From NCBI RefSeq assembly GCF_022836935.1, contig NZ_CP083241.1, positions 168,091-232,090 of the forward strand: DNA of 64,000 bases. Direction: 5' to 3'. The notes below the pieces were generated by a model. It worked only from the letters and a program-made list of their open reading frames with translations, did not search any database and was not told the DNA's origin. The first letter of the stretch is position 1, and each line of letters starts with the position of its first letter. Positions 1-64,000 of the stretch are shown piece after piece. Position numbers and translations under genes: made by a program. The DNA is from Ancylobacter polymorphus. Lineage in GTDB: Bacteria; Pseudomonadota; Alphaproteobacteria; Rhizobiales; Xanthobacteraceae.

Positions 1-77
1 CTGAGCTCGTCGCCGATAGCCAGGTAGAGGCGGTGCTGGCCTTCATCCGCGATCTCGAGAACGGAGCGCGCGGGTGA
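1..77 (+). CDS. Antitoxin, C-terminal end only (MbcA/ParS/Xre type, DUF2384-like)
   Basis: The open frame runs in from the left edge and ends at the TGA at 75-77. The visible tail reads ELVADSQVEAVLAFIRDLEN and then GARG. A tail of this kind, directly before a RES toxin, is typical of the MbcA/ParS/Xre antitoxins that bind and neutralise RES toxins. The stop overlaps the GTG start of the next gene (GTGA, 74-77), which implies translational coupling as in type II toxin-antitoxin operons. Only 24 residues are visible, so the family call rests mainly on the partner gene. Confidence 0.6.
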   Translation, partial: ELVADSQVEAVLAFIRDLENGARG

Positions 78-598
78 GGATTGCCCGCCTCGGTCCGGAC
101 GAGATATTCCATCGCTATCTGACACCTAAATGGGCGTTCCTGCCGACCAGCGGCGCGGGTGCCGCAATAGATGGTGGCCGGTTCAACCGGCCCGGCATCG
201 AGGCGCTTTATCTCTCCCGCGCGCCGCAGACGGCGCTTGAAGAATACCGGCAAGGCGCCAGCATCACACCGCCGGCAACCCTTGCCGCCTACACGGTAAC
301 GCTCGGCGAGGTCGCGGATCTCTCGCAGGGCTACGATCCGGGCGTCTGGGATGAGACCTGGAAGGACTGGGATTGTGCGTGGCGCCGCATTGCCCGCATC
401 GACGGAAAAGTCTCGCCATCCTGGAAGCTCGCCGATCGCGTGATCACCGCCGGGCTTCGCGGCATTCTGTTTCCCTCACTTCGCCATGCCGGCGGCACCA
501 ATCTGGTGATCTTTCCGGCCAATCTGCTCGCTGACGACACGGTCACGGTCCACGATCCCGATCATCGGCTGCCGAAAGACCAATCTTCGTGGTCGTAG
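74..598 (+). CDS. RES-domain toxin
   Basis: This 174-residue protein has the RES-domain signature: an Arg in GGRFNRPG (about residues 34-41), a Glu in TALEEY and a downstream conserved hydrophobic core. RES toxins described so far degrade or modify NAD+ in the cell and are silenced by an MbcA/Xre partner, whose end lies just upstream. The GTG start at 74 overlaps the antitoxin stop by 4 bp. On a plasmid this pair would act as an addiction module. The catalytic Ser of the R-E-S triad is probably in the C-terminal third (LFPSLRHAGG). Function is inferred from the family. Confidence 0.8.
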   Translation: MRIARLGPDEIFHRYLTPKWAFLPTSGAGAAIDGGRFNRPGIEALYLSRAPQTALEEYRQGASITPPATLAAYTVTLGEVADLSQGYDPGVWDETWKDWDCAWRRIARIDGKVSPSWKLADRVITAGLRGILFPSLRHAGGTNLVIFPANLLADDTVTVHDPDHRLPKDQSSWS

Positions 599-625
599 GC
601 TTCTTCGGGGAAATAGCAGGAGCTC

Positions 626-1327
626 TCAGCTCTCCTCGTCAGCCTCAACTTCCTCTCCAAGCTCCTCCCCATCGCCTTCCATCATCGCCAACGGAAACTC
701 CCCGGCGAGCAGCCTGTCCTTGCTGAGCAGGCCGGCGTCCTCCAGCGCCTCCATGTCGGGAAGGTCGCGCAAGGTATCAAAGCCGAAATGAGCGAGGAAT
801 TCTCGTGTGGTCACATAGGTATAGGGCGCGCCGGGCTGGGGGCTGCGCGGCCCGGCGGCGATGAAGCCGAGGCGGCGCAGATGGCCGATTGTGTCGCGGC
901 TGACCTCCTTGCCAAAGAACCGGCTGAGCTCGCCCCGGGTGATCGGCTGGAAATAGCCGATGCACAGCAGCACCAGCGCCTCGGATTGGGAGAGCGGCTT
1001 GGCCTCCGTCGTGCCGAGCCCGGTCGCCACCCCGATCGCCTCCGCATAGTGCCGGCGGGTGCGGTGCTGCCAGCCGCCAGCGACCGAAACCAACTCATAA
1101 GGGCGCCCGGCGAGTTCGGCGCGGATGTCGGCGATGATGAGATCGAGATTGCAGTCGCGGCCGACCACCTTGGCCAGCGCCTCGCGCCCGACCGGCTCAG
1201 GCGAAGCAAAGATCACCGCCTCGACCCGGCCCATCCATTCGCGCCAGCGCAGCTCGGGCGGAAGATGGGTGAGTTCGGCATCGAAGCTTACCGGGGTTTT
1301 CGCGCGCCGGCCCATCTCAGAGCCCAT
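626..1327 (-). CDS. scpB: ScpB-like segregation and condensation protein
   Basis: The 233-residue protein matches the ScpB family: two winged-helix domains, with recognisable segments such as VEAVIFASPEPVGREALAKV (about 36-55), TEAKPLSQSEALVLLCIGYF and the Arg-Gly-Glu helix of the second domain. An acidic tail follows. ScpB normally bridges ScpA and SMC in the condensin that organises origins. Here no ScpA or SMC is visible; the partner gene is a DUF1403 protein whose end overlaps this start by 11 bp. A plasmid-borne scpB next to a tyrosine recombinase suggests a role in plasmid segregation or dimer resolution, which is inference. Confidence 0.85.
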   Translation of the reverse strand: MGSEMGRRAKTPVSFDAELTHLPPELRWREWMGRVEAVIFASPEPVGREALAKVVGRDCNLDLIIADIRAELAGRPYELVSVAGGWQHRTRRHYAEAIGVATGLGTTEAKPLSQSEALVLLCIGYFQPITRGELSRFFGKEVSRDTIGHLRRLGFIAAGPRSPQPGAPYTYVTTREFLAHFGFDTLRDLPDMEALEDAGLLSKDRLLAGEFPLAMMEGDGEELGEEVEADEES

Positions 1328-2273
1328 AGAGCTTGAAGCTGGAACGGCCGGTCAGCTCGCGCACCGCACCAAACGCTTCCAGCCGCTCGAACAGCCGCCG
1401 CGCGGCCCAGCGCGAGAGTTTCGGCGTCGTCAGCGTCCCGGGCACCGCGTCCTCGTCGAGCAGAAGGGCGATCGCCTCCCCCGCCCCCTTGGCGCGCAGT
1501 TTTGGTGCGACCGCCTGGAGCCGGGCGGCGCGGGGGGCAATCTCGGCGGCGCCGCGCAGGGCCCGCGTCGCCGCCTGCGCCACGGCGAGACAGATCGCGG
1601 TGTCGAAGCCCTCGTGCCCGGGACGCGACCGCCCTCCTCCCCGGCCCGGACGGCGAAACGCGGCACCCGGCGCTTCCGCCATCAACAGCGGCACGGGCAG
1701 CGGCCAGCGCAGGCGCAGCGCCAGGACCTGGTCGGCCAGCCACCAGCCGAGCAGCTCGGCGTCGGGCCGCAGAGCGCGAACCTCCGCGGCAATCGCGGCC
1801 GCCGCGAAGGGCGCGGGCGTCGCCGCGCGGGCCAGCCCCTCGATCCGGTCCGGCAACATCGCCAGTTCGTCGCTCCAGCGAATCCCGAGTTGCTCCGTGA
1901 CCGAGCGCAGGGCTTCCACATCGACACCGGGCGAGCGGCCGGCGAGGCGGCGCCAGGCGGCGAGAATGGTGCCGGCAGGCCCCGGATCGTCGCCGGGCTG
2001 GCGCAGGTGCCACGCATCGCGCAGCACGGCCTCAGTCTCGGCCCGGCCGACGACGGACATGGCGGCGGCAGCGCAATTCAAGGCGAGACGCTGGCGCCAG
2101 GCGCCGGCCCAGGGCGGAGCCGCTCGCACGAGATTATCGAGCGAATTCAGCGCCGCTCCGGCGAAAAAGGCGGCTTCGGCGGGGTCCGTCACCGGGCCAA
2201 GCGGCAGGGCCCAGCCGGGGACCGTGGGCACAGCGAAAGAGACCGGGAGGAACGGATTCGGCGCGGCGTCCAT
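1317..2273 (-). CDS. DUF1403 family protein
   Basis: This 318-residue, Ala/Arg-rich, mostly helical protein resembles DUF1403 proteins, which are common on Hyphomicrobiales plasmids beside scpB. The last 40 residues (KLSRWAARRLFERLEAFGAV followed by RELTGRSSFKLYGL) look like a winged helix: recognition helix, beta-hairpin and wing. It overlaps scpB by 11 bp, so the two are co-translated. It may take the place of ScpA as the kleisin-like partner of ScpB. That is a structural guess, and no biochemical function is known to me. The ATG at 2273 begins MDAAPNPFLP. Confidence 0.7.
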   Translation of the reverse strand: MDAAPNPFLPVSFAVPTVPGWALPLGPVTDPAEAAFFAGAALNSLDNLVRAAPPWAGAWRQRLALNCAAAAMSVVGRAETEAVLRDAWHLRQPGDDPGPAGTILAAWRRLAGRSPGVDVEALRSVTEQLGIRWSDELAMLPDRIEGLARAATPAPFAAAAIAAEVRALRPDAELLGWWLADQVLALRLRWPLPVPLLMAEAPGAAFRRPGRGGGRSRPGHEGFDTAICLAVAQAATRALRGAAEIAPRAARLQAVAPKLRAKGAGEAIALLLDEDAVPGTLTTPKLSRWAARRLFERLEAFGAVRELTGRSSFKLYGL

Positions 2274-2311
2274 GGCGGAACCCTATCGGGCTCGTGCGCT
2301 TTCGTCTATCA

Positions 2312-2340
2312 GATTGGCAATTAACCGCACGCACTGTCAA
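2312..2340 (-). promoter_or_regulatory. Possible promoter for DUF1403-scpB
   Basis: On the minus strand a TTGACA (2340-2335) is followed after 17 bp by CCAATC (2317-2312), about 40 bp before the ATG at 2273. The -35 is perfect but the -10 is poor. The 10-7-10 palindrome at 2351-2377 lies just upstream of the -35 and could also be an operator. Confidence 0.3.
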
Positions 2341-2350
2341 ACGATAATAG

Positions 2351-2377
2351 CATCCGATAATCTTGCATTATCGGATG
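2351..2377. other. 10-7-10 bp palindrome; candidate dif/res-like recombination site or operator
   Basis: The left arm CATCCGATAA (2351-2360) and right arm TTATCGGATG (2368-2377) are perfect inverted repeats around a 7-bp spacer, TCTTGCA. The arms end in ATAA and begin in TTAT, as dif sites do, and a 6-8 bp spacer is usual for tyrosine-recombinase cores. A tyrosine recombinase gene lies on the same side of the block at 8487, and would be only about 0.8 kb away without the transposon. It could instead be an operator for the DUF1403-scpB promoter. Confidence 0.5.
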
Positions 2378-2399
2378 TCATGATCCTTTATATAAGAGA

Positions 2400-2404
2400 G
2401 GGCG
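2400..2404. repeat. Target-site duplication, left copy (GGGCG)
   Basis: GGGCG directly precedes the TGTCG end of the transposon. The same five bases follow the other end at 7689-7693. Tn402/Tn5053-family elements make 5-bp duplications. Confidence 0.9.
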
Positions 2405-2807
2405 TGTCGCTCGGCCGAGATGGCTGGAATCGGCTGGAAAGCCGTCGTTTTTCGCCTCCCCTCTTCCCGGATGGGTGGATTCCTCGCCCTAATTGAGCGG
2501 ACCGCCCGACCTGGATCGGTGGATTTCCCACGCCGCTGGAGCCGCGAGGGCACCCCTCGGGCGGAAAATCAGCCTCTTCGGGCCCGATGGGCACGGCGCC
2601 AGCGTCCAAAACCCCTGAAATCGCCTGTTTTCCGCACAGAGCCCCACAGGCGGCCGTTTTGGCCTCTTCTGGCACTTGGACCCATCTGCGGTGCCCGATC
2701 GACCTCCACGGGCCTCTGGCAAGGTCGATAAAACACGTCTGCAAAGGTTCGTTTGCTCAAATCTGTATTGATTGTACAAAGGGCCGGAAATCGCCCCCGG
2801 AGACGCC
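2405..2807. other. Non-coding left end of the transposon
   Basis: About 400 bp without a convincing gene lie between the left terminus and the resolvase start. The first 125 bp hold the terminal repeat and TniA-type binding motifs. The segment next to the resolvase (about 2750-2782) is AT-richer, with a TTTG...CAAA dyad (2752-2755 and 2777-2780), and is where a res site would be expected. I see no clear three-subsite res structure by eye. Confidence 0.5.
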
Positions 2808-3740
2808 ATGGCCCGCCCCGCCTTCTCCCCTCCCCGGCCGGCTCGCCGCCTGATCGGCTATGCCCGGGTTTCGACCGACGAGCAGGCGACCGATGCCCAG
2901 GTCGACGAGTTGCGCGCGGCCGGCTGCCAGATCATCCACCAGGAGCATGGCTCCGGGGCTTCGCGGGCCCGGCCGGTGCTGGCCAGGCTGATGCGCGAAA
3001 TCGGGCCCAGTGACGTCCTGGTCGTCGTGCGGCTCGATCGCCTCGCCCGCTCGGTCAGCCACCTGCTCGCGGTAATCGAGGACCTGGAAGGACGTCAGGC
3101 CCATTTCCGCTCGTTGCGCGACCCGATCGACACCTCGACGCCGCAGGGCATGTTCTCGCTGCAGGTGCTCGGCGCTGTCGCCCAGCTTGAGCGTGCCCTT
3201 ATCGCCGAGCGCACCAGGGCCGGGATGAAGGCGGCCAAGGCGCGCGGCAAGCTCCCCGGCAACCCCGGCCTGCGCGAGCGTCGGCCGGAGGCCATCCGTG
3301 CCGCCTCGGCGGCACGCCAGAAGGTCTATGTCGGTGACCTGATCGCCTCGGCCTCGGCCTGGCTGCCGATCGTGCGGCGCATGCGGCCGCAGCACAGCTG
3401 GGACGACGTGGTGCGGGTGCTGAACCATCGCGGCCAGAGCTGGACCATCGAGAAGCTGCGGCGCGCCGTGCATCGGCTGGTGCAGGAGCGGATGGCGGAG
3501 GCGGAGCTGCTTCGGCGCTCACCGCGGCGTCCGCCCGAGGACCGGCTGATGACGCTCGTCGCCGGCATCGCCATCGCCGACCCGGATCTCAGCTTGCGCG
3601 ACATCGCCGCCCAGCTTGAGCGGATGCGCGAGCGCACACCGCGTGGCGGGCGGCAATGGGCCGCCTCTTCGGTCAAGTCCCTGTTGGACCAAGCGCGCCG
3701 GCTGGGGCTCGTGGTGCCGCAGCCGCGGGACGATACCTGA
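2808..3740 (+). CDS. tniR: Serine recombinase / resolvase (TniR-like)
   Basis: The N-terminal resolvase domain is clear: GYARVSTDEQ carries the nucleophilic Ser (about residue 19), followed by VVVRLDRLARS and the E-helix region ERALIAERTRAGMKAAKARG. The role would be to resolve transposition cointegrates at a res site. At 310 residues it is longer than the usual 185-205 of Tn3/Tn5053 resolvases. The extra C-terminal half, rich in Arg and helices, is probably an extended DNA-binding region (ending LLDQARRLGLVVPQPRDDT). I chose the ATG at 2808 (MARPAFSPPRPARRLIGYAR); an upstream TTG at 2772 is in frame but less likely. The gene is convergent with tniQ. Confidence 0.85.
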   Translation: MARPAFSPPRPARRLIGYARVSTDEQATDAQVDELRAAGCQIIHQEHGSGASRARPVLARLMREIGPSDVLVVVRLDRLARSVSHLLAVIEDLEGRQAHFRSLRDPIDTSTPQGMFSLQVLGAVAQLERALIAERTRAGMKAAKARGKLPGNPGLRERRPEAIRAASAARQKVYVGDLIASASAWLPIVRRMRPQHSWDDVVRVLNHRGQSWTIEKLRRAVHRLVQERMAEAELLRRSPRRPPEDRLMTLVAGIAIADPDLSLRDIAAQLERMRERTPRGGRQWAASSVKSLLDQARRLGLVVPQPRDDT

Positions 3741-3799
3741 GATCGCAACGTGGCCCGCTCCGATCGCGCCGCGCTGCGCCGACGACAAGCGCGCCGAAC

Positions 3800-4996
3800 C
3801 TATGCTGCCCTGGTGTCGCTGTGCGCCGGTCCTTGGGCGGCGCCACGCTTTGCTGCCAACCGCACTGCCGACGGAGCCGGGGCATCGGCCTCAGGCCGCC
3901 GGGCCAGAGCCTTGTTGGACAGGGTGTTGAGAATTCGCCGCTGCGTGCGCGGATCCTGTCCCTGAACAGCACGCCATTCCTCACTGGCCAGGATGGACCG
4001 GGCGAGCGCCAGATAGTCCGCATCCGATCGGCCTGGGGTTTTCGCGCACGAGGAAGCCATCGGCACGGGTCGCTCCTTGGGCCGCGGGCGCGGCTCCTCG
4101 GTCCAGGCCACCAACTGGTCCAGTGTGAGGGCCAGGCGCCCCCTCATCGAGGAGTTGCCGAGGTCCAGCAGCGCCGCGACGCCCAGCAGCGTCACCATGC
4201 GCCAGCCGATCGGCGCCGTTGCCAGCGGCTCGCCGGGATCGACCCCTGCCTGTGCCGTCGGAGTCAGACGAAGATCCGGCACGACATCTGCCACGAACGG
4301 TGTGCGACGCCCGGTGCGGGGGCGCGGCGGCTTCCACAGTAACCGGGCGACATGGAGCATCCGATCCCGAACCGCAGACTGATCTTCGATCCCTGCCGCC
4401 ACCAGCGTCGATACGGCGGCAAAGAGGTCCGCGGAACCGCCGCGCCGCTCCTGGGGCATCGTTCGGGCGATCCTGCCGCATCGGATACAGGCGAGCCGGG
4501 CCGCCGCCTCATGAACAACGAACCGAAAACCGGAGCTGTCGAGACAGTGAGGACACGCTTCGTCGAGAACGCGATGATGGCGGCTGCAGACCACGGTCTC
4601 GACCAAGGCCCACGTCCGGCGGATATGATGGTCACGGCCGGCGGCGGCATCGTCATCAAGACAGGCCAAACAGACCGGCCGCCGGAAAGCGCCGGCCACT
4701 CTCCCCTCCCCCCAGACATACCAGCTGCGCGACCGTGACCGCGAGGAGAGCGCGAGGGCCCGCATGCGCTTTTCCGAAAGCCGGCACGCCGCCGCCCAAG
4801 CCTGCACCATCTCGGCCGAGGGCGCGAAGTCCCGCTCGGTGAACCTGACACAGCGGTCGTCCCGGAGGACGCCAAGCCACCTCGAAAGGTCGTCGTGGAT
4901 GAGGTCATAGCGGCACGCGACGCGACCTTGCCAGGATGATAGCAGCTCATCGTCTTCCGGCCTCGGCGCGAGGGGGAGCTCGCGCCGCACTGTCAT
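3800..4996 (-). CDS. tniQ: TniQ family transposition protein
   Basis: This 398-residue protein shows the TniQ zinc-finger layout: CLACLDDD (about 136), then CSRHHRVLDEACPHC and CIRCGRI. TniQ/TnsD-type proteins help choose the target site in Tn7/Tn402-like transposition. The start MTVRRELPLAPRPEDDELLS at 4996 overlaps the tniB stop by ATGA (4993-4996), fixing the start and showing coupling. The C-terminal half, rich in Arg and Pro, is less conserved. Confidence 0.85.
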   Translation of the reverse strand: MTVRRELPLAPRPEDDELLSSWQGRVACRYDLIHDDLSRWLGVLRDDRCVRFTERDFAPSAEMVQAWAAACRLSEKRMRALALSSRSRSRSWYVWGEGRVAGAFRRPVCLACLDDDAAAGRDHHIRRTWALVETVVCSRHHRVLDEACPHCLDSSGFRFVVHEAAARLACIRCGRIARTMPQERRGGSADLFAAVSTLVAAGIEDQSAVRDRMLHVARLLWKPPRPRTGRRTPFVADVVPDLRLTPTAQAGVDPGEPLATAPIGWRMVTLLGVAALLDLGNSSMRGRLALTLDQLVAWTEEPRPRPKERPVPMASSCAKTPGRSDADYLALARSILASEEWRAVQGQDPRTQRRILNTLSNKALARRPEADAPAPSAVRLAAKRGAAQGPAHSDTRAA

Positions 4997-5910
4997 CGGC
5001 CGGCCCGCGGCTGAAGGCGCGCCTCGACCTTGCGCGTCATCGTGACGAGCGGCAGCACCAGTTCCTCGGTCTGGAAACTGTCCATGGTGATACATTCGGC
5101 GCCGGAGCGGATCGCCTCGACCGCAACCGTCTCGATCAGGCGGAAGATCCGCACCGTGACGCCATCGGTGAGGTCGAGCACGCGGGTACGGATCGCCGGC
5201 GCCGCCAGGTTCGAGGGCCGGCGCAGCGGCAGGATCGTCGCCAGGCTCGCCAGCAACTGCGCGAGGCGGGCGTTATTCTTCCAGTGCCGCAGGTGGAGGG
5301 CTTCGAACCGCTCTGCCAGCTGCGGATCGGTCAACAGCGCCTGGCGCGCGAGGTCCGTCCCCGCGCAAACCAGAGGAATCCTGAGATCGTTGGCCAGAAA
5401 CCGGATGGCGTTCAGAAAGACCCGCTGTTGCCGGAAGCTGCCGGCGAGCATGGCGTGGATCTCATCGATGATCAGCATGCGGGCGCCCATGCTGCGCAGC
5501 AGCCGGCGGCAGACTTCCTTCTGCCGGTGGGTCGCCCCGTCCGCAGGCCCGGGCGCCCCGAGCGCCGTGAGCAGCTCACTGTAGATGTCCCGTTCGATCG
5601 GCTCGGCCGGCATCTGCATGGCGACGACCGGCATGGTGGTCACGCCCGTGCCCTGGTCGAAACAGGCGGGATGGTCGCGCAGGAACTTGCGGATGATCTT
5701 GGTCTTGCCCATGCCGGTGTCGCCATAGAGCAGCAGGCACGGCATGCGATCGCGGGGCGGATAGACTAAAAGGTCCTCGAGGCGGCTGAGCGCGGCCCGT
5801 GCCTGATCGAGGTCAAGCCACCGATCCGCTCGGATCCAGGCGATCCGCTCCGCATCCGCCAGAGCGGCCTGGTGGCGATAGGCCGGCAGGAGGTGGGCGT
5901 AGTCGGTCAT
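4993..5910 (-). CDS. tniB: TniB AAA+ ATPase
   Basis: This 305-residue ATPase has Walker A GDTGMGKT (about 50-57) and Walker B MLIIDEIH, followed by a sensor region (LRIPLVCAGT). TniB/TnsC-type proteins bind target DNA in an ATP-dependent way and activate the transposase. The start MTDYAHLLPAYRHQ at 5910 overlaps the tniA stop by 4 bp (5907-5910); the open frame extends far upstream but that part is antisense-like sequence inside tniA. It works with TniA and TniQ. Confidence 0.9.
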   Translation of the reverse strand: MTDYAHLLPAYRHQAALADAERIAWIRADRWLDLDQARAALSRLEDLLVYPPRDRMPCLLLYGDTGMGKTKIIRKFLRDHPACFDQGTGVTTMPVVAMQMPAEPIERDIYSELLTALGAPGPADGATHRQKEVCRRLLRSMGARMLIIDEIHAMLAGSFRQQRVFLNAIRFLANDLRIPLVCAGTDLARQALLTDPQLAERFEALHLRHWKNNARLAQLLASLATILPLRRPSNLAAPAIRTRVLDLTDGVTVRIFRLIETVAVEAIRSGAECITMDSFQTEELVLPLVTMTRKVEARLQPRAGR

Positions 5911-7550
5911 GACCATTCCTCGACCGCCAGAACGGGCAAAGTCTCCGGTTCGTCCTTGGTGCCGGGCGCGACGACCTCCGCCGCGGCGCCCTGATCTGCG
6001 GCGTTGAGCGATCTCGCCCGCCGCGCGACCTGACGACGTGCGGATTTCGTGATCGATGCCGAGGTCTCCAGCAGCTCGCGCTGGGCCTCGACCGTGTCGA
6101 AGATGAGTTGCTCGTCGGTGAGCCGCACACCGCGCTGCCGCAAGGCCGCCTGGGCCAGCCGGTGCTCGCCGAGCGTGATACGCGGCCGGCGCAGGTCCGC
6201 ATACCGGATCGGCCAATGGGCGCCGTCGGGACCCTCGACGAACACGCAGGACAGGTCACGGGGATCATACTTGACCCGCAGCTGTCGATCGAGCCGACCT
6301 GCCCAAGGGCTCAGAACGTCATCCCAGTAGCGCAGGCCGAAGATGTGCACGCCATCCCGACGGATGCTGCGCTCCTCGAACGGCAGGAAGTCGTAGAAGA
6401 ACTGTTGATCATCATGCGGGTGCCGGAACGGCGCGCGGCGACGATCGAGAGCCTCCCGCCAGGCGGCATTCGGAGGCATCTGCAGGCTGCTGTGGACCTC
6501 GTTGTGGTAGCGGCCGACGATTTCGAGCGTCAGCCAGCGCTCGAGCTCCTCGATCGTCATGACCGCGTGACGCTCGGGATCGTAGTCGCCGCGCTCTGAA
6601 ATGGAGCTGAACGTAGTACCGGGGAGCATATGGACCGCTCCCATCATGGTGCCGATCAGCCGCTCGATGTGGCCGCCATAGTGCGGGGTCGCCACAGGCC
6701 GGTGGAGCAGCGAGATGCCGTACTCGGCAGCTCCACGGGCCAGCGCCCGGGCGCGGAATTCGCGCGCATTGTCGACGTGGATGATGTCCGGCAGGCCCGA
6801 CACAGGCCAATCGAGCTCGATGCCGCGCGCCAGGAGCCACTCCGCCTTTGGCATCACCGCATGATGTATGGCCAGGGCGACCGATGCCGACGACGGCGCC
6901 TCGAGGCTCAGATAAAAGCCCACCACGATGCGGCTTGCTACGTCGATCGCGAGCGTCAGCCATGGCCGCTGGATCGGCAGGCGGTAGATCGTGTCCACCA
7001 CGAAGAGATCGACGCGCGTGTGATCGATCTGGACGATCTGGAGTGCGTGATCGGCACGGTATTCCTCCGGAACCGGTCTGAGCCGATCTCTGGCGGCCTT
7101 GTTGCCTTCACGCTGGCGGACAAGCTTGAAGCGGTCGATCTGCTCGACACGGGCTCGAACGGCTTTCCAGGACGGAATGTCCAGCCCGCGTTCACGACAA
7201 AGATGCCGGATGTGGTCATGAAGCGTGCTGACGGACGCTTTTTGCCGGGTGAGATACTTGTCGCGGATCGCCTCCTCGATGGCCGCCTCGACCTCGACGG
7301 CGAGGCGCCGGGCTCCTTTCTTTGGACCAGGTCGCGCCGCGGCCAGCGAACTCGTCACCGGCGCGCTGCGGTACTGCTCGATCAGCGCGTACAGCCGGCT
7401 TCGGCGTAATCCGAGGATACGGCACGCCGTCGCGACATCGATCGGCGACAATTGCCCGGCGTTGATCAGTGGCCGGATGACCGCCTCTCGGGCGACCGCG
7501 ACCTGCCACCGGCTATCATCGATCGCGAGCTTGTCCTGGTCGCACGGCAC
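5907..7550 (-). CDS. tniA: TniA transposase (DDE, Mu/TnsB type)
   Basis: This 547-residue DDE transposase has an N-terminal helix-turn-helix (CRILGLRRSRLYALIEQYR, about 44-62). The catalytic core carries VQIDHTRVDL (first Asp), IIHVDNAREF (second Asp) and GGHIERLIGTMMG (Glu). The Mu-type C-terminal barrel follows (DDVLSPWAGRLDRQLRVKYD). It binds the repeated motifs near both ends and joins them to target DNA. The GTG start at 7550 (MPCDQDKLAID) lies about 140 bp inside the right terminus. It is first in the tniA-tniB-tniQ operon, all with 4-bp overlaps. Confidence 0.9.
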   Translation of the reverse strand: MPCDQDKLAIDDSRWQVAVAREAVIRPLINAGQLSPIDVATACRILGLRRSRLYALIEQYRSAPVTSSLAAARPGPKKGARRLAVEVEAAIEEAIRDKYLTRQKASVSTLHDHIRHLCRERGLDIPSWKAVRARVEQIDRFKLVRQREGNKAARDRLRPVPEEYRADHALQIVQIDHTRVDLFVVDTIYRLPIQRPWLTLAIDVASRIVVGFYLSLEAPSSASVALAIHHAVMPKAEWLLARGIELDWPVSGLPDIIHVDNAREFRARALARGAAEYGISLLHRPVATPHYGGHIERLIGTMMGAVHMLPGTTFSSISERGDYDPERHAVMTIEELERWLTLEIVGRYHNEVHSSLQMPPNAAWREALDRRRAPFRHPHDDQQFFYDFLPFEERSIRRDGVHIFGLRYWDDVLSPWAGRLDRQLRVKYDPRDLSCVFVEGPDGAHWPIRYADLRRPRITLGEHRLAQAALRQRGVRLTDEQLIFDTVEAQRELLETSASITKSARRQVARRARSLNAADQGAAAEVVAPGTKDEPETLPVLAVEEWS

Positions 7551-7688
7551 GTGTCGACCTCCGCACTCGCCTTGATCCAGCGATCAAGGCTAAGATTCCA
7601 ACGAACAAGGCTGAATCCACCGAATTAGGGTGAGCCGAACATGTTAAAAATCAATCAAATGGAATCCGGGGAAAAGAGCAGTGCGACA
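7551..7688. other. Right end of the transposon with repeated transposase-binding motifs
   Basis: Three roughly 20-bp units, at 7571-7590, 7591-7611 and 7612-7632, share the core GATTCCA/GATCCA/AATCCAC (inverse of TGGATT). They match motifs near the left end. The terminus proper is CGACA at 7684-7688, the inverse of TGTCG. Confidence 0.7.
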
Positions 7689-7693
7689 GGGCG
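7689..7693. repeat. Target-site duplication, right copy (GGGCG)
   Basis: This GGGCG matches the copy at 2400-2404 exactly. Removing the transposon and one copy rejoins the DUF1403-scpB promoter region to the vapBC upstream region. Confidence 0.9.
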
Positions 7694-7773
7694 GTTTTGA
7701 CCCTTTTGGGCCGGCCGGCGGCCATCGGCCGGGCCCGAAGCCATGAAAATCGCGTTCTGCGGGCATCGACAGG

Positions 7774-7801
7774 TTGCCCCAAATCGACGCTCAGGTAGAA
7801 T
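7774..7801 (+). promoter_or_regulatory. Possible vapBC promoter
   Basis: TTGCCC (7774-7779) and TAGAAT (7796-7801) are spaced by 16 bp, placing a start of transcription near 7808 and a leader of about 24 nt before the ATG at 7832. Two TAGAA direct repeats (7796 and 7812) overlap this region and could be bound by the antitoxin. Confidence 0.4.
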
Positions 7802-7831
7802 ATTGACAAAATAGAACCTGGAACCATAAAA

Positions 7832-8086
7832 ATGGCGCTGAGCATAAAGGACCCTGAAACCGAGAGACTGGCCCGCGCCTTGGCCGCACGCACTGGCGAG
7901 AGCCTTACCGTGGCGACACGCCGCGCGATTGAGGAACGTCTCAAGCGAACCGGAACGGGCGCGCGCAGGGCCGCTCTCCTCGAGGACATGGAAGCAATGC
8001 AGCGGCGCTTGAGTGCGCTTCCCGTTCTCGACGATCGCAGTCCGGAGGAGATGATTGGCTACGACGAGAACGGCGTGCCCAACTGA
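7832..8086 (+). CDS. vapB: VapB-like antitoxin
   Basis: This 84-residue protein starts MALSIKDPETERLARALAAR, a short ribbon-helix-helix-like N-terminus common in VapB (Rv0623/PSK-type) antitoxins. It ends with an acidic stretch that would wrap the toxin (LDDRSPEEMIGYDENGVPN). Its stop overlaps the toxin start by 1 bp (TGATG, 8084-8088). It should repress its own promoter and neutralise VapC. Confidence 0.85.
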   Translation: MALSIKDPETERLARALAARTGESLTVATRRAIEERLKRTGTGARRAALLEDMEAMQRRLSALPVLDDRSPEEMIGYDENGVPN

Positions 8087-8475
8087 TGGTGATCGACACC
8101 TCCGCCATCATCGCGATTTTTTTCAACGAGCCGGATGCCGCCCTTTATCGCGAGCGGATCGCCGAGGATTCGGTGCGGCTGATGTCGGCCGCAACCCTTG
8201 TCGAGGCCGCAATGGTCATTGAGGCCCGCTATGGCGATACCGGCGGCGCCGAGCTCGATTTATGGCTGCACAAGGCCGAGGTCGAGATCGTGTCGGTGAC
8301 GGACGATCATGCCGACCAGGCGCGCCGCGCCTGGCGACGCTACGGTAAGGGCCGGCATCCGGCCGGCCTGAACTATGGCGACTGCTTTTCATACGCCCTG
8401 GCCGTGCTCTCCGGCGAACCGCTGCTGTTCAAGGGTGCCGACTTCGCCCAAACCGACATCGAGGCGGTGCGATAA
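8086..8475 (+). CDS. vapC: VapC toxin, PIN-domain ribonuclease
   Basis: The 129-residue PIN domain starts MVIDTSAIIAIFFNEPDA (first Asp at residue 4), with a mid-chain Glu in TLVEAAMVIEARY (about 40) and the C-terminal acidic pair in LNYGDCFSYALA (about 99). These acids bind Mg2+ for RNA cleavage. VapC toxins usually cleave tRNA or rRNA. It is coupled to vapB and followed 11 bp later by a tyrosine recombinase on the same strand. Confidence 0.9.
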   Translation: MVIDTSAIIAIFFNEPDAALYRERIAEDSVRLMSAATLVEAAMVIEARYGDTGGAELDLWLHKAEVEIVSVTDDHADQARRAWRRYGKGRHPAGLNYGDCFSYALAVLSGEPLLFKGADFAQTDIEAVR

Positions 8476-8486
8476 GCGAGGAAACG

Positions 8487-9557
8487 ATGCCCGAGCCTCC
8501 CCGCAGCGAGGATCTGCACGCCGGACCGGACTCGGCACGAGCAATTGCCGAAGCCCTCTCCGCTGCCCTGCCCGCTCATCTCGAACGTCTCACGGACCGC
8601 GCGCGCGGCTATGTCGAGGCGGCGAGTTCGGCGAATACGCGCCGTGCCTATGCCAGCGACTGGGTGCATTTTTGCTCCTGGTGCCGGCGGCAGGGACTCG
8701 AACCGCTGCCCCCCTCCCCTCAACTGGTCGGGCTTTACATCACCGCCTGCGCCTCCGGTGCGGCCATCCCCGGCGGCAAGGCGAATTCCGTCGCCACCAT
8801 CGAGCGGCGGCTGTCCGCCCTCGGCTGGAACTACGCCCAGCGCGGCACGCCGCTGGATCGCAAGGACCGGCACATCGCTACCGTGCTCGCCGGCATTCGC
8901 AACACCCATGCTGCCCCGCCCCGGCAGAAGGAAGCCGTGCTGCCGGAAGACTTGCGCGCCATGCTGGAGACGCTGGAGCGCGGATCGCTGCGCGGCCTGC
9001 GCGACCGGGCCATGCTGCTGATCGGTTTCGCCGGCGGCCTGCGCCGCTCAGAAATTGTCGGGCTGGACTGCGGGCGCGAACAGACGGCGGACGGGCGCGG
9101 CTGGATCGAGATCCTCGACAAGGGGATGGTGGTCACGCTGCGCGGCAAGACCGGCTGGCGCGAAGTGGAGATCGGCCGCGGCTCATCGGACGCCACCTGC
9201 CCAGTCAGCGCGCTGCAGACCTGGCTGAAACTGGCGCGGATCGGCCATGGTCCGCTGTTCCGGCGCGTGACCGGTCGCGGCACGGATGTCGGCACTGAGA
9301 GGCTCAACGACCGCGAGGTCGCCCGGCTGGTCAAGCGCGCCGCGCTCGCCGCCGGTGTGCGCGGCGACCTTTCCGAGGGCGAGCGGGAGATCAAATTCTC
9401 CGGTCATTCGCTGCGCGCCGGCCTTGCCTCCTCGGCCGAAGTCGACGAGCGCTATGTGCAACGCCAACTCGGCCACGCCTCCGCCGAAATGACCCGCCGC
9501 TATCAGCGCCGGCGCGACCGGTTCCGGGTGAATCTCACAAAGGCGGCGGGGCTATAG
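8487..9557 (+). CDS. Tyrosine recombinase (phage-integrase family)
   Basis: This 356-residue protein has an N-terminal SAM-like core-binding domain (residues about 45-140, SSANTRRAYASDWVHFCSWC) and a catalytic domain. The catalytic set is visible: Arg in FAGGLRRSEIVGLD, Lys in LRGKTGW, HSLRAG (H-x-x-R), LGHAS and the nucleophile Tyr in MTRRYQRRRDRF. It is somewhat longer than XerC/XerD (about 300). Its place in a replication block with vapBC, scpB and a dif-like palindrome suggests plasmid multimer resolution rather than phage integration; that is inference. It is 11 bp after vapC, so probably co-transcribed. Confidence 0.85.
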   Translation: MPEPPRSEDLHAGPDSARAIAEALSAALPAHLERLTDRARGYVEAASSANTRRAYASDWVHFCSWCRRQGLEPLPPSPQLVGLYITACASGAAIPGGKANSVATIERRLSALGWNYAQRGTPLDRKDRHIATVLAGIRNTHAAPPRQKEAVLPEDLRAMLETLERGSLRGLRDRAMLLIGFAGGLRRSEIVGLDCGREQTADGRGWIEILDKGMVVTLRGKTGWREVEIGRGSSDATCPVSALQTWLKLARIGHGPLFRRVTGRGTDVGTERLNDREVARLVKRAALAAGVRGDLSEGEREIKFSGHSLRAGLASSAEVDERYVQRQLGHASAEMTRRYQRRRDRFRVNLTKAAGL

Positions 9558-9579
9558 CGGAAGAGCACCCTCCCCCAAT

Positions 9580-9990
9580 CTAATCCTCCGCTTCCGGGGA
9601 GATCAGCGACAGCGAGGGAAAATAGCGCGCATAGCGGCCACGGTCCCGCGTGAGCAAAGGCAGTTCGTTCACCGCCGCATGAGCGCCGATGAAGAAATCC
9701 GGCAGCACGCCTGTGCGCGTCCCCCCGCCTTGCGGTAAGAGGCAAAGACCTTGCCGGCCAGAAACAGCGCCGCGCGCGGCATAGGCGCAACGGCTATCCC
9801 CGCTTCGCTCAAAAACCGCCTCGATATCCTCGATCCGCTCATAGCGGACCGAAAGCTCGGCATAGACGACATCGTTGACGAGCAACGGACCACGCAGGGA
9901 CGCCGCCTCCAACTGGTCGATCGACCATTGCGCCCAAACCGGGTCGTCGGTGACCAGATCGAGCAGGACATTGGTGTCGATCAGCGTCAC
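9580..9990 (-). pseudogene. PIN-domain toxin with two compensating frameshifts
   Basis: The 136-codon frame stays open and keeps the PIN acids: MTLIDTNVLLD, YAELSVRYERIEDIE and PDFFIGAHAAV. Codons about 60-90 read out of frame, however. The neighbouring frame there gives a normal PIN segment (SEAGIAVAPMPRAALFLAGK and VFASYRKAGG), which fits VapC relatives. The switches fall at an A5 run (9811-9815, one base too many) and a C run (9721-9726, one base too few). The toxin is therefore either a damaged but still open gene or affected by two sequencing errors in homopolymers. It overlaps the antitoxin stop by GTGA (9987-9990). Confidence 0.75.
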
Positions 9991-10220
9991 GTGTCACCGC
10001 GCGTCAGCGCCATGATCGCATCCGTCGTCAGCCCTGCGCCGGCATGCCCGCGCAGCTTGGCAAACCGACTGGGCGCGCGCTTTTCATCCGCCCGAGTCAA
10101 CACCACAGTGCCATCTGGTGCGCGCCGAAAATCCACCCGGCTCCCCGCCACAATGCCGAGCAGGTCGCGCACGGGCTTCGGGATCGTCACCTGGCCCTTG
10201 GACGTCACAGTCGTGCTCAT
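9987..10220 (-). CDS. AbrB/MazE-type antitoxin
   Basis: This 77-residue protein has the swapped-hairpin AbrB fold signature MSTTVTSKGQVTIPKPVRDL and then LGIVAGSRVDFRRAPDG. These small DNA-binding antitoxins repress their own operon and block a PIN or MazF partner, here the PIN gene overlapping its stop by 4 bp. Upstream, a dyad at 10242-10256 (ACTTA...TAAGT) is a candidate binding site. It lies between the rep operon and the tyrosine recombinase. Confidence 0.85.
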   Translation of the reverse strand: MSTTVTSKGQVTIPKPVRDLLGIVAGSRVDFRRAPDGTVVLTRADEKRAPSRFAKLRGHAGAGLTTDAIMALTRGDT

Positions 10221-10295
10221 CGCCCCTCTCCTGGTAAGGACACTTACGAGATAAGTATTACACGCCCTGGGTTCTTCAAGCCACGCCTCTCGCCC

Positions 10296-11525
10296 TCATG
10301 CCCGTTTCTTCTCCCCTTTCCGTTTGCCGATCAGCGCCATGAGCATCGGCCCGATGGAGAAGGTGCCGGCTTGCGCCTTTCGCGTCAGGTCGCGGATATA
10401 GCCGCCGGCACTGTTGATCGCCGTGCCGCGCTGAAGAATGGCGGCGACGACCACGGCGGCCTGCACCTCGCCCATGGCGGATTGCGCCTCCTCCCAGGCG
10501 CTGGGGCTGATCCCGAGCATCGGCCGGACCACGGCGACGGTCGCCATGAAGTCCCGCCAGTTGGAAATGCCGCCCCGGGCATAGTCGATGATATCGGGGC
10601 AGGCATCGAGGATCATGCCAAGAGGATAGGCCCCCTCTGGCGGACGCGGCGGTTCCGTCTTCAGTTCGGTCCCCGCCCCCCTGCTTTCTCGAAAGCGAGG
10701 TTCAAGATCAATAGGAGACTTTGGATTTGAATTCTGTTTGTGGCGCTCAGTTTGAGACTCATTGGCGCTTGAAAATGAGGTTTTTGCCTGCGCTTCCAGC
10801 AAGATGAGGATCTCGTCGGCCAGAATCGCGAGGTCTTCCGCAACACGCTCCAGCGTCGGGCGGTCAGCATTGCGCGGAATCCGCTCGACAATGGCCCGGT
10901 AGAGCCCATGGATCTCCATCCAGTCGGCGGGGCCCTGCCCGCACAGCTGCGTGGGAACGCCTTCCTCAAGGCCGGTGGCGATCATCTTGGCGATGTCCCG
11001 CCGGCACAGGGTGATGCGCTCGCGCACCAGCTTGAGCGCTCGCTCTTCCGCCTTCACTTCCTCGGCCCAGGCTTCGAACTCCTCGGCCCGCGCCACCAGC
11101 GGCGACAGGTCGAAGCCGAAGGCCCGCTCGATTTCGCCGGCGCGGTCCTTGCGGGCGTAGCGTTTGCCGTTGGGGCTGTCGCGCCGGACGATCAGCCCCG
11201 CATCCACCAGCACCGCGAGATGCCGGCGCAGCGTCGCCGGCGCCATGCCATGCGCCCGCAGCGACAATTGCTGGTTGGACGGGAAGACGATGAGGTCCTC
11301 GCCGGTCAGCGCGGTCTCCGGGTGAAACGACAGCAGCGCGTCAAGCACCGCCAGCGCCCGCTCGGACACACCGATGCGCGCCTTCGCGGTGCAGATCGCC
11401 CGGAACACGTTCCATTTATGCACCGCCTTGTCCAAGGGGCGGGCCTTCGCCACGGCCTGGCTCGCCACATGGGCAAGCGACAGCGACCGCCGCCCGAAGG
11501 GGGTCGTCGTGATATGCGTCTGCAT
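10296..11525 (-). CDS. repC: Plasmid replication initiator RepC
   Basis: This 409-residue protein matches RepC of repABC plasmids: an N-terminal start with TTPFGRRSLSLAHVASQ, winged-helix region (SNQQLSLRAHGMAPATLRRH, about 83-102) and C-terminal helical domain (LGISPSAWEEAQSAMGEVQA). RepC is the only protein needed to start replication, and the origin normally lies inside its own gene. An AT-rich stretch at 10684-10790 fits this. Its synthesis should be limited by the counter-transcribed RNA encoded between repB and repC. A GAAGGA sequence precedes the ATG. It is the last gene of the operon. Confidence 0.92.
   Translation of the reverse strand: MQTHITTTPFGRRSLSLAHVASQAVAKARPLDKAVHKWNVFRAICTAKARIGVSERALAVLDALLSFHPETALTGEDLIVFPSNQQLSLRAHGMAPATLRRHLAVLVDAGLIVRRDSPNGKRYARKDRAGEIERAFGFDLSPLVARAEEFEAWAEEVKAEERALKLVRERITLCRRDIAKMIATGLEEGVPTQLCGQGPADWMEIHGLYRAIVERIPRNADRPTLERVAEDLAILADEILILLEAQAKTSFSSANESQTERHKQNSNPKSPIDLEPRFRESRGAGTELKTEPPRPPEGAYPLGMILDACPDIIDYARGGISNWRDFMATVAVVRPMLGISPSAWEEAQSAMGEVQAAVVVAAILQRGTAINSAGGYIRDLTRKAQAGTFSIGPMLMALIGKRKGEKKRA
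10684..10790. other. AT-rich segment inside repC, likely origin of replication
   Basis: In an otherwise GC-rich gene this stretch is clearly AT-richer and encodes a low-complexity linker between the two RepC domains (SSANESQTERHKQNSNPKSP). RepABC plasmids characterised so far replicate from an AT-rich origin inside repC. Placement here is by analogy. Confidence 0.55.
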
Positions 11526-11593
11526 TTTCCTTCACCTTGATCTGGGCAAAAGAAAAACGCTCGCCGAAACGGCGCTGAGGCCTCGCATGAGGC

Positions 11594-11622
11594 TTGACGG
11601 TGATTCCAGGAAGTGCGATTCT
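11594..11622 (+). promoter_or_regulatory. Promoter of the counter-transcribed RNA
   Basis: TTGACG (11594-11599) and GATTCT (11617-11622) are separated by 17 bp and point opposite to the rep operon. Transcription would start near 11629, leading into the terminator hairpin at 11645-11671. Confidence 0.55.
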
Positions 11623-11628
11623 CAGGCT

Positions 11629-11682
11629 GTCACACGTTGAGAAGGGCTTCCGGAACTCTGTTTCGGGGGCCTTTTTCTTTTT
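11629..11682 (+). ncRNA. RepABC counter-transcribed RNA (incompatibility antisense RNA)
   Basis: It lies in the 197-bp repB-repC gap, antisense to the operon. A 12-bp stem (GGCTTCCGGAAC, 11645-11656, pairing with GTTTCGGGGGCC, 11660-11671, with G-U pairs) and a 3-nt loop are followed by TTTTTCTTTTT (11672-11682). This is a good intrinsic terminator. In known repABC plasmids a short RNA of this form and position pairs with the repC leader and lowers RepC synthesis. The 5' end is estimated from the promoter. Confidence 0.8.
11645..11682 (+). terminator. Intrinsic terminator of the counter-transcribed RNA
   Basis: Twelve paired bases, a TCT loop and a T-rich tract with one C interruption. This hairpin ends the antisense RNA; its complement lies in the repC leader. 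Confidence 0.75.
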
Positions 11683-11722
11683 GCCGGGTGTAGCATTGGG
11701 GCATGGGCCCCGGCTCAGCCGG

Positions 11723-12727
11723 TCAATTCGTCATCTCATCTCCCTTGTTCGCGTCCGAGAATTCCTCAAACAGCCTGTCGAGCTGGGAGGCAACGAAGTC
11801 GGCGAAATCCGGCACGGCCTTCTCGTTGAAGACCAGCGCCGTGCGCCCGCCTCCACGCTCGACATACCCTGCCCGGCGGCCCTGCGGCGTCGTCCAGACA
11901 TCGCTCCGCGCAGGCAGCCGGGGCTTGTCGGCCAGCCTCTGCCAGAGCGCCTGAAAGCGCCGGTCGCTGTCCATGGCCCGCAGGGCCGGGTCGTCCAGCA
12001 TCGCTTCCACGCTCTGGAGAAGTTTCGGGTTGTCCAGCTTCTCGGCGAGGCCGAGCCATCGTGCTCGTCCCGATTTGGGGGCCGGGCCGATACGCCGGAC
12101 AAGCGCTTCCGGAATACGGCGCGCAACGGCGATGTAACGGCTAAGATCGGCCTTGTCGGTGGAAAGGGCGGCGATGATGGTCTGCCGGTCATGGCCGGCA
12201 TCCTCCAGCCGCTTGGCGAACAGCGCTTTCTCGATAAACGACAGGTCTTGTCGGTCGAGATTCTCGCGCCCTTGCGCCACCACCAGCTCGGCGTCGCTCA
12301 GCGACTTGATGATCGCCTTCACCGAACGGCCGAGCCGCTCGGCGGCTCGCAGCCGGCGTCGGCCATAGGCGATCTGAAAGCGCCCGGCCGCATCAGGGTG
12401 CGGCCGCACGAGAATGGGCACCTGCTGTCCGTTCGCCTCGATGCTCGCGACCAGTTGCTCGAAGCCGGGATCGATCTCGATCGAAATCCGGTCGGCGATT
12501 GTCGAGCCGTCGATCTGGCTCGGCTCAAGCGATACCACGACATCGCTTGTGGCCAACTGCTGCTTCAGCCGTTCGCTGGCTCTCGCGGTTTCGGACAGCT
12601 CCTGGAGCGATGCGCCCATTGCCGCGACGGCGCCGGTGCGAACGCGCTCCGGTGCCCGCGCAGGGGAGGGGGCGGCAGCGTCCGGCTTCTTCAGGAACAG
12701 CGAATTGATCGCGTCCTTCCGACTCAT
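11723..12727 (-). CDS. repB: Plasmid partition protein RepB (ParB family)
   Basis: This 334-residue protein has the ParB/RepB domain: NGQQVPILVRPHPDAAGRFQ (about 97-116), YGRRRLRAAERLG, then the helix-turn-helix region RENLDRQDLSFIEKALFAKR. The C-terminal part is the dimerisation region. RepB binds parS sites, here GTTGGGAGCTCCCAAC, and works with RepA to segregate the plasmid. I prefer the ATG at 12727 (MSRKDAINSLF): AGGAGG lies 7 nt before it but only 1 nt before an ATG at 12733. The small upstream ORF ends with ATGA over this start, which supports the choice. Confidence 0.92.
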   Translation of the reverse strand: MSRKDAINSLFLKKPDAAAPSPARAPERVRTGAVAAMGASLQELSETARASERLKQQLATSDVVVSLEPSQIDGSTIADRISIEIDPGFEQLVASIEANGQQVPILVRPHPDAAGRFQIAYGRRRLRAAERLGRSVKAIIKSLSDAELVVAQGRENLDRQDLSFIEKALFAKRLEDAGHDRQTIIAALSTDKADLSRYIAVARRIPEALVRRIGPAPKSGRARWLGLAEKLDNPKLLQSVEAMLDDPALRAMDSDRRFQALWQRLADKPRLPARSDVWTTPQGRRAGYVERGGGRTALVFNEKAVPDFADFVASQLDRLFEEFSDANKGDEMTN

Positions 12728-12930
12728 CGCCATCCCTCCTGAATGAGGCGCCGCACGACAGGGTCGAGCCTCGGCGTGCTGTTGGGAGCTCCCAACGCGG
12801 CCGCGATGTCACCGCGGATCGCGCGCCCATGTGAGAGGGTCGCGTAGGCTTGCCTCGCCGTGTTGGGAGCTCCCAACACGGTCGGCCGGGGAGGGGAGGA
12901 GCAGGGCGCCATACCGCGATCCCTGTTCAT
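12724..12930 (-). CDS. Small repD-like ORF between repA and repB, carrying both parS sites
   Basis: This 68-codon frame begins on the last base of the repA stop (TGATG, start at 12930) and ends over the repB start (ATGA, 12724-12727). That is exact coupling on both sides. Its product has two LGAPN motifs because each parS palindrome is read as Leu-Gly-Ala-Pro-Asn. The C-terminal part ends LDPVVRRLIQEGWR. A small gene (repD) in the same place, with parS inside, is known from the octopine Ti plasmid repABC operon. I see no homology I can verify, so the name is by position only. Confidence 0.55.
   Translation of the reverse strand: MNRDRGMAPCSSPPRPTVLGAPNTARQAYATLSHGRAIRGDIAAALGAPNSTPRLDPVVRRLIQEGWR
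12781..12796. promoter_or_regulatory. parS site (RepB binding palindrome), copy 1
   Basis: GTTGGGAGCTCCCAAC is a perfect 16-bp palindrome and fits the repABC centromere consensus GTT-N4-GC-N4-AAC. It lies between repA and repB. Confidence 0.85.
12862..12877. promoter_or_regulatory. parS site (RepB binding palindrome), copy 2
   Basis: An identical GTTGGGAGCTCCCAAC, 81 bp from copy 1. Flanking bases extend the dyad (CGTG...CACG), giving a longer symmetric element than copy 1. Confidence 0.85.
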
Positions 12931-14162
12931 CACGCCCGCCCCCACGCGGCCTTGATCAGCCCTTCGATCTCGGCGTTCACAGCGTCCAGGGCTTCCATCG
13001 CTCGGTCATAGGTCGACCGCGTGAGATTCTCCCGCCCGATCTCATAGAGCGTCTGCTTGGTCAGGCCGGCATCGGAGATGGCAGCGGACTTCACCATCGG
13101 GTTGGTCAGGACATAATCGTCGAACAGGTTGCGCAGCAGGGCTGCCACCTTGGTCTGCGGGGCGTCCTGCGGCTCGAAGCGCGTGAACAGGTAGCGGAGG
13201 AAATCATATTTCAACTCTCCGCCCGCCTCGCGAACCACGCCGAGCAAGTCCCGCGTCATGAGCAGAAACTGGCTCATCGAGGCAATGTCCAGCATTTGCG
13301 GATGCACGGTAACGATCATCGCGGTCGCCGCGCACAGGCCGCTCAGGGTGAGGAATCCCAACTGAGGTGGGCAGTCGATGACAATAACGTCGTAGCGATC
13401 CGCCACCTCGTCAAAGGCCGCAGCCACGCGGGTAAAGAAGAGATCCCCTCGCGACCTGTCCGTGGCGGCCAGCGCCTTCGGCGTCGTGTGCTCGAACTCC
13501 ATCAGTTCGAGATTGCCGGGGATGAGATCGAGGCCGTCAAAATAGGTGGGCCGGATCACCTCGGCCAGCGGCCGACGGGCACCGTCATACCGAATGGCGG
13601 CGTAGAGCGTTTCGTTCGCAAGGACGTCGGTTTCCGGCATCACGCCAAGCAGGGCGGAGAGGCTAGCTTGCGGGTCGAGATCGACCGCGAGCACGCGGTA
13701 TCCCTGCAGTGCGAGGTACTGCGCCAGGTGAGCGGAAGTCGTGGTCTTGCCCGATCCGCCCTTGAAATTGGTGACCGCCAGAACCTGAAGATGTTCGCCC
13801 GCGCGACGATGCGGCACGAACTCGACGCTTTCCCTGCCGCGAGCCGACCCTGCCAGAAGACGTCGGATCTCATTGAGCTGTCCCAGCGTATACAGACGCC
13901 GGCCATTGGCGGCCGTCTCCGGCAGGGGGCCTTCTCCCGCAAGCGTCATTTTCCGCAAGGTCGAATCCGAAATGCCGATCAACCGCGCCGCTTCGCCGGA
14001 CGTGAAGCGGCGGAGAACCTTCTTCGACGAGGGCGGGAACAAGGCCTCGCTCATCGCCTGCAGCTGCGAACTCAACAATTCGGCCTGTGAGCCGATCGTC
14101 TCGTCCACACCAGCTATAATTTTTCGCGCGGGATCAGCGGCGTTCACGTCGAAAACTTTCAT
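12930..14162 (-). CDS. repA: Plasmid partition ATPase RepA (ParA family)
   Basis: This 410-residue protein has an N-terminal MerR-like helix-turn-helix (RRFTSGEAARLIGISDSTLR, about 52-71). A ParA ATPase domain follows: deviant Walker A FKGGSGKTTTSAHLAQYLAL, Walker A' LAVDLDPQASLSALLG and Walker B VIVIDCPPQLGFLTL. RepA segregates the plasmid with RepB and represses the rep operon. The start MKVFDVNAADPARK at 14162 gives the usual length of about 400; the open frame extends 69 codons further without family support. It is first in the operon. Confidence 0.92.
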   Translation of the reverse strand: MKVFDVNAADPARKIIAGVDETIGSQAELLSSQLQAMSEALFPPSSKKVLRRFTSGEAARLIGISDSTLRKMTLAGEGPLPETAANGRRLYTLGQLNEIRRLLAGSARGRESVEFVPHRRAGEHLQVLAVTNFKGGSGKTTTSAHLAQYLALQGYRVLAVDLDPQASLSALLGVMPETDVLANETLYAAIRYDGARRPLAEVIRPTYFDGLDLIPGNLELMEFEHTTPKALAATDRSRGDLFFTRVAAAFDEVADRYDVIVIDCPPQLGFLTLSGLCAATAMIVTVHPQMLDIASMSQFLLMTRDLLGVVREAGGELKYDFLRYLFTRFEPQDAPQTKVAALLRNLFDDYVLTNPMVKSAAISDAGLTKQTLYEIGRENLTRSTYDRAMEALDAVNAEIEGLIKAAWGRA

Positions 14163-14282
14163 CACGGATAAACTGCCAATACGGCATGTTTTCCGTGACG
14201 ATAAGCATGAACCGATTCGACGCAAGCGTTTAGTGGTTAACGAGACCTTACCAGCACGAAAGCGCCAGTGGCACCGGCCTGC

Positions 14283-14311
14283 TGACATTGAAGAACTTGG
14301 CGTGTTGTCAA
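14283..14311 (-). promoter_or_regulatory. Possible rep operon promoter
   Basis: On the minus strand TTGACA (14311-14306) is a perfect -35; the -10 at 17 bp spacing is ATGTCA, which is poor. This would give a leader of about 115 nt before repA, where RepA-RepB autorepression would act. Confidence 0.35.
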
Positions 14312-14369
14312 TACCTTGACCAAGATGCATTCCGCGACAGGACGCTTTCGGCCGGCTAGGGCGGGCCAA

Positions 14370-14730
14370 AATTGTCAGTCACGCCCGCTCGCTTTGTCAC
14401 CCCCAATTGCCTTCCGGTAGAGCATTCACCGGCCTCAACGCGCCGTCCGACCGGTCACGCCCGATTCCCTCCGCGAACGCGAATGAACCCCAGCCTTCAA
14501 CCGCGCCAACTCGTGGCCGAAACGCAGCAGATTTTATCTGTAATCGTTAGAAATCATTGATCTTGCATCACAATTCGGTTGAGCTAAGGCTAGCACTGCT
14601 TTTCCTTTACAACGCGGCGCGCAGCCCATCAGCGGCGTTCGCCTTCCACCGGTAACCGCCTTGGCTCCTTGCGTGATCAACCATCGGCTCTGGACGGCAT
14701 GCGCCCACGCCCGCGCCGGAGGAGGGGACC
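14370..14730. other. Intergenic region between the rep operon and the first iron regulator
   Basis: No convincing gene. The part around 14521-14600 is AT-rich and has a small dyad, CAGAT-TTT-ATCTG (14528-14540). It is a plausible control region for the sigma factor at 14731, but I recognise no Fur, RirA or Irr box by eye. Confidence 0.4.
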
Positions 14731-15243
14731 ATGCCTAGGGCGCTCAACCATTGGCTCGGAGAGCTTTACCGGCGCCATCACCGCGACCTCGTGCGGTTCG
14801 CCGCCCGGCTGGTGGGGGATCGCGACGGCGGCGAGGAAGTGGTGCAGAATGCCTATCTGCGGCTCGCCGGCCGCTCCGCGCAGGCGGTGGCGATCGAGCA
14901 TCCCAAGACCTATGCGTTTGCCGCGACCCGCACCGCCGCCATCGACTTCACTGCCCGGCGCCACGCCGAATGGCTTCACCGGGTCGACATTGAGGAAATC
15001 GACGCGCTGGCCGCCCGCGGCGATTGCGAGGGCGACCTGCACCACCGGCGCCGCATCGTCCGGCTCGCTGTGCTGCTGAACGAACTGCCGCCGGCCTGCC
15101 AGAGGGCTTTCGTGATGAACAAGCTGGAAGGCCGTGGCCATCGCGAGATCGCCGCGCATCTCGGCGTCTCCGTCAGCATGGTGGAGAAGCACATCCTGCG
15201 TGCGCTCATCCATTGCCGGGACCTCATGCGCGACGAGGAGTGA
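14731..15243 (+). CDS. fecI: ECF sigma factor, FecI type
   Basis: The 170-residue protein has sigma region 2 (HRDLVRFAARLVGDRDGGEE, about 17-36, then NAYLRLAGR) and region 4 (LPPACQRAFVMNKLEGRGHR followed by EIAAHLGVSVSMVEKHILRAL). Iron-starvation sigma factors of this group turn on the neighbouring receptor gene once a surface signal passes through FecR. It is followed 84 bp later by fecR and then the receptor, the standard order. Numbered here as the first of two FecI/FecR pairs. Confidence 0.88.
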   Translation: MPRALNHWLGELYRRHHRDLVRFAARLVGDRDGGEEVVQNAYLRLAGRSAQAVAIEHPKTYAFAATRTAAIDFTARRHAEWLHRVDIEEIDALAARGDCEGDLHHRRRIVRLAVLLNELPPACQRAFVMNKLEGRGHREIAAHLGVSVSMVEKHILRALIHCRDLMRDEE

Positions 15244-15327
15244 GGAAAGGCCATTGAGGATTTCGCGCGTGACAGGCGTCTATAGGGGTGTGCCTTTGTC
15301 CCATTCTGTTGCGAGACGCCCTTGGTA

Positions 15328-16302
15328 ATGTCGCCGCCCCATCGCCCGTCCTACCCGCCCCGTGCCCTGTCGGACGAGGCGCTGGCTTTCATCGTGCGCC
15401 TGCATTCCGGCGAGACGCAGCCGGCGGTTCTTGCCGCCTTCACGGCGTGGCGGCAACTGAGCCCCGACCACGAGGCGGCGGCACGGGAGGCGGAGCAGCT
15501 CTGGGGCGATGCGTCGCTTCTGCACCAGGATGCCCGCAGCGGCCTCATCCGCCCGGGCCCGGGCCGGCGCGCCGGCGACGGCCTGTCGCGACGCGACCTG
15601 CTGGCGGGAGCCGCCGGGCTCGGCCTCGCCGGCGCCGGCGGGGCGTGGCTCGCGGGACGGCTGGGGCCGCGTGCCGACATCGCCACCGGAACCGGTGACG
15701 TGCGGACGGTCACACTGGCCGACCGCTCTCAAGTCACGTTGAACGCCCGCACGGCGCTCGCGCTCGATTTCACCGCCGAACGGCGCGAGGTGCGGCTGCT
15801 CGAAGGGCAGGCGTTTTTCGACGTGGCGGCCGATTCCTCGCGGCCGTTCGAGGTGGTGGCGGGGGAGAGCCGGCTGCAGGCGCTAGGCACCGCCTTCGAT
15901 GTCGACGCCAATCGCGGCGACGGCTCGGTGGCGGTGAGTGTCGTCGAACATGCGGTGCGCGTGACAGGAGCGGACGAACGCACGCTGAAGGCGGGCGAGC
16001 GCCTGCGCGTCGGTGCGGATGGGCGCCTCGGGCCGGTCACGTTGCAGCCGGCCGATATCACTCTCGCCTGGCGCTCGGGTTTTTACATCGCGCAGGACCG
16101 TTCGCTCTCGGACATCATCGCGGCGCTGCGTCCCTACCATTCCGGCTGGATCATTGCCCGCGGCGCCGGCCTCGACACGCTGCGCGTCAATGCCGTGCTC
16201 GACCTGCGCACCCCCGAGGCGTCGCTTGCCGCTCTGGCGCAGGGGCTCCCGGTCCGGGTGATCCCGCTTTCGGCGTTCCTCACCATCGTCTCGGCGGCGT
16301 GA
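15328..16302 (+). CDS. fecR: FecR family anti-sigma regulator
   Basis: The 324-residue protein has an N-terminal sigma-binding region (SDEALAFIVRLHSGETQPAV) and a membrane segment preceded by twin arginines (LSRRDLLAGAAGLGLAGAGG, about 83-102). The periplasmic FecR domain follows (DVRTVTLADRSQVTLNARTA). Its C-terminal STN-like domain contacts the receptor plug. The twin-Arg motif fits Tat-dependent insertion, as reported for FecR proteins. The ATG at 15328 (MSPPHRPSYP) is favoured over a TTG two codons earlier. It links the receptor at 16420 to the sigma factor at 14731. Confidence 0.88.
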   Translation: MSPPHRPSYPPRALSDEALAFIVRLHSGETQPAVLAAFTAWRQLSPDHEAAAREAEQLWGDASLLHQDARSGLIRPGPGRRAGDGLSRRDLLAGAAGLGLAGAGGAWLAGRLGPRADIATGTGDVRTVTLADRSQVTLNARTALALDFTAERREVRLLEGQAFFDVAADSSRPFEVVAGESRLQALGTAFDVDANRGDGSVAVSVVEHAVRVTGADERTLKAGERLRVGADGRLGPVTLQPADITLAWRSGFYIAQDRSLSDIIAALRPYHSGWIIARGAGLDTLRVNAVLDLRTPEASLAALAQGLPVRVIPLSAFLTIVSAA

Positions 16303-16419
16303 GCGCGATTTTTCTTCTGAGAGCGCTGAGGATTTCCCCGCCGCCTCCCGTCTTAGCCAGCGAGGAACCGGAAGACCCGGCAGGGCAGGGGCCTCGTCAC
16401 GCGAGCGGAGACAGGACGA

Positions 16420-19400
16420 ATGGCGGGCTTCAGGGGACGAAAGGGTGTTTTGTGGGCATGCCTGACGGCATCGACGATGCTGATGCCGCTGCATCTCGGC
16501 GCGGCGCAGGCGCAGCCGGCGGGCGCGGTCCAGCGCAGCTTCGACATACCGGCCCAGCCGCTCGGCGCGGCGCTGACCGCCTTCGCCCGCCAGACCGGCA
16601 TCCAGTTCGCCTATCCCGCCTCGCTCACCTCCGGGCGGACCTCGCCGGCGCTGCGCGGCAGCTTCTCGCCGGAAGACGCGCTGGCGCGGCTGCTGGCCGG
16701 AAGCGGGCTGATCTATGCCTTCACGGGCCCGGCCCGCGTGACGATCTCGGCGCCGGTCTCGGGCGGCGGCGTGGACAGTGCCGCCGACGGCGCGATCGCC
16801 CTTGACGCCATCGACGTCTCCGGCGCCCGCGCGGCGGCGGACACGCCGTTCGAGACCCCGGGCTCCACCAACTACATCTCAGCCGAAGAGATCGAGCGCT
16901 TCCCGCCGCAGACCGCCGGCGCGTTGTTCCAGGGCACGCCGGGTGTCATTTCCGGCGGCGGCAATAACGGCGCCTCGATCGACCCGAACATTCGCGGCCT
17001 GCAGGGCCAGAACCGCGTCGCCACTACGATTGACGGCTCCCAGCAATCGACCTCCTCCTATCGCGGCTATTCCGGCATCGACAGCCGCACTTATGTCGAC
17101 CCGGATCTCATTTCGGGCATCACCGTCACCAAGGGCCCGGACGGCGCGGTCGCCGGGGCGATCGGCGGCACCATCGCCATGCAGACGCTGGACGTCGAGG
17201 ACATTCTTCAGGCCGGCGAGCGTTGGGGCGTGCGTGTGCGCGGCGGGCTCGCCACCAATTCGGTCGCGCCGGTTGTCGGCGAAACGGCGGCGGTGTTCGG
17301 CGGCGGCGACGGCGCGGCCATCACCAATGGCAGCTTCGCCCTCGCGGTGCGGGAGGAGAATGTCGACGTGATCGGCGCGGTGGTGCGGCGCAAGACCGGC
17401 AATTACTTTGCCGGCACGCAGGGCTCCCTCACCACCACCGACTATCTCGGAAACGAGGTGCCGCTGTCGAATTACGGCCATGGCCAGCTTGTCTACAACA
17501 CCTCGGAAGACGTGACCTCGGCGCTGCTGAAAGCCACTTTCCGCCCCACCGACGAGCAGGAACTGCAGATCGGCTATCTCTATTACGGCAACGAGTTCGG
17601 CGAGATTTCGCCTTCCGCGATCAATGCCGGAACCAATGTGACCTTCCAGATCCCGCTCAGCTCGGTCGCCATCAACCAGCTGACGGCGCGCTATCATTAT
17701 GAGCCCGCCAACAACGACCTCGTCGACCTCAAGATCAATGCCTACCTCTCCAACACCGATGAAAACAATGTCTTCGCCGTTCTCGGCACCACGCCGGAAC
17801 TGCAGCAGCAATCGAAGAATGTCGGCGTCAACGCCAGCAACACCTCGCATTTCATGCTGAAGGACACGCCGCTCGATCTCACCCTGGGCGGCTCATTCAC
17901 CTATGAGGACGCAGAGCCCGTATCCGTCGACACCTGGGCCGATGCGACGTGGTGGGCGATTCCGGCCGATGGCGACCGCACCATCGGCGCGCTGTTCGCC
18001 CGCGTGAACTGGGAGCCGACCCCGTGGCTCGCCTTGGCGGCGGGGGTGGAATACCTCGCCTATGACACCAACTTCACCGGCACGACCTATTACGCGACCG
18101 ACGAACCCTTCAGCGGCTATTCCGGCGATGGCTTCAGCCCGAGCGCCAGCATCACCGTGACGCCACTTGAGGGCTGGCAGATCTATGGCCAGTACCAGAG
18201 CGGCATCCGCCCGCCCAGCGTGCGCGAGACCAGCCAGACCCGCGCCGACCAGGTGTTCACCAGCGATCTCGACGCCGAACAGGCGAGCAATTGGGAAGTG
18301 GGCACCAACTTCCTGCGCGACAATCTCTTCATGGAGGGCGACAAGGCCCGGCTGAAGCTCGCCTATTTCGACAATACCACGAACAACTATATCGGCCGCA
18401 CCTTCACCGGTACGATGAGCCTGTTCAATTATGATTATGTGCGCTTCAAGGGCTTCGAAATTTCCGGCCGCTACGATGCCGGGCCGATCTTCACCGAATT
18501 CGGCTTCAACTACTACACCGACTACGAAGCTTGCCTCGATGACGGCACCTGCCTCGACTACACTCTGCCGGCCGATTACCTGACCAATCAGGTGCCCCCG
18601 CAGTTCACCGCGTCCTTCACCGCCGGCGCGCGGCTGTTCGACGACCGCGTGACCATTGGCGGCCGCGTCACCTATATGGGCGAGCGCCTCGCCCCCGTGG
18701 TGGATGACGGCTCCTATTTCGTCGTCACCAAGCTGTGGGAGCCCTACACGGTCGTCGATGCCTTCGTGCAGTGGAAGCTGAACGAGAACCTGACGCTGGA
18801 TGTCAGCGCGCTGAACATTCTCGACGCCTATTATGTCGACGCGCTGAACAACACCGACATGCCCGCCCCCGGCCGCACCATCACCGCGACCCTGACTGGG
18901 CGCTTCGGCAGCGGCGAACCGCTGGCCCCGTTGCCGCTCGGCCTGCGGCTGAACAGCGAGGCGTGGACCGGGCTCTATGCCGGCGCCTCCGTCGGCTATG
19001 GCTTCGCGTCCATCGACGGCACGACGACGCTGGCGGATGGTAGTGCCAACGCCATTGCGGCGACGGAATCGGCGAACGAGACGCTCGACGGCATGCTGGG
19101 CGGTGGCCAGATCGGCTACAATTACCAGTTCCGCAATGGGATCGTGCTCGGCGTCGAGGCGGATTTCAGCTGGCTCGCCCACAAGACCACGCATGCAGCG
19201 ATCGCCACCGAGGCGCAGATCCTCATCGACAACGAGATGTGGCAGGCCAAGACGGATTATGCGTTCGACTGGCTCTCCACCATCCGCGCCAAGGCCGGCT
19301 ATGCCCTCAACGACCGGCTGTTCGTGTATGGCACCGGCGGCGTCGCCTTCCTGCGCGAGAGCGAGCAGCGCTCGCAATACATCGCCACCACGTCAGGGGC

Positions 19401-19770
19401 GAGCGTGCCGAACGGCCACACCACGACGCTCTATTTCACCGAGGCGACCGGTGCGACCCGCACCGGCTTCGCCGTGGGCGGCGGCGCCGAATACGCGCTC
19501 TCCGACCGCTGGTCGTTGAAGATGGACTATCTGTTCACCGGCTTCGGCAGCGAGAGCTTCCTGTTCCCCGGCGCCCGGGCCGGCGTCGGCAAAAGCTATT
19601 CGGTGCGCACGGTCTGCCGGGCCAACAACTCGACCCCGCCATGCCCTGGGGGCAAAACGGTCATCATCACCCAAAACTTCACCGGCAGCTCCGAGACGGT
19701 GAATGGCCGCGAGGCCTCCAACGAGGCGGACCTGCAGATGCTCAAGATCGGCCTCAACTATCGTTTCTGA
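16420..19770 (+). CDS. TonB-dependent receptor fused to a C-terminal Omp25-like beta-barrel
   Basis: This 1116-residue protein begins with a signal peptide (to about residue 31, LGAAQAQPA) and an STN signalling domain (SFDIPAQPLGAALTAFARQT). A plug and TonB-dependent barrel follow, ending at residue 829 in TITATLTGRF, a normal Phe-ended outer-membrane terminus. After a short linker a second barrel starts at about 847 (EAWTGLYAGASVGYGFASID) and ends LKIGLNYRF. This part resembles Omp25/RopB-type eight-strand porin-like proteins (GGGQIGYNYQF, GVEADFSW). Typical receptors are 700-850 residues. The STN domain and upstream FecI/FecR indicate iron-siderophore signalling and uptake. Its last 17 bp overlap the convergent fhuF. 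Confidence 0.88.
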   Translation: MAGFRGRKGVLWACLTASTMLMPLHLGAAQAQPAGAVQRSFDIPAQPLGAALTAFARQTGIQFAYPASLTSGRTSPALRGSFSPEDALARLLAGSGLIYAFTGPARVTISAPVSGGGVDSAADGAIALDAIDVSGARAAADTPFETPGSTNYISAEEIERFPPQTAGALFQGTPGVISGGGNNGASIDPNIRGLQGQNRVATTIDGSQQSTSSYRGYSGIDSRTYVDPDLISGITVTKGPDGAVAGAIGGTIAMQTLDVEDILQAGERWGVRVRGGLATNSVAPVVGETAAVFGGGDGAAITNGSFALAVREENVDVIGAVVRRKTGNYFAGTQGSLTTTDYLGNEVPLSNYGHGQLVYNTSEDVTSALLKATFRPTDEQELQIGYLYYGNEFGEISPSAINAGTNVTFQIPLSSVAINQLTARYHYEPANNDLVDLKINAYLSNTDENNVFAVLGTTPELQQQSKNVGVNASNTSHFMLKDTPLDLTLGGSFTYEDAEPVSVDTWADATWWAIPADGDRTIGALFARVNWEPTPWLALAAGVEYLAYDTNFTGTTYYATDEPFSGYSGDGFSPSASITVTPLEGWQIYGQYQSGIRPPSVRETSQTRADQVFTSDLDAEQASNWEVGTNFLRDNLFMEGDKARLKLAYFDNTTNNYIGRTFTGTMSLFNYDYVRFKGFEISGRYDAGPIFTEFGFNYYTDYEACLDDGTCLDYTLPADYLTNQVPPQFTASFTAGARLFDDRVTIGGRVTYMGERLAPVVDDGSYFVVTKLWEPYTVVDAFVQWKLNENLTLDVSALNILDAYYVDALNNTDMPAPGRTITATLTGRFGSGEPLAPLPLGLRLNSEAWTGLYAGASVGYGFASIDGTTTLADGSANAIAATESANETLDGMLGGGQIGYNYQFRNGIVLGVEADFSWLAHKTTHAAIATEAQILIDNEMWQAKTDYAFDWLSTIRAKAGYALNDRLFVYGTGGVAFLRESEQRSQYIATTSGASVPNGHTTTLYFTEATGATRTGFAVGGGAEYALSDRWSLKMDYLFTGFGSESFLFPGARAGVGKSYSVRTVCRANNSTPPCPGGKTVIITQNFTGSSETVNGREASNEADLQMLKIGLNYRF

Positions 19771-20479
19771 CCATCGGATCCCGATCAAGCGGACAGGTTC
19801 CGCAATAGGGGAGGGTAGGGATCAGGTAGCGCAGGCAGCACACGCGGCGCTGGCGCGTGCCGTCGGCGAGGTAGCGCACCGGTTCGGCGAGCGGGTTGGC
19901 GGCACCATTGGCGAAGCGCCGACGCGCCAGCAACTCCCGCCCCTGTTGCACCCCGGGGTGAGCTTCCCCCAGCAACTGCGCGCAATGGCCGATGACCCTC
20001 TCGAACAGGTTGCCGGCATTGCTCCAGATCACGCGCCGCGTCAGTCCGCTCGCCCGGGCGAGGCTGTCGATGACCGGCGGCAAATGCTCGGTGACAAGGA
20101 ACCCGAAGCGTTCCTCCGTGTCGCCGGGCGCTGAGGCCGTCCCCGCATGCGGCAGCGCGAAGGTGGCGACGCCGCCTTGAGCGTCCAGCGCGACCCGCAT
20201 CCCGCGAGGGGCAAGTGGCAGGTGCCAATCGGCGGCGATCGCCGCCGCCGTGGCCGGCACCAGAAGACGGGAGAAATACAGCTTCGACCATTGCGAGGCG
20301 ACCGCGCGCGGCTCCGGCTGCTCATAGCGCTCGCCGAAGCGGGCAAGCTCGGCGGCGAGGCGGTCGCTCCGCAGAAGCGCGTCGAGCGGTTCGAGCGCCG
20401 CCCGACCGTCATAGACGATGAGCGCGTCGCCGAACTCCTCTAGCGCGCCGGGGAACAGAGGGGCCAGCGGCTCGATCAT
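19754..20479 (-). CDS. fhuF: Siderophore-iron reductase, FhuF family
   Basis: The 241-residue protein ends with the FhuF [2Fe-2S] signature CCLRYLIPTLPYCGTCPL (Cys-Cys-x10-Cys-x2-Cys, about 214-230). FhuF-type proteins reduce ferric iron in imported hydroxamate siderophores in the cytoplasm to release it. It is the last gene of the receptor-fhuD-fhuB-fhuF operon; its ATG overlaps the fhuB stop (ATGA, 20476-20479). Its end overlaps the end of the convergent receptor gene by 17 bp. Confidence 0.9.
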   Translation of the reverse strand: MIEPLAPLFPGALEEFGDALIVYDGRAALEPLDALLRSDRLAAELARFGERYEQPEPRAVASQWSKLYFSRLLVPATAAAIAADWHLPLAPRGMRVALDAQGGVATFALPHAGTASAPGDTEERFGFLVTEHLPPVIDSLARASGLTRRVIWSNAGNLFERVIGHCAQLLGEAHPGVQQGRELLARRRFANGAANPLAEPVRYLADGTRQRRVCCLRYLIPTLPYCGTCPLDRDPMVRNDS

Positions 20480-22479
20480 CGCCGCCCCATCAGCACGGCA
20501 TAACCCAGCGCGCCGATAACCGTCACCACCAGCCCGGCGGGTGCGTCCCAGGGGAAAGCGATGGTCCGGGCGAGCAGATCCGCCAGCATGAGCAGGATCG
20601 CACCGGCGAGCATGGCGCCGGCGATCTCCGCAAGCGGCGTGGCGAGGCCGGCGCGGCGGACGATATGCGGCGCCAGTAGACCGACAAAACTGATCGGCCC
20701 GACGATCAGTGTCGCCGTGGCCGTGAGCACCGCGGTGAGCACAATCAGCGCCAGCCGTGCCCGCGTGACGCCGACACCGACCGAGGCCGCCGTCGCGCGC
20801 CCGAGCGGCAGCAGCGCGAGCCAGCGTCGAACCAAGGGCAGTGTGAGCAGGGTTGCGGCGAGGACGGCAAGGGCCACGCCGGCATCTGCCGGGCGCACGG
20901 CATAGGTGGAGCCGGACAGCCAGCCGAGCAGCTGCACCAGTCGGGGGTCGCCGACCAGCACCGCCACCGAGAGGATCGAGGCGGCAAAAGCGCTGACCGC
21001 CACCCCGGTCAGCAGCAATTGCTCCGGCGCGAAACCGGAACGCCCGGCGAGGCGCAGGCTCAGCCCCAGCATGGCAAGGGCGCCGAAGCTGGCGAGCACC
21101 ATGGCCTCGGACCGGCTAAGTGGCGGCAGCAGCAGCACCGCCGGGATCAGCACCAGTGCCGCGCCTGCGGAGACCCCGGTGAGTTCAGGGCTCGCCAGCG
21201 CATTGCCGGTGAGCCGCTGCATCAGGCAGCCGGCCAGCGCGAGCATGGCACCCGCCGCGCCCGCGGCCGCAAGGCGCGGCCAGCGCCAGGGCAGCACGTC
21301 GGCAAGGTCGCCCCCGGTGGCGAGGAACCAGCCTTCCGGCAGGCGCCCCAGCGACACGCCGGCAGCAACCGCGAGCAGCAGCGCGAGAGCCGCGAGCACC
21401 AGGACCGGCCCCGCCCGGCGCCGGGCGACGGCAGTGGCAGCGCGCGCGCGCGGCGGCGCCGGCGGAAGACGGCCGAGCAGGATGAGCAGCAAGGGCGCGC
21501 CCAGAAGCGCCGTCACGATACCGGTCGGGATGTCGATCACGCCGGAGACAAGCAGCACGGTTTGATCGGTCACCAGCAGCAGCCCCGCCGAGAGCAGCGG
21601 TGCCGCCACGAGCGACAGGCTTGCGCGCCGGGCGCCGGAGAGATCGGCCAGTGCCGCACCGGCGAGGCCGACAAAGCCGAGAATGCCGAACTCGGCGCAG
21701 ACCAGTGCCGCCGGCACGAGCGCCAGGACCAGCGCGACCAGCCGCAGCCGCGCTGGCGCCAGGCCGAGAGCGCGCATTCCCTCGTCGCCAAGTTCGAGCA
21801 GGGCGAGCGGGCGGCGGATGAGCAGCGCCCCGGCGCCCGTGGCGAGGACCGCCAGCGCCAAGAGCCGCACCCCCGACCAATTGTCCTGCACCAGCGAACC
21901 CGACTGCCAGATCAAGAGTTCGCCGATCTCCTCGAAATGCACCAGGATCAGGAGGCTGGTGAAGGCATCGAGGCACAGCCCCAGCACCAGCCCGTTGAGG
22001 ATCAGCCGCAGCGGGTCGAGACCGGAGCGGAGCGACAGCAGCAGAACGAGGCCCGCCGCCAGGCCGGCGCCGGCGAGAGCCGGCAGGAAGAAGCCGGCGG
22101 CGAGCCCGGGCAGCCAGATCAGCGTCCCGGCGACGCTGGCACGCGCCGCGGCGAACAGGCCGAGCGTGCCGGCTTCCGCCAGTGGGTTGCGCAGGCTCTG
22201 GCGCAGCAGGACCGCGCTGGTGCCGAGCAGCCAGCCGGCGAGCAGCGCGGCCGCCACGCGCGGCAGCAAGCCGTAAAAGACCCGCACTTCGGCAAGATCC
22301 GTCCCATCAGGAGCGAACAGCCGGAGCGACCAGTGGGTGACGCCGATGCGGGCGAGGTTGAATCCGGCCAGCGCCACGCCAAGACCGAGCAGCGCCGCGA
22401 TGAGCGGCAGACCGGGCAGGCGGGGCCAGCCGAAGCGGGGCGCGCCGACACCCTCCTCGCGGCGGGCGGCTTCAGACAT
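20476..22479 (-). CDS. fhuB: Iron-siderophore ABC permease, double-length FhuB type
   Basis: At 667 residues this is twice the size of a FecCD permease. Two homologous halves with many membrane spans can be seen. Each has the permease loop that contacts the ATPase, for example in EFGILGFVGLAGAALADLSG (first half) and GPISFVGLLAPHIVRRA (second half). FhuB brings ferric hydroxamates across the inner membrane with FhuC and FhuD. The start MSEAARREEGVGAPRFGWPR at 22479 overlaps the fhuD stop by 8 bp. The matching ATPase is not in this operon but at 27653. Confidence 0.9.
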   Translation of the reverse strand: MSEAARREEGVGAPRFGWPRLPGLPLIAALLGLGVALAGFNLARIGVTHWSLRLFAPDGTDLAEVRVFYGLLPRVAAALLAGWLLGTSAVLLRQSLRNPLAEAGTLGLFAAARASVAGTLIWLPGLAAGFFLPALAGAGLAAGLVLLLSLRSGLDPLRLILNGLVLGLCLDAFTSLLILVHFEEIGELLIWQSGSLVQDNWSGVRLLALAVLATGAGALLIRRPLALLELGDEGMRALGLAPARLRLVALVLALVPAALVCAEFGILGFVGLAGAALADLSGARRASLSLVAAPLLSAGLLLVTDQTVLLVSGVIDIPTGIVTALLGAPLLLILLGRLPPAPPRARAATAVARRRAGPVLVLAALALLLAVAAGVSLGRLPEGWFLATGGDLADVLPWRWPRLAAAGAAGAMLALAGCLMQRLTGNALASPELTGVSAGAALVLIPAVLLLPPLSRSEAMVLASFGALAMLGLSLRLAGRSGFAPEQLLLTGVAVSAFAASILSVAVLVGDPRLVQLLGWLSGSTYAVRPADAGVALAVLAATLLTLPLVRRWLALLPLGRATAASVGVGVTRARLALIVLTAVLTATATLIVGPISFVGLLAPHIVRRAGLATPLAEIAGAMLAGAILLMLADLLARTIAFPWDAPAGLVVTVIGALGYAVLMGRR

Positions 22480-23380
22480 CGCGCAGGACCGGAAGCGTTG
22501 CGGCGAGCGCGCGCGCCAGGCGGGTGACCGAGCGTGGTCCGCCATTGGGATAGACCACCGGGATGCGGACGAGCCGGCCCTCCCTCACGGCGGGCAAGGC
22601 TCTCCAGACCGGGCTCCGCCCCAGCCGGGCCAGCGCCGCCTCGGTCTCGGCCCCGCGATCGAAATGCACGATCACCGCTTCGGGTCGCTCGGCGAGGCGC
22701 AGAAGTGGCGCGTTGGTGACGCCGAAGCCATTGACGCGGCCGTCATAGGCATTGGCGAGGCCGAGGCGCGCCAGTGTGTCCCCCACCATGCCGCGACCGC
22801 CGAACAGCGAGAGATTGCGCCCGTCGCGGTTGAACCGGCAGACATAGACGGGCCGGACGAACCCGCGCAGCGCCGCAGCCGCGTGCACAAGCGTGGTCTC
22901 GCATTCTTCAATGGGCGCATCCGCCCGTGACGGTTCGCCCAGCAGCGTGGCGACGAGGCGCAGAAGATCCTCGCCATGCGCAATGGCGGCCTCCCGGCCG
23001 GCCAGCACCGGCAACGGCACGAGCGGCGCGATGGCCGCGAGGTTCTCCAACCCCGCCGCCTGCCAATCGGCCAGCAGAATGCGCCGGGGCGCCAGCCGGC
23101 GCAGATAATCGAGATTCGGCTGCGCGAGCGGCCCGAGGTCGCGCACTTCCTCCGGCAGCAACGGATCGGCCACCAGCCGCCGATAGAGCGCGACATTGGG
23201 GGTTGCCAGCGGTGCGACACCGAGCGTCAGCATGAGTTCCGTGATCAGCAGGTCCATGCTGACCACGCCCAAGGCTTCGCCGGCGGCGGCGCCTCGTCCG
23301 GCGAGCAGCAGCGGCAGAGCAAACGCCCCGGCCAGAAGCCGGCGCCGGTCGAGGCCGCCGCCCACCGTATCTCTCACCAT
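22472..23380 (-). CDS. fhuD: Periplasmic iron-siderophore-binding protein, FhuD type
   Basis: This 302-residue protein has a Tat-like signal (LDRRRLLAGAFALPLLLAG, about 10-28). The FhuD/BtuF helical-backbone layout follows, with conserved turns LGPLAQPNLDYLRRLAPRRI and LFGGRGMVGDTLARLGLANA. It hands ferric siderophore from the receptor to FhuB. The ATG at 23380 overlaps the receptor stop by 7 bp (23374-23380). A start at the following GTG is possible and would alter only one residue. Confidence 0.88.
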   Translation of the reverse strand: MVRDTVGGGLDRRRLLAGAFALPLLLAGRGAAAGEALGVVSMDLLITELMLTLGVAPLATPNVALYRRLVADPLLPEEVRDLGPLAQPNLDYLRRLAPRRILLADWQAAGLENLAAIAPLVPLPVLAGREAAIAHGEDLLRLVATLLGEPSRADAPIEECETTLVHAAAALRGFVRPVYVCRFNRDGRNLSLFGGRGMVGDTLARLGLANAYDGRVNGFGVTNAPLLRLAERPEAVIVHFDRGAETEAALARLGRSPVWRALPAVREGRLVRIPVVYPNGGPRSVTRLARALAATLPVLRDV

Positions 23381-25848
23381 TTATAGCTCAGCGTGCCGAT
23401 GACCGTCGCCGGCTCGCCATAGCGGCATCCGTCAATGGAGACGCAGGTATAGTACTGCTCGTTGAACACGTTGCGGGCGTTCACCTTCAGCGTCGCGCCC
23501 TCGAGCTTCGGGTTGTAGACGCCGAGATCGATGCTGGCCATGGCGTCGACCAGCGTATAGGCCGGCACCTCATAGACGCTGTCGGTGAGATTGGTGGTGC
23601 CGATATAGCGGATGCCCGCCCCGATCTTCACGCCCCGCAGCCCGATCTCGTCCAGCGTATAGGTGACCCAGAGCGAGGCGGCGTTGCGCGGCACTAGCGC
23701 CACCTGCTGGCCGATATCCTCGGTGTAAGCGCTCTCGATGATGGTGGCGTCGGTGTAGCTGTAGGCGGCGATCAGCTCCAGCCGTCCGATCGTGCCGCGC
23801 GCCTCGAATTCAAAGCCGCGCGAGCGCACCTCGCCCTGCTGGTAGGAATAGCCCAGCGCGTCATAGGTCACGACATTGGTCTGGGTGATGTCGTAGACGG
23901 CGGCGGTGAACAGCAGGTTCTGCCCCAGCGGCTCATAGCGCAGGCCCGCCTCATATTGCAGGCCCTTGCTCGGATCGAGCGGCGCGCCGGTGGCGTAGTT
24001 GAGACCGGCCTGCGGCTGGAACGACTGGCTGACGCTCGCATAGGGCGCGAGCCCGTTGTCGAAGAGATAGACGAGGCCGGCGCGTCCGGTGAAGGCGGCG
24101 TCTTCCTGATCCGTGACCTTGCCGGTCTGGTAGCTGGTGGTGGTGCTGTTGGTCCAGTCCTGCCGCCCGCCGAGCAGCAGCACCCAGTGCTCGCCGAACT
24201 TGATCTGGTCCTGCACGAACACGCCATACTGGTTGGCCAGCGTGTCGGAGCCGCGGTCGATCGCATAGTTGATGTTGGCGCCGCCATAGGAAACGCCGGT
24301 ATCGAGATCGAGGAAGCTGTAGGAGCCGCCGCGGTAGCGATGGGAATCGTAGGAGCGCAGATAGTAATCGAAGCCGACCAGCGCCGTGTGCTCGGCGCCC
24401 AGCGCCTCGAACTTCGCTTCCAGCGAATTGGCCGAGGTCACGCCATAGGAGCTGTCCATCCGCGTCTGCGCGATCCGCGCCAGCAGCCCGCCGGTCGCCC
24501 AGAGCGGCGCGAGATTGCCGGTCATGTAGCTCCAGTCGACATCGGCATTGTAGTAGCGGTTATTGCTGCGGAAGGTCAGGCCATTGTCGAAGCGGTGCTC
24601 GAACAGGGCAGCGGCCGAGTAGCTGTCGCTGTCATAGCCATCGAAGCCATCGATGCCGAGAAATTCACTGCGTGGAATGTTGCCGGCGCTGACATCCTCG
24701 AACAGCAGCGGGGTGGCAAATCCGGTATCGACGCTCTGATAATTCGCCAGCAGCGTCAGGCTGGTGTCGTCGGTCGGGCTCCACGTGATCGCCGGGGCGA
24801 TATAGGCCTTGTCGTCGGGCGTGTTGTTCACCCAGTTCTCGCCGTCGCGGTAAAGGCCGGTGAGCCGGTAGGTGAGCGTGCCGTCCTCGGTCAGCTTGCC
24901 GCCGAAATCCGCCGATATCTGCTTATAGTCATAGGTGCCGCCTTCGAGATTGACCTCGCGCAGCGTCTCCTCCGTCGGCCGCTTGGAAATGGCGTTGATG
25001 ACGCCGCCGGGCGACATCTGGCCGTAGAGGATGGAGGCCGGGCCGCGCAGCACCTCGACCCGCTCCAGCCCATAAGGCTCCTGGCCGCCGCCATAGACAT
25101 TGGACTGGTACTGCATGCCGTCGCGCAGCATGCCGCTCGACCCGTCGGCGACATTGAAGCCGCGCATCATCACATCGTCGGCCATGCGGCTGAAGGCGCC
25201 GGACTGGGCGACCACGCCGGGCGTGTAGAGCAGCGTGTCGGTGAGCGAAGTGGCATTCTGGTCGGCGATCTGGTCCGCCGTCACCACGCTGATCGACTGC
25301 GGCGTCTCGATGATCGGCGTGGCGATGCCGGTGCCGGACGAGGTCGTGGTGGCAAGATACCCGTCGACCGGGCCGAACGGATTCTGCTCGCCCGCGACCT
25401 CGATGGTGCCGAGCTCGATCGAGCCGTCGGCGGCCGATGCGTCTGCGCCGGTGGACGGGCCGGAGATGGTCAGCGTGTTGCCGCTGATCCGATAGGTGAG
25501 CCCCGAGCCCGCCAGCAGCCGGTCCAGCGCCTCGGCATAGGTGAGACTGCCGGCGAGGGCTGGCGCGTTGCGACCCCGCGCGAGGCCGGCGTCGAAGAAC
25601 AGCTGCAGACCCGTGGCATTGGAGAAGGCGATCAACGCCCGCGACAGCGGCTGGGCCGGCATGTCGAAACGGGTCCGGGCCGCAACGGATGCGCCTTGCG
25701 CGTGCGCGGCTCCCATCGGCAGCAGGGCGCCGACGAACGCGCCGGTCATCATCAGGGACATCAGCAGCGCCGATTTGCGCTCCCGCCGCGCGCGCACCTG
25801 TTGTCCCGGCTTCCGGCCGGACCTTTCCCCGATGCCGCCTGCGTGCAT
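23374..25848 (-). CDS. TonB-dependent siderophore receptor with STN signalling domain
   Basis: This 824-residue protein has a signal peptide (ending about residue 51, GAAHAQGAS) and an STN domain (RFDMPAQPLSRALIAFSNAT). The plug carries TPQSISVVTADQI and YGLERVEVLRGPASILYGQM, which is the typical siderophore-receptor plug end. The barrel ends in VIGTLSYKW, an aromatic terminus. A Cys pair near the C-terminus (YTCVSIDGCRYGEP) is usual in FhuA/FpvA-type receptors. The start at 25848 has AGGGG 8 nt upstream. It heads the receptor-fhuD-fhuB-fhuF operon and lies downstream of the second fecI/fecR pair, which should control it. Confidence 0.9.
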   Translation of the reverse strand: MHAGGIGERSGRKPGQQVRARRERKSALLMSLMMTGAFVGALLPMGAAHAQGASVAARTRFDMPAQPLSRALIAFSNATGLQLFFDAGLARGRNAPALAGSLTYAEALDRLLAGSGLTYRISGNTLTISGPSTGADASAADGSIELGTIEVAGEQNPFGPVDGYLATTTSSGTGIATPIIETPQSISVVTADQIADQNATSLTDTLLYTPGVVAQSGAFSRMADDVMMRGFNVADGSSGMLRDGMQYQSNVYGGGQEPYGLERVEVLRGPASILYGQMSPGGVINAISKRPTEETLREVNLEGGTYDYKQISADFGGKLTEDGTLTYRLTGLYRDGENWVNNTPDDKAYIAPAITWSPTDDTSLTLLANYQSVDTGFATPLLFEDVSAGNIPRSEFLGIDGFDGYDSDSYSAAALFEHRFDNGLTFRSNNRYYNADVDWSYMTGNLAPLWATGGLLARIAQTRMDSSYGVTSANSLEAKFEALGAEHTALVGFDYYLRSYDSHRYRGGSYSFLDLDTGVSYGGANINYAIDRGSDTLANQYGVFVQDQIKFGEHWVLLLGGRQDWTNSTTTSYQTGKVTDQEDAAFTGRAGLVYLFDNGLAPYASVSQSFQPQAGLNYATGAPLDPSKGLQYEAGLRYEPLGQNLLFTAAVYDITQTNVVTYDALGYSYQQGEVRSRGFEFEARGTIGRLELIAAYSYTDATIIESAYTEDIGQQVALVPRNAASLWVTYTLDEIGLRGVKIGAGIRYIGTTNLTDSVYEVPAYTLVDAMASIDLGVYNPKLEGATLKVNARNVFNEQYYTCVSIDGCRYGEPATVIGTLSYKW

Positions 25849-25955
25849 TGACCAACCCCTGTCCTGTCCGTGAAGGGCGCCGTCTGCGGCCCTCACAAGG
25901 TCAGACACCCCGGACGGGGAAACAAATGAGCGCGAAGGCGAAAAAATCGTTCCGG

Positions 25956-26891
25956 CTACCGGCCATAGACGAAAGCGATGAGACGGCCGTCGACGACCCG
26001 CACCGGAAGCGTCGCGGCAATGGTGGCGAGAGCGGCGTCGACATTTCGGGTCTCGAACACCGCCGTCACCGGCATGTTGCCGATGTCCGTGTCCATGAGG
26101 AGGATGCGCCCGCGCCGGTAGCGTTGCAGTTCGCGCAGCACATCGGCGAGCGGGACATCCTCAAACACGATGCGATCGCGCCGCCACGCCTGAACGATGC
26201 CGGTGTCCACCTCGACCGGCGCGGCGAGGCCGGCCGGGCCATAGCTCACCTGCCAGCCGGCTTGCAGAGTGAGGGGAGGGGCGTCCGGCACCGCTACATC
26301 GACCGCGTGCTCGACGACCGCGACGGCGACGGTCTCGTCAGTCACCTTCACGTCGAAGGCCGTGCCCAGCGCACGGGTGCGCCCGTGCGCTGCATCCACG
26401 ACGAAGGGGCGCGCCGGGTCGGGAGCGACCTCGAAGAAGCCCTCGCCCTGCAACAGGAGGATGCGGCGCAGACCCGGCGAGAAATCCGTCGTCATCGCCG
26501 AAGCGCTGCCGAGTTCCACACGGCTGCCGTCCTCCAGCGTGAAGCTGGCCCGTTCACCGGCAGCGGTGCGGAAGGTCGCGAAAAGGAGCTGCCGGTTGTA
26601 AAGGACATAGCCGGCCGGCACGGCGAGAGCCGCCGCCAGGCCTCCGAGCAGCACGTCGCGGCGCCCCAGCCGGCCGGCCCGGCGCAGCCGGCGGAACTCC
26701 GGCTCGACCGCGTCAAAGCGATTCCACAGGGCTTCCGCCCGGGCAAAGGCGGCGCCGTGTTCCGGATCGGTGGCCAGCCACGCGGCAAAAGCCCGGCGCT
26801 GCTCGGCGTCCGCCGGCTCCTCGCGCAGGCGCACGAACCATTCAAGGGCTTCGATGTCGACGGGTTCGGTCAAGCCGAGGCTCACGCGCAT
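25956..26891 (-). CDS. fecR: FecR family anti-sigma regulator (second copy)
   Basis: The 311-residue protein shows the sigma-binding N-terminus (DIEALEWFVRLREEPADAEQ), a membrane segment after twin arginines (LGRRDVLLGGLAAALAVPAG, about 75-94) and the FecR periplasmic domain (ASFTLEDGSRVELGSASAMT). The C-terminal STN-like domain (VFEDVPLADVLRELQRYR) would contact the receptor encoded at 25848. It starts 35 bp after the sigma gene. It shares layout but little sequence with the copy at 15328, so the pairs are probably not a recent duplication. Confidence 0.88.
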   Translation of the reverse strand: MRVSLGLTEPVDIEALEWFVRLREEPADAEQRRAFAAWLATDPEHGAAFARAEALWNRFDAVEPEFRRLRRAGRLGRRDVLLGGLAAALAVPAGYVLYNRQLLFATFRTAAGERASFTLEDGSRVELGSASAMTTDFSPGLRRILLLQGEGFFEVAPDPARPFVVDAAHGRTRALGTAFDVKVTDETVAVAVVEHAVDVAVPDAPPLTLQAGWQVSYGPAGLAAPVEVDTGIVQAWRRDRIVFEDVPLADVLRELQRYRRGRILLMDTDIGNMPVTAVFETRNVDAALATIAATLPVRVVDGRLIAFVYGR

Positions 26892-26926
26892 TGGGGGTTG
26901 CGGCAGAAGCCCGCCGCCAGGGCAGC

Positions 26927-27421
26927 CTACAGGCGCCGGCTGAGTTCAGCCATGGCCGCGACGATATGGGTGATGACCGTGTTGCGGGAGACCTGCATGC
27001 GCGCGGCCACCTCGTCATAAGACAGCCCCTCGATGCGGCACAGCACGAAGGCCTCGCGCCGGCGCGGCGGCAGCGCGGCGAGGGCGGTGAGCAGATGCAT
27101 GAGTTCGCTGCGGTGCAGCGCCGCCATTTCCGGCGAGGGCGCGGGATCGGCAAGCGCGTCCAGCGGCTCGCCGGCCATTTCCACCTCCGCGCGCCGGCGG
27201 CTGTCGCGCAGATGGTTGAGCGCGAGATTGCGCACCGCCTGCATCACATAGGCCGGGCTCGGCGCTTCTCCCTGCGGATGCCGCCCGAGCAGGTTGACGA
27301 AGGCCTGCTGCACCACGTCCTCCGCGCTCGCCGGATTGCGCAGGATGCGGCGCACATAGGCGCGCAGGCGCCCCTGCTCGGCGACGTAGAGCCGTGTTAC
27401 GTCCAGAAGCTGTGCAGTCAT
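26927..27421 (-). CDS. fecI: ECF sigma factor, FecI type (second copy)
   Basis: The protein has region 2 (LRAYVRRILRNPASAEDVVQ then QAFVNLLG) and region 4 (LPPRRREAFVLCRIEGLSYD then EVAARMQVSRNTVITHIVAA). I chose MTAQLLDVTRLYVAEQGRLR at 27421 (164 residues, normal for FecI); in-frame starts at 27478 and 27499 exist and none has a good ribosome-binding site. It should direct the receptor operon that follows fecR. It is divergent from fhuC, with an AT-rich gap between. Confidence 0.88.
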   Translation of the reverse strand: MTAQLLDVTRLYVAEQGRLRAYVRRILRNPASAEDVVQQAFVNLLGRHPQGEAPSPAYVMQAVRNLALNHLRDSRRRAEVEMAGEPLDALADPAPSPEMAALHRSELMHLLTALAALPPRRREAFVLCRIEGLSYDEVAARMQVSRNTVITHIVAAMAELSRRL

Positions 27422-27499
27422 CTCGTCATGAACCGGAGAGCAGGACACGGGGCGGGAAGAGACGCGCACCCTATTCATGCTGATGACTTGATTCAACAA

Positions 27500-27652
27500 T
27501 CTTAGTTTTGATTTATTATAATATCAGATGAGCAATGCGAGCGGCTTATACTTCATCGCATTTGACCTCGTGCGACGGAATAGCGTAAGCGGGGAGGCGA
27601 GAGCCGGAGAAGGCCCGCCGCCAGCCAAGGACACCGCTTGACCCCAACATCC
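27500..27652. promoter_or_regulatory. AT-rich divergent promoter region between fecI and fhuC
   Basis: The first 30 bases are strongly AT-rich for this replicon. A palindromic ATTATAAT (27515-27522) supplies a TATAAT on both strands. A clear iron box is not visible. It probably drives fecI leftward and fhuC rightward. Confidence 0.45.
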
Positions 27653-28450
27653 ATGCTCACCTCCGCCGCTTCCGGCGCGACACCGCTGTTCGACCTCGAC
27701 CGCGTCAGCTTTGCCGTGCCGGGGCGGGTGCTGCTCGCGCCGCTGACGCTTACTCTCCCGGCGGGAGGGCTGATCGGCCTGATCGGGCACAATGGATCGG
27801 GCAAGTCGACGCTGCTGAAGATTCTCGCGCGTCAGCATCCGGCCTCGGCCGGTGAAGTCCGCTTCGACGGGCAGCCGCTCGGCGCGTGGAAGGATCGCAG
27901 CTTCGCCCGCAAGCTCGCCTATCTCCCGCAGGCGACGCCGCCCACCGGAGGGCTTCTGGTCCGCGAGCTCGTCGCTCTGGGCCGCTATCCCTGGCATGGC
28001 GCGCTCGGCCGTTTTTCCGCCACCGACCGCAGCAAGGTGGACGAGGCAATCGCGCTGACCGGCATCAGCTCCTTCGCCGACCGACTGGTGGACACGCTGT
28101 CCGGCGGCGAGCGTCAGCGCGCCTGGCTCGCCATGCTGGTGGCGCAGGATGCCGAATGCCTGCTGCTGGACGAGCCGACATCGGCGCTCGACATCGCCCA
28201 TCAGATCGAGGTGCTGGCGCTGGTGCGCGACCTCTCGCACGCGAAGAAACTGAGCGTGATCGCGGTTCTGCACGACATCAACATGGCAGCGCGCTTCTGC
28301 GACGAGATTCTTGCCTTGAGCGGCGGGCGCCTCGTCGCGCGCGGCGCGCCCGGCGACATCGTCACGCCGGATCAGTTGCAGGCGATCTACGGTCTGCGCA
28401 TGGAGGTGCTGAACCGCGCGGGTGGAGGCCTGTTCGCCACGCCCGCCTGA
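27653..28450 (+). CDS. fhuC: Iron-siderophore ABC transporter ATPase, FhuC type
   Basis: The 265-residue ATPase has Walker A GHNGSGKST (about 44-52), signature LSGGERQRAWLAML, Walker B CLLLDEPTSALD and the H-loop in IAVLHDINMAAR. FhuC powers ferric-hydroxamate import with FhuB. It is outside the fhuD-fhuB-fhuF operon, on the opposite strand beyond fecI/fecR, but is the only matching ATPase in view. The ATG at 27653 (MLTSAASGATPLFDLD) is preferred over a TTG at 27638. Confidence 0.9.
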   Translation: MLTSAASGATPLFDLDRVSFAVPGRVLLAPLTLTLPAGGLIGLIGHNGSGKSTLLKILARQHPASAGEVRFDGQPLGAWKDRSFARKLAYLPQATPPTGGLLVRELVALGRYPWHGALGRFSATDRSKVDEAIALTGISSFADRLVDTLSGGERQRAWLAMLVAQDAECLLLDEPTSALDIAHQIEVLALVRDLSHAKKLSVIAVLHDINMAARFCDEILALSGGRLVARGAPGDIVTPDQLQAIYGLRMEVLNRAGGGLFATPA

Positions 28451-28480
28451 CGATGCTGGGCCGCTCCCACGCGCGACCGC

Positions 28481-29167
28481 CTATCGGCCGCCGCCAAGCC
28501 CCGGCTCGGAGGACGAAGGCGGGCGGTAGCCCTTCAAGAACAGTGCGAGGCCGCTTTCGATCGTGGCCGTCACCCTGTCGTTTGTCAGCGGCTCAAGGGC
28601 GAGCAGACCCGTCAGCGGTATGTCGACGGAAATGAGCTGAAGGAACTGTGAGGCGGCAAGCGCCGGGTCGGGCACCGCCAGGTCTCCCCTCGCGCTCGCC
28701 TCGCGCAGGAAGAACTCGACCCGCTCCAGGATCGCCTTGGGTCCAGATTCATAGAAGATGCGTCCGAGTTCGGGGAACCGCGGCACCTGGGCGATGATGG
28801 TCCGATAGAAGGCAAGCGCATCGGTCGTGGCGAACATCGCCGTGAAATTCTGGGCGATGGCCCTCAACGCCTCCTCGACATCTTGGGTGTCCGTCGCTGA
28901 ATTCCAGATGGACTGCGCCGTCTGCTGGCAATTGTCCCGCACAAGCGCCGAGAACAGCGCCTCCTTGCTCGGGAAATAGACATACATGGTCGTCTTGGAG
29001 ATCCGCGCGGCCTTGGCGATCGCGTCCGTGCTGACGGCATCATAGGGAAGTTCCAGAAACAGCGCATGCGCGGCCTCCAGCACCTGCCGCACCTTCGGGT
29101 TTTCCATGTCAGCTGGTGCGGTCGTCCCCGTCTCGGGAGCCTCGATTTTCCCACCGTGCCGAACCAT
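28481..29167 (-). CDS. TetR family repressor of the efflux operon
   Basis: The N-terminal DNA-binding region is typical of TetR: ALFLELPYDAVSTDAIAKAA and RISKTTMYVYFPSKEALFSA (helix-turn-helix, about residues 35-75 of 228). The C-terminal domain would bind an inducer. The start at 29167 (MVRHGGKIEAPETG) has GAGGAGG 6-9 nt upstream; a later ATG at 29107 is possible. It is divergent from the RND operon, and palindromes in the gap fit as its operators, so it probably represses both directions. Confidence 0.88.
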   Translation of the reverse strand: MVRHGGKIEAPETGTTAPADMENPKVRQVLEAAHALFLELPYDAVSTDAIAKAARISKTTMYVYFPSKEALFSALVRDNCQQTAQSIWNSATDTQDVEEALRAIAQNFTAMFATTDALAFYRTIIAQVPRFPELGRIFYESGPKAILERVEFFLREASARGDLAVPDPALAASQFLQLISVDIPLTGLLALEPLTNDRVTATIESGLALFLKGYRPPSSSEPGLGGGR

Positions 29168-29192
29168 GCCGCACCTCCTCACACGAAAATGG

Positions 29193-29207
29193 ACTGTACA
29201 GTACAGT
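29193..29207. promoter_or_regulatory. Candidate TetR operator
   Basis: ACTGTACAGT (29193-29202) is a perfect 10-bp palindrome, extended by overlapping symmetry to ACTGTACAGTACAGT. It lies between the TetR start and the efflux genes. A related CCAGTACAG occurs at 29267-29275. Confidence 0.55.
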
Positions 29208-29246
29208 TCACCATTGACCTCTCGCGCATTTTGCGTCAAGCCTGCG

Positions 29247-29266
29247 ACTGAACTGAACTGAACTGA
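29247..29266. repeat. Tandem repeat, four copies of ACTGA
   Basis: Four perfect ACTGA units lie 24 bp before the first efflux gene. The unit resembles the arm of the operator palindrome (ACTGTAC), so the array may have grown from an operator half-site. Confidence 0.8.
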
Positions 29267-29289
29267 CCAGTACAGCCAAGGCGATTCCC

Positions 29290-30420
29290 ATGCACGTCCG
29301 TCTTATAGGCATAGCCGGGCACACGAAGCACCCGCCGACGCGCCGAGCGCCCGCCGTCCTTGGCGGCTTGCTCGCGCTCGCCGCGCTGACCGGCTGTGGA
29401 CAGGAACAGGCAGCGACGCCGCGGGCGCTGGAGACCGTCAAGGTTCAGACCGTGTCGTTTCAACCCGTCGCCCGAACCATATCGCTGAGCGGCACGGTGA
29501 CGGCGCGGGTCGAGAGCAAGCTTTCCTTCCGCACCGCCGGCCGAATTGCCGAACGCAAGGTCGATATCGGCGATCATGTGAAGGCCGGCGATGTTCTCGC
29601 CACCATCGAGACGCCGCAGCAGGTGGCCGACCTCCAGGCCGCGAAAGCGACGTTGCAGTCGGCCGAAGCGACGCTGACGCAGGCGCAAAGCAGCTTCGAC
29701 CGGCAGAAGCAGCTGATCGACAGCGGCTTCACCACGCGCAGCAGCTACGACTCCGCCGAGGAGCAGCTGCGCCGGGCGGAAAGCTCACGCGACTCGGCCC
29801 GCGCGGATGTCGGAACCGCCGAGGAACAGCTCGCTTTGACGGTGCTGAAGGCCGACGCGGACGGCATCGTCACTGCGCGCGATGCCGAAACCGGCCAGGT
29901 GGTGTCGGCCGCCCAGACCGTGTTCACCGTCGCGCGGGACGGTGCCCGCGACGTGGTATTCGATGTCTACGAATCCCTGCTCGCCGATACCCCTCAAAGC
30001 GATCAGGTGGAGATCCGGCTGCTGTCCGACCCGAACGTGGTCGCCACCGCCATCGTCCGCGAAGTGTCGCCGACCTTCGATTCCGCCACGGGAACCGTGC
30101 GCGTGAAGATGTCGCTGATCGATCCGCCGGTCGCCATGGGCCTTGGCGCGGCGGTGGTCGGCAGCGGCACGTGGGCGCCGAGAAATCTTGTCTCTCTCCC
30201 ATGGACCTCTCTGTCGGCGAGCGAAGCCGGGCCGGCCGTCTGGGTCGTCGACCCACAGACCCACACCGTCTCGCATCGCGCCATCACCGTGGAGCGCTAC
30301 GTCAAGGGCGAAATCCTCATCAGCGCCGGTCTCAAGGACGGCGAGATCGTCGTCACTGCCGGCGGCCAGTTCCTGCGCCGGGGTCAAGTCGTCTCCATCG
30401 CATCGGGAGAGCCGTCGTGA
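29290..30420 (+). CDS. RND efflux adaptor lipoprotein (first of two)
   Basis: This 376-residue protein has a lipobox, LAALTGCGQEQ (Cys about 36). The adaptor layout follows: barrel-sandwich hybrid halves (ESKLSFRTAGRIAERKVDIG and ADADGIVTARDAETGQVVSA) around an alpha-hairpin rich in Ala, Gln and Glu (LQAAKATLQSAEATLTQAQS). It links the inner-membrane pump to an outer-membrane channel. The next gene is a second adaptor, overlapping by GTGA (30417-30420), then one pump, like the TriABC system of Pseudomonas. No outer-membrane channel gene is nearby. Confidence 0.9.
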   Translation: MHVRLIGIAGHTKHPPTRRAPAVLGGLLALAALTGCGQEQAATPRALETVKVQTVSFQPVARTISLSGTVTARVESKLSFRTAGRIAERKVDIGDHVKAGDVLATIETPQQVADLQAAKATLQSAEATLTQAQSSFDRQKQLIDSGFTTRSSYDSAEEQLRRAESSRDSARADVGTAEEQLALTVLKADADGIVTARDAETGQVVSAAQTVFTVARDGARDVVFDVYESLLADTPQSDQVEIRLLSDPNVVATAIVREVSPTFDSATGTVRVKMSLIDPPVAMGLGAAVVGSGTWAPRNLVSLPWTSLSASEAGPAVWVVDPQTHTVSHRAITVERYVKGEILISAGLKDGEIVVTAGGQFLRRGQVVSIASGEPS

Positions 30421-31502
30421 GGTTTCAACGCGCAGTCATCGCGCTGGTCGGCATTGGCGCGCTTGGCGTGCTGACCGGCTGCTCGGAAAACGAGGCCGCC
30501 ACCGCGCCTGTGGTGCGGCCGGTGCTGTCGATGGTCGTGGAGCCGCAGCGCGCCGAGACGGTGAGCTTCACCGGAACGATCCAGCCCCGCTTCTCGCACG
30601 ACCTCGGTTTCCGCGTCCTCGGCCGGGTGATCTCGCGCGACGTTGATGTCGGCGCCACGGTCACGGCCGGTCAGCTCCTCGCCACGCTCGATCCGGTGAC
30701 GCTCACTCTCGCGGTCCGGCAGCTGGAGGCGGAGCTTGCGAAGGCCGAGGCTCAGCTGGTGTTCGCGACTGCGACCCGAGACCGCAAGAAGGCGCTGGTC
30801 GCCCAGAAGGTCGCGTCGCAGGCCGATCTCGACACGGCGGATGAATCGCTCGCCAGCGCCAGCGCCGCCGTCACCCGCGGCCGCGCCAACCTCGACAAGG
30901 CGAAGGAACAGCTGTCCTACACCCGGCTGGTGTCGGAAACCGACGGCATCGTCACCGCCACAGCGGCGGAAGTCGGCCAGACCGTGAATGCCGGCGACAC
31001 CGTCATTACCGTCGCCCAGGCGGACATTCGCGAGGCGATGGTCGACGTTCCCGACGAAATGGCGCGGACGCTGAAAATCGGCGATCCATTTACCACCTCG
31101 CTCCAGGTCGAGCCCAGCGTCCATGCGGAGGGACGCGTGCGCGAAATCGCGCCGCAGGCCGACGCGGCCACCCGGACCCGCCGCCTCCGGATCACCCTTG
31201 ACGCGCCGCCGCCGACGTTTCGCATCGGGACCACCGTCGTCGCCTCGCCTCGGCGCGACGAGCGCAGCCTGGTCGATCTGCCGCGTTCAGCGCTGCTCCG
31301 TGCCAATGGCGACACCTTCGTGTGGGTGGTGGACGAGAAGGCCATGACTGTCTCCCGCGCCCGCGTGGAGGTAGGGGAGGCGACCGGTGACACCGTGCCG
31401 ATCATCCAGGGCATCGACGCCGGAACACGGGTCGTGATCGCCGGCGTCAACAGCCTCAGCGAAGGCCAGAAGATCAAGATTGACCCGGAGATGGTCCCAT
31501 GA
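30417..31502 (+). CDS. RND efflux adaptor lipoprotein (second of two)
   Basis: This 361-residue adaptor starts at GTG 30417 (MRFQRAVIALVGIGALGVLTGC, lipobox Cys about 22). It has the lipoyl halves (HDLGFRVLGRVISRDVDVGA and SETDGIVTATAAEVGQTVNA) and an alpha-hairpin. It is coupled on both sides: GTGA with the first adaptor and ATGA with the pump (31499-31502). Two unlike adaptors before one pump suggest that both join the same complex, as TriA and TriB do. Confidence 0.9.
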   Translation: MRFQRAVIALVGIGALGVLTGCSENEAATAPVVRPVLSMVVEPQRAETVSFTGTIQPRFSHDLGFRVLGRVISRDVDVGATVTAGQLLATLDPVTLTLAVRQLEAELAKAEAQLVFATATRDRKKALVAQKVASQADLDTADESLASASAAVTRGRANLDKAKEQLSYTRLVSETDGIVTATAAEVGQTVNAGDTVITVAQADIREAMVDVPDEMARTLKIGDPFTTSLQVEPSVHAEGRVREIAPQADAATRTRRLRITLDAPPPTFRIGTTVVASPRRDERSLVDLPRSALLRANGDTFVWVVDEKAMTVSRARVEVGEATGDTVPIIQGIDAGTRVVIAGVNSLSEGQKIKIDPEMVP

Positions 31503-34500
31503 GCGGCTTCAACCTGTCCGATTGGGCGCTCCGCCACCGTTCGCTGGTCTGGTACTTCATGCTCATCGCGTCGGTCGCTGGCGCGCTCGCCTATGTCCAT
31601 CTCGGGCGGGAGGAAGACCCGAACTTCACCATCAAGACGATGCTCATCACCGCGACCTGGCCGGGCGCATCGATCGAAGACACCGCCACTCAGGTGACCG
31701 ACCGGATTGAGCGCAAGCTCGAGGAAATCACCACCCTCGACTACACCAAGAGCCAGACCTCGCCGGGTCGGACCACGATCTTCCTCAATCTTCGTGACAC
31801 GACCCAGGGGCGCGCCGTCAACGACACTTGGCTGCGGGTGCGCAACATCCTCACCGACCTCAAGGGCGAGTTGCCGGACGGCGTTCAGGGCCCGTTCTTC
31901 AACGACGATTTCGGTGATGTGTACGGCAATATCTACGCCTTCACCTCCGACGGGCTCACCCAGCGCCAGCTGCGCGACTATGCCGAGGCTGCGCGGGCGC
32001 GCATCCTCACCGTGCCCAATGTCGGCAAGGTCAACTTGATCGGCGCTCAGGACGAGGTCGTCTATCTCGAATTCTCGACCCAGCAGATGGCGGCTCTCGG
32101 TCTGAGCCAGCAGACCATCATAGATGCCCTGAGCGCGCAGAACGCCGTCGTCCCCTCAGGCACCATCGAGGCCGATGGCGAGCGGATTTCCGTGCGCACC
32201 AACGGGCAGTTCGGGTCGGAGAAGGATCTCAGCAAGGTCAATCTCTGGATCAATAAACGCTTTTTCCGCCTGTCGGACGTGGCAACCATCACCCGCGGCT
32301 ATGTGGACCCGCCGACCTCGCTGTTCCGTTACAATGGGCAGCCGGCGATCGGCCTCGCCATCGGCATGAAGCCGGCCGCCAATCTGCTCGAATTCGGCGA
32401 GGCGCTCTCCCAGGAGATGCGCCGGATCGAAGCCGAGCTTCCCATCGGCGTGGGCGTGCATCTGGTCTCCGATCAGCCGCAGGTGGTCGAGGAAGCCGTC
32501 GGCGGCTTCACCAAGGCGCTAGGCGAGGCGGTGGCGATCGTGCTCGTCGTCTCCTTCATCAGCCTCGGCCTGCGCGCCGGGCTCGTCGTCGCCCTGTCGA
32601 TTCCGCTGGTGCTGGCGATCACCTTCGTGGTGATGGAATATCTCGGCATATCGCTCCAGCGCATTTCACTGGGCGCGCTCATCATCGCCCTCGGTCTGCT
32701 GGTGGACGACGCGATGATCGCGGTCGAGATGATGGTCTCGCGGCTGGAAGTGGGCGACACGCTGGAGAAGGCGGCGACCCATGTCTACACCTCCACCGCC
32801 TTCCCCATGCTGACCGGCACGCTCGTCACCGTCGCCAGCTTCATTCCCGTCGGATTGAACAGCAGCAGCGCCGGCGAGTTCACCTTCACCCTCTTCGTCG
32901 TCATCGCGGTCTCGCTGGTCGTCTCCTGGATCGTCGCGGTTGTCTTCACGCCGCTGCTCGGCGTCACCCTGCTGCCGAAATCCATGAAGAAGCACCATGA
33001 GCAAGCCGGGCGCTTCACCCGCCTCTTCCGTGCCGTCCTGCACACCTGCGTCCGCTTCAAATGGCTGACCATCGCGGCCACATTGGCGCTTTTCGTCGGC
33101 TCGGTCGTCGGCATGGGCTATGTGCAGCAGCAGTTCTTTCCGTCGTCCGACCGGCCCGAAGTGATCGTGGACTGGACCGCGCCGCAGAACGCCTCCATCA
33201 CCGAAACCCGCACGCAGATGGATCGTTTCGAGGCGGTCCTCAAGGATGACCCCGACGTCGCCTTCTGGTCGTCCTATGTCGGCGAAGGCGCGCAGCGTTT
33301 CCTGCTATCCTTCGATGTGCAGCCGGCAAGCCCCAATTTCGGCCAGCTCGTCATCATGGCGAAGGGGCTGGAGGCACGGGACCGGCTGATCCGGCGGCTC
33401 AAAGCTCTCGGCGAGACGCAGTTCGTCGGCACGGACGTGTTCGTCCATCCGCTCGACATCGGGCCACCGGTCGGCCGTCCTATTCAGTACCGGGTCAGCG
33501 GCCCGGATATCGGCAAGGTGCGCGGCTATGCTCACGAGGTCGCATCCATCATCGGCTCGAACCCCAACACCGATCGCGTGACCTATGACTGGAGCGAACC
33601 GGCCCGGGTGGTGAAGATCGACATATTGCAGGACAAGGCCCGCCAGCTCGGCGTCACCTCGCAGGATGTGGCGACGGTGCTGAACGGCGTGGTCGGCGGA
33701 ACCACGGCAACCCAGATCCGCGATTCCATCTACCTCGTCGATGTGGTCAGCCGGGCCCGTCCGACCGAGCGCGCCTCCACGGAGACGCTGGAGAACCTTC
33801 AGATCCCCGCGCAAAACGGGCGCTCCTTCCCGCTCGCGGCGATCGCGACCTTCCACTACGAGCTGGAGCAGCCCCTCATCTGGCGGCGCAACCGCATTCC
33901 GACGATCACGGTCAAGGCCGGCCTGATCTCCTCGGTCCAACCGGCCACCGTCGTCGATCAGATCAAACCGCAGATCGACACCTTCATCGCCAAGCTGCCG
34001 GCCGGCTATCATGTCGTCACCGGCGGCGCGGTCGAGGAAAGCGCCAAGGGACAAGGTCCGATCGTAAGTGTCGTGCCCATGATGCTGATCGCCATGGCGA
34101 CGCTGCTCATGTTCCAGCTGCAGAGCTTCCAGCGCCTTGTCCTGGTGGTGGCCGTCGCGCCACTCGGCCTGATCGGCGTCGTCGCCGCACTGCTGCCCTC
34201 CGGGGCGCCGCTGGGCTTCGTGGCGATCCTGGGCGTTCTGGCGCTTATCGGCATCCTGATCCGCAACTCGGTCATCCTCATCGTCCAGATCGAGCATCTG
34301 GTGGAGCAAGGAAAGGACAAATGGGGTGCCGTGCTCGAGGCCACGGAGCACCGGATGCGACCGATCATGCTGACCGCCGCCGCGGCCTCGCTGGCGCTGA
34401 TCCCGATCTCGCGCGAGGTGTTCTGGGGCCCGATGGCCTATGCGATGATGGGCGGTATCATCGTCGGGACGGTTCTGACGCTGCTGTTCCTCCCGGCGCT

Positions 34501-34591
34501 GTACGTCGCCTGGTTCCGCATCAAGGAACCCGATGACATGCAGGCCAGAACGGCAGAAGGGGTCTCAGGCGTTCAGCCGGCTGGTAGCTGA
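31499..34591 (+). CDS. RND efflux pump, TriC/HAE-1 type
   Basis: This 1030-residue inner-membrane pump has the 12-span, two-loop layout of RND proteins. The start lies in a cytoplasmic helix (NLSDWALRHRSLVWYFMLIA). The paired Asp needed for proton relay are in ALGLLVDDAMIAVEMMV (about 399-415). It exports small toxic compounds by proton antiport with the two upstream adaptors. The substrate cannot be told from sequence. A TetR gene at 28481 is its likely regulator. Confidence 0.92.
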   Translation: MSGFNLSDWALRHRSLVWYFMLIASVAGALAYVHLGREEDPNFTIKTMLITATWPGASIEDTATQVTDRIERKLEEITTLDYTKSQTSPGRTTIFLNLRDTTQGRAVNDTWLRVRNILTDLKGELPDGVQGPFFNDDFGDVYGNIYAFTSDGLTQRQLRDYAEAARARILTVPNVGKVNLIGAQDEVVYLEFSTQQMAALGLSQQTIIDALSAQNAVVPSGTIEADGERISVRTNGQFGSEKDLSKVNLWINKRFFRLSDVATITRGYVDPPTSLFRYNGQPAIGLAIGMKPAANLLEFGEALSQEMRRIEAELPIGVGVHLVSDQPQVVEEAVGGFTKALGEAVAIVLVVSFISLGLRAGLVVALSIPLVLAITFVVMEYLGISLQRISLGALIIALGLLVDDAMIAVEMMVSRLEVGDTLEKAATHVYTSTAFPMLTGTLVTVASFIPVGLNSSSAGEFTFTLFVVIAVSLVVSWIVAVVFTPLLGVTLLPKSMKKHHEQAGRFTRLFRAVLHTCVRFKWLTIAATLALFVGSVVGMGYVQQQFFPSSDRPEVIVDWTAPQNASITETRTQMDRFEAVLKDDPDVAFWSSYVGEGAQRFLLSFDVQPASPNFGQLVIMAKGLEARDRLIRRLKALGETQFVGTDVFVHPLDIGPPVGRPIQYRVSGPDIGKVRGYAHEVASIIGSNPNTDRVTYDWSEPARVVKIDILQDKARQLGVTSQDVATVLNGVVGGTTATQIRDSIYLVDVVSRARPTERASTETLENLQIPAQNGRSFPLAAIATFHYELEQPLIWRRNRIPTITVKAGLISSVQPATVVDQIKPQIDTFIAKLPAGYHVVTGGAVEESAKGQGPIVSVVPMMLIAMATLLMFQLQSFQRLVLVVAVAPLGLIGVVAALLPSGAPLGFVAILGVLALIGILIRNSVILIVQIEHLVEQGKDKWGAVLEATEHRMRPIMLTAAAASLALIPISREVFWGPMAYAMMGGIIVGTVLTLLFLPALYVAWFRIKEPDDMQARTAEGVSGVQPAGS

Positions 34592-34820
34592 TAGCTGCCT
34601 CGCGCCCGGCGCGAAACCGCGTCGGGCGTGCCGCGCGTGGGGCGCCGGCCGCACCCACGGACGCCATCGGCCTATGGATGCCGCCGCTGCGCCCCAAGGA
34701 AAAGCGATGCAGGCCATGGCCGGGCGCCACAGGCTCGGCTATCCCTTGACCTTCCGGCAATTGCTCGCAACTGCCGGAAGGCGGCGCCCCCACTTCATAC
34801 CGACACGTCAGGGCATCGGC

Positions 34821-34853
34821 ACGAATAAACCAATCGTATATTGGTTTATTCGT
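34821..34853. promoter_or_regulatory. Perfect 14-5-14 bp palindrome, likely operator
   Basis: Arms ACGAATAAACCAAT (34821-34834) and ATTGGTTTATTCGT (34840-34853) pair exactly around CGTAT. It lies about 100 bp upstream of the tct promoter. Partial matches (ACCAATATATAACCA and ACGAAT, about 34969-34994) recur at the promoter, so a regulator may bind both. No regulator gene is adjacent. Confidence 0.6.
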
Positions 34854-34953
34854 CACCCCCGACCCTGGCGTGCAGATCGAGAGATTTCGATCCCTAATAG
34901 CCACCAATAACTTAGAATTCCCTGAAACGGGCGGGCCGCGGCCGGCCAAAATC

Positions 34954-34981
34954 TTGACTTACTTCCGAACCAATATATAAC
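34954..34981 (+). promoter_or_regulatory. Promoter of the first tctCBA operon
   Basis: TTGACT (34954-34959), 16 bp, TATAAC (34976-34981). This is a good sigma-70-type promoter; transcription would start near 34988, about 80 nt before tctC. Confidence 0.55.
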
Positions 34982-35067
34982 CAAAGACGAATAGGGTCAG
35001 ATTGATCCAATAATCGGGCACAGACCCGACACGGCGGGCGCGGCCACGTGCCTTTGGGAGGAAGCCA

Positions 35068-36081
35068 ATGTCCAACATGTTCAATCGCCGCCAGATCCTG
35101 GTCGCGGGCGCTGGGGCGCTTGCCGCTCCGGCGCTTCTCGGGCGCTCACGGGCCTTTGCGGCCGACGGGTTCCCCAGCAAGACCATGCAGGTACTGATAC
35201 CCACCGGCGAAGGCGGCGGCGTCGATCAGGCGGCGCGCGCCTTCAATCGTATCTGGAGCAAATATCTCGGGGCCAATTTCGAATATTCCTACTTCCCCGG
35301 CGCCTCGGGCCAGGTGGGTTATGAGGTCTTCGTCGCCATGCGGGAGCCGGACGCCTACAATATCCTCTTCGGCAATATCGGGCCGGAAATGATCATGTAC
35401 GCGACCCAGAAGGTAAAATACAAATATCCTGAGGACTTTACCTATATCGGCAGCATGGATGTCGATGACTCGGTGATCTGGGTGCCGGGCAACAGCCCGT
35501 TCAAGACCATTGGTGACATGGTCGAGCAGGGCAAGAAGCGGGAGATCACCCTTTCCACCAGCCGCCTGCCTCATCCCTCCACCATCGGTGCGCTGGCCCT
35601 GGCCGAAGCCACCGGCATGAAGGTGCGGATGATCCCCTATGGCGGCGGCGGCCCGGCGCGCTCCGCCGCGCTCACCGGCGAGGTCGACGGGTGCGCGACC
35701 TTCCTGTCCTCCTCGCTCGGTCTGGGCGATCAGGCGCGGTTCCTGGCCGTGTTCAACGACAGTAACCGGGCGCCGGAACTGACCAATAACGCCCCGGCGG
35801 TGAACCAGGCGCTCGGCACCAAAATTCCGCCCTTGTCCGGCCAGCGCGCCATCGCCATCCACACCAAGGCGGTGGAAGCCTATCCCGACCGGGTGAAGAA
35901 GCTGACCGACACCTTCCAGCAGGTCTTTTCCGATCCCGACTACAAGGTCGTTGCGGAGAAGGCCGGTACGCCGTGGGAATTCATCCAGTTTGGCGACGTG
36001 GCCTCCTGTCAGAAATCGGCGGCTGAATTCATCGAACTCGCCGAGCGGTTCCGCCCGCTGCTCACCGCTTCCAAGGGCTGA
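35068..36081 (+). CDS. tctC: Tripartite tricarboxylate transporter binding protein (TctC/Bug)
   Basis: This 337-residue periplasmic protein has a Tat-type signal (NRRQILVAGAGALAAPALLG, cleaved after SRAFA, about 32). The Bug fold follows with the ligand region PTGEGGGVDQAARAFNRIWS and YFPGASGQVGYEVF. TctC captures a carboxylate and passes it to TctA/TctB. Bug proteins bind diverse acids, so the substrate is open. It leads the operon tctC-tctB-tctA-LVIVD-small ORF. Confidence 0.9.
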   Translation: MSNMFNRRQILVAGAGALAAPALLGRSRAFAADGFPSKTMQVLIPTGEGGGVDQAARAFNRIWSKYLGANFEYSYFPGASGQVGYEVFVAMREPDAYNILFGNIGPEMIMYATQKVKYKYPEDFTYIGSMDVDDSVIWVPGNSPFKTIGDMVEQGKKREITLSTSRLPHPSTIGALALAEATGMKVRMIPYGGGGPARSAALTGEVDGCATFLSSSLGLGDQARFLAVFNDSNRAPELTNNAPAVNQALGTKIPPLSGQRAIAIHTKAVEAYPDRVKKLTDTFQQVFSDPDYKVVAEKAGTPWEFIQFGDVASCQKSAAEFIELAERFRPLLTASKG

Positions 36082-36195
36082 GCCCGGCAGACCCATCCGG
36101 CGCCACTCCGCATGCCGGGTGGCGCTGCGGCCGCATGCGTGCGGCGCCCCGCCCGGCGGGACCGGGCCTTCCCGTTTTCTGCGCAGGACAGAGCC

Positions 36196-36699
36196 ATGAA
36201 CGACGAGCGTAAGGCCCCCGTCGCGACCGGCGCCGACTGGATCATCCCCGGCCTCGGCGCCGCCTTTGCGACCTACTATCTCTATTCCATCAGGGACCTC
36301 GAATGGGAAGCCAAGGTGTCCGGCGTGTTCTGCGCCGTCGTCCTGTTCCTTCTCATCGCCATTTTCGCGCTGCGGACGGCGATCGGCCTGCTGCGCGGCA
36401 CCCATTACGTGGAATGGCGCAGCCTGTGGGAAAGCCGCTCGCTCGCCACCATACGCGGCCTGCTGTTCGGGCTCACCGTGCTGTCGGTGGCGATCATCCC
36501 GTGGGCGGGGTTCACCGTCTCCACCTTTCTGTTCCTCTTCTTCGCCTTCCTCTGGCTGCAGCGGATGAGCGTGAAGAACGCGGCAATCACCGCCGCAGCC
36601 CTGGCTCTGGGGGGCTATCTCCTCTTCATCTTCATCCTGCGCACCGCCTTCCCGACCGGCCCGTTCGAGCGGCTGGTCGCGGCTCTGACCGGCCTGTGA
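36196..36699 (+). CDS. tctB: Tripartite tricarboxylate transporter small membrane protein TctB
   Basis: This 167-residue protein has four hydrophobic spans (for example LEWEAKVSGVFCAVVLFLLI and NAAITAAALALGGYLLFIFI), the TctB layout. It partners TctA in the inner membrane. It is 13 bp ahead of tctA and 114 bp after tctC. The family is poorly conserved in sequence; identification rests on size, hydrophobicity and place. Confidence 0.85.
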   Translation: MNDERKAPVATGADWIIPGLGAAFATYYLYSIRDLEWEAKVSGVFCAVVLFLLIAIFALRTAIGLLRGTHYVEWRSLWESRSLATIRGLLFGLTVLSVAIIPWAGFTVSTFLFLFFAFLWLQRMSVKNAAITAAALALGGYLLFIFILRTAFPTGPFERLVAALTGL

Positions 36700-36711
36700 G
36701 AGGCGCCTGCG

Positions 36712-38232
36712 ATGAACCTCAGCTTCAGCCTGCTCGCCGACCAGTTCCTGCTTAATTTCAGCTATCTCTGGCTCATCGTCATCGCCACGACGATCGGCAT
36801 CATCATCGGTGCCATGCCCGGCTTCGGCTCGGCCAACACCATCATCATGCTGCTGCCCTTCACCTTGGCAGTGGATGTGGACGTCGCCATGATCTTCATG
36901 GTGTCGCTGTTCGTCGCCTCGCATATGGGCGGGGGCATCACCTCGATCCTGCTCAACATTCCCGGCAATGGCGGTTCGGCGGCGACCTGCCTCGACGGCT
37001 ATCCCATGGCCAAGAAGGGGCTTGGCCAGCAGGCCCTCGTGCTGTCCTTCGTGGCTTCCACGGTCGGGGGCATGGTGACGGCGCTGATGTCGATCTTCCT
37101 GCTGCCCTATATTGCGCGCCTCGCCTACTACATGCACAGCGTCGAGATGGTGGTGATCCTGCTGTTCGGCATCACGCTGATCGCCTCCGTCGCCTCCGAC
37201 AACATGCTCAAGGGCCTGATCGCCGGCTTTCTCGGTCTCCTCATCGGGGCCATCGGCGCCGACCACATCTATTCCACCCCTCGCGGCACCTTCGGCTTCA
37301 TCGAGCTTTATGACGGCGTGCCGCTGATCGCGGTGCTCATCGGCATCTTCGCCATCTCCGAGGCGCTGATCATGATGGAGCAGAATTCCGTCCTCAGCGA
37401 AACCGGCATGCAGATGATGAAGCGGTCCGGCTGGAGGGAGACCTGGGACGGCGTCGTCATGTCGTTCCAGCGCACCTGGCACATGATCTGGACCGGCATC
37501 ATCGGCCTCATCATCGGCATCGTGCCCGGCGCCGGCGCCTCCATTGCCGCTTTCGTTGCCTATCAGCAGTCGCGGCTCTATTCCAAGACGCCGGAAAAAT
37601 ACGGCACGGGTATTCCCGAGGGCGTCATCGCGCCGGAATCGGCCAATAATGGCTGCGCCTCCGGCGATCTCATCCCGCTCCTCGTCATCGGCGTGCCCGG
37701 CGGCACGACGGCGGCGGTGATGCTCATCGTGATGACCTATCACGGGGTGCAGCTCGGCCCGCGCCTCTTCCTGCAGAATCCGGGGCTGGGCTATGGCGTC
37801 TTCATCACCATGCTTGTCGCTTATGCGGTGATGCTGTTCACCACCCTGCCGCTGACCCGCTGGGTCTCCAAGCTGGTGATGATCCCCACCCCCGTCCTGG
37901 CCCCGATCATCATCGCCTTCACCCTGGTCGGCGCCTTCGCCCCGCGCGCCTATATGTTCGACCTGTGGCTGACCCTGCTGTTCGGCGCGATCGGCTATGT
38001 CTGCCGCAAGACCGGCTTCAATGTCGTGGCGCTGCTGATCGGCGTGATCCTGGGACCGATGCTGGAAGCGAATGTGATGCGGGCGCTGCGCATCAGCGGC
38101 AATGACCCGTGGGTGTTCTTCTCCTCACCGGTCGGCAATGTGTTGTGGGCGGCCCTCGCCATTTCGCTGGCCATTCCGTCCATCGTCCAGTGGCGACGCA
38201 ACCGCGCCGCTGCCCGCATCGCCGCCGCCTGA
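36712..38232 (+). CDS. tctA: Tripartite tricarboxylate transporter large membrane protein TctA
   Basis: The 506-residue protein has about 12 membrane spans. It carries the TctA signatures IIIGAMPGFGSANTIIMLLP (about 24-43, first half) and GIVPGAGASIAAFVAYQQSR (second half), along with GIPEGVIAPESANNGCASGD. It moves the carboxylate with a cation gradient. It is followed 9 bp later by the LVIVD gene, presumably in the same transcript. Confidence 0.92.
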   Translation: MNLSFSLLADQFLLNFSYLWLIVIATTIGIIIGAMPGFGSANTIIMLLPFTLAVDVDVAMIFMVSLFVASHMGGGITSILLNIPGNGGSAATCLDGYPMAKKGLGQQALVLSFVASTVGGMVTALMSIFLLPYIARLAYYMHSVEMVVILLFGITLIASVASDNMLKGLIAGFLGLLIGAIGADHIYSTPRGTFGFIELYDGVPLIAVLIGIFAISEALIMMEQNSVLSETGMQMMKRSGWRETWDGVVMSFQRTWHMIWTGIIGLIIGIVPGAGASIAAFVAYQQSRLYSKTPEKYGTGIPEGVIAPESANNGCASGDLIPLLVIGVPGGTTAAVMLIVMTYHGVQLGPRLFLQNPGLGYGVFITMLVAYAVMLFTTLPLTRWVSKLVMIPTPVLAPIIIAFTLVGAFAPRAYMFDLWLTLLFGAIGYVCRKTGFNVVALLIGVILGPMLEANVMRALRISGNDPWVFFSSPVGNVLWAALAISLAIPSIVQWRRNRAAARIAAA

Positions 38233-38241
38233 GGTACGACC

Positions 38242-39528
38242 ATGAACGCGCCTTCGACGCCGGGCCCGATCGCCAGCGCCAATCTCCGCCCGCTCGCCCG
38301 GCTCGACCTGCCGGGCGGGGGCGAGGTGACGATCAAGGACGGCCATGCCTTCATCGGCCATATGTCGCCGCCCGACGGCACCACGATCCTCGATATCCGC
38401 GATCCCGTACGGCCGCGGATCATCGCCCGGCTGGCGCCGCCCGATCCGTTCTCCCACACCCATAAGGTCAAGGTGGCGGGCGATCTCATGATCACCAATG
38501 TGGAGCGGCACCGCCGGCACTTCTACCGCCGGGGAGAACGCCTCGCGACCGTCGCAGCGGAACTGGAGGCCGGTCTGGGCCGCCCCCCGGAGGAGGCGGA
38601 GCTTGCCGCTGCCCTCGGCGTGGCGCCCGGCGAAATGGCGGATCTGCGCGCCGGGCTCGCCCGCGGCTACGATGCCGGCGGCTTCCGCGTCTGGGATATC
38701 GCCGATCCCGCCCATCCGCGCGAGCTGGCCTATGTGAAGACCGGCGGCATCGGCGTGCACCGCTTCGATATGGACGAGCGCTTCGCCTACATCTCCACGG
38801 AGATGGAGGGCTATGTCGGCAATATCCTCGTCATCTACGATCTCGCCGATCCGACGCGGCCGCGCGAGGTCTCGCGCTGGCACCTGCCGGGCCAGAATGT
38901 CGCCGCCGGCGAGACGCCGAGCTGGCCCGGTCAGCGCCACCGTCTGCACCACGCGCTGCGGGTGGGCGACATTCTCTGGGCCGGCTGCTGGTATGCCGGC
39001 GCCTATACGATCGATGTCTCCGACATTTCCCGGCCGCGCACCCTCGGCAGCTTCAATTACCACCCGCCATTTCCGGAGCCGACGCATACGCTGTTCCGGC
39101 TCGCCACTTCCATCGCCGGCCGCGAGATCGCCCTGATGGTCGACGAGGAACACGACCATACGCCCGGCCAGCCGCACGCCTTTCTCTGGGTGATGGACGC
39201 CAGCTCTCCGGGGGCGCTGACCCCCATTTCCACCTTCCATGTCGCCGACACGGATTCGCCCTACGCAAAGGCCGGAGGCCGCTTCGGCGCCCACCAGTTC
39301 CAGGAACGGCAAATCGGCAGCCTCGTCTTCGCCAGCTGGTTCGCCGGCGGGCTGCGGGTGATCGATCTGGCGACCCCGGACGTGCCGCGCGAGATCGGCC
39401 ATTTCGTGCCGCAGCCGGCGCCCGGCCATCGGGCGCCACAAAGCAACGATGTCGATGTCGATCCCCGCGGCATCGTCGCTCTGCTGGACCGCGACCGCGG
39501 CCTCGACCTCATCGCCTTCGAGGGCTGA
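38242..39528 (+). CDS. LVIVD-repeat beta-propeller protein
   Basis: The 428-residue protein has repeated blades of the form ILDIRDPVRPRIIARL, VWDIADPAHPRELAYVKTGG and VIDLATPDVPREIGHF, the LVIVD repeat. No signal peptide is visible, so it is probably cytoplasmic. Residues about 101-137 break the repeat with a helical insert (AELEAGLGRPPEEAELAAAL and GVAPGEMADL) that resembles sigma-factor-like helices. Function is unknown; being in the tct operon suggests a role in metabolism of the imported acid. Confidence 0.75.
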   Translation: MNAPSTPGPIASANLRPLARLDLPGGGEVTIKDGHAFIGHMSPPDGTTILDIRDPVRPRIIARLAPPDPFSHTHKVKVAGDLMITNVERHRRHFYRRGERLATVAAELEAGLGRPPEEAELAAALGVAPGEMADLRAGLARGYDAGGFRVWDIADPAHPRELAYVKTGGIGVHRFDMDERFAYISTEMEGYVGNILVIYDLADPTRPREVSRWHLPGQNVAAGETPSWPGQRHRLHHALRVGDILWAGCWYAGAYTIDVSDISRPRTLGSFNYHPPFPEPTHTLFRLATSIAGREIALMVDEEHDHTPGQPHAFLWVMDASSPGALTPISTFHVADTDSPYAKAGGRFGAHQFQERQIGSLVFASWFAGGLRVIDLATPDVPREIGHFVPQPAPGHRAPQSNDVDVDPRGIVALLDRDRGLDLIAFEG

Positions 39529-39531
39529 GCC

Positions 39532-39792
39532 ATGTGCATCGACTGCTTTGACGACAGCGACGCGGCGGGGGAGGATCTCGGCTTCGCCGCCGGGGAGATC
39601 GCCTGGCTGGCGCGCCGCATCGAGAGCGACATGAAGGGCGCGCCTCTGCCGGCGCGCAGCTGGCAGATCTATTTCGGCGAGGCGAGCGGCGCCCTCGACT
39701 GGCCGTCACTGGAACGCATCGGGCGGGCCATGGAAGGCGCCCGGCAGGTTGCGCAGCTCGCGGGCGGGCCGTTCCACGCGGCTGACGGCTGA
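39532..39792 (+). CDS. Small conserved-looking protein of unknown function
   Basis: The 86-residue protein begins MCIDCFDDSDAAGEDLGFAA, with a Cys-x2-Cys pair, and is otherwise acidic and helical (EIAWLARRIESDMKGAPLPA). It starts 3 bp after the LVIVD gene, so it is almost certainly co-translated. I do not recognise the family. Confidence 0.6.
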   Translation: MCIDCFDDSDAAGEDLGFAAGEIAWLARRIESDMKGAPLPARSWQIYFGEASGALDWPSLERIGRAMEGARQVAQLAGGPFHAADG

Positions 39793-39955
39793 TCTCGGCA
39801 CATCCTCTGGCGGACCGCCTTGGGTGGCGCCGGAGGCTGGCCGACAATCAACCTACGTCGAAGACCTCGAGTGCCCCATGCGTTGAGCAGGGTTGCGTAC
39901 CATGTTAGGGCATGTGGCCTCTGCCGCGCGCGGGGCGGCATGAAAGGGAACTGGC

Positions 39956-40786
39956 ATGGCACGAACGACCATCCATCTACCCATCTCCCTGCAGAGGCGG
40001 CTCGACGACGAGGCCGCGCGAAGGAGTATCAGCCGCGAGTGGCTGATCCTGTCCATCCTCGCCGAGCACGTCGATCTCAATGTTCATACCGTCTTCCAGG
40101 TTTCCACCTCGGGCGCGCTGGTCGCCGGCGTGTACGACAAGGAGGTCACGGTCGGGACATTGCTTGAACATGGCGATTTCGGCCTGGGCACTTTTGCCGG
40201 CCTCGATGGCGAGATGGTGGTGCTCGACGGCCGTGTCTATCAGGCCCACGGCTCGGGCAAGGTGACCGAGGCCACCGGCGAGGCCGGCGCGCCCTTCGCC
40301 GTCATCACCCACTTCACCCCAGACCGTTCAGGGAACGTCACCGACATCGGCAGCTTCGGCGATCTGGAAGCGCGCTGCGACGGCTTCCGCGCCTCCGACA
40401 ATATCTTCTATGCGCTACGCCTGCACGGCCGGTTCGCGCACATCAAGACGCGGGTGGTGAATCCGCCGGCGCCGGGCACCGCGCTCACCGAAGCCGCCAA
40501 GTCGCAGAGCGAGTTCGAATTCGACGATGTTACCGGAACGCTGGTCGGCATCTGGTCGCCGGTCTTCGCCAGCGAGTTCAGCGTCCAGGGTTATCATTTC
40601 CACTTCATTTCCGACGGCAAGGATCAGGGTGGCCATGTGCTGGATGTGCGGGCGGAGACGCTCGACATTGCCGTCGAGGCCCTGTCGGATTACCGGCTGA
40701 TCCTGCCGGAAACGGAAGCGTATCTGAAGGCTAATCTCGGCCGTGACATCGCCGCCGAGCTGAATGCCGCCGAACGTGGCCACTGA
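39956..40786 (+). CDS. alsD: Acetolactate decarboxylase with N-terminal ribbon-helix-helix segment
   Basis: The 276-residue enzyme converts acetolactate to acetoin. Family marks: LLEHGDFGLGTFAGLDGEMV, the Arg in AHIKTRVVNP, and the zinc ligands in GYHFHFISDGKDQGGHVLD (His 214, His 216 and about 227). Before the usual domain lies MARTTIHLPISLQRRLDDEA then ARRSISREWLILSIL (residues 1-35). This reads like a CopG-type ribbon-helix-helix DNA-binding motif. The enzyme may therefore also bind DNA, perhaps its own promoter. It is followed by acetolactate synthase 22 bp later, completing the pyruvate-to-acetoin route. Confidence 0.85.
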   Translation: MARTTIHLPISLQRRLDDEAARRSISREWLILSILAEHVDLNVHTVFQVSTSGALVAGVYDKEVTVGTLLEHGDFGLGTFAGLDGEMVVLDGRVYQAHGSGKVTEATGEAGAPFAVITHFTPDRSGNVTDIGSFGDLEARCDGFRASDNIFYALRLHGRFAHIKTRVVNPPAPGTALTEAAKSQSEFEFDDVTGTLVGIWSPVFASEFSVQGYHFHFISDGKDQGGHVLDVRAETLDIAVEALSDYRLILPETEAYLKANLGRDIAAELNAAERGH

Positions 40787-40808
40787 ACGCACGCCTGCGG
40801 AGAGCATC

Positions 40809-42482
40809 ATGTCCGATGAAAACAAGACGGCCCCGATCGGCGCCGACCTGGTGGTTCGCACGCTCGAAGAACGTGGCGTGACGCATGTGTTTGGTATTCC
40901 GGGGGCGAAGATCGACGCGGTGTTCAATTCGCTGCTGTCGTCGAAGATCGAGACGGTGGTCTGCCGCCACGAGCAGAACGCGGCCTTCATTGCCGGCGGC
41001 ATCGGCCGCATGACCGGCAAGGCCGGTATCTGCATCGCAACGTCCGGGCCTGGAGTCTCCAACCTCGTGACCGGGCTCGCCACCGCAAATAGCGAGGGCG
41101 ACCCCGTCCTCGCCCTTGGCGGCGCGGTGGCGGTGGCCGATGCGGACAAGCACATCCATCAGTCGATGGATGCGATCGCGATCATGAAGCCGGTGACGAA
41201 ATACGCGGTCAGCGTCGGCGCGACCGACCAGATCGCGGAAGTCATGGCCAATGCCTTCCGCGCCGCTGAAGGTGGGCGCGCCGGCGCGAGCTATGTCAAC
41301 CTGCCGATGGATGTGATGAAGGCGCCGGCGCCGCAGTCGCCGGTGGCGCTGCCGCGCTTCTCCGGTCTCGGCCCTGCCGATCCGGCCGCAGTGGCCGAGG
41401 CGGCGCGGCTGATCAACGAAGCTGCCAACCCGGTCGTGCTGCTCGGCATGATGGCGAGCCGGCCGGACGCCGCCGCCGCGCTGCAGCCCTTCCTCAGCAA
41501 AGGAAACCTTCCCGTCGTCGGCACCTTTCAGGCGGCCGGCGCGGTCGGAGCGTCGCTGTTCGCGAATTTCGGCGGCCGCGTCGGCCAGCTCGACAATCAG
41601 CCGGGCGATGAACTCCTCGACGCGGCGGACCTCATCATCACCGTCGGCTATGAACCGGTCGAGTACTGGCCGCCGGAATGGAACCGGGGAAAGACCCGCG
41701 CCATCATCCACATCGACGTGCTGCCCTCGACGCTCGACGCCGACTATCAGCCGCTCATCGAGCTGGTCGGCGACATCGCGCTGACGCTGCAGGCGCTGAC
41801 GCCTAAGCTCGCGCGCCATGGCACGCCGGCCCTCTCGGCGGCCATGCTGCACAAGATCGACGCGGAACGGCGGCTGCTCACGGAGGGGGCGGCCAAGCGC
41901 GGCGGCGTGCCCATCCATCCGCTGCGCCTCGTCCACGATCTGCAGCAGTTCCTTAGCGACGACCTGACCGTCTGCCTCGACATGGGCTCGTTCCATCTCT
42001 GGATCGCGCGCTACATGTACAGCTTCCGCCCCCGCCAGCTTCTCATCAGCAATGGCCAGCAGACGCTCGGCGTCGCGCTGCCCTGGGCGATCGCCGCCTC
42101 GCTCGTGCGGCCAAGCGAGAAGGTGCTCTCCATCTCCGGCGATGGCGGTTTCCTGTTCTCGGCGATGGAGCTGGAGACGGCCGTGCGCCTCGGCACCAAC
42201 ATCGTGCACATGGTCTGGATCGACGGCAGCTACGACATGGTCAAGATCCAGGAGGAGATGAAATACGGGCGCGGTTCGGGCGTCGAGTTCGGCCCGATCG
42301 ACTATGTCAAATATGCCGAGGCTTTCGGGGCGAAGGGCGTGATGATCCGCTCGCCCGACGACATCCTTCCCGTCCTGAAAAAGGCATTCGAGACGCCCGG
42401 CCCGGTGATCATCGGCGTGCATGTCGACTACAGCGACAATGCCAAGCTGTTCGCCCAGGCCCGGGAGAACGCGTTCCATTGA
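40809..42482 (+). CDS. alsS: Acetolactate synthase, catabolic type
   Basis: The 557-residue thiamine-diphosphate enzyme joins two pyruvates to acetolactate. It has the catalytic Glu in CRHEQNAAFIAGGIGRMTGK (about 59), the central domain (NPVVLLGMMASRPD) and the cofactor motif GDGGFLFSAMELETAVRLGT (about 444). No small regulatory subunit is present, which fits the catabolic AlsS/BudB type. It is paired with the decarboxylase at 39956; together they make acetoin. The start at 40809 (MSDENKTAPIGADLVVRTLE) is well placed. Confidence 0.9.
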   Translation: MSDENKTAPIGADLVVRTLEERGVTHVFGIPGAKIDAVFNSLLSSKIETVVCRHEQNAAFIAGGIGRMTGKAGICIATSGPGVSNLVTGLATANSEGDPVLALGGAVAVADADKHIHQSMDAIAIMKPVTKYAVSVGATDQIAEVMANAFRAAEGGRAGASYVNLPMDVMKAPAPQSPVALPRFSGLGPADPAAVAEAARLINEAANPVVLLGMMASRPDAAAALQPFLSKGNLPVVGTFQAAGAVGASLFANFGGRVGQLDNQPGDELLDAADLIITVGYEPVEYWPPEWNRGKTRAIIHIDVLPSTLDADYQPLIELVGDIALTLQALTPKLARHGTPALSAAMLHKIDAERRLLTEGAAKRGGVPIHPLRLVHDLQQFLSDDLTVCLDMGSFHLWIARYMYSFRPRQLLISNGQQTLGVALPWAIAASLVRPSEKVLSISGDGGFLFSAMELETAVRLGTNIVHMVWIDGSYDMVKIQEEMKYGRGSGVEFGPIDYVKYAEAFGAKGVMIRSPDDILPVLKKAFETPGPVIIGVHVDYSDNAKLFAQARENAFH

Positions 42483-42498
42483 CGCAAGACGGATACTG

Positions 42499-42633
42499 AA
42501 CCGTGTCCGGCCCTTCTTTCAGGATGAGGGCCTCCAGCTCGCTGGCGAGATAGGCGGTGAATTCCGCCTCGCTCATTCCCTCCGGCTTCCCGCGATATGG
42601 GTCGACCGAATGGTACGGATGACCTACGGCCGC
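42499..42633 (-). pseudogene. Fragment of a class III aminotransferase
   Basis: Minus-strand codons read HPYHSVDPYRGKPEGMSEAE, then FTAYLASELEALILKEGPDT and V. This matches the middle of omega-type aminotransferases, where GPDTV is normally followed by a strand ending in AEPV. Here it breaks off into QYPSCVNG, and nothing recognisable lies upstream. It is a remnant of about 45 codons in an otherwise empty 315-bp gap between alsS and the RND operon. Confidence 0.55.
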
Positions 42634-42797
42634 GGCAGGTCGAAGCCCCGTGGCGGTTGGTCGGCCCGGTGAGGCTCCCGGCGCCGGTGGGCGAAAGCGG
42701 CGCACACCGGCATGGTACTGAGGAGCGTTTTCCGGATCGTGCAACAGCGACGAGGCACGTTCTGGGCCGCCCCTCCACGCCGGCCTCACCCCGGCGA

Positions 42798-45700
42798 TCA
42801 CCGTTCCCGCCCGACCGTGGCCAGATAAAGAGCCGGCAGGAAGACCAGTGTGAGCAGTGTGGCCACCATCAGACCGCCCATGATGGCGAAGGCCATGGGG
42901 CCCCAGAAGACAGTCGGGGCGATGGGGATCATTCCGAGGACGGTGGAGACTGCGGTGAGCATGATCGGGGTGAAGCGGGCGCAGGCGGCGTCGGTCACCG
43001 CCTGCCGTGCCTCCTTGCCGGCAGCGCGCTCGGATTCGATCTGACCTATTAGAATCACAGCGTTTTTTATGATCATGCCGATCAGCGCCAGCACGCCGAG
43101 AATGGCGACGAAGCCGAGCGGGCGGCCGGACACCAGCAGTGCGATGACGACGCCGATGAGACCGAGCGGCGCGACGCTGACGACCAGTGCGGTCAGTGAG
43201 AACCGCCTGAGCTGGAACATGAGGACGGTGAGCATGATGAGGATCATCACCGGCACCACCGCGATCACCGAGGCGAGCGAGGCTGCGCTTTCCTCCACCG
43301 TGCCACCGGTCTCGATCCTGTAGCCCGCCGGCAGCGTCTTCGCCAGCGCGTCGATGGCGGGGGAGAGCTGGTCCACCACCGTCTCCGGCAGCTCGCCCGG
43401 TGCGATGTCCGACTGCACGGTGAGCGAGGGCTGCCGGTCGCGGCGCCACACCAGCGGGTAGGTCTGCTCATAGCCGAAGCTGGCGAACTGGCTGAGCGGC
43501 ACGGTGCGCCCGCCCGGCAGCGGCACTTCCAGCGTGCGCAGCGTGTCGAGCGACACGCGCTGCTCGTCGGTCGCCCGCAGCACCACGTCGACGAGATAGA
43601 TATCGTCGCGCACCTGCGTCACCGGGGCGCCGGTCACCACCGTGTTCAGCACCGAGCCGATGGCCTCTGTCGACAGGCCGAGCAGCCGCGCCTGGTCCTG
43701 ATCGACCCGGATGCGGATTTCGCGCGCCGGTTCGATCCAGTCGTAATTCACCGTCCGCGTCAGCGGATCGGCGGCGATGACCTCGGCCAGTTTGAAGGCA
43801 ATGTCGCGCACCTGCCCGAGATCGGGCCCGACCACCCGGTACTGGATCGGCCAGCCGACCGGCGGGCCGAGTTCCAGCGGCGAGACGCGGCTCACCACAT
43901 TGGGGAAGTCATTGGCCAGCAGCGTCGCCAGCTTGGCTTCCAGCCGCTGCCGCGCCGCCACATCCTTCGCCACCACCACCGCCTGGCCGAAGAAATCATT
44001 CGGCAGCTGCGCGTTGAGCGGCAGATAGAAACGGATCGCGCCGCGCCCGACATAGCCGCTCCAGCGCGCCACGTCCGGGTCGTCGCGTAAGGCGTCGTCG
44101 AGCCGCGCCATGGCGCGCTCGGTGGCGTAGATCGAGGCGTTCTGCGGCAGTTGCAGGTCGACCAGCAGCTCGGGCCGGTCGGAGGAGGGGAAGAACTGCC
44201 GGGGGATCAGCGGCAGCGCCAGCACGGCAGCGACGAACAGCGCCAGCGTGACGGCGATGGTCACCCAGCGGGCGTTCAGCGCGGCGGAGAGCAGGCCGCG
44301 ATAGAGGCGCATGATCCGGCCCGGCGGGCCGCCCGCCGCCTTTGGCGGCTTCAGGATGACGAGGCCGATCAGCGGCGCGAACACCACCGCCACCAGCCAG
44401 GACACCAGCAGCGCGATGGTGACCACCGCGAACAGGCTGAACGTGTATTCGCCGGCCGAGGAGGCGGCGAAACCCACGGGCACGAAGCCGGCAATGGTGA
44501 CCAGCGTGCCGGCCAGCATGGCGAAGGCATAGGTCTTGAAGGCGAAGACCGCCGCCACTTCCTTGGGCTCGCCAGCGGCGAGGCGCCCGAGCGTGGCGTC
44601 GGTCGTGGTCATGGCGTCGTCGACCATCAGCGCCAGCGCGATGATGAGCGCGCCGAGCGAAATGCGCTGCATGTCGATGTGAAGCAGCCACATGATGGCG
44701 AACACGCCCGCAAGCGTCAGCGGGATGGTGAGCGCCACCATGAGCCCGGCGCGCACGCCCAGCGCGATGAAACTGACGACAAGGATGATGAGAATGGCCT
44801 GCCAGAGCGATTCCATGAATTCGGAGATCGCGCCCGCCACCGTCACCGCCTGATCGGCCACCAGATGCGGCTCGATGCCGAGCGGCAGTTCCGCCGTGAT
44901 CTTCGCCATGGCCGCGTCGACATTGCGGCCGAGCCGCAAGATATCGCCGCCCTCGCGCATGGCGATGGCCAGGCCGATGGCCGGCTCGCCATTGGTGCGG
45001 AACAGCGGGCGCGGCGGGTCGGCATAGCCGCGCCGCACCGTGGCGATGTCGGCGAGCCGCAGCATGCGCCCGTCCACGGCGAAATTGATGTTGGCGATGT
45101 CCTGTTCGGAGCCGAAGGCGCCGGTCACGTCGATCACCAGCTTCTCGTCGCCGGTCTGGATGGTGCCGGCGGGCTGCACCACATTCTGCGCCCGCAGCGC
45201 CGCCACCAGCGCCGAGCGGTTGATGCCGAGGGCGGCGAGTTCGCGCACCGAGAACTCGACAAAGATCTGCTCGTCCTGTTCGCCCAGCAGCTCCACCTTG
45301 GCGACATCGGGAACCAGGAGCAGCTTCGAGCGGGCGGCCTCCACATAGTCGCGCAATTCGCGATGGGTGAATCCGTCGGCGGTGAAGCCGTAGATCAGCC
45401 CGAACGTGTCGCCGAATTCGTCGTTGAAACCCGGCCCGACCACGCCGCGCGGCAAAGTGTGGGCCATGTCGCCGATGCTTTTGCGCACATGGTACCAGAC
45501 ATCGGGCACCTCATCGGCCGTGGTGCTGCCCTTGAGGTTGACGAAGATGGTGGTGATGCCCGGGCGGGTATAGCTGCGGATGAAGTCGAGATGCGGCGTT
45601 TCCTGCAGCGTGCGTTCCAACCGCTCGGTGACCTGCTGCAGCATGTCCTCGATGCCCGCGCCGGGCCACGCCGCCTGCACCACCATGGTCTTGATGATGA

Positions 45701-45824
45701 AGGAGGGGTCCTCGGCCCGGCCCAGCCGCGTATAGGCGAACAGCCCGGCGACCACGACCGCCAGCATGAAGAAGATGACCAGCGAGCGCTCGCGGACCGC
45801 CCATTCCGAGAGGTTGAACCGCAT
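42798..45824 (-). CDS. RND efflux pump (second)
   Basis: The 1008-residue inner-membrane pump starts at 45824 (MRFNLSEWAVRERSLVIFFM), right on the adaptor stop (TGATG). The proton-relay Asp pair is in ALALMVDDAMTTTDATL (about 400). It resembles the pump at 31499 along its length (for example GYADPPRPLFRTNGEPAIGL against GYVDPPTSLFRYNGQPAIGL), so the two are paralogues of the same branch. Substrate unknown. No outer-membrane channel or regulator is adjacent. Confidence 0.92.
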   Translation of the reverse strand: MRFNLSEWAVRERSLVIFFMLAVVVAGLFAYTRLGRAEDPSFIIKTMVVQAAWPGAGIEDMLQQVTERLERTLQETPHLDFIRSYTRPGITTIFVNLKGSTTADEVPDVWYHVRKSIGDMAHTLPRGVVGPGFNDEFGDTFGLIYGFTADGFTHRELRDYVEAARSKLLLVPDVAKVELLGEQDEQIFVEFSVRELAALGINRSALVAALRAQNVVQPAGTIQTGDEKLVIDVTGAFGSEQDIANINFAVDGRMLRLADIATVRRGYADPPRPLFRTNGEPAIGLAIAMREGGDILRLGRNVDAAMAKITAELPLGIEPHLVADQAVTVAGAISEFMESLWQAILIILVVSFIALGVRAGLMVALTIPLTLAGVFAIMWLLHIDMQRISLGALIIALALMVDDAMTTTDATLGRLAAGEPKEVAAVFAFKTYAFAMLAGTLVTIAGFVPVGFAASSAGEYTFSLFAVVTIALLVSWLVAVVFAPLIGLVILKPPKAAGGPPGRIMRLYRGLLSAALNARWVTIAVTLALFVAAVLALPLIPRQFFPSSDRPELLVDLQLPQNASIYATERAMARLDDALRDDPDVARWSGYVGRGAIRFYLPLNAQLPNDFFGQAVVVAKDVAARQRLEAKLATLLANDFPNVVSRVSPLELGPPVGWPIQYRVVGPDLGQVRDIAFKLAEVIAADPLTRTVNYDWIEPAREIRIRVDQDQARLLGLSTEAIGSVLNTVVTGAPVTQVRDDIYLVDVVLRATDEQRVSLDTLRTLEVPLPGGRTVPLSQFASFGYEQTYPLVWRRDRQPSLTVQSDIAPGELPETVVDQLSPAIDALAKTLPAGYRIETGGTVEESAASLASVIAVVPVMILIMLTVLMFQLRRFSLTALVVSVAPLGLIGVVIALLVSGRPLGFVAILGVLALIGMIIKNAVILIGQIESERAAGKEARQAVTDAACARFTPIMLTAVSTVLGMIPIAPTVFWGPMAFAIMGGLMVATLLTLVFLPALYLATVGRER

Positions 45825-46906
45825 CACGAGCCCGCCCCGAGCAGGCGGACCTTCTGGCCGGGATGCAGCGCCTGAACGCCGGCGGTGACCACCACCTCGC
45901 CCGGGCTGAGCCCGGTCTCGACGCTGATCGACGCCGGGGAGAAGCGGCGCAGCTCGATATTGCGCAGCGCCACCGTGCCGGTTGCCGGATCGACCACCCA
46001 CACCGCCGGGCGGTCATTGACGGCGGTGAGCGCCGAGGCGGGCAGCTCGATCGCCGCATCGGTGCCGAGTTCGACCCGGCCGACGACGGTGGAGCCGAGC
46101 CGCATCGCCGCCGGCGGATTGTCGAGCCCGACCCTCACCCGGAAAGTCCGCGTCACCGGGTCCGCCTGCGGCGCCACTTCGCGCACGCGGCCGGTGGCGG
46201 TCACCGTCGGATCGTCGCTCAGCGCGACGGTGATGACAGGGTCCGCCGGCACCGCGCGCAGCACATTGGCCGGCACGTCGAACACCGCGTCGCGCCCGCC
46301 CTGCCGGGCCAGTTGCAGGATCATCTGCCCGGCCTGCACCACCTCGCCCGGCTCGCCGCCGCGCGCCGTCACCGTACCGGCGGCATCGGCGACGAGTTCG
46401 GTGTAGCTGACATTGTCCTGCGCGATCTTGAGCTGGGCCTCGGCATTGTCCACCCCGGACTGGGCCGCCTGCAGCGCGGTGCGGGCGGCATCGTGACTGG
46501 CCTGGGTGGTGAAGCCGTTGCGCAGCAATTGCTCCTGCCGCTCGAACGTGTTGGCGGCGGTGACGAGCTGGCTTTCCGCCGCTGCCAGCGCGGCCTGCGC
46601 CGAGCGGCGCGCGTTGAGCGCGTTCTGCGGGTCGAGCCGGGCGACCACCTGCCCGGCCTTGACGACATCGCCGACATTGGCGCTGCGCTCGATCATCCGG
46701 CCGGAAACGCGGAAGGCGAGGGCGGCCTCGTCCTGTGCCTGCACATCGCCGGTGAAACTCGCCACCTGACCGCCGACGCCCTTCTCCACCGTGACGACCC
46801 GCACCGGACGGGGCGCCGGCGCCTCCGCTTCCGGCTCCGCACCGCAACCGGCAAGGGCGAGGCTGGCGGCGAGAATCGCGGCGATCAACAGGGGGCTGGC
46901 CGTCAT
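45824..46906 (-). CDS. RND efflux adaptor lipoprotein
   Basis: The 360-residue adaptor has a lipobox (SLALAGCGAEP, Cys about 21). Lipoyl halves flank an alpha-hairpin: AALAFRVSGRMIERSANVGD, RSAQAALAAAESQLVTAANT and VADAAGTVTARGGEPGEVVQ. It works with the pump encoded directly downstream, to which it is coupled by a 1-bp overlap. Unlike the operon at 29290 there is only one adaptor here. Confidence 0.9.
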   Translation of the reverse strand: MTASPLLIAAILAASLALAGCGAEPEAEAPAPRPVRVVTVEKGVGGQVASFTGDVQAQDEAALAFRVSGRMIERSANVGDVVKAGQVVARLDPQNALNARRSAQAALAAAESQLVTAANTFERQEQLLRNGFTTQASHDAARTALQAAQSGVDNAEAQLKIAQDNVSYTELVADAAGTVTARGGEPGEVVQAGQMILQLARQGGRDAVFDVPANVLRAVPADPVITVALSDDPTVTATGRVREVAPQADPVTRTFRVRVGLDNPPAAMRLGSTVVGRVELGTDAAIELPASALTAVNDRPAVWVVDPATGTVALRNIELRRFSPASISVETGLSPGEVVVTAGVQALHPGQKVRLLGAGS

Positions 46907-47110
46907 CGGGATGCACCTTCGCTGTCCGGCTGTGCCGCAACGCCACGGCGCTACGGGAGGGGGAACCCGCCATTGGATACCCGCTCACGTGACCGAGCGG
47001 CAACCACTATACGCGCGGGCGCGCACCGCGACACGGGCCGAGCGTCCCCAATACAGGCGTTTCATCCCATCCCTTCGACGGAGGAAGCGACAGGCGGGAC
47101 AGCGGCCGCG

Positions 47111-48562
47111 TCAGAAGCTCCCCAGCACCGAGCCGAGCCCGATGACCGCCACCAGCGCCAGAAGCGCGCCGACAATCGCGACCATGACGATGTCGCGGTA
47201 GCTTTCCCTCGGCGTCACCCCGCAGACGGCGAGCAGCGTCACCACCGCCCCGCTATGCGGCAGGCTGTCGAGCGTGCCGGCGCTCATCACGGCGACGCGG
47301 TGCAGCAGCGCCGGCTCGATACCGAGCGCCCCCGCGCGCTCCAGAAACACCGGGCCGAGCGCGTCGAGCGCGATGGTGAGCCCGCCCGAGGCCGAGCCGG
47401 TGAGCGCGGCGAGGATGTTGACCGCCACCGCCAATGACACCAAGGGCCCGCCGCCAATGGACAGAACCCAGTCGCGCACCAGCGCGAAGGCCGGCAGCGC
47501 CGCCACCACGGCGCCGAAGCCGACGAGGCTCGCCACCGAGAAGATCGGCAGCACCGAGGCATTGGCGCCGGCATCCATGGTCTCGCGCAGCTTGGGCAGG
47601 CGGCGCCGGTTGAGGAGGAGCGTCGCCGCGATGGCGACGATCAGCGCCACCGCCACCGACCACACGCCGCTGACCGCCGACAGGGGAATGCCGCCCCAGC
47701 GTTCCTCGGCGAGAAAGCCGACATCGAGGCGCGGCAGCACGGCGAAGGACATGACGAGATTGACCAGGATCACCAGCCCCAGCGGCAGCGCGGCGACCGC
47801 GATGGACGGGCGCGCGGCGCTCTGGTGGCCATGGGTGATCTCCGCCGGATCGAATTCGCGCGCCGTGCTGGCCCGCTCGCGCAGCACCGGGTCGTCGAGA
47901 TGGGCATTCACCCCGGCGCCGGCATCGCCGAAGCCCTCGCCCGCCCGCCGTGCCGCCGCCTCGGCGCGGGCGAGCCACCACAGGCCGAAGCCGAGCATGA
48001 TCGCGGAGGCGATGATGCCGAGCCCGGGCGCGGCGAAGGCGGTGGTGCCGAAGAACGGCATGGGAATGGCGTTCTGGATCGCCGGCGTGCCGGGCAGCGC
48101 CATCATGGTGAAGGTGAAGGTGCCGAGCGCGATTGCCGGCGCCATCAGCCGGCGGGGAATGTCGGCGGCGCGGAACAGCGCCTGCGCCATCGGCGCCAGC
48201 ACGAACAGGGCGACGAACAGGCTCACCCCGCCATAGGTGACGATAGCGCCCGCCAGCACCACGGCGAGGATGGCGCGGCGCGGGCCGAGCGTCGCCGTCA
48301 TGAAATCGGCGATGGCGGCGACCGAGCCGGAATCCTCCATCAGCTTGCCGAACAGCGCGCCGAGCAGGAACAGCGGAAAGAACTGCCCGACAAAGCTCGC
48401 CGCGCTGCCCATGAAGGTCTGGGTCCAGCTGGCGAGCAGCGGCTCGCCCGACAGCAGCGCGGCCGTCAGCGCCGCCAGCGGCGCCAGCAAGAGGACGCTC
48501 CAGCCGCGATAGGCGAAGCCGACCAGCAGGCCGAGACCGAGCAGAATGCCGAGGAGGCCCAT
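47111..48562 (-). CDS. GntP-family permease
   Basis: The 483-residue membrane protein has about 12-14 spans. Family marks are FFPLFLLGALFGKLMEDSGS (about 62-81), YGGVSLFVALFVLAPMAQAL and NILAALTGSASGGLTIALDA. GntP-type proteins import gluconate, hydroxybutyrate or related acids by proton symport. It starts 3 bp after the patatin gene, so the pair is co-transcribed; similar pairs are often beside 3-hydroxybutyrate genes, but none is visible here, so the substrate is open. Confidence 0.85.
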   Translation of the reverse strand: MGLLGILLGLGLLVGFAYRGWSVLLLAPLAALTAALLSGEPLLASWTQTFMGSAASFVGQFFPLFLLGALFGKLMEDSGSVAAIADFMTATLGPRRAILAVVLAGAIVTYGGVSLFVALFVLAPMAQALFRAADIPRRLMAPAIALGTFTFTMMALPGTPAIQNAIPMPFFGTTAFAAPGLGIIASAIMLGFGLWWLARAEAAARRAGEGFGDAGAGVNAHLDDPVLRERASTAREFDPAEITHGHQSAARPSIAVAALPLGLVILVNLVMSFAVLPRLDVGFLAEERWGGIPLSAVSGVWSVAVALIVAIAATLLLNRRRLPKLRETMDAGANASVLPIFSVASLVGFGAVVAALPAFALVRDWVLSIGGGPLVSLAVAVNILAALTGSASGGLTIALDALGPVFLERAGALGIEPALLHRVAVMSAGTLDSLPHSGAVVTLLAVCGVTPRESYRDIVMVAIVGALLALVAVIGLGSVLGSF

Positions 48563-48565
48563 GGC

Positions 48566-49651
48566 TCACACCCCTTCGAGCAGCACGTCGAGATCGACGG
48601 AAGACCGCGCGCCGATATTACCCGCGTTCGCCTCCAGGAAGGCATCGGCCGCCTTGCGGCCCTCCGCGCGCAGCATGCTGAGAAATTCCCATTCGGCGTT
48701 GAGCTTCGACGAATAGCCGAGCGTGTCCATGATCGAATTGCGCACCAGATGGATCCGCATCTTCGCCCATTGCGCCCCCTCGCTGTTGCCGGGATCGGCG
48801 ACCTGCCGCAGCAGGGCGATCATCCGCAATTCCTTGAGCAGAACGGCGTTGAACGAGACTTCGTTCAGCCGGTTGAGGATTTCCGGCGCGCTGCGCGGCG
48901 TGCCGGGGCGCTCCACCGGGTTGATCGGGATGAGGATGGTGTCGTCGGATTTCAGCTCGCGCACCAGCGGCGTCATGGTCGGGTTGCCGGAATAACCCCC
49001 GTCCCAATAGCTCTCGCCCTCGATCTCCACCGCCTGGAACAGAGTGGGCAGGCAGGCGGAAGCCAGCAGCACGTCCGGCGTGATCTCGGCATTGCGGAAC
49101 ACCCGGCCGCGCCCGGTGCGCACATTGGTGGCGGTGATGAACAGCTTGACCGGCGAAGCCCGCAGCCGCTCGAAGTCGATCGCCTTTTCCAGCACCGCGC
49201 GCAGCGGGTTGCCGGCGCCGGGATTGAGATCATAGGGCGAATAGAGCCGCGACATCAGATCCATGGTGACGAAGAGCGGCGAATGGTCGAGTGTCCAGCG
49301 CCCGAGCAGCACGTCGAGCGGCCCGCGCTGGAACGGGCTGAAGCGCGCCGCCTCGGCGACATGGCGCCAATAGGTGTCGAGCGCCGCGCGCGCCCCCGCC
49401 CGCCCGCCGGCGGCGTAGCCATCCGCCAGCACCGCCGCGTTCATCGCCCCGGCCGAGGTGCCGGAAATGCCTTCGATCTCCAGCCACTCCTCTTCCAGCA
49501 GCCGGTCCAGCACGCCCCAGGTGAAGGCGCCATGCGAGCCGCCGCCCTGCAGAGCGAGGTCGACGAGAACCGGGGCGCGCCCTGTGCTGGCGTCCAAATC
49601 CGGAGCCTTGCGCGTCTGTCGGCGGGGCGCAGCGGAGGTGGAACGTCGCAT
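48566..49651 (-). CDS. Patatin-like phospholipase
   Basis: This 361-residue lipase has the patatin set: oxyanion loop LALQGGGSHGAFTWGVLDRL (about 33-52), nucleophile GTSAGAMNAA (GxSxG) and catalytic Asp in YWDGGYSGNPTMT (about 217). It lacks a signal peptide. Enzymes of this type hydrolyse acyl lipids, and some act on stored polyhydroxybutyrate. It forms an operon with the GntP permease. Confidence 0.88.
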   Translation of the reverse strand: MRRSTSAAPRRQTRKAPDLDASTGRAPVLVDLALQGGGSHGAFTWGVLDRLLEEEWLEIEGISGTSAGAMNAAVLADGYAAGGRAGARAALDTYWRHVAEAARFSPFQRGPLDVLLGRWTLDHSPLFVTMDLMSRLYSPYDLNPGAGNPLRAVLEKAIDFERLRASPVKLFITATNVRTGRGRVFRNAEITPDVLLASACLPTLFQAVEIEGESYWDGGYSGNPTMTPLVRELKSDDTILIPINPVERPGTPRSAPEILNRLNEVSFNAVLLKELRMIALLRQVADPGNSEGAQWAKMRIHLVRNSIMDTLGYSSKLNAEWEFLSMLRAEGRKAADAFLEANAGNIGARSSVDLDVLLEGV

Positions 49652-49722
49652 AGGCGCCGCCTTATCTGGACCGGACAGGGTGTATCGGTAACAGCCGCCG
49701 TGTTGCGCCGCAACATCCCATG

Positions 49723-50826
49723 TTACCGGGCGCTCTCGATCATCGACTGCGACCAGTCTTGCAGGAATCGCTTGCGGCGGGCCGCGTCCTGCACGGCCAG
49801 AAGCGCCGGGCCGACGGTGATCGGGCGGGCGATGCCCGATGTCACCACATCCGGCCCCTCGATGCCGGGCGGCGCGGAGCCGTCGAGCCCGAAGAAGAAG
49901 GACTGGCTGCGCCCGACGGACTGGCCGCGCTCCGACAGCAGATAGTTGACGAAGCGGGACGCCAATGACGGGTTCGGCGCCCGCACCGGCACCATGGCGC
50001 CGCGGCTGAGAACCAGCGTGTAGTCGGCCGGCATGACGATGCCGATGGGCTGGCCGCGCCGCACCCGCTCATAGGCATAGGAGCCCAGCATATTGTAGCC
50101 GATGAGCAGGCGGCCCGCCGCGACCTCGTCCAGTATCTGCGAAGTGCAGCAGCGCACCACCACCTGCGCGCGGCCCAGGCTTTCCAGCAGCCGGCCATAG
50201 GTGGTCGTGGTCTGCCGCGCATCGTTGAACGCCAGCAAATAGCCGATGCCGGACAGCCGGATATCATAGGTGCCGACCCGCCCGCGATAACGCTCGGGGT
50301 CCCGCCGCAGCAGTTCCGCGAGTTCGAGATGCGTGCCCGGCACGTCGGCCCCGGAGAGGCTGTCGCGGTTATAGACCATGACGATCGGCTCGAAAGTGAA
50401 GCCGAAGACCTCGTCGCGCCAGTTGGCCCAGCGCGGGGCGCGTCCGAGATCCGTCCCTTCGATGCGCTGGGCGCAGCCATCATTGGCGAGCTTCACCAGC
50501 TGGTCCACCGAAGAGGACAGGAGGACATCGCCGAGCGCGCCGCCTTCGGCGCAGATGCGGGCGGCGGTCGAGAACAGGTCGTTGGTGACATATTCGACGA
50601 TCTCGACCGTGGTGCCGGGCGCGAGCTGCTGGAAATCGCGGATCAACGGTTCCAGGGCATAAAGATCCGTCGCCGCGTGGATCGACAGCGTGTCCACCGG
50701 CGCGGCGAGAGGCGGGAACCGTGTGACGGTCTGCGCCTCGGCACAGGCGACGGCAAAGGTGAGGGCAAAAGCGAGCGCACAGGCAAAAGCGAAGGCGCGG
50801 GCGACGACTCTCGCAAGACGGGTCAT
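49723..50826 (-). CDS. Periplasmic binding protein of an ABC type, linked to a two-component system
   Basis: The 367-residue protein starts at 50826 (MTRLARVVARAFAFACALAF, good GGAGGG site) with a signal peptide to about ACAEA. It has the ferric/organic-anion binding-protein fold (LSIHAATDLYALEPLIRDFQ and TYDIRLSGIGYLLAFNDARQ), like AfuA/PotD-type proteins. No ABC permease or ATPase is next to it. It overlaps the sensor kinase stop by ATGA (50823-50826), so it is probably the periplasmic sensor partner of that kinase. Confidence 0.8.
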   Translation of the reverse strand: MTRLARVVARAFAFACALAFALTFAVACAEAQTVTRFPPLAAPVDTLSIHAATDLYALEPLIRDFQQLAPGTTVEIVEYVTNDLFSTAARICAEGGALGDVLLSSSVDQLVKLANDGCAQRIEGTDLGRAPRWANWRDEVFGFTFEPIVMVYNRDSLSGADVPGTHLELAELLRRDPERYRGRVGTYDIRLSGIGYLLAFNDARQTTTTYGRLLESLGRAQVVVRCCTSQILDEVAAGRLLIGYNMLGSYAYERVRRGQPIGIVMPADYTLVLSRGAMVPVRAPNPSLASRFVNYLLSERGQSVGRSQSFFFGLDGSAPPGIEGPDVVTSGIARPITVGPALLAVQDAARRKRFLQDWSQSMIESAR

Positions 50827-52211
50827 GTTCCCTCCGCCGGGTTGTGGGACAGCGACATCACCACGACGAAACCGAAGGTGCCTTTTTCCACGAAGGACAG
50901 CGCGCCGCCATGCGCGGCCAGCACCTCCGCGGCGATGGACAGGCCAAGCCCCGAACCCTTGCCATCCGACGACGGCGAGCCGAAGCGCTGGACCACGCGC
51001 GCCCATCGGTCCCGTGCAATGCCCGGCCCATCGTCCTCGACCTCGACAATCGCCCGGTCGTCCCGCGCCAGCAGCCGTACGGTGAGGCGGGACGCGGCGC
51101 CGTGGCGGACGGCATTGTCGAGAATGTTCTTGATCGCCTCCGCCAGATTGACCGGATCGCCGCTGACGATGAGCGGCGCCGGCGGGGCGTGCAGGGTGAC
51201 GAGAATATCCCGCTCCAGCGTGTCGGGAATAGCGGCGTCGAGCGCCCGCCGCGTCAGTTCGGTCAGGTCGACGGCGGAATTGGCGATGGCGCGCTCTCGG
51301 TGCGCCACCATGGCGTGGCTGAGCAGCTGGTTGGTCAGCCGCGACAATTGCCGCGTGCGCGACTGGATGCGGGCGAGATGCTTGCGGCCGGCCGGCGCCA
51401 CCTCGTCGCCCGACAGCAATTCGACCTGCGCCTCCAGCGCGGCGAGCGGGGTGCGCAGCTGGTGCGCGGCGTCGGCGATGAATTGCTGCATCAGTTCCAC
51501 CCGGATGCGCAGCCGCTCGATAAAGCCGTTGATCTCGGCGATGAAGGGCGCGAGTTCGCGCGGGGTCGACACGTCGATCAGGGTGAGGTCCAGCGGGTCG
51601 CGCTGGCGGATGGCCGCTTCCAGCCGCGCGATGGGTGCCAGCGCCCGGCGTACGGCGAAGATCATGCCGCCAATGGCGATGAGGCCCATGGCGCCCACCA
51701 ATATGAAGGAGCGGAAGGTGAGATCGCGCGCCAGGGCGCGGCGGGCCTCGACCGTCTGCGCCACGATCACCACCGCCTCGCCGCGCATCTGCGGATCGTC
51801 CAAACGGCGGGAAACCCGTGCCACCCGCACGATCTCGCCGCCGAAACGGGCGTCCTCCACCACGGCCTTGTCCGGCTTCTGAGCCCCGGCGGCGGGATCG
51901 TCGAGGCTCTCATAGCCGGTGAGTGTCTCCCCCGCAGGATCGAGCACGCGGTAGAAGATGCGGTCGCGGTCGGAGAGGGCGAGAAGTTCGAAGGCGGAGA
52001 CGGGAAGCTCGATTTCCGGCTGGCCGTCCTGCACCTGGATCGCGTCGGCGATCTGGTAGGCGGCGCCGAGCAGCAGCCGGTCATAGGCCTCGTCCGCCGC
52101 CTCGCGGGCCGAGTACCAGGCAGCGGTCATCAGCACCGCCGCGCCGAACGCCAGAACGAGTGCGATCAGCACGAACAGGCGGATGAACAGCGAAGGTTCA
52201 CGCCGAACCAT
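50823..52211 (-). CDS. tctE: Sensor histidine kinase, TctE-like
   Basis: The 462-residue membrane kinase has a first span (IRLFVLIALVLAFGAAVLMT, about 9-28), a periplasmic loop to about 165, a second span (SFILVGAMGLIAIGGMIFAV) and HAMP. The kinase core follows: phospho-His in FIADAAHQLRTPLAALEAQV, N box NILDNAV, G boxes DDGPGI and GSGLGLSI. It sits between the response regulator (14-bp overlap) and the binding protein. It probably senses a carboxylate and controls the divergent tctCBA operon. Confidence 0.88.
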   Translation of the reverse strand: MVRREPSLFIRLFVLIALVLAFGAAVLMTAAWYSAREAADEAYDRLLLGAAYQIADAIQVQDGQPEIELPVSAFELLALSDRDRIFYRVLDPAGETLTGYESLDDPAAGAQKPDKAVVEDARFGGEIVRVARVSRRLDDPQMRGEAVVIVAQTVEARRALARDLTFRSFILVGAMGLIAIGGMIFAVRRALAPIARLEAAIRQRDPLDLTLIDVSTPRELAPFIAEINGFIERLRIRVELMQQFIADAAHQLRTPLAALEAQVELLSGDEVAPAGRKHLARIQSRTRQLSRLTNQLLSHAMVAHRERAIANSAVDLTELTRRALDAAIPDTLERDILVTLHAPPAPLIVSGDPVNLAEAIKNILDNAVRHGAASRLTVRLLARDDRAIVEVEDDGPGIARDRWARVVQRFGSPSSDGKGSGLGLSIAAEVLAAHGGALSFVEKGTFGFVVVMSLSHNPAEGT

Positions 52212-52872
52212 CGATCACCATCTGGTAGCCGAAGCCGCGCACGGTGACGATCTGCGCCCGCGCGCCCTCGATCTTGCGGCGCAGCCGGCCGACATAAAGC
52301 TCCACCGCGTTCGGGCCCGGCGCCTCGTCATGGCCGAACATGCGGTCGAGGAGTTCATCCTTGCCGAAGATCCGCCCGGGACGCGACGACAGGATCTCCA
52401 GCAGAGTCAGTTCCCGCCGCTTGAGGTGCACCTCGCAATCGCCCACGCGCACCATGCGGGTCAGGCGGTCGATGCTGATATCGCCGCAGCGCAGAAGATT
52501 GGTCGCCTCGCCGCCATTGCGCCGGATCAGCGCGCGCACCCGCGCTTCCAGCTCGCGGAAGTCGAAGGGTTTGACCAGATAATCGTCGGCGCCGATGTCC
52601 AGCGCGTCCACCCGGTCCTCCACCCGCGAGCGGGCGGTGAGGATCAGCACCGGCGTCGTCGAGCCGCGCGCCCGCAGGCGCGACAGGATTTCGAAGCCGT
52701 CGAGGCCCGGCAGCATCACGTCGAGGATCACGAGGTCATAGCTGGTGCGGCTGAGCACCTCCATGCCGGCCGTGCCGTCCAGCTCCCAGTCGATGGCATG
52801 ACCGATCCGGCCGAGGCGCGCGACGATGGCCTCGCCGACATCCTTCGTGTCTTCCACCAGCAGGATACGCAT
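52198..52872 (-). CDS. tctD: OmpR-family response regulator, TctD-like
   Basis: This 224-residue regulator has a receiver domain (MRILLVEDTKDVGEAIV, phospho-Asp in DLVILDVMLPGLDG about 52) and a C-terminal OmpR winged helix (DVLLRLKRRELTLLE type; here VHLKRRELTLLEILSSRPGR, ending VRGFGYQMV). It is divergent from tctC at 53084, with about 210 bp between, and is the likely activator of the tctCBA operon in response to the TctE-like kinase. Confidence 0.9.
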   Translation of the reverse strand: MRILLVEDTKDVGEAIVARLGRIGHAIDWELDGTAGMEVLSRTSYDLVILDVMLPGLDGFEILSRLRARGSTTPVLILTARSRVEDRVDALDIGADDYLVKPFDFRELEARVRALIRRNGGEATNLLRCGDISIDRLTRMVRVGDCEVHLKRRELTLLEILSSRPGRIFGKDELLDRMFGHDEAPGPNAVELYVGRLRRKIEGARAQIVTVRGFGYQMVIDGSA

Positions 52873-53083
52873 CGCTCACCCAGGGCGCGGCGGCGGCCGC
52901 AAAGACAGCTGTATGACAGGAATCGGCTCTAGCAAAGCAGCCTCAAGCACCGCGCAGACGGTGTCGTACCCGTGGAGGAACGTCCGGCCGGCGCAGGGTT
53001 GCCCCCGCGCGCGCGTCCCGCCTCCGCTGACCTTGATCCGCCGCGCAGATGCGCGGCCGCAGAGTTTTCGGAGGAAACCCGCA

Positions 53084-54055
53084 ATGAACGCTCTTCTCAA
53101 GACCTTCGCGCTTGCCGGCCTGGTCGGCACGCTGATGACCGGCGCCGCCGCCGCCCTGCCGCAGAAGACCGAATGCCTCGCCGGCGCCAAGCCGGGCGGC
53201 GGCTTCGACGTGACCTGCCGCCTCGCCGCCAATTCGCTGCTCGCCGCCAAGCTGATCGAGCAGCCCATGGTCGTCACCTATATGGAAGGCGGCGTCGGCG
53301 CCATCGCCTATAACCATGTCGTCGGCAAGCGCGCCGCCGATCCGAGCCTGATCGTCGCGGCCTCCACCGGCTCGGCGCTGCTCCTCGCCCAGGGCAAGTT
53401 CGGCAGCCATGACGAGAACGCGGTGCGCTGGATCGGCGCGCTGGGCGCGGATTACGGCGTCATCGTCGTCGGCGCGGATTCGCCCTACAAGACGCTGAAG
53501 GAACTCTCGGACGCCTATGCCGCCAATCCCACCGCCTTCCCCATCGGCGGCGGCGGTGCCGTCGGCAGCCAGGACTGGATGAAGGCCGCGCTGATCGCCA
53601 AGGGCGCCGGGCAGGACCCGAAGAAGATGCGCTATGTCGCGCTCGAAGGCGGCGGTGCGGTGCTGACCTCGCTGGAAGGCGGCCATATCAAGATCGGCGC
53701 CGGCGACGCCTCGGAAATGGTCAAGCATCACCTCGCCGGCAAGGTGCGCATTCTCGCCGTCATGTCGCCGGAGCGCCTGCCGGGCGACCTCGCCAACATC
53801 CCGACCACCCGCGAGCAGGGCTATGACTTCGACTGGGTGATCTGGCGCGGCTACTACACCGGCGGCAAGGTGAGCGATGCGGACTATGCTGCCTGGACCG
53901 ACACCTTCCAGAAGCTGGTGCAGACCCCGGAGTTCAAGACCGAGCTCGCCGCCCGCGGCCTGTTTCCCTACACCCTCATCGGCGCCGAGTTCGACGCCAA
54001 GGTGAAGAGCGACGTGCAGCGCTTCAAGACGCTGGCCAAGGAAGCCGGTCTCTGA
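53084..54055 (+). CDS. tctC: Tripartite tricarboxylate transporter binding protein (second TctC)
   Basis: The 323-residue Bug protein has a signal peptide (MNALLKTFALAGLVGTLMTG, cleaved near AAAAL). The ligand pocket regions are CLAGAKPGGGFDVTCRLAAN and YMEGGVGAIAYNHVVGKRAA. GGAGG precedes the ATG by 9 nt. It leads the second tctCBA operon and differs clearly from the copy at 35068, so the two systems probably take different acids. Confidence 0.9.
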   Translation: MNALLKTFALAGLVGTLMTGAAAALPQKTECLAGAKPGGGFDVTCRLAANSLLAAKLIEQPMVVTYMEGGVGAIAYNHVVGKRAADPSLIVAASTGSALLLAQGKFGSHDENAVRWIGALGADYGVIVVGADSPYKTLKELSDAYAANPTAFPIGGGGAVGSQDWMKAALIAKGAGQDPKKMRYVALEGGGAVLTSLEGGHIKIGAGDASEMVKHHLAGKVRILAVMSPERLPGDLANIPTTREQGYDFDWVIWRGYYTGGKVSDADYAAWTDTFQKLVQTPEFKTELAARGLFPYTLIGAEFDAKVKSDVQRFKTLAKEAGL

Positions 54056-54126
54056 TCGCGCCCCGCTGAGCCACGCGGCCTCGCCACGCGCGGGGCCGCG
54101 CCCTGACCTGTGCCGGGAGACACGCC

Positions 54127-54606
54127 ATGGATGCCCCCAAACACCCCGCCGCGGGGCCGCTGAGCAATCGGATCGCGGCGCTCGTGCTGCTCGCCTTCAG
54201 TGTGATCTACGGCGTCGCCGGCAGCGGGATCGACTACGCCTTCTCCTCCGACCCGCTCGGCCCGCGCGTGTTCCCGGTGCTGCTGGCGCTGCTGCTCGGC
54301 GCCTTCTCGCTGATCTATCTCTTCGTGCCTGGCCAGGCCGAGAGCTGGCCGCAGGGCACGGTGCTGATGCGCTGCCTCGCCTTGCCGGTGCTGGTGCTGG
54401 TCGCCGCGCTGCTGTTCGAGCCGCTGGGCTTTGCCGCCTCGATCTTCGTCATGACCACCGGCGTCGGCCGGATTTTCGGTGCCTCCTGGCGCGCCTCGCT
54501 GATCGGCGGGCTGGTGCAGGCGGCGCTGTGGTACGTGATCTTCGGCTATCTGCTCGACGTCTATCTTCCTGTCGGCGACCTCTTCGCCGCCTCGCGCCGG
54601 GGCTAG
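54127..54606 (+). CDS. tctB: Tripartite tricarboxylate transporter TctB (second)
   Basis: The 159-residue protein has four hydrophobic spans (IAALVLLAFSVIYGVAGSGI and VLVAALLFEPLGFAASIFVM) and the PLGPRVFPVLLALLLGAF motif often seen in TctB. It lies between tctC and tctA, 7 bp from the latter. Confidence 0.88.
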   Translation: MDAPKHPAAGPLSNRIAALVLLAFSVIYGVAGSGIDYAFSSDPLGPRVFPVLLALLLGAFSLIYLFVPGQAESWPQGTVLMRCLALPVLVLVAALLFEPLGFAASIFVMTTGVGRIFGASWRASLIGGLVQAALWYVIFGYLLDVYLPVGDLFAASRRG

Positions 54607-54613
54607 CACCGCC

Positions 54614-56122
54614 ATGAATCTCGATTATCTCTGGACCGGCTTTTCCGTCGCGCTGAGCTGGCAGAACCTGCTGATCGGCCTGATCGGCTGCTTCCTCGGC
54701 ACGATCATCGGCGCGCTGCCGGCGATCGGACCGATCAACGGCATCGCGCTGCTGCTGCCCATCGCCTACACGCTCGGCCTGCCGCCGGAGAGCACGATGA
54801 TCCTGCTCGCCGCCATCTATTCCGGCTCGGAATATGGCGGACGCATCTCCTCCATCCTGCTCAATGTGCCGGGCGACGCCGGCGCGGTGATGACCGCGCT
54901 CGACGGCAACCCGCTGGCGCGTCAGGGCCGCGCGGGCGAGGCGCTGATGATCAGTGGCTTGTCCTCCTTCGTCGGCGGCATCATCGGCGTGCTCGGGCTC
55001 ACCTTGTTCGCCCCGTTCCTCGCCAGCCTCGCCGTCGGCTTCGGCCCGGCCGAGTATTTCGTGCTGATGGTGTTCGCCTTCGCCACGCTGGGCTCGATGG
55101 TCGGCAGCCAGCCGGTCAAGACGATGATCGGCTGCGTGCTCGGGCTGATGCTGGCAACCGTCGGCCTTGACGCCACCTCGGGCGCTTATCGCTTCACCTT
55201 CGACAGTCCGGAGCTCGGCGACGGCATCGACTTCGTCGTGCTGGTGATCGGCCTGTTCTCGATTTCCGAGGCCATGCTGATGCTGGAGAGCCACGCCACC
55301 GGCAGCTCGATCATCGGCAAGGTCGGGCGCAGTTTCGTGCGCTGGAAAGACGTGGTCTTCACCACCGGCGCGACACTGCGCGGCTCGATCATCGGCTTCG
55401 TCGTCGGCGTGCTTCCCGGCACCGGCGCCTCGGTGGCGAGCGCGGTGTCCTACACGCTGGAAAAGCGCGTCTCCGACCGTGACGGCACCTTCGGCAAGGG
55501 CGACATGCGCGGCCTCGCCTCGCCGGAAGCGGCGAATAATTCCTGCGCCGCCGGCGCCTTCGTGCCGATGCTCACCCTCGGTGTGCCCGGCAGCGGCACC
55601 ACGGCGGTCATGCTCGGCGCGCTGATGCTCTACAACATCCAGCCCGGCCCGCAGCTCTTCGCCGAACGCCCGGAAATCGTCGGCGGCCTCATCGCCTCGC
55701 TCTATATCGGCAATGTGCTGCTGCTGCTGCTGAACATCCCGTTCGTGGGCATCTTCTCGCGCCTGCTGCTGCTGCCGAACTGGATTTTGGTGCCCGGCAT
55801 CCTGGTCCTGTCCATTGTCGGCGTCTACTCGACCCATGCGAGCGTGGAATCGATCATGCTCATGCTGGGTGTCGGCGTGCTCGGCTGGCTGCTGCGCAAG
55901 CTCGGCTTCGACATGGCGCCGATCATCCTCGGTTTCGTGCTCGGCCGGGTGATGGAAGTGAACCTGCGCAACGCGCTGGCGATCAGCGGCGGGGAACTCG
56001 GCATCCTGTTCCAGAGCAACATCTCGCTCATCCTGTGGGTACTGGCCCTCTTCGTCGCGGTGGGGCCGTGGGCGCTGCAGCGCTGGTCGCGTCGCGGCAA
56101 GTCACCGGGCATGACGGAGTGA
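54614..56122 (+). CDS. tctA: Tripartite tricarboxylate transporter TctA (second)
   Basis: The 502-residue, 12-span protein has the TctA signatures IIGALPAIGPINGIALLLPI (about 31-50), VGVLPGTGASVASAVSYTLE and GLASPEAANNSCAAGAFVPM. It completes the second carboxylate importer, probably under the TctDE-like pair at 50823-52872. Confidence 0.92.
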   Translation: MNLDYLWTGFSVALSWQNLLIGLIGCFLGTIIGALPAIGPINGIALLLPIAYTLGLPPESTMILLAAIYSGSEYGGRISSILLNVPGDAGAVMTALDGNPLARQGRAGEALMISGLSSFVGGIIGVLGLTLFAPFLASLAVGFGPAEYFVLMVFAFATLGSMVGSQPVKTMIGCVLGLMLATVGLDATSGAYRFTFDSPELGDGIDFVVLVIGLFSISEAMLMLESHATGSSIIGKVGRSFVRWKDVVFTTGATLRGSIIGFVVGVLPGTGASVASAVSYTLEKRVSDRDGTFGKGDMRGLASPEAANNSCAAGAFVPMLTLGVPGSGTTAVMLGALMLYNIQPGPQLFAERPEIVGGLIASLYIGNVLLLLLNIPFVGIFSRLLLLPNWILVPGILVLSIVGVYSTHASVESIMLMLGVGVLGWLLRKLGFDMAPIILGFVLGRVMEVNLRNALAISGGELGILFQSNISLILWVLALFVAVGPWALQRWSRRGKSPGMTE

Positions 56123-56163
56123 GGATGAGCGACGACCCGCACGCGGCAGTGTGACGGAGACGG

Positions 56164-56189
56164 GCGGGCACGGCGAGCGCCGTGCCCGC
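56164..56189. terminator. Strong hairpin between convergent tctA and cupin genes
   Basis: Arms GCGGGCACGGCG (56164-56175) and CGCCGTGCCCGC (56178-56189) are perfect inverted repeats. It lies between the end of tctA (+) and the end of the cupin gene (-). No T tract follows, so the call as a two-way terminator is from placement and strength. Confidence 0.5.
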
Positions 56190-56285
56190 CGGCGGCCCGG
56201 CTGGCGATTGTGCGGGACAAGCGGACCTCGCCGTCGCGTGGCCAGCATCCGGCCAGAGCGCAGCTCCAGTTCCGGCGCGCGCGCG

Positions 56286-56639
56286 TCAGGTCACCGTGAC
56301 CCAGAGCTTGCGCACCGTTTCAACCGTTTCCCAGGTGCCGACGAAGCCGGGGCGCATCACGAACGTATCGCCCGCGGTGAAGCGGCGGGCCGCGCCGCCC
56401 TCCTCGGTCAGGATGACCGTACCGGAGAGGATGGTGCAATACTCCCAGGTTTCGCCCTTGATCGAGCGGGTGACGCCGGGTGTCGCTTCCCAGATGCCGG
56501 TGTGGATGCCGCCATGCGCGGCTGCCGCCATTTCCCAGGTCCGGTAGCTCGGATCGCCGGCAATCAGCCGTTCCGGGGCGGCCTTGCTCTGTTCCGGCGC
56601 ACCGGGATTGGCGAGGTCGAAGACGACGAGATGGCTCAT
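56286..56639 (-). CDS. Cupin-domain protein
   Basis: The 117-residue protein has a single cupin fold: motif 1 around GIWEATPGVTRSIKGETWEY and motif 2 around GDTFVMRPGFVGTWE. It resembles EutQ/DUF861 cupins, which often have no clear activity. It is last in the operon 64000-56286, 38 bp after the GMC oxidoreductase, so probably helps metabolise the imported compound. Confidence 0.8.
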   Translation of the reverse strand: MSHLVVFDLANPGAPEQSKAAPERLIAGDPSYRTWEMAAAAHGGIHTGIWEATPGVTRSIKGETWEYCTILSGTVILTEEGGAARRFTAGDTFVMRPGFVGTWETVETVRKLWVTVT

Positions 56640-56677
56640 GGGGGCCGGTCCAAGGTTGAGGGGAAGAAGGGACGCGC

Positions 56678-58375
56678 TCAGCGCCGCTCGGAGAGGAAGG
56701 CGGCGATGCGCTCGGCGATCATGATGGTTGGCATGTTGGTGTTGGCGCGGGGGATGGACGGCATCAGCGACGCGTCGGCCACATGCAGGCCCTCCACACC
56801 GAACACGGCGCCGGCCGGCGAGGTCACGGCCTGCGGATCGCCGGCGCGCCCCATGCGGCAGGTGCCGGAGGGGTGCCAGGTTCCGCCGACATTCGTCCGT
56901 ACAAAGTCGGCAAGCGCGTCGTCATCGGACAACAGCCTGTCCATGCGCACGCCCTGCGTCACCACCGCGTGGACAAGCGCCGCGCGCAGCGGACCGGCGA
57001 TGTCGAGCAGTGCCGCCAGCGCGCCGCGCTGCGCCGCGTTCCACAGTCCCGGCACCGCGATCCTCGCCACGCGCGGCGTGTAGCTCGCCGGGAACACCAC
57101 GTCACGGAAACCGTCCATGGCGGGGTCGAGCAGCGCGTGCGCGCCCATGCGCAGCGCCGATGTCAGGCGGACGAGATCGCGCTCGTCGCTCAGCATGCGG
57201 AAATCGACGTCCGGCTCGACGCGGGGATCGGCCGAAGCGAGCCGCAGGAAGCCGCGCGAATAGGATTTGTTCACCCAGAAGAACAGGCTGCCGGTGCGCT
57301 GCCCCACTGCGTGCCAGCCGGCGCGCGAGAGAATAGCGGCGTGCATGTCGCCGGTCGGCGTTCCCGGCAGGCCCGAGGAATAGCGCCAGATCGCCTGCTC
57401 ATGGTGCTCGCCCGGATTGCGCTCGCGCGCGCCGGGCGGCAGCCAGGTGGCCACCGCGATCGAGGGATGTTCCATCAGGTTGCGACCGACGCCCCGCCGG
57501 TCGGCGACGACCGGAATGCCGAGCGCGCGCAGTTCCTCCGCCGGCCCGATACCCGCGCGCAGCAGCAGCGCAGGCGAATGGATGGCGCCGGCCGCGAGCA
57601 CGACCCGCCGCGCCGCGATGGCAAAGCGCCGGCCCCCTTCCGCCTCGACCTCGGCACCGACGGCCCGCGTGCCCTCCAGCAGGAGGCGGGTCGCGGCATG
57701 GCCGGTGAGGATTTTCAGATTGGGGCGCCGCCGGACCTCCGGCGTGAGATAGGCGAGCGAGGTGGGCTGGCGCTCGCCCTTGTCGTCGACAGCCACCACG
57801 CCGCGAAAGGTGCCGTCTTCCCACGGGCCGTTCTGGTCCGGCCGGATCGGATGGCCGCGACCGTCCAGCGTCGTCATCACGCGGTGGACGAAGGGCGAAA
57901 TCTGGGCGTCACCGATGCGACGCACCACGAGGGGGCCATCGGTCCCGTGCAGCGGGCCGTCACAATCGCGGTCGGCCTCCATGGCCCGGAACACCGGCAG
58001 GCAGGCTTCCCAGTTCCACCCCTGCGCGCCGAGGTCCTCCCATTCGTCATAGTCCCCGGGCGCGCCGCGATTGGCCATCAGGGCGTTGATCGCCGAGCCG
58101 CCGCCGAGGAGGCGGGCCTGCTCATAGCGCCGTGGCCGGCGGCCGGCATTGCGCGCCGCGTCCCCCATCAGCGCCGTCAGGCCGCTCCATATGTTGGTGG
58201 TGTCGAGATAGGCGCGGCCGGGATAGCGGGCGCGCACATCGGCCGGAATGTCGCCCGCCGCGACGTTGCGGCCGGCTTCGACAAGGATGACATCGCGCTG
58301 CGGGTCTTCGGAAAGCCGCGCGGCCAGAACGCAGCCGGCCGAGCCGCCGCCAAGAATCAAGGTGTCGGTGTTCAT
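56678..58375 (-). CDS. GMC-family FAD oxidoreductase (choline-dehydrogenase-like)
   Basis: The 565-residue flavoenzyme starts at 58375 (MNTDTLILGGGSAGCVLAAR, FAD-binding GxGxxG). It has the GMC signatures RLLGGGSAINALMANRGAPG and AAGAIHSPALLLRAGIGPAE, and the active-site His and Asn in GGTWHPSGTCRMG and PRANTNMPTIMIAERIAAF. Such enzymes oxidise alcohols, including choline. The ATGA overlap with the permease gene (58372-58375) ties it to the transporter, so its substrate may be the imported compound. Confidence 0.88.
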   Translation of the reverse strand: MNTDTLILGGGSAGCVLAARLSEDPQRDVILVEAGRNVAAGDIPADVRARYPGRAYLDTTNIWSGLTALMGDAARNAGRRPRRYEQARLLGGGSAINALMANRGAPGDYDEWEDLGAQGWNWEACLPVFRAMEADRDCDGPLHGTDGPLVVRRIGDAQISPFVHRVMTTLDGRGHPIRPDQNGPWEDGTFRGVVAVDDKGERQPTSLAYLTPEVRRRPNLKILTGHAATRLLLEGTRAVGAEVEAEGGRRFAIAARRVVLAAGAIHSPALLLRAGIGPAEELRALGIPVVADRRGVGRNLMEHPSIAVATWLPPGARERNPGEHHEQAIWRYSSGLPGTPTGDMHAAILSRAGWHAVGQRTGSLFFWVNKSYSRGFLRLASADPRVEPDVDFRMLSDERDLVRLTSALRMGAHALLDPAMDGFRDVVFPASYTPRVARIAVPGLWNAAQRGALAALLDIAGPLRAALVHAVVTQGVRMDRLLSDDDALADFVRTNVGGTWHPSGTCRMGRAGDPQAVTSPAGAVFGVEGLHVADASLMPSIPRANTNMPTIMIAERIAAFLSERR

Positions 58376-59166
58376 GAGGCGGTGTTCTGTCTGGGGTCGC
58401 GGCGCGCGCTGAGCGCGACCAGCATCACCACGAGGAACGAGACGGCGGTGAGCAGCGTGCTGATCGAGGCGATCGTCGGGTCGATCTCGTCGCGCAGGGC
58501 GGTGAACATGCGCTTGGTCAGCGTCTGGTACTGTCCACCGGAAATGAACAGCGCCACCACGGTCTCGTCCAACGCCGAAATGAAGGCGAAGAGCAGGCCG
58601 GTGATCACGCTCGGGCGGATCTGCGGCAGCGTGACGATGAAGAAGGTGCGCAGCCGGTTCATGCCGAGGCTGCGCGAGACCATCTCCTGCGCCGGATCGA
58701 ACTTGCGCAGCCCCACCAGCACCGAGGTGATGACATAGGGCAGGCCGAGCATGACATTGGCCAGGATCAGGCCGGTCATGGTCGCCAGCAGGCCGACATT
58801 GGCATAGACGAGGAAGACGCCGACGGCGGTGATGACGATCGGCACCACCAGGGGCAGCATCAGCACCACCTGCAGGCTGCGCGCCAGCCGCGAATTGGCG
58901 AGGTTGAGCGCATAGGCGGCGGCGGTTCCCATCACCGTGGCGATGATGGCGCTCGACACGGCGACGATGAGGCTGACGCGCGTCGCCTGCATCCAGGCGG
59001 AACTGGTGAAATAGGCCTCGTACCAGCGCAGCGACCAGGAGGGAGGCGGAAAGGCGAGGAAGCGCGCGCCGGAGAACGACATCGGCACGATGATGACCAC
59101 GGGGATCATCAGCCACACCAGGACGAGGCCGACGAAGACGCGCAGCAGGATCTTCGGGACGTTCAT
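58372..59166 (-). CDS. ABC permease, PotC type
   Basis: The 264-residue permease has six spans and the ATPase-contact loop EMVSRSLGMNRLRTFFIVTL followed by P (about 161-181). It pairs with the permease encoded upstream in spermidine/putrescine-type importers. The start at 59166 overlaps the upstream stop (TGATG); its stop overlaps the GMC start. Confidence 0.9.
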   Translation of the reverse strand: MNVPKILLRVFVGLVLVWLMIPVVIIVPMSFSGARFLAFPPPSWSLRWYEAYFTSSAWMQATRVSLIVAVSSAIIATVMGTAAAYALNLANSRLARSLQVVLMLPLVVPIVITAVGVFLVYANVGLLATMTGLILANVMLGLPYVITSVLVGLRKFDPAQEMVSRSLGMNRLRTFFIVTLPQIRPSVITGLLFAFISALDETVVALFISGGQYQTLTKRMFTALRDEIDPTIASISTLLTAVSFLVVMLVALSARRDPRQNTAS

Positions 59167-60038
59167 CACCGCGCTCCCATGATGCGCTCGAACGGGATCA
59201 CGAAGCTGGCGAGCCGGAAGATGAAGAACACGCAGGCCAGCAGCACCACGCTGATCGAGGAGGCCGCGCCCCATTCGTTGTAGACCTCGATATTGCGCGA
59301 CACCAGCATGGAGACCATGTAGGTCCGCCCGCCGCCCAGCAGTTCCGGCGTGATGTAGAAGCCGAGCGTCAGCACGAAGACCAGCACCATTCCGGCGACG
59401 ACACCGGGCAGCGACAGCGGCAGGAACACGCGCAGGAACACGTGCAGCGGCGTGCCGCCGAGGCTGGAGCCCGCCATGGTCAGTTCGGGCGGAATCTTCT
59501 GCATGGTGGCGTAGAGCGGCAGCACCATGAAGGGCAGCAGGATGTGCACGGTCGCGACGATGGTGCCGAACTCGTTGTTGACCAGCGTGAGCGGGGCGTC
59601 GATGAACCCCAGTTCGGTGAAGGCGGTGTTCACCAGGCCGCGCCGCTGCAGCAGGATCAGCCAGGCATAGGCGCGCACGAGGACGCTGGTCCAGAACGGC
59701 AGCACCACCATTGCCAGGATGACGAGGCTCCACAGCCGGGAGGCCCCCGCCGCCACATAGGCGACGGGGTAGCCGAGGACGAGCGCCGCGGCCGTCACGA
59801 TGAAGGCCATGCGGAAGGTCTGCAGGAAGGTCATCCAGTAGACATCGTCGGTGAAGACCCGTGCGTAATGCGCCAGGGTGAACCCGTCCCCCTGCCGCAC
59901 CGACTGCCAGGCCAGCCAGCCGAGCGGCAGGATCAGCAGGCCGCCGACCACGGCCAGCGCCGGCGCCAGCAGCAGCAGGACGAGGCGGCGCTCACGCCGC
60001 TGATGGGCGAGTGACGGGTTGACCGACGATGTCGACAT
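59166..60038 (-). CDS. ABC permease, PotB type
   Basis: The 290-residue permease has six spans and the contact loop LTMAGSSLGGTPLHVFLRVFL (EAA-type, about 190). It forms the membrane channel with the PotC-type partner. It lies 24 bp after the binding-protein gene. Confidence 0.9.
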   Translation of the reverse strand: MSTSSVNPSLAHQRRERRLVLLLLAPALAVVGGLLILPLGWLAWQSVRQGDGFTLAHYARVFTDDVYWMTFLQTFRMAFIVTAAALVLGYPVAYVAAGASRLWSLVILAMVVLPFWTSVLVRAYAWLILLQRRGLVNTAFTELGFIDAPLTLVNNEFGTIVATVHILLPFMVLPLYATMQKIPPELTMAGSSLGGTPLHVFLRVFLPLSLPGVVAGMVLVFVLTLGFYITPELLGGGRTYMVSMLVSRNIEVYNEWGAASSISVVLLACVFFIFRLASFVIPFERIMGAR

Positions 60039-60062
60039 GGAAGCCTCCTCGCGCGCAACCGC

Positions 60063-61100
60063 TCACTTCTGGATGAAGGACGCCCAGCGCTTCTGCGCCT
60101 CCTCGCCCGCCGGCGAGCTCCACCACGCCACCGAGATCAGAACCTGCTTGGCGGCATTCTCCGGCGAACTCGGCATCTGCGCGGCGCGCTCGGGCGAGAT
60201 CTTGCCGGTCTTGTAGGCGGCGGGGTTGCCCGGGCCGTAATCGATGTAGGCCGGGAAGTTCGCCTGGATGTCGGGCGAGATCGCCGCGTTCAGGAACTTG
60301 TACGAGGTGTCCAGATTGGGGGCGCCCTTGAGGATGCAGAGCGAGGTTTCCTGCAGGAAGCCCTGGTTGAATGTGTAGCCGATCGGCGCGCCTTCCTTGA
60401 TCACCGCCGTCACGCGGCCGTTCCACGCCATCTCCATGTCGATTTCGCCATCGGCGAGAAGCTGCGCCGACTGGGCACCCGAGGTCCACCACACGGTGAC
60501 ATGGGGTTTCAGTTCCTCCAGCTTCTTGAAGGCCCGGTCGACATCGAGCGGGTAGAGCTTGTCGGCCGGCACCCCGTCCGCCAGCAGCGCGGCCTCCAGC
60601 GTCGCCATCGGATGGCTGCGCAGCGCCCGCGTGCCGGGGAACTTCTTCACGTCCCAGAAGTCGGCCCAGGTCTTCGGGCCGTTCTCGCCGTATTTCTTTT
60701 TGTTGAACGCCAGCACCGATGAGTAGAACTCGTAGGGAACCGAATAGGCCGTCTTGTACTCTGCGGGGATGTCGGCCGCGTTGGGCAATTTCGCGAAGTC
60801 GAGCTTCTCGATCATGCCCTGCTCGCCGCCGCGGATGCAGTCCTTGGTCGGCGTGTCGATCACATCCCACACCGGCTTGCCGGTCGCGGTCTGGGTCTTC
60901 AGCACCGGCCAGGCGTCGGGCGAGGAATCCTGGTTGATGGTGATGCCGAGCAGCTTGGCCACCGGATCGAGGATGGCCTTGGTCTGGGCCTCCTGATAGG
61001 CGCCGCCCTGGGAGACGAAGGTGATCTGTTCGGCCGAGGCGGCCGCAGCCGACAGCAGCAGCGCCGCCATGATGATCGGGGTCGAGAGTGTCACGCGCAT
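60063..61100 (-). CDS. Periplasmic binding protein, spermidine/putrescine type
   Basis: The 345-residue protein starts at 61100 (MRVTLSTPIIMAALLLSAAA, signal to about ASAEQ; AGGAG 9-13 nt upstream). It has the PotD-like fold: ITFVSQGGAYQEAQTKAILD, VPYEFYSSVLAFNKKKYGEN and the DGEIDMEMAWNGR hinge. It delivers a polyamine or similar amine to the PotB/PotC channel. The exact ligand is not clear. Confidence 0.88.
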   Translation of the reverse strand: MRVTLSTPIIMAALLLSAAAASAEQITFVSQGGAYQEAQTKAILDPVAKLLGITINQDSSPDAWPVLKTQTATGKPVWDVIDTPTKDCIRGGEQGMIEKLDFAKLPNAADIPAEYKTAYSVPYEFYSSVLAFNKKKYGENGPKTWADFWDVKKFPGTRALRSHPMATLEAALLADGVPADKLYPLDVDRAFKKLEELKPHVTVWWTSGAQSAQLLADGEIDMEMAWNGRVTAVIKEGAPIGYTFNQGFLQETSLCILKGAPNLDTSYKFLNAAISPDIQANFPAYIDYGPGNPAAYKTGKISPERAAQMPSSPENAAKQVLISVAWWSSPAGEEAQKRWASFIQK

Positions 61101-61164
61101 TTCCGGTTCTCCTCTGGTCATTTTTATCGGCCGCTGGCGTCAGTGTGGCGATGGTCGCGGCGCG

Positions 61165-62469
61165 TCATCGCCCTATGGCATCGAGGAACTGGTACCAGCC
61201 CGCGACCAGGCGCACGGCGGGCTCGCGCAGTCCGTAGAACGGGATGGGGTGCAGCGGCTGGCGCGTCAGCAGGCCGAGATCCGGCGTGCCGCCGGTCACC
61301 AGCGCGGCGACGTGGCGGCCGATGCCGGAGGCAAGGGCGACGCCGGTGCCGTTGTAGCCGACGCAGTAGACGACGCGCTCATCCAGCCGGCCGAGATGGG
61401 GCAGGCTGTCGAGCGTCATCGCCACCAGGCCCGACCAGCGATGCTGCACCTTCACCGTGACAAGCTCGGGAAACTGCCGCACCATGGCCTTCTCCAGCGC
61501 GGCGAAGGCGGAATCGGTGTCGGTCTTGCCGAAGGCGCCGCGCCCGCCATACAGCAGCCGGTCGCCGGATTTCCGGAACCAGCGCATCATGCGCCGCGTC
61601 TCGGTGTAGCTGCGGCCGGTGGAGAGCAGGCCCGCACCCGGCGTGCCCGCCAGCGGTTCGGTCGCGATCATCGCCGAGCGGAACGGGATGATCGCCTTGC
61701 GCACCGGCGCCGTTGCCGGCGTCAGGTCGGAATAGGAGTTGGTGGCGATCACGAGCTGACGCGCATTGATGCGTCCGGCCGGCGTCTCGACGACCACGCC
61801 CGTGCCGTCGCGGCCGAAGCGGGTGACGGGCGTGGCCTCATGGATGGCGATGCCCTCGGCCTTCAGCCCCGCCGCCAGCCCCAGGACAAAGTTCAGCGGA
61901 TGGATGACCCCGCCATGGGTGCTGAGCATGCCGCCGGTGAAGCCGCGCGAACCGGTCTCCGCCGTCACCTCCCCGGCGCTCAGGATCGATATGCCGCGAT
62001 CGCCCAGCGTCTCGCGCAGCCACGCCGCCTCGCTCTTCAGCACGTCGAGCGTGTGCGCATTATGGGCGCAGCGCAGCGACCCCGAGGGCCGGTAGTCCGC
62101 GCCCTCGATGCCAAGCTCATCGACGAGGCGCCCGACATGCTCGACCGCCTCAAGGCCGAGAGCGTGCATGCTGCGGGCGGTGTCGAGGCCGTAGCGCGCG
62201 GCGATGTCCTTGAAGCCGGTGCGGTACTTGCCGGACACCACGCCGCCATTGCGCCCGCTCGCCCCCCAGCCGATGCGGTTCGCTTCGAGCACCACCGGCG
62301 ACAGGCCGGCCTTGGCGAGATAGCGCGCCGTGGAGAGGCCGGTATAGCCGCCGCCGATGATGGCGACGTCAAAGGACTGGTCGCCCGACAGGGGGCCCAT
62401 CTCCGGCCGAGCGACCGAGGTCGCCCGCCAGAGGGAGTCGATGTCGGCCGGGGTGCGGCGGTTGCCCAT
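61165..62469 (-). CDS. FAD-dependent amine oxidoreductase (DAO family)
   Basis: The 434-residue flavoenzyme has the FAD motif DVAIIGGGYTGLSTARYLAK (about 29-48) and the DAO signatures GWGASGRNGGVVSGKYRTGF and HRWSGLVAMTLDSLPHLGRL. Close families include gamma-glutamylputrescine oxidase and sarcosine-type oxidases. With a polyamine-type transporter around it, oxidation of the imported amine is likely. It lies 64 bp before the binding-protein gene. Confidence 0.85.
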   Translation of the reverse strand: MGNRRTPADIDSLWRATSVARPEMGPLSGDQSFDVAIIGGGYTGLSTARYLAKAGLSPVVLEANRIGWGASGRNGGVVSGKYRTGFKDIAARYGLDTARSMHALGLEAVEHVGRLVDELGIEGADYRPSGSLRCAHNAHTLDVLKSEAAWLRETLGDRGISILSAGEVTAETGSRGFTGGMLSTHGGVIHPLNFVLGLAAGLKAEGIAIHEATPVTRFGRDGTGVVVETPAGRINARQLVIATNSYSDLTPATAPVRKAIIPFRSAMIATEPLAGTPGAGLLSTGRSYTETRRMMRWFRKSGDRLLYGGRGAFGKTDTDSAFAALEKAMVRQFPELVTVKVQHRWSGLVAMTLDSLPHLGRLDERVVYCVGYNGTGVALASGIGRHVAALVTGGTPDLGLLTRQPLHPIPFYGLREPAVRLVAGWYQFLDAIGR

Positions 62470-62486
62470 GGCTGGTGCGCTCGCTC

Positions 62487-63209
62487 TCAGGCGGCCGCGC
62501 GGGCGTCGGCGAGTTCCGCGTCCACCGCGTCGGCGAGCTGCTTCAGCGAGGAGAAGTGATAATCCGGCTTAGTCAGCACCTTGGGGTCCGGCGTGCCGCC
62601 GAAGCCCTTCAGGCCCTGGCGCCGCTCGATCCAGCAGGTGACATAGCCCTCGGCCTTGGCGACGCCGATATCATGATGCTGGCTCTGCGCCACATGCAGG
62701 ATTTCGCACTGCTGGAAGCCGAGCGCCGACAGGCGGCCCTTATTGTAGGCGAAGAACCGCGGGTCCGGCTTCGCGCAACCCGTCTCGTCGCAGGTGACAC
62801 CGTCATGGAACGGGTTGCCGAGCGTCGCCGCATAGGCGGAGAAGGCGGTGCGGTCCGCATTGGTCATGGCGACGAGGCGGAAGTTCTTGCGGAGCCGGCG
62901 AAGGGCCTCGACGGAATCGGCGAAGGCCGGCCAGCGCAGCACCGCGAGCTGGAACGCCTCGGCGGTGGCCTCGTCGTTCTGGAACCCGCATTCATTGGCG
63001 AGCGAGAGATAGACATCCTTCATGGCGAAGGAGGAACGCCCGTAGAACTTGTCGCGCCCGCGCTTATAGGGCTCGAAGATCTCATCGTCGCTGGCCGCGG
63101 CGGCCTTGGGGCCGCCGAGCGCACGCACCGCGCTCAGGACACCCGTCTCGAAGTCGATCAGCGTGCCGACGACATCGAAGGTCATGACCTTGAAATCGGT
63201 GAACTTCAT
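62487..63209 (-). CDS. HAD-family hydrolase, haloacid-dehalogenase type II-like
   Basis: The 240-residue protein has motif I MTFDVVGTLID (nucleophile Asp about 12), motif II AMTNADRTAF, motif III Lys in TGCAKPDPRFFAYN and motif IV HVAQSQHHDIGVAKAEGY. It resembles 2-haloacid dehalogenases, but many relatives hydrolyse phosphates, so the substrate is open. It lies 17 bp before the DAO gene and 38 bp after the ATPase gene in the operon. Confidence 0.82.
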   Translation of the reverse strand: MKFTDFKVMTFDVVGTLIDFETGVLSAVRALGGPKAAAASDDEIFEPYKRGRDKFYGRSSFAMKDVYLSLANECGFQNDEATAEAFQLAVLRWPAFADSVEALRRLRKNFRLVAMTNADRTAFSAYAATLGNPFHDGVTCDETGCAKPDPRFFAYNKGRLSALGFQQCEILHVAQSQHHDIGVAKAEGYVTCWIERRQGLKGFGGTPDPKVLTKPDYHFSSLKQLADAVDAELADARAAA

Positions 63210-63247
63210 TTTCTTCGTTCCTTGTTGGCAGGTAGCGGGAAGAGGGG

Positions 63248-64000
63248 TCAGCGGGCGGGCGGCACGACGATGGTGTCGTCCGGATGGATGGCGACGGCGA
63301 TGCGCTGCCCGGGTTGTTTCAGCAGCGATCGGCCCTGATGGTTGCTCGGCACCCTCAGGCTGAGCCGCGCCCCGCGGTCCAGCTGCAGGAAGATGCGGAT
63401 GCTCTCGCCCTGATAGAGGGTCTCGGTCACGACGCCGCTCAGCACATTGACCGCCCCGGGCGCGTCGTCCGGGACGACGGTGAGCTTTTCGGAATGGACG
63501 ACGAGGAACAGCTCCGCCGCGTTCGGCACCGGGCGCGCACAGACGAGGCGCGTGCCGTCGAGATCGACCGCGCCATCGTCGATGCGCCGGACCGGCAGCA
63601 GCGTCGCCTCGCCGATGAAGCCGGCGACGAAGGCATCCGCCGGCGTGTCGTGCAGCCGCTCCGGCGTATCGACCTGGACCAGCTGGCCCTTGTTCATCAC
63701 GGCGATGCGGTCGCTCATGGTCAGGGCTTCGCGCTGGTCGTGCGTCACATAGATCATCGTCGCCGCAAGCTTGCGGTGGAGATGCTTGAGCTCGATCTGC
63801 ATCGTCTCGCGCAGCTGCTTGTCGAGGGCGGAAAGCGGCTCGTCCATCAGGATCAGGCGCGGCTCGAAGATCATGGCGCGGGCGAGGGCGACGCGCTGGC
63901 GCTGGCCGCCGGAAAGCTCATGGATCTTGCGCTCGGCAAAGCCGCCGAGCTCCACCATGTCGAGCGCCGCCTTGAGCTTGGCCGGCCATTCGGATTTCGG
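63248..64000 (-). CDS. ABC transporter ATPase, PotA type (5' end outside window)
   Basis: The last 250 or so codons of an ATPase: signature LSGGQRQRVALARAMIFEPR, Walker B LILMDEPLSALDKQLRE, H-loop YVTHDQREALTMSD, then a TOBE domain (VLSGVVTETLYQGESIRIFL). The frame stays open to position 64000, so the Walker A and start lie beyond the edge. It is the first visible gene of the operon and energises the PotB/PotC permease. Confidence 0.88.
   Translation of the reverse strand, partial: PKSEWPAKLKAALDMVELGGFAERKIHELSGGQRQRVALARAMIFEPRLILMDEPLSALDKQLRETMQIELKHLHRKLAATMIYVTHDQREALTMSDRIAVMNKGQLVQVDTPERLHDTPADAFVAGFIGEATLLPVRRIDDGAVDLDGTRLVCARPVPNAAELFLVVHSEKLTVVPDDAPGAVNVLSGVVTETLYQGESIRIFLQLDRGARLSLRVPSNHQGRSLLKQPGQRIAVAIHPDDTIVVPPAR

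Follow-up and report, generated by a model that had tools for sequence, protein, structure and literature searches.

In the 64,000-nucleotide stretch of Ancylobacter polymorphus DNA analysed here (the window), one gene joins a TonB-dependent receptor to a second, complete barrel domain, and this two-part chain is a real, conserved alphaproteobacterial design. The gene (16420-19770, + strand) is a single open reading frame of 1116 codons with no internal stops, and the frame, its Pfam and PDB matches and AF2 modelling identify its product as a fusion of a HasR-like receptor with an Omp25/OmpA-like barrel. Reading along the + strand, the chain contains an STN signalling domain (residues 61-111; 16600-16752; Pfam PF07660), a plug domain (residues 144-251; 16849-17172; PF07715), and a receptor barrel of 22 predicted strands (residues 269-829; 17224-18906), which is delimited by AF2 at low confidence and by Pfam PF00593, with the Pfam TonB_dep_Rec_b-barrel match itself covering residues 385-800. 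A 19-residue linker (residues 830-848; 18907-18963) then leads from the receptor barrel into the second barrel, which has eight predicted strands (residues 849-1116; 18964-19767; PF13505). The fourth extracellular loop of this barrel (L4; residues 1050-1096; 19567-19707), as judged by loop-length comparison, is enlarged and carries an extra hairpin.

The STN domain, the plug and the 22 strands, the last counted on a low-confidence model, are the features of a FecA/HasR-type surface-signalling receptor. The second barrel has those of an Omp25/31-type OMP_b-brl barrel: eight strands and a match to Pfam OMP_b-brl (PF13505) over residues 845-1043 (E 2.6e-13) that exceeds the curated cut-off, together with a match to OmpA_membrane over residues 852-1039. 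A sequence comparison with the PDB returns no relatives of this barrel, and its closest solved folds are a Legionella porin (9nh2), OmpA, NspA and OmpW. Modelled by itself it is predicted strongly (pLDDT 92.6), with L4 modelled confidently, and the entire 1116-residue chain is predicted weakly (pLDDT 59.5). The first-pass annotation had placed the end of the receptor at F829 and had proposed that a full second barrel ending in NYRF at residue 1116 follows it, so that one chain would form two outer-membrane barrels. The first boundary is borne out by the 11 unfused relatives collected, all of which stop at the aligned position (10 with F, one with L). The end of the chain is confirmed as well, with both Pfam and AF2 indicating a complete eight-stranded barrel; the 22 plus 8 predicted strands then support two outer-membrane barrels from one chain, within the limits of a weak whole-chain model.

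The fusion is not an artefact, because a paralogue, genomes of the genus and of the family, and plasmid records all carry it. The paralogue (P0002; 18605-22162 of the same contig) has the same layout and is 39% identical in an alignment of nearly full length. A search for other receptors with the same C-terminal domain brings the total of different full-length fused genes to 46, spread over several families of alphaproteobacteria; these comprise P0002 and 45 members of a deduplicated full-length set, the gene in the window included, which also holds the 11 unfused relatives. Within the genus, 10 of 30 genomes have the fusion (in one, G002, it is split by contig ends). In the family, junction-spanning matches occur in 29 of 296 genomes and 11 of 47 genera, a count that includes a copy in two pieces (G249), the one in G002 cut by the contig end, and a short frame of 450 residues (G080). 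Among 397 genomes of the order, the fusion is found in the A. polymorphus genome (G000), G053 and G480; scans of the class (385 genomes) and phylum (398), at strict thresholds that divergent fusions may escape, give no further junction-spanning HasR-type fusion besides that of G000. In named records (79 loci from the best 80 of 350 matches) nine loci carry it (L039-L047, L044 being truncated where its contig ends), and the closest named fused genes among those best 80 matches are from Ancylobacter rudongensis and Xanthobacteraceae bacterium 501b. Plasmid records give 22 matches, and the seven that cover 80% or more of the query are four from Pseudochrobactrum and one each from Shinella, Ketogulonicigenium and Novosphingobium. 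Where these seven are annotated at all, the gene is merely called 'TonB-dependent receptor'.

Comparison with two orthologues gives a dN/dS of 0.19-0.20 for the second barrel, which indicates purifying selection, and 0.09-0.11 for the receptor barrel. The idea that a misassembly or a lost stop codon created the chain is left with a negligible chance, given 46 distinct conserved genes under purifying selection, some on plasmid records titled complete; assembly error or frameshift is ruled out by the 39% paralogue and the genus and plasmid copies. Separate genes in all close relatives, which the first-pass annotation had named as grounds for rejecting the fusion, are likewise not seen. Two other apparent fusions in long frames, L117 (816 residues) and L076 (907 residues), were rejected as chance frame extensions preceding standalone barrels.

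The receptor half is, by sequence, HasR-like, i.e. of the hemophore/heme receptor type. HasR is its best solved relative (314 bits versus 114 for the next molecule) and the best match by fold of the whole-chain model; its score against the TonB-hemin subfamily TIGR01785 (316.4 bits) lies just under the curated cut-off of 316.85. It shares STN, plug and a 22-strand barrel with HasR of Serratia (PDB 3csl), but HasR ends with its own barrel, whereas the fused chain adds a second. A further difference lies in the histidines. HasR ligates heme through two histidines, one in the plug and one in a loop. The HasR-type relative L199 has histidines at the plug GGHG and loop GGAH columns; in the alignment none of the 45 fused receptors, and none of the 10 other unfused relatives, has a histidine at either. 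The gene in the window lacks this mark of HasR proper, and its plug reads YRGY (residues 214-217) where L199 has GGHG. Compared with HasR-type receptors, the fused receptors have YxGY in the plug in most cases, a shorter loop, and no histidines in these columns. Other histidines within the L199-aligned loop occur among the fused receptors in L162 and L163 alone, and within the plug stretch a single one is found, in L046. The L162 and L163 histidines form an HWH motif in the loop aligned with residues 597-618, at columns that differ from that of the L199 histidine; L162 also has a HasA-like neighbour. No column with at least 90% histidine exists in either the fused receptors or the fused barrels, where the barrel maximum is 43%. 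Receptor residues 705 and 711 (18532-18552) are a cysteine pair, six apart, that is kept in 45/45 fused and 10/11 unfused receptors and is likely a loop disulphide.

Upstream of the fusion gene, on the same strand, lie genes for a FecI-type ECF sigma factor (14731-15243; Pfam Sigma70_r4_2 and Sigma70_r2) and a FecR-type anti-sigma factor (15322-16302; Pfam FecR and DUF4880), the FecI/FecR pair characteristic of FecA/HasR-type systems. The partners of HasR in Serratia are of this FecI/FecR type. Counting neighbours as sequence clusters, at loci some of which end early, a sigma factor of the same cluster is upstream in 42/45 fused loci, a FecR of the same cluster in 37/45, and both in 36/45 fused and 7/11 unfused loci. 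Downstream genes are more mixed. A heme-oxygenase cluster is found in seven of the 45 fused loci (three of the seven members were scanned with Pfam, and all three are heme oxygenases), HasA-like genes in three, always accompanied by a type I secretion pair, and ExbB and TonB in five and four, respectively, as judged from one scanned member per cluster. Heme oxygenase or HasA-like genes are thus downstream in 10/45 fused loci, and at least one of these, ExbB or TonB in 13/45; the remaining 35/45, some of which end early, have neither heme oxygenase nor HasA-like neighbours. The name 'HasA-like' is used because these proteins cluster with a protein annotated as HasA in the L199 record. The HasA-like proteins of L179 and L159 have no PDB relatives, three of the four HasA-like proteins match no HasA model in Pfam, and neither the four nor that of L199 match one in NCBIfam. 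The Pfam HasA model, PF06438, has no match in 30 genus genomes, and was silent on the controls too.

The locus in the window has none of the heme-oxygenase, HasA-like, ExbB or TonB clusters, and no heme genes among the neighbours scanned, so that no HasA-like gene adjoins the receptor as it does in 3/45 fused loci. The single heme-oxygenase match of this genome adjoins a different receptor. Downstream of the fusion gene, convergent with it and overlapping it by 17 bases, is a siderophore-type cluster (19754-25908) that encodes a FhuF-like reductase, a double-length FecCD permease, a binding protein and an STN-type receptor.

A quick tree built from 46 fused barrels and 70 standalone ones places 45 of the former in a single clade (SH-aLRT 99). 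The exception, on a Shinella plasmid (L192:7959-11243), belongs to the same receptor family, and its barrel lies outside the fused clade on a long branch, with a short loop 4; it perhaps goes back to a fusion event of its own or to a barrel exchange. In the receptor tree (56 rows: 45 fused and 11 unfused, with P0002 absent and three of its near relatives present), fused and unfused receptors are intermixed with four changes, and a single clade of all fused receptors is rejected (AU p 7e-8). Both trees are quick ones, built without bootstrap. Receptor and barrel distances are correlated, with a Mantel r of 0.76 (n=44, L192 left out and P0002 not in); the largest of 999 permutations gave 0.17. 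Given a single barrel clade that lacks only the Shinella member, and receptors that do not group in this way, one old fusion within the HasR-type family followed by barrel losses, which is the simplest reading, or by re-pairing, would fit better than many separate fusions.

Conserved positions suggest where the second barrel acts. When 45 fused barrels (P0002 included, L192 excluded) are compared with 70 standalone barrels, 21 positions reach a conservation of 85% or more in the former and do not exceed 35% in the latter; the standalone set is not a random one, its members having been fetched by similarity to the barrel of the gene in the window or from the same genome. Each fused barrel matches 16-21 of the 21 residues and each standalone barrel 0-5; the Shinella barrel has two. 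The predicted extracellular half, to which 169 of the 272 positions counted belong, holds 19 of the 21 (Fisher p 0.003), a placement that uses the strand limits of the predicted model and a residue list drawn from the same alignment. By comparison, only one of the 26 positions conserved in both groups lies in that half. Loop 4 is also distinct: its median length is 47 residues (23-71) in the 45 fused barrels and 11 (2-21) in the 70 standalone barrels, and its dN/dS of 0.30-0.39 makes it the fastest-evolving of the barrel parts tested. Since the signature persists at 56% mean divergence and sits on one side, it points to a surface task, as far as the model places it correctly; ancestry alone would give some such positions. 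An earlier suggestion, that the second barrel ties the receptor to peptidoglycan, is not favoured, given that Pfam finds no peptidoglycan-binding domain in the 1116-residue protein and that the fused-specific conservation is extracellular.

We tentatively favour, at a little less than an even chance, a co-receptor role: tethered at the cell surface, the second barrel would bind heme or a heme carrier and supply it to the HasR-like receptor. From the receptor barrel, the chain would run through the short linker on the periplasmic side into the eight-strand barrel, which would serve as a permanently tethered co-receptor. Its extracellular loops, i.e. the long L4 and the signature residues near 984-987, 1053-1055 and 1096-1097, would catch heme or a heme-bearing molecule, raising the local concentration of this ligand beside the HasR-like pore. 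The pore would then import the ligand by TonB, and the STN domain would report occupancy to FecR/FecI. We infer here that both barrels fold correctly in one membrane, that the ligand is heme, and that the task is capture and hand-over. The proposal is favoured because of work on the outer-membrane Hbps of Bartonella. As presented in parts of PMC3483173, these proteins are heme binders that increase the uptake of heme by Serratia HemR (in a table) and HasR (as data not shown), and a passage of PMC8877253 describes the Hbp Pap31 as homologous to Brucella Omp31 and Agrobacterium Omp25. Like this Omp25/Omp31 family, to which the Hbps are likened from their published description, the second barrel is an eight-strand PF13505 barrel. 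Those proteins stand alone, however, and the fused barrels are set apart by an extracellular signature peculiar to their clade and by a longer L4. The co-receptor proposal gains from HasR being the best match, from the 10/45 loci with heme-oxygenase or HasA-like genes, from the single barrel clade, from the Mantel r of 0.76, and from the 19/21 signature placement. Several observations weaken it, above all those on histidines and on neighbouring genes: histidines are absent from the L199 columns, the second barrel has no conserved histidine, 35/45 loci have no heme-oxygenase or HasA-like genes, the locus in the window is siderophore-type, and loop 4 evolves fastest.

Much of the same evidence could be read as a docking or gating module, whose loops would control selectivity or signalling, either by folding over or against those of the receptor or by binding a protein carrier, with no heme binding of their own. 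This is an unlikely yet credible alternative. A fused-specific signature on the predicted extracellular side and a long, confidently modelled L4 agree with it, and a linker that is nearly constant over 45 fusions (18-28 residues, median 22) is in keeping with two barrels that sit next to each other in a fixed arrangement. However, no model is confident enough to indicate a contact between the barrels, and L4 varies widely in sequence and in length (23-71). The absence of histidines from the HasR-type columns in 45/45 raises another alternative, that the family abandoned the heme task of HasR and imports a different chelate, which the second barrel would capture. The siderophore-type reductase, permease, binding protein and second receptor beside the gene are in keeping with this, but heme-oxygenase or HasA-like genes lie a few genes downstream in 10/45 fused loci, and we regard a non-heme ligand as improbable. 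Quite improbable, finally, is a role in assembly or retention, in which the second barrel supplies the C-terminal signal for the barrel assembly machinery or holds the receptor in a membrane or LPS patch. The final residue of the fused chain is F in 44/44, and F at the old terminus, position 829, is less strictly kept than at the unfused ends (F 29, L 14, I 1; n=44, L192 left out and P0002 not in), as such a role would have it; yet it leaves unexplained a conserved extracellular signature that is mostly absent from standalone barrels, and the unfused relatives manage without the barrel.

A second kind of receptor has the same arrangement. In genome G052, a receptor whose best PDB match is ZnuD (L213:23-3238) ends in an OMP_b-brl barrel, and the same ending is found in G130, G146 and G121 (L222, L223 and L224 among the loci). 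A scan of 198 family genomes gives at least five with matches that span the ZnuD-like receptor end and the barrel (these four and G170); most other matches listed cover just one of the two, either a barrel or a receptor end, the latter almost always closed by a stop. In G170 (contig C33; L221:2229-7862, minus strand), an open frame of 1878 codons appears to run from a ZnuD-like receptor barrel into four tandem Omp25-type barrels that are 49-58% identical among themselves, in a draft genome with Ns at the locus and the receptor start out of frame. The eight ZnuD-type fused barrels group together (SH-aLRT 100) and separately from those of the HasR-type fusions, and the ZnuD-type fusion is therefore considered independent. 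As far as sequences can tell, the fused design occurs widely and has more than one origin. It is conceivable, if doubtful, that HasR-like and ZnuD-like receptors, two unrelated TonB-dependent types, independently gained C-terminal Omp25-type ligand-gathering co-receptors, up to four in tandem, as a general alphaproteobacterial design.

Natural fusions of two or three alphaproteobacterial outer-membrane barrels with Omp25-type domains have been described; examples in PMC4827864 are MnoP (BRP + OprB) and BRP + AEP + BRP. The chain described here resembles them in bacterial class, in joining more than one barrel and in having an Omp25-type (BRP) domain among these, but the partners in section 17 of that paper are porin-like or alginate-exporter-like, and that section includes no TonB-dependent receptor. 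The literature searched, which leaves most subscription journals outside, yielded no account of a second barrel joined to a TonB receptor. A passage of PMC3483173 describes the transfer of heme from heme-binding barrels at the surface to TonB receptors as an unknown step. In a natural fusion of such a pair, stoichiometry and distance are fixed, which would make the transfer step directly testable. The fused chains, which hold two and perhaps even five barrels and have a former C-terminal signal in their interior, are also natural substrates for questions about the barrel assembly machinery.

RepC and RepA/RepB-type partition genes (10296-14369) adjoin the receptor cassette in the window and mark a repABC-like plasmid replicon on the 232-kb contig (C3). 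Three genomes of the genus (G018:C1:3265531-3274495, L187 and L189) have two fused receptor genes within ~10 kb. On a Pseudochrobactrum plasmid (L191), an unfused receptor (3394-6120) stands beside a fused one (7956-11609), each with a separate sigma/FecR cassette. In A. vacuolatus, a frame of 116 codons (L065:5806-6153), of which only the last stretch matches the C-terminal ~52 residues of the fused barrel, is by this match a remnant of such a barrel.
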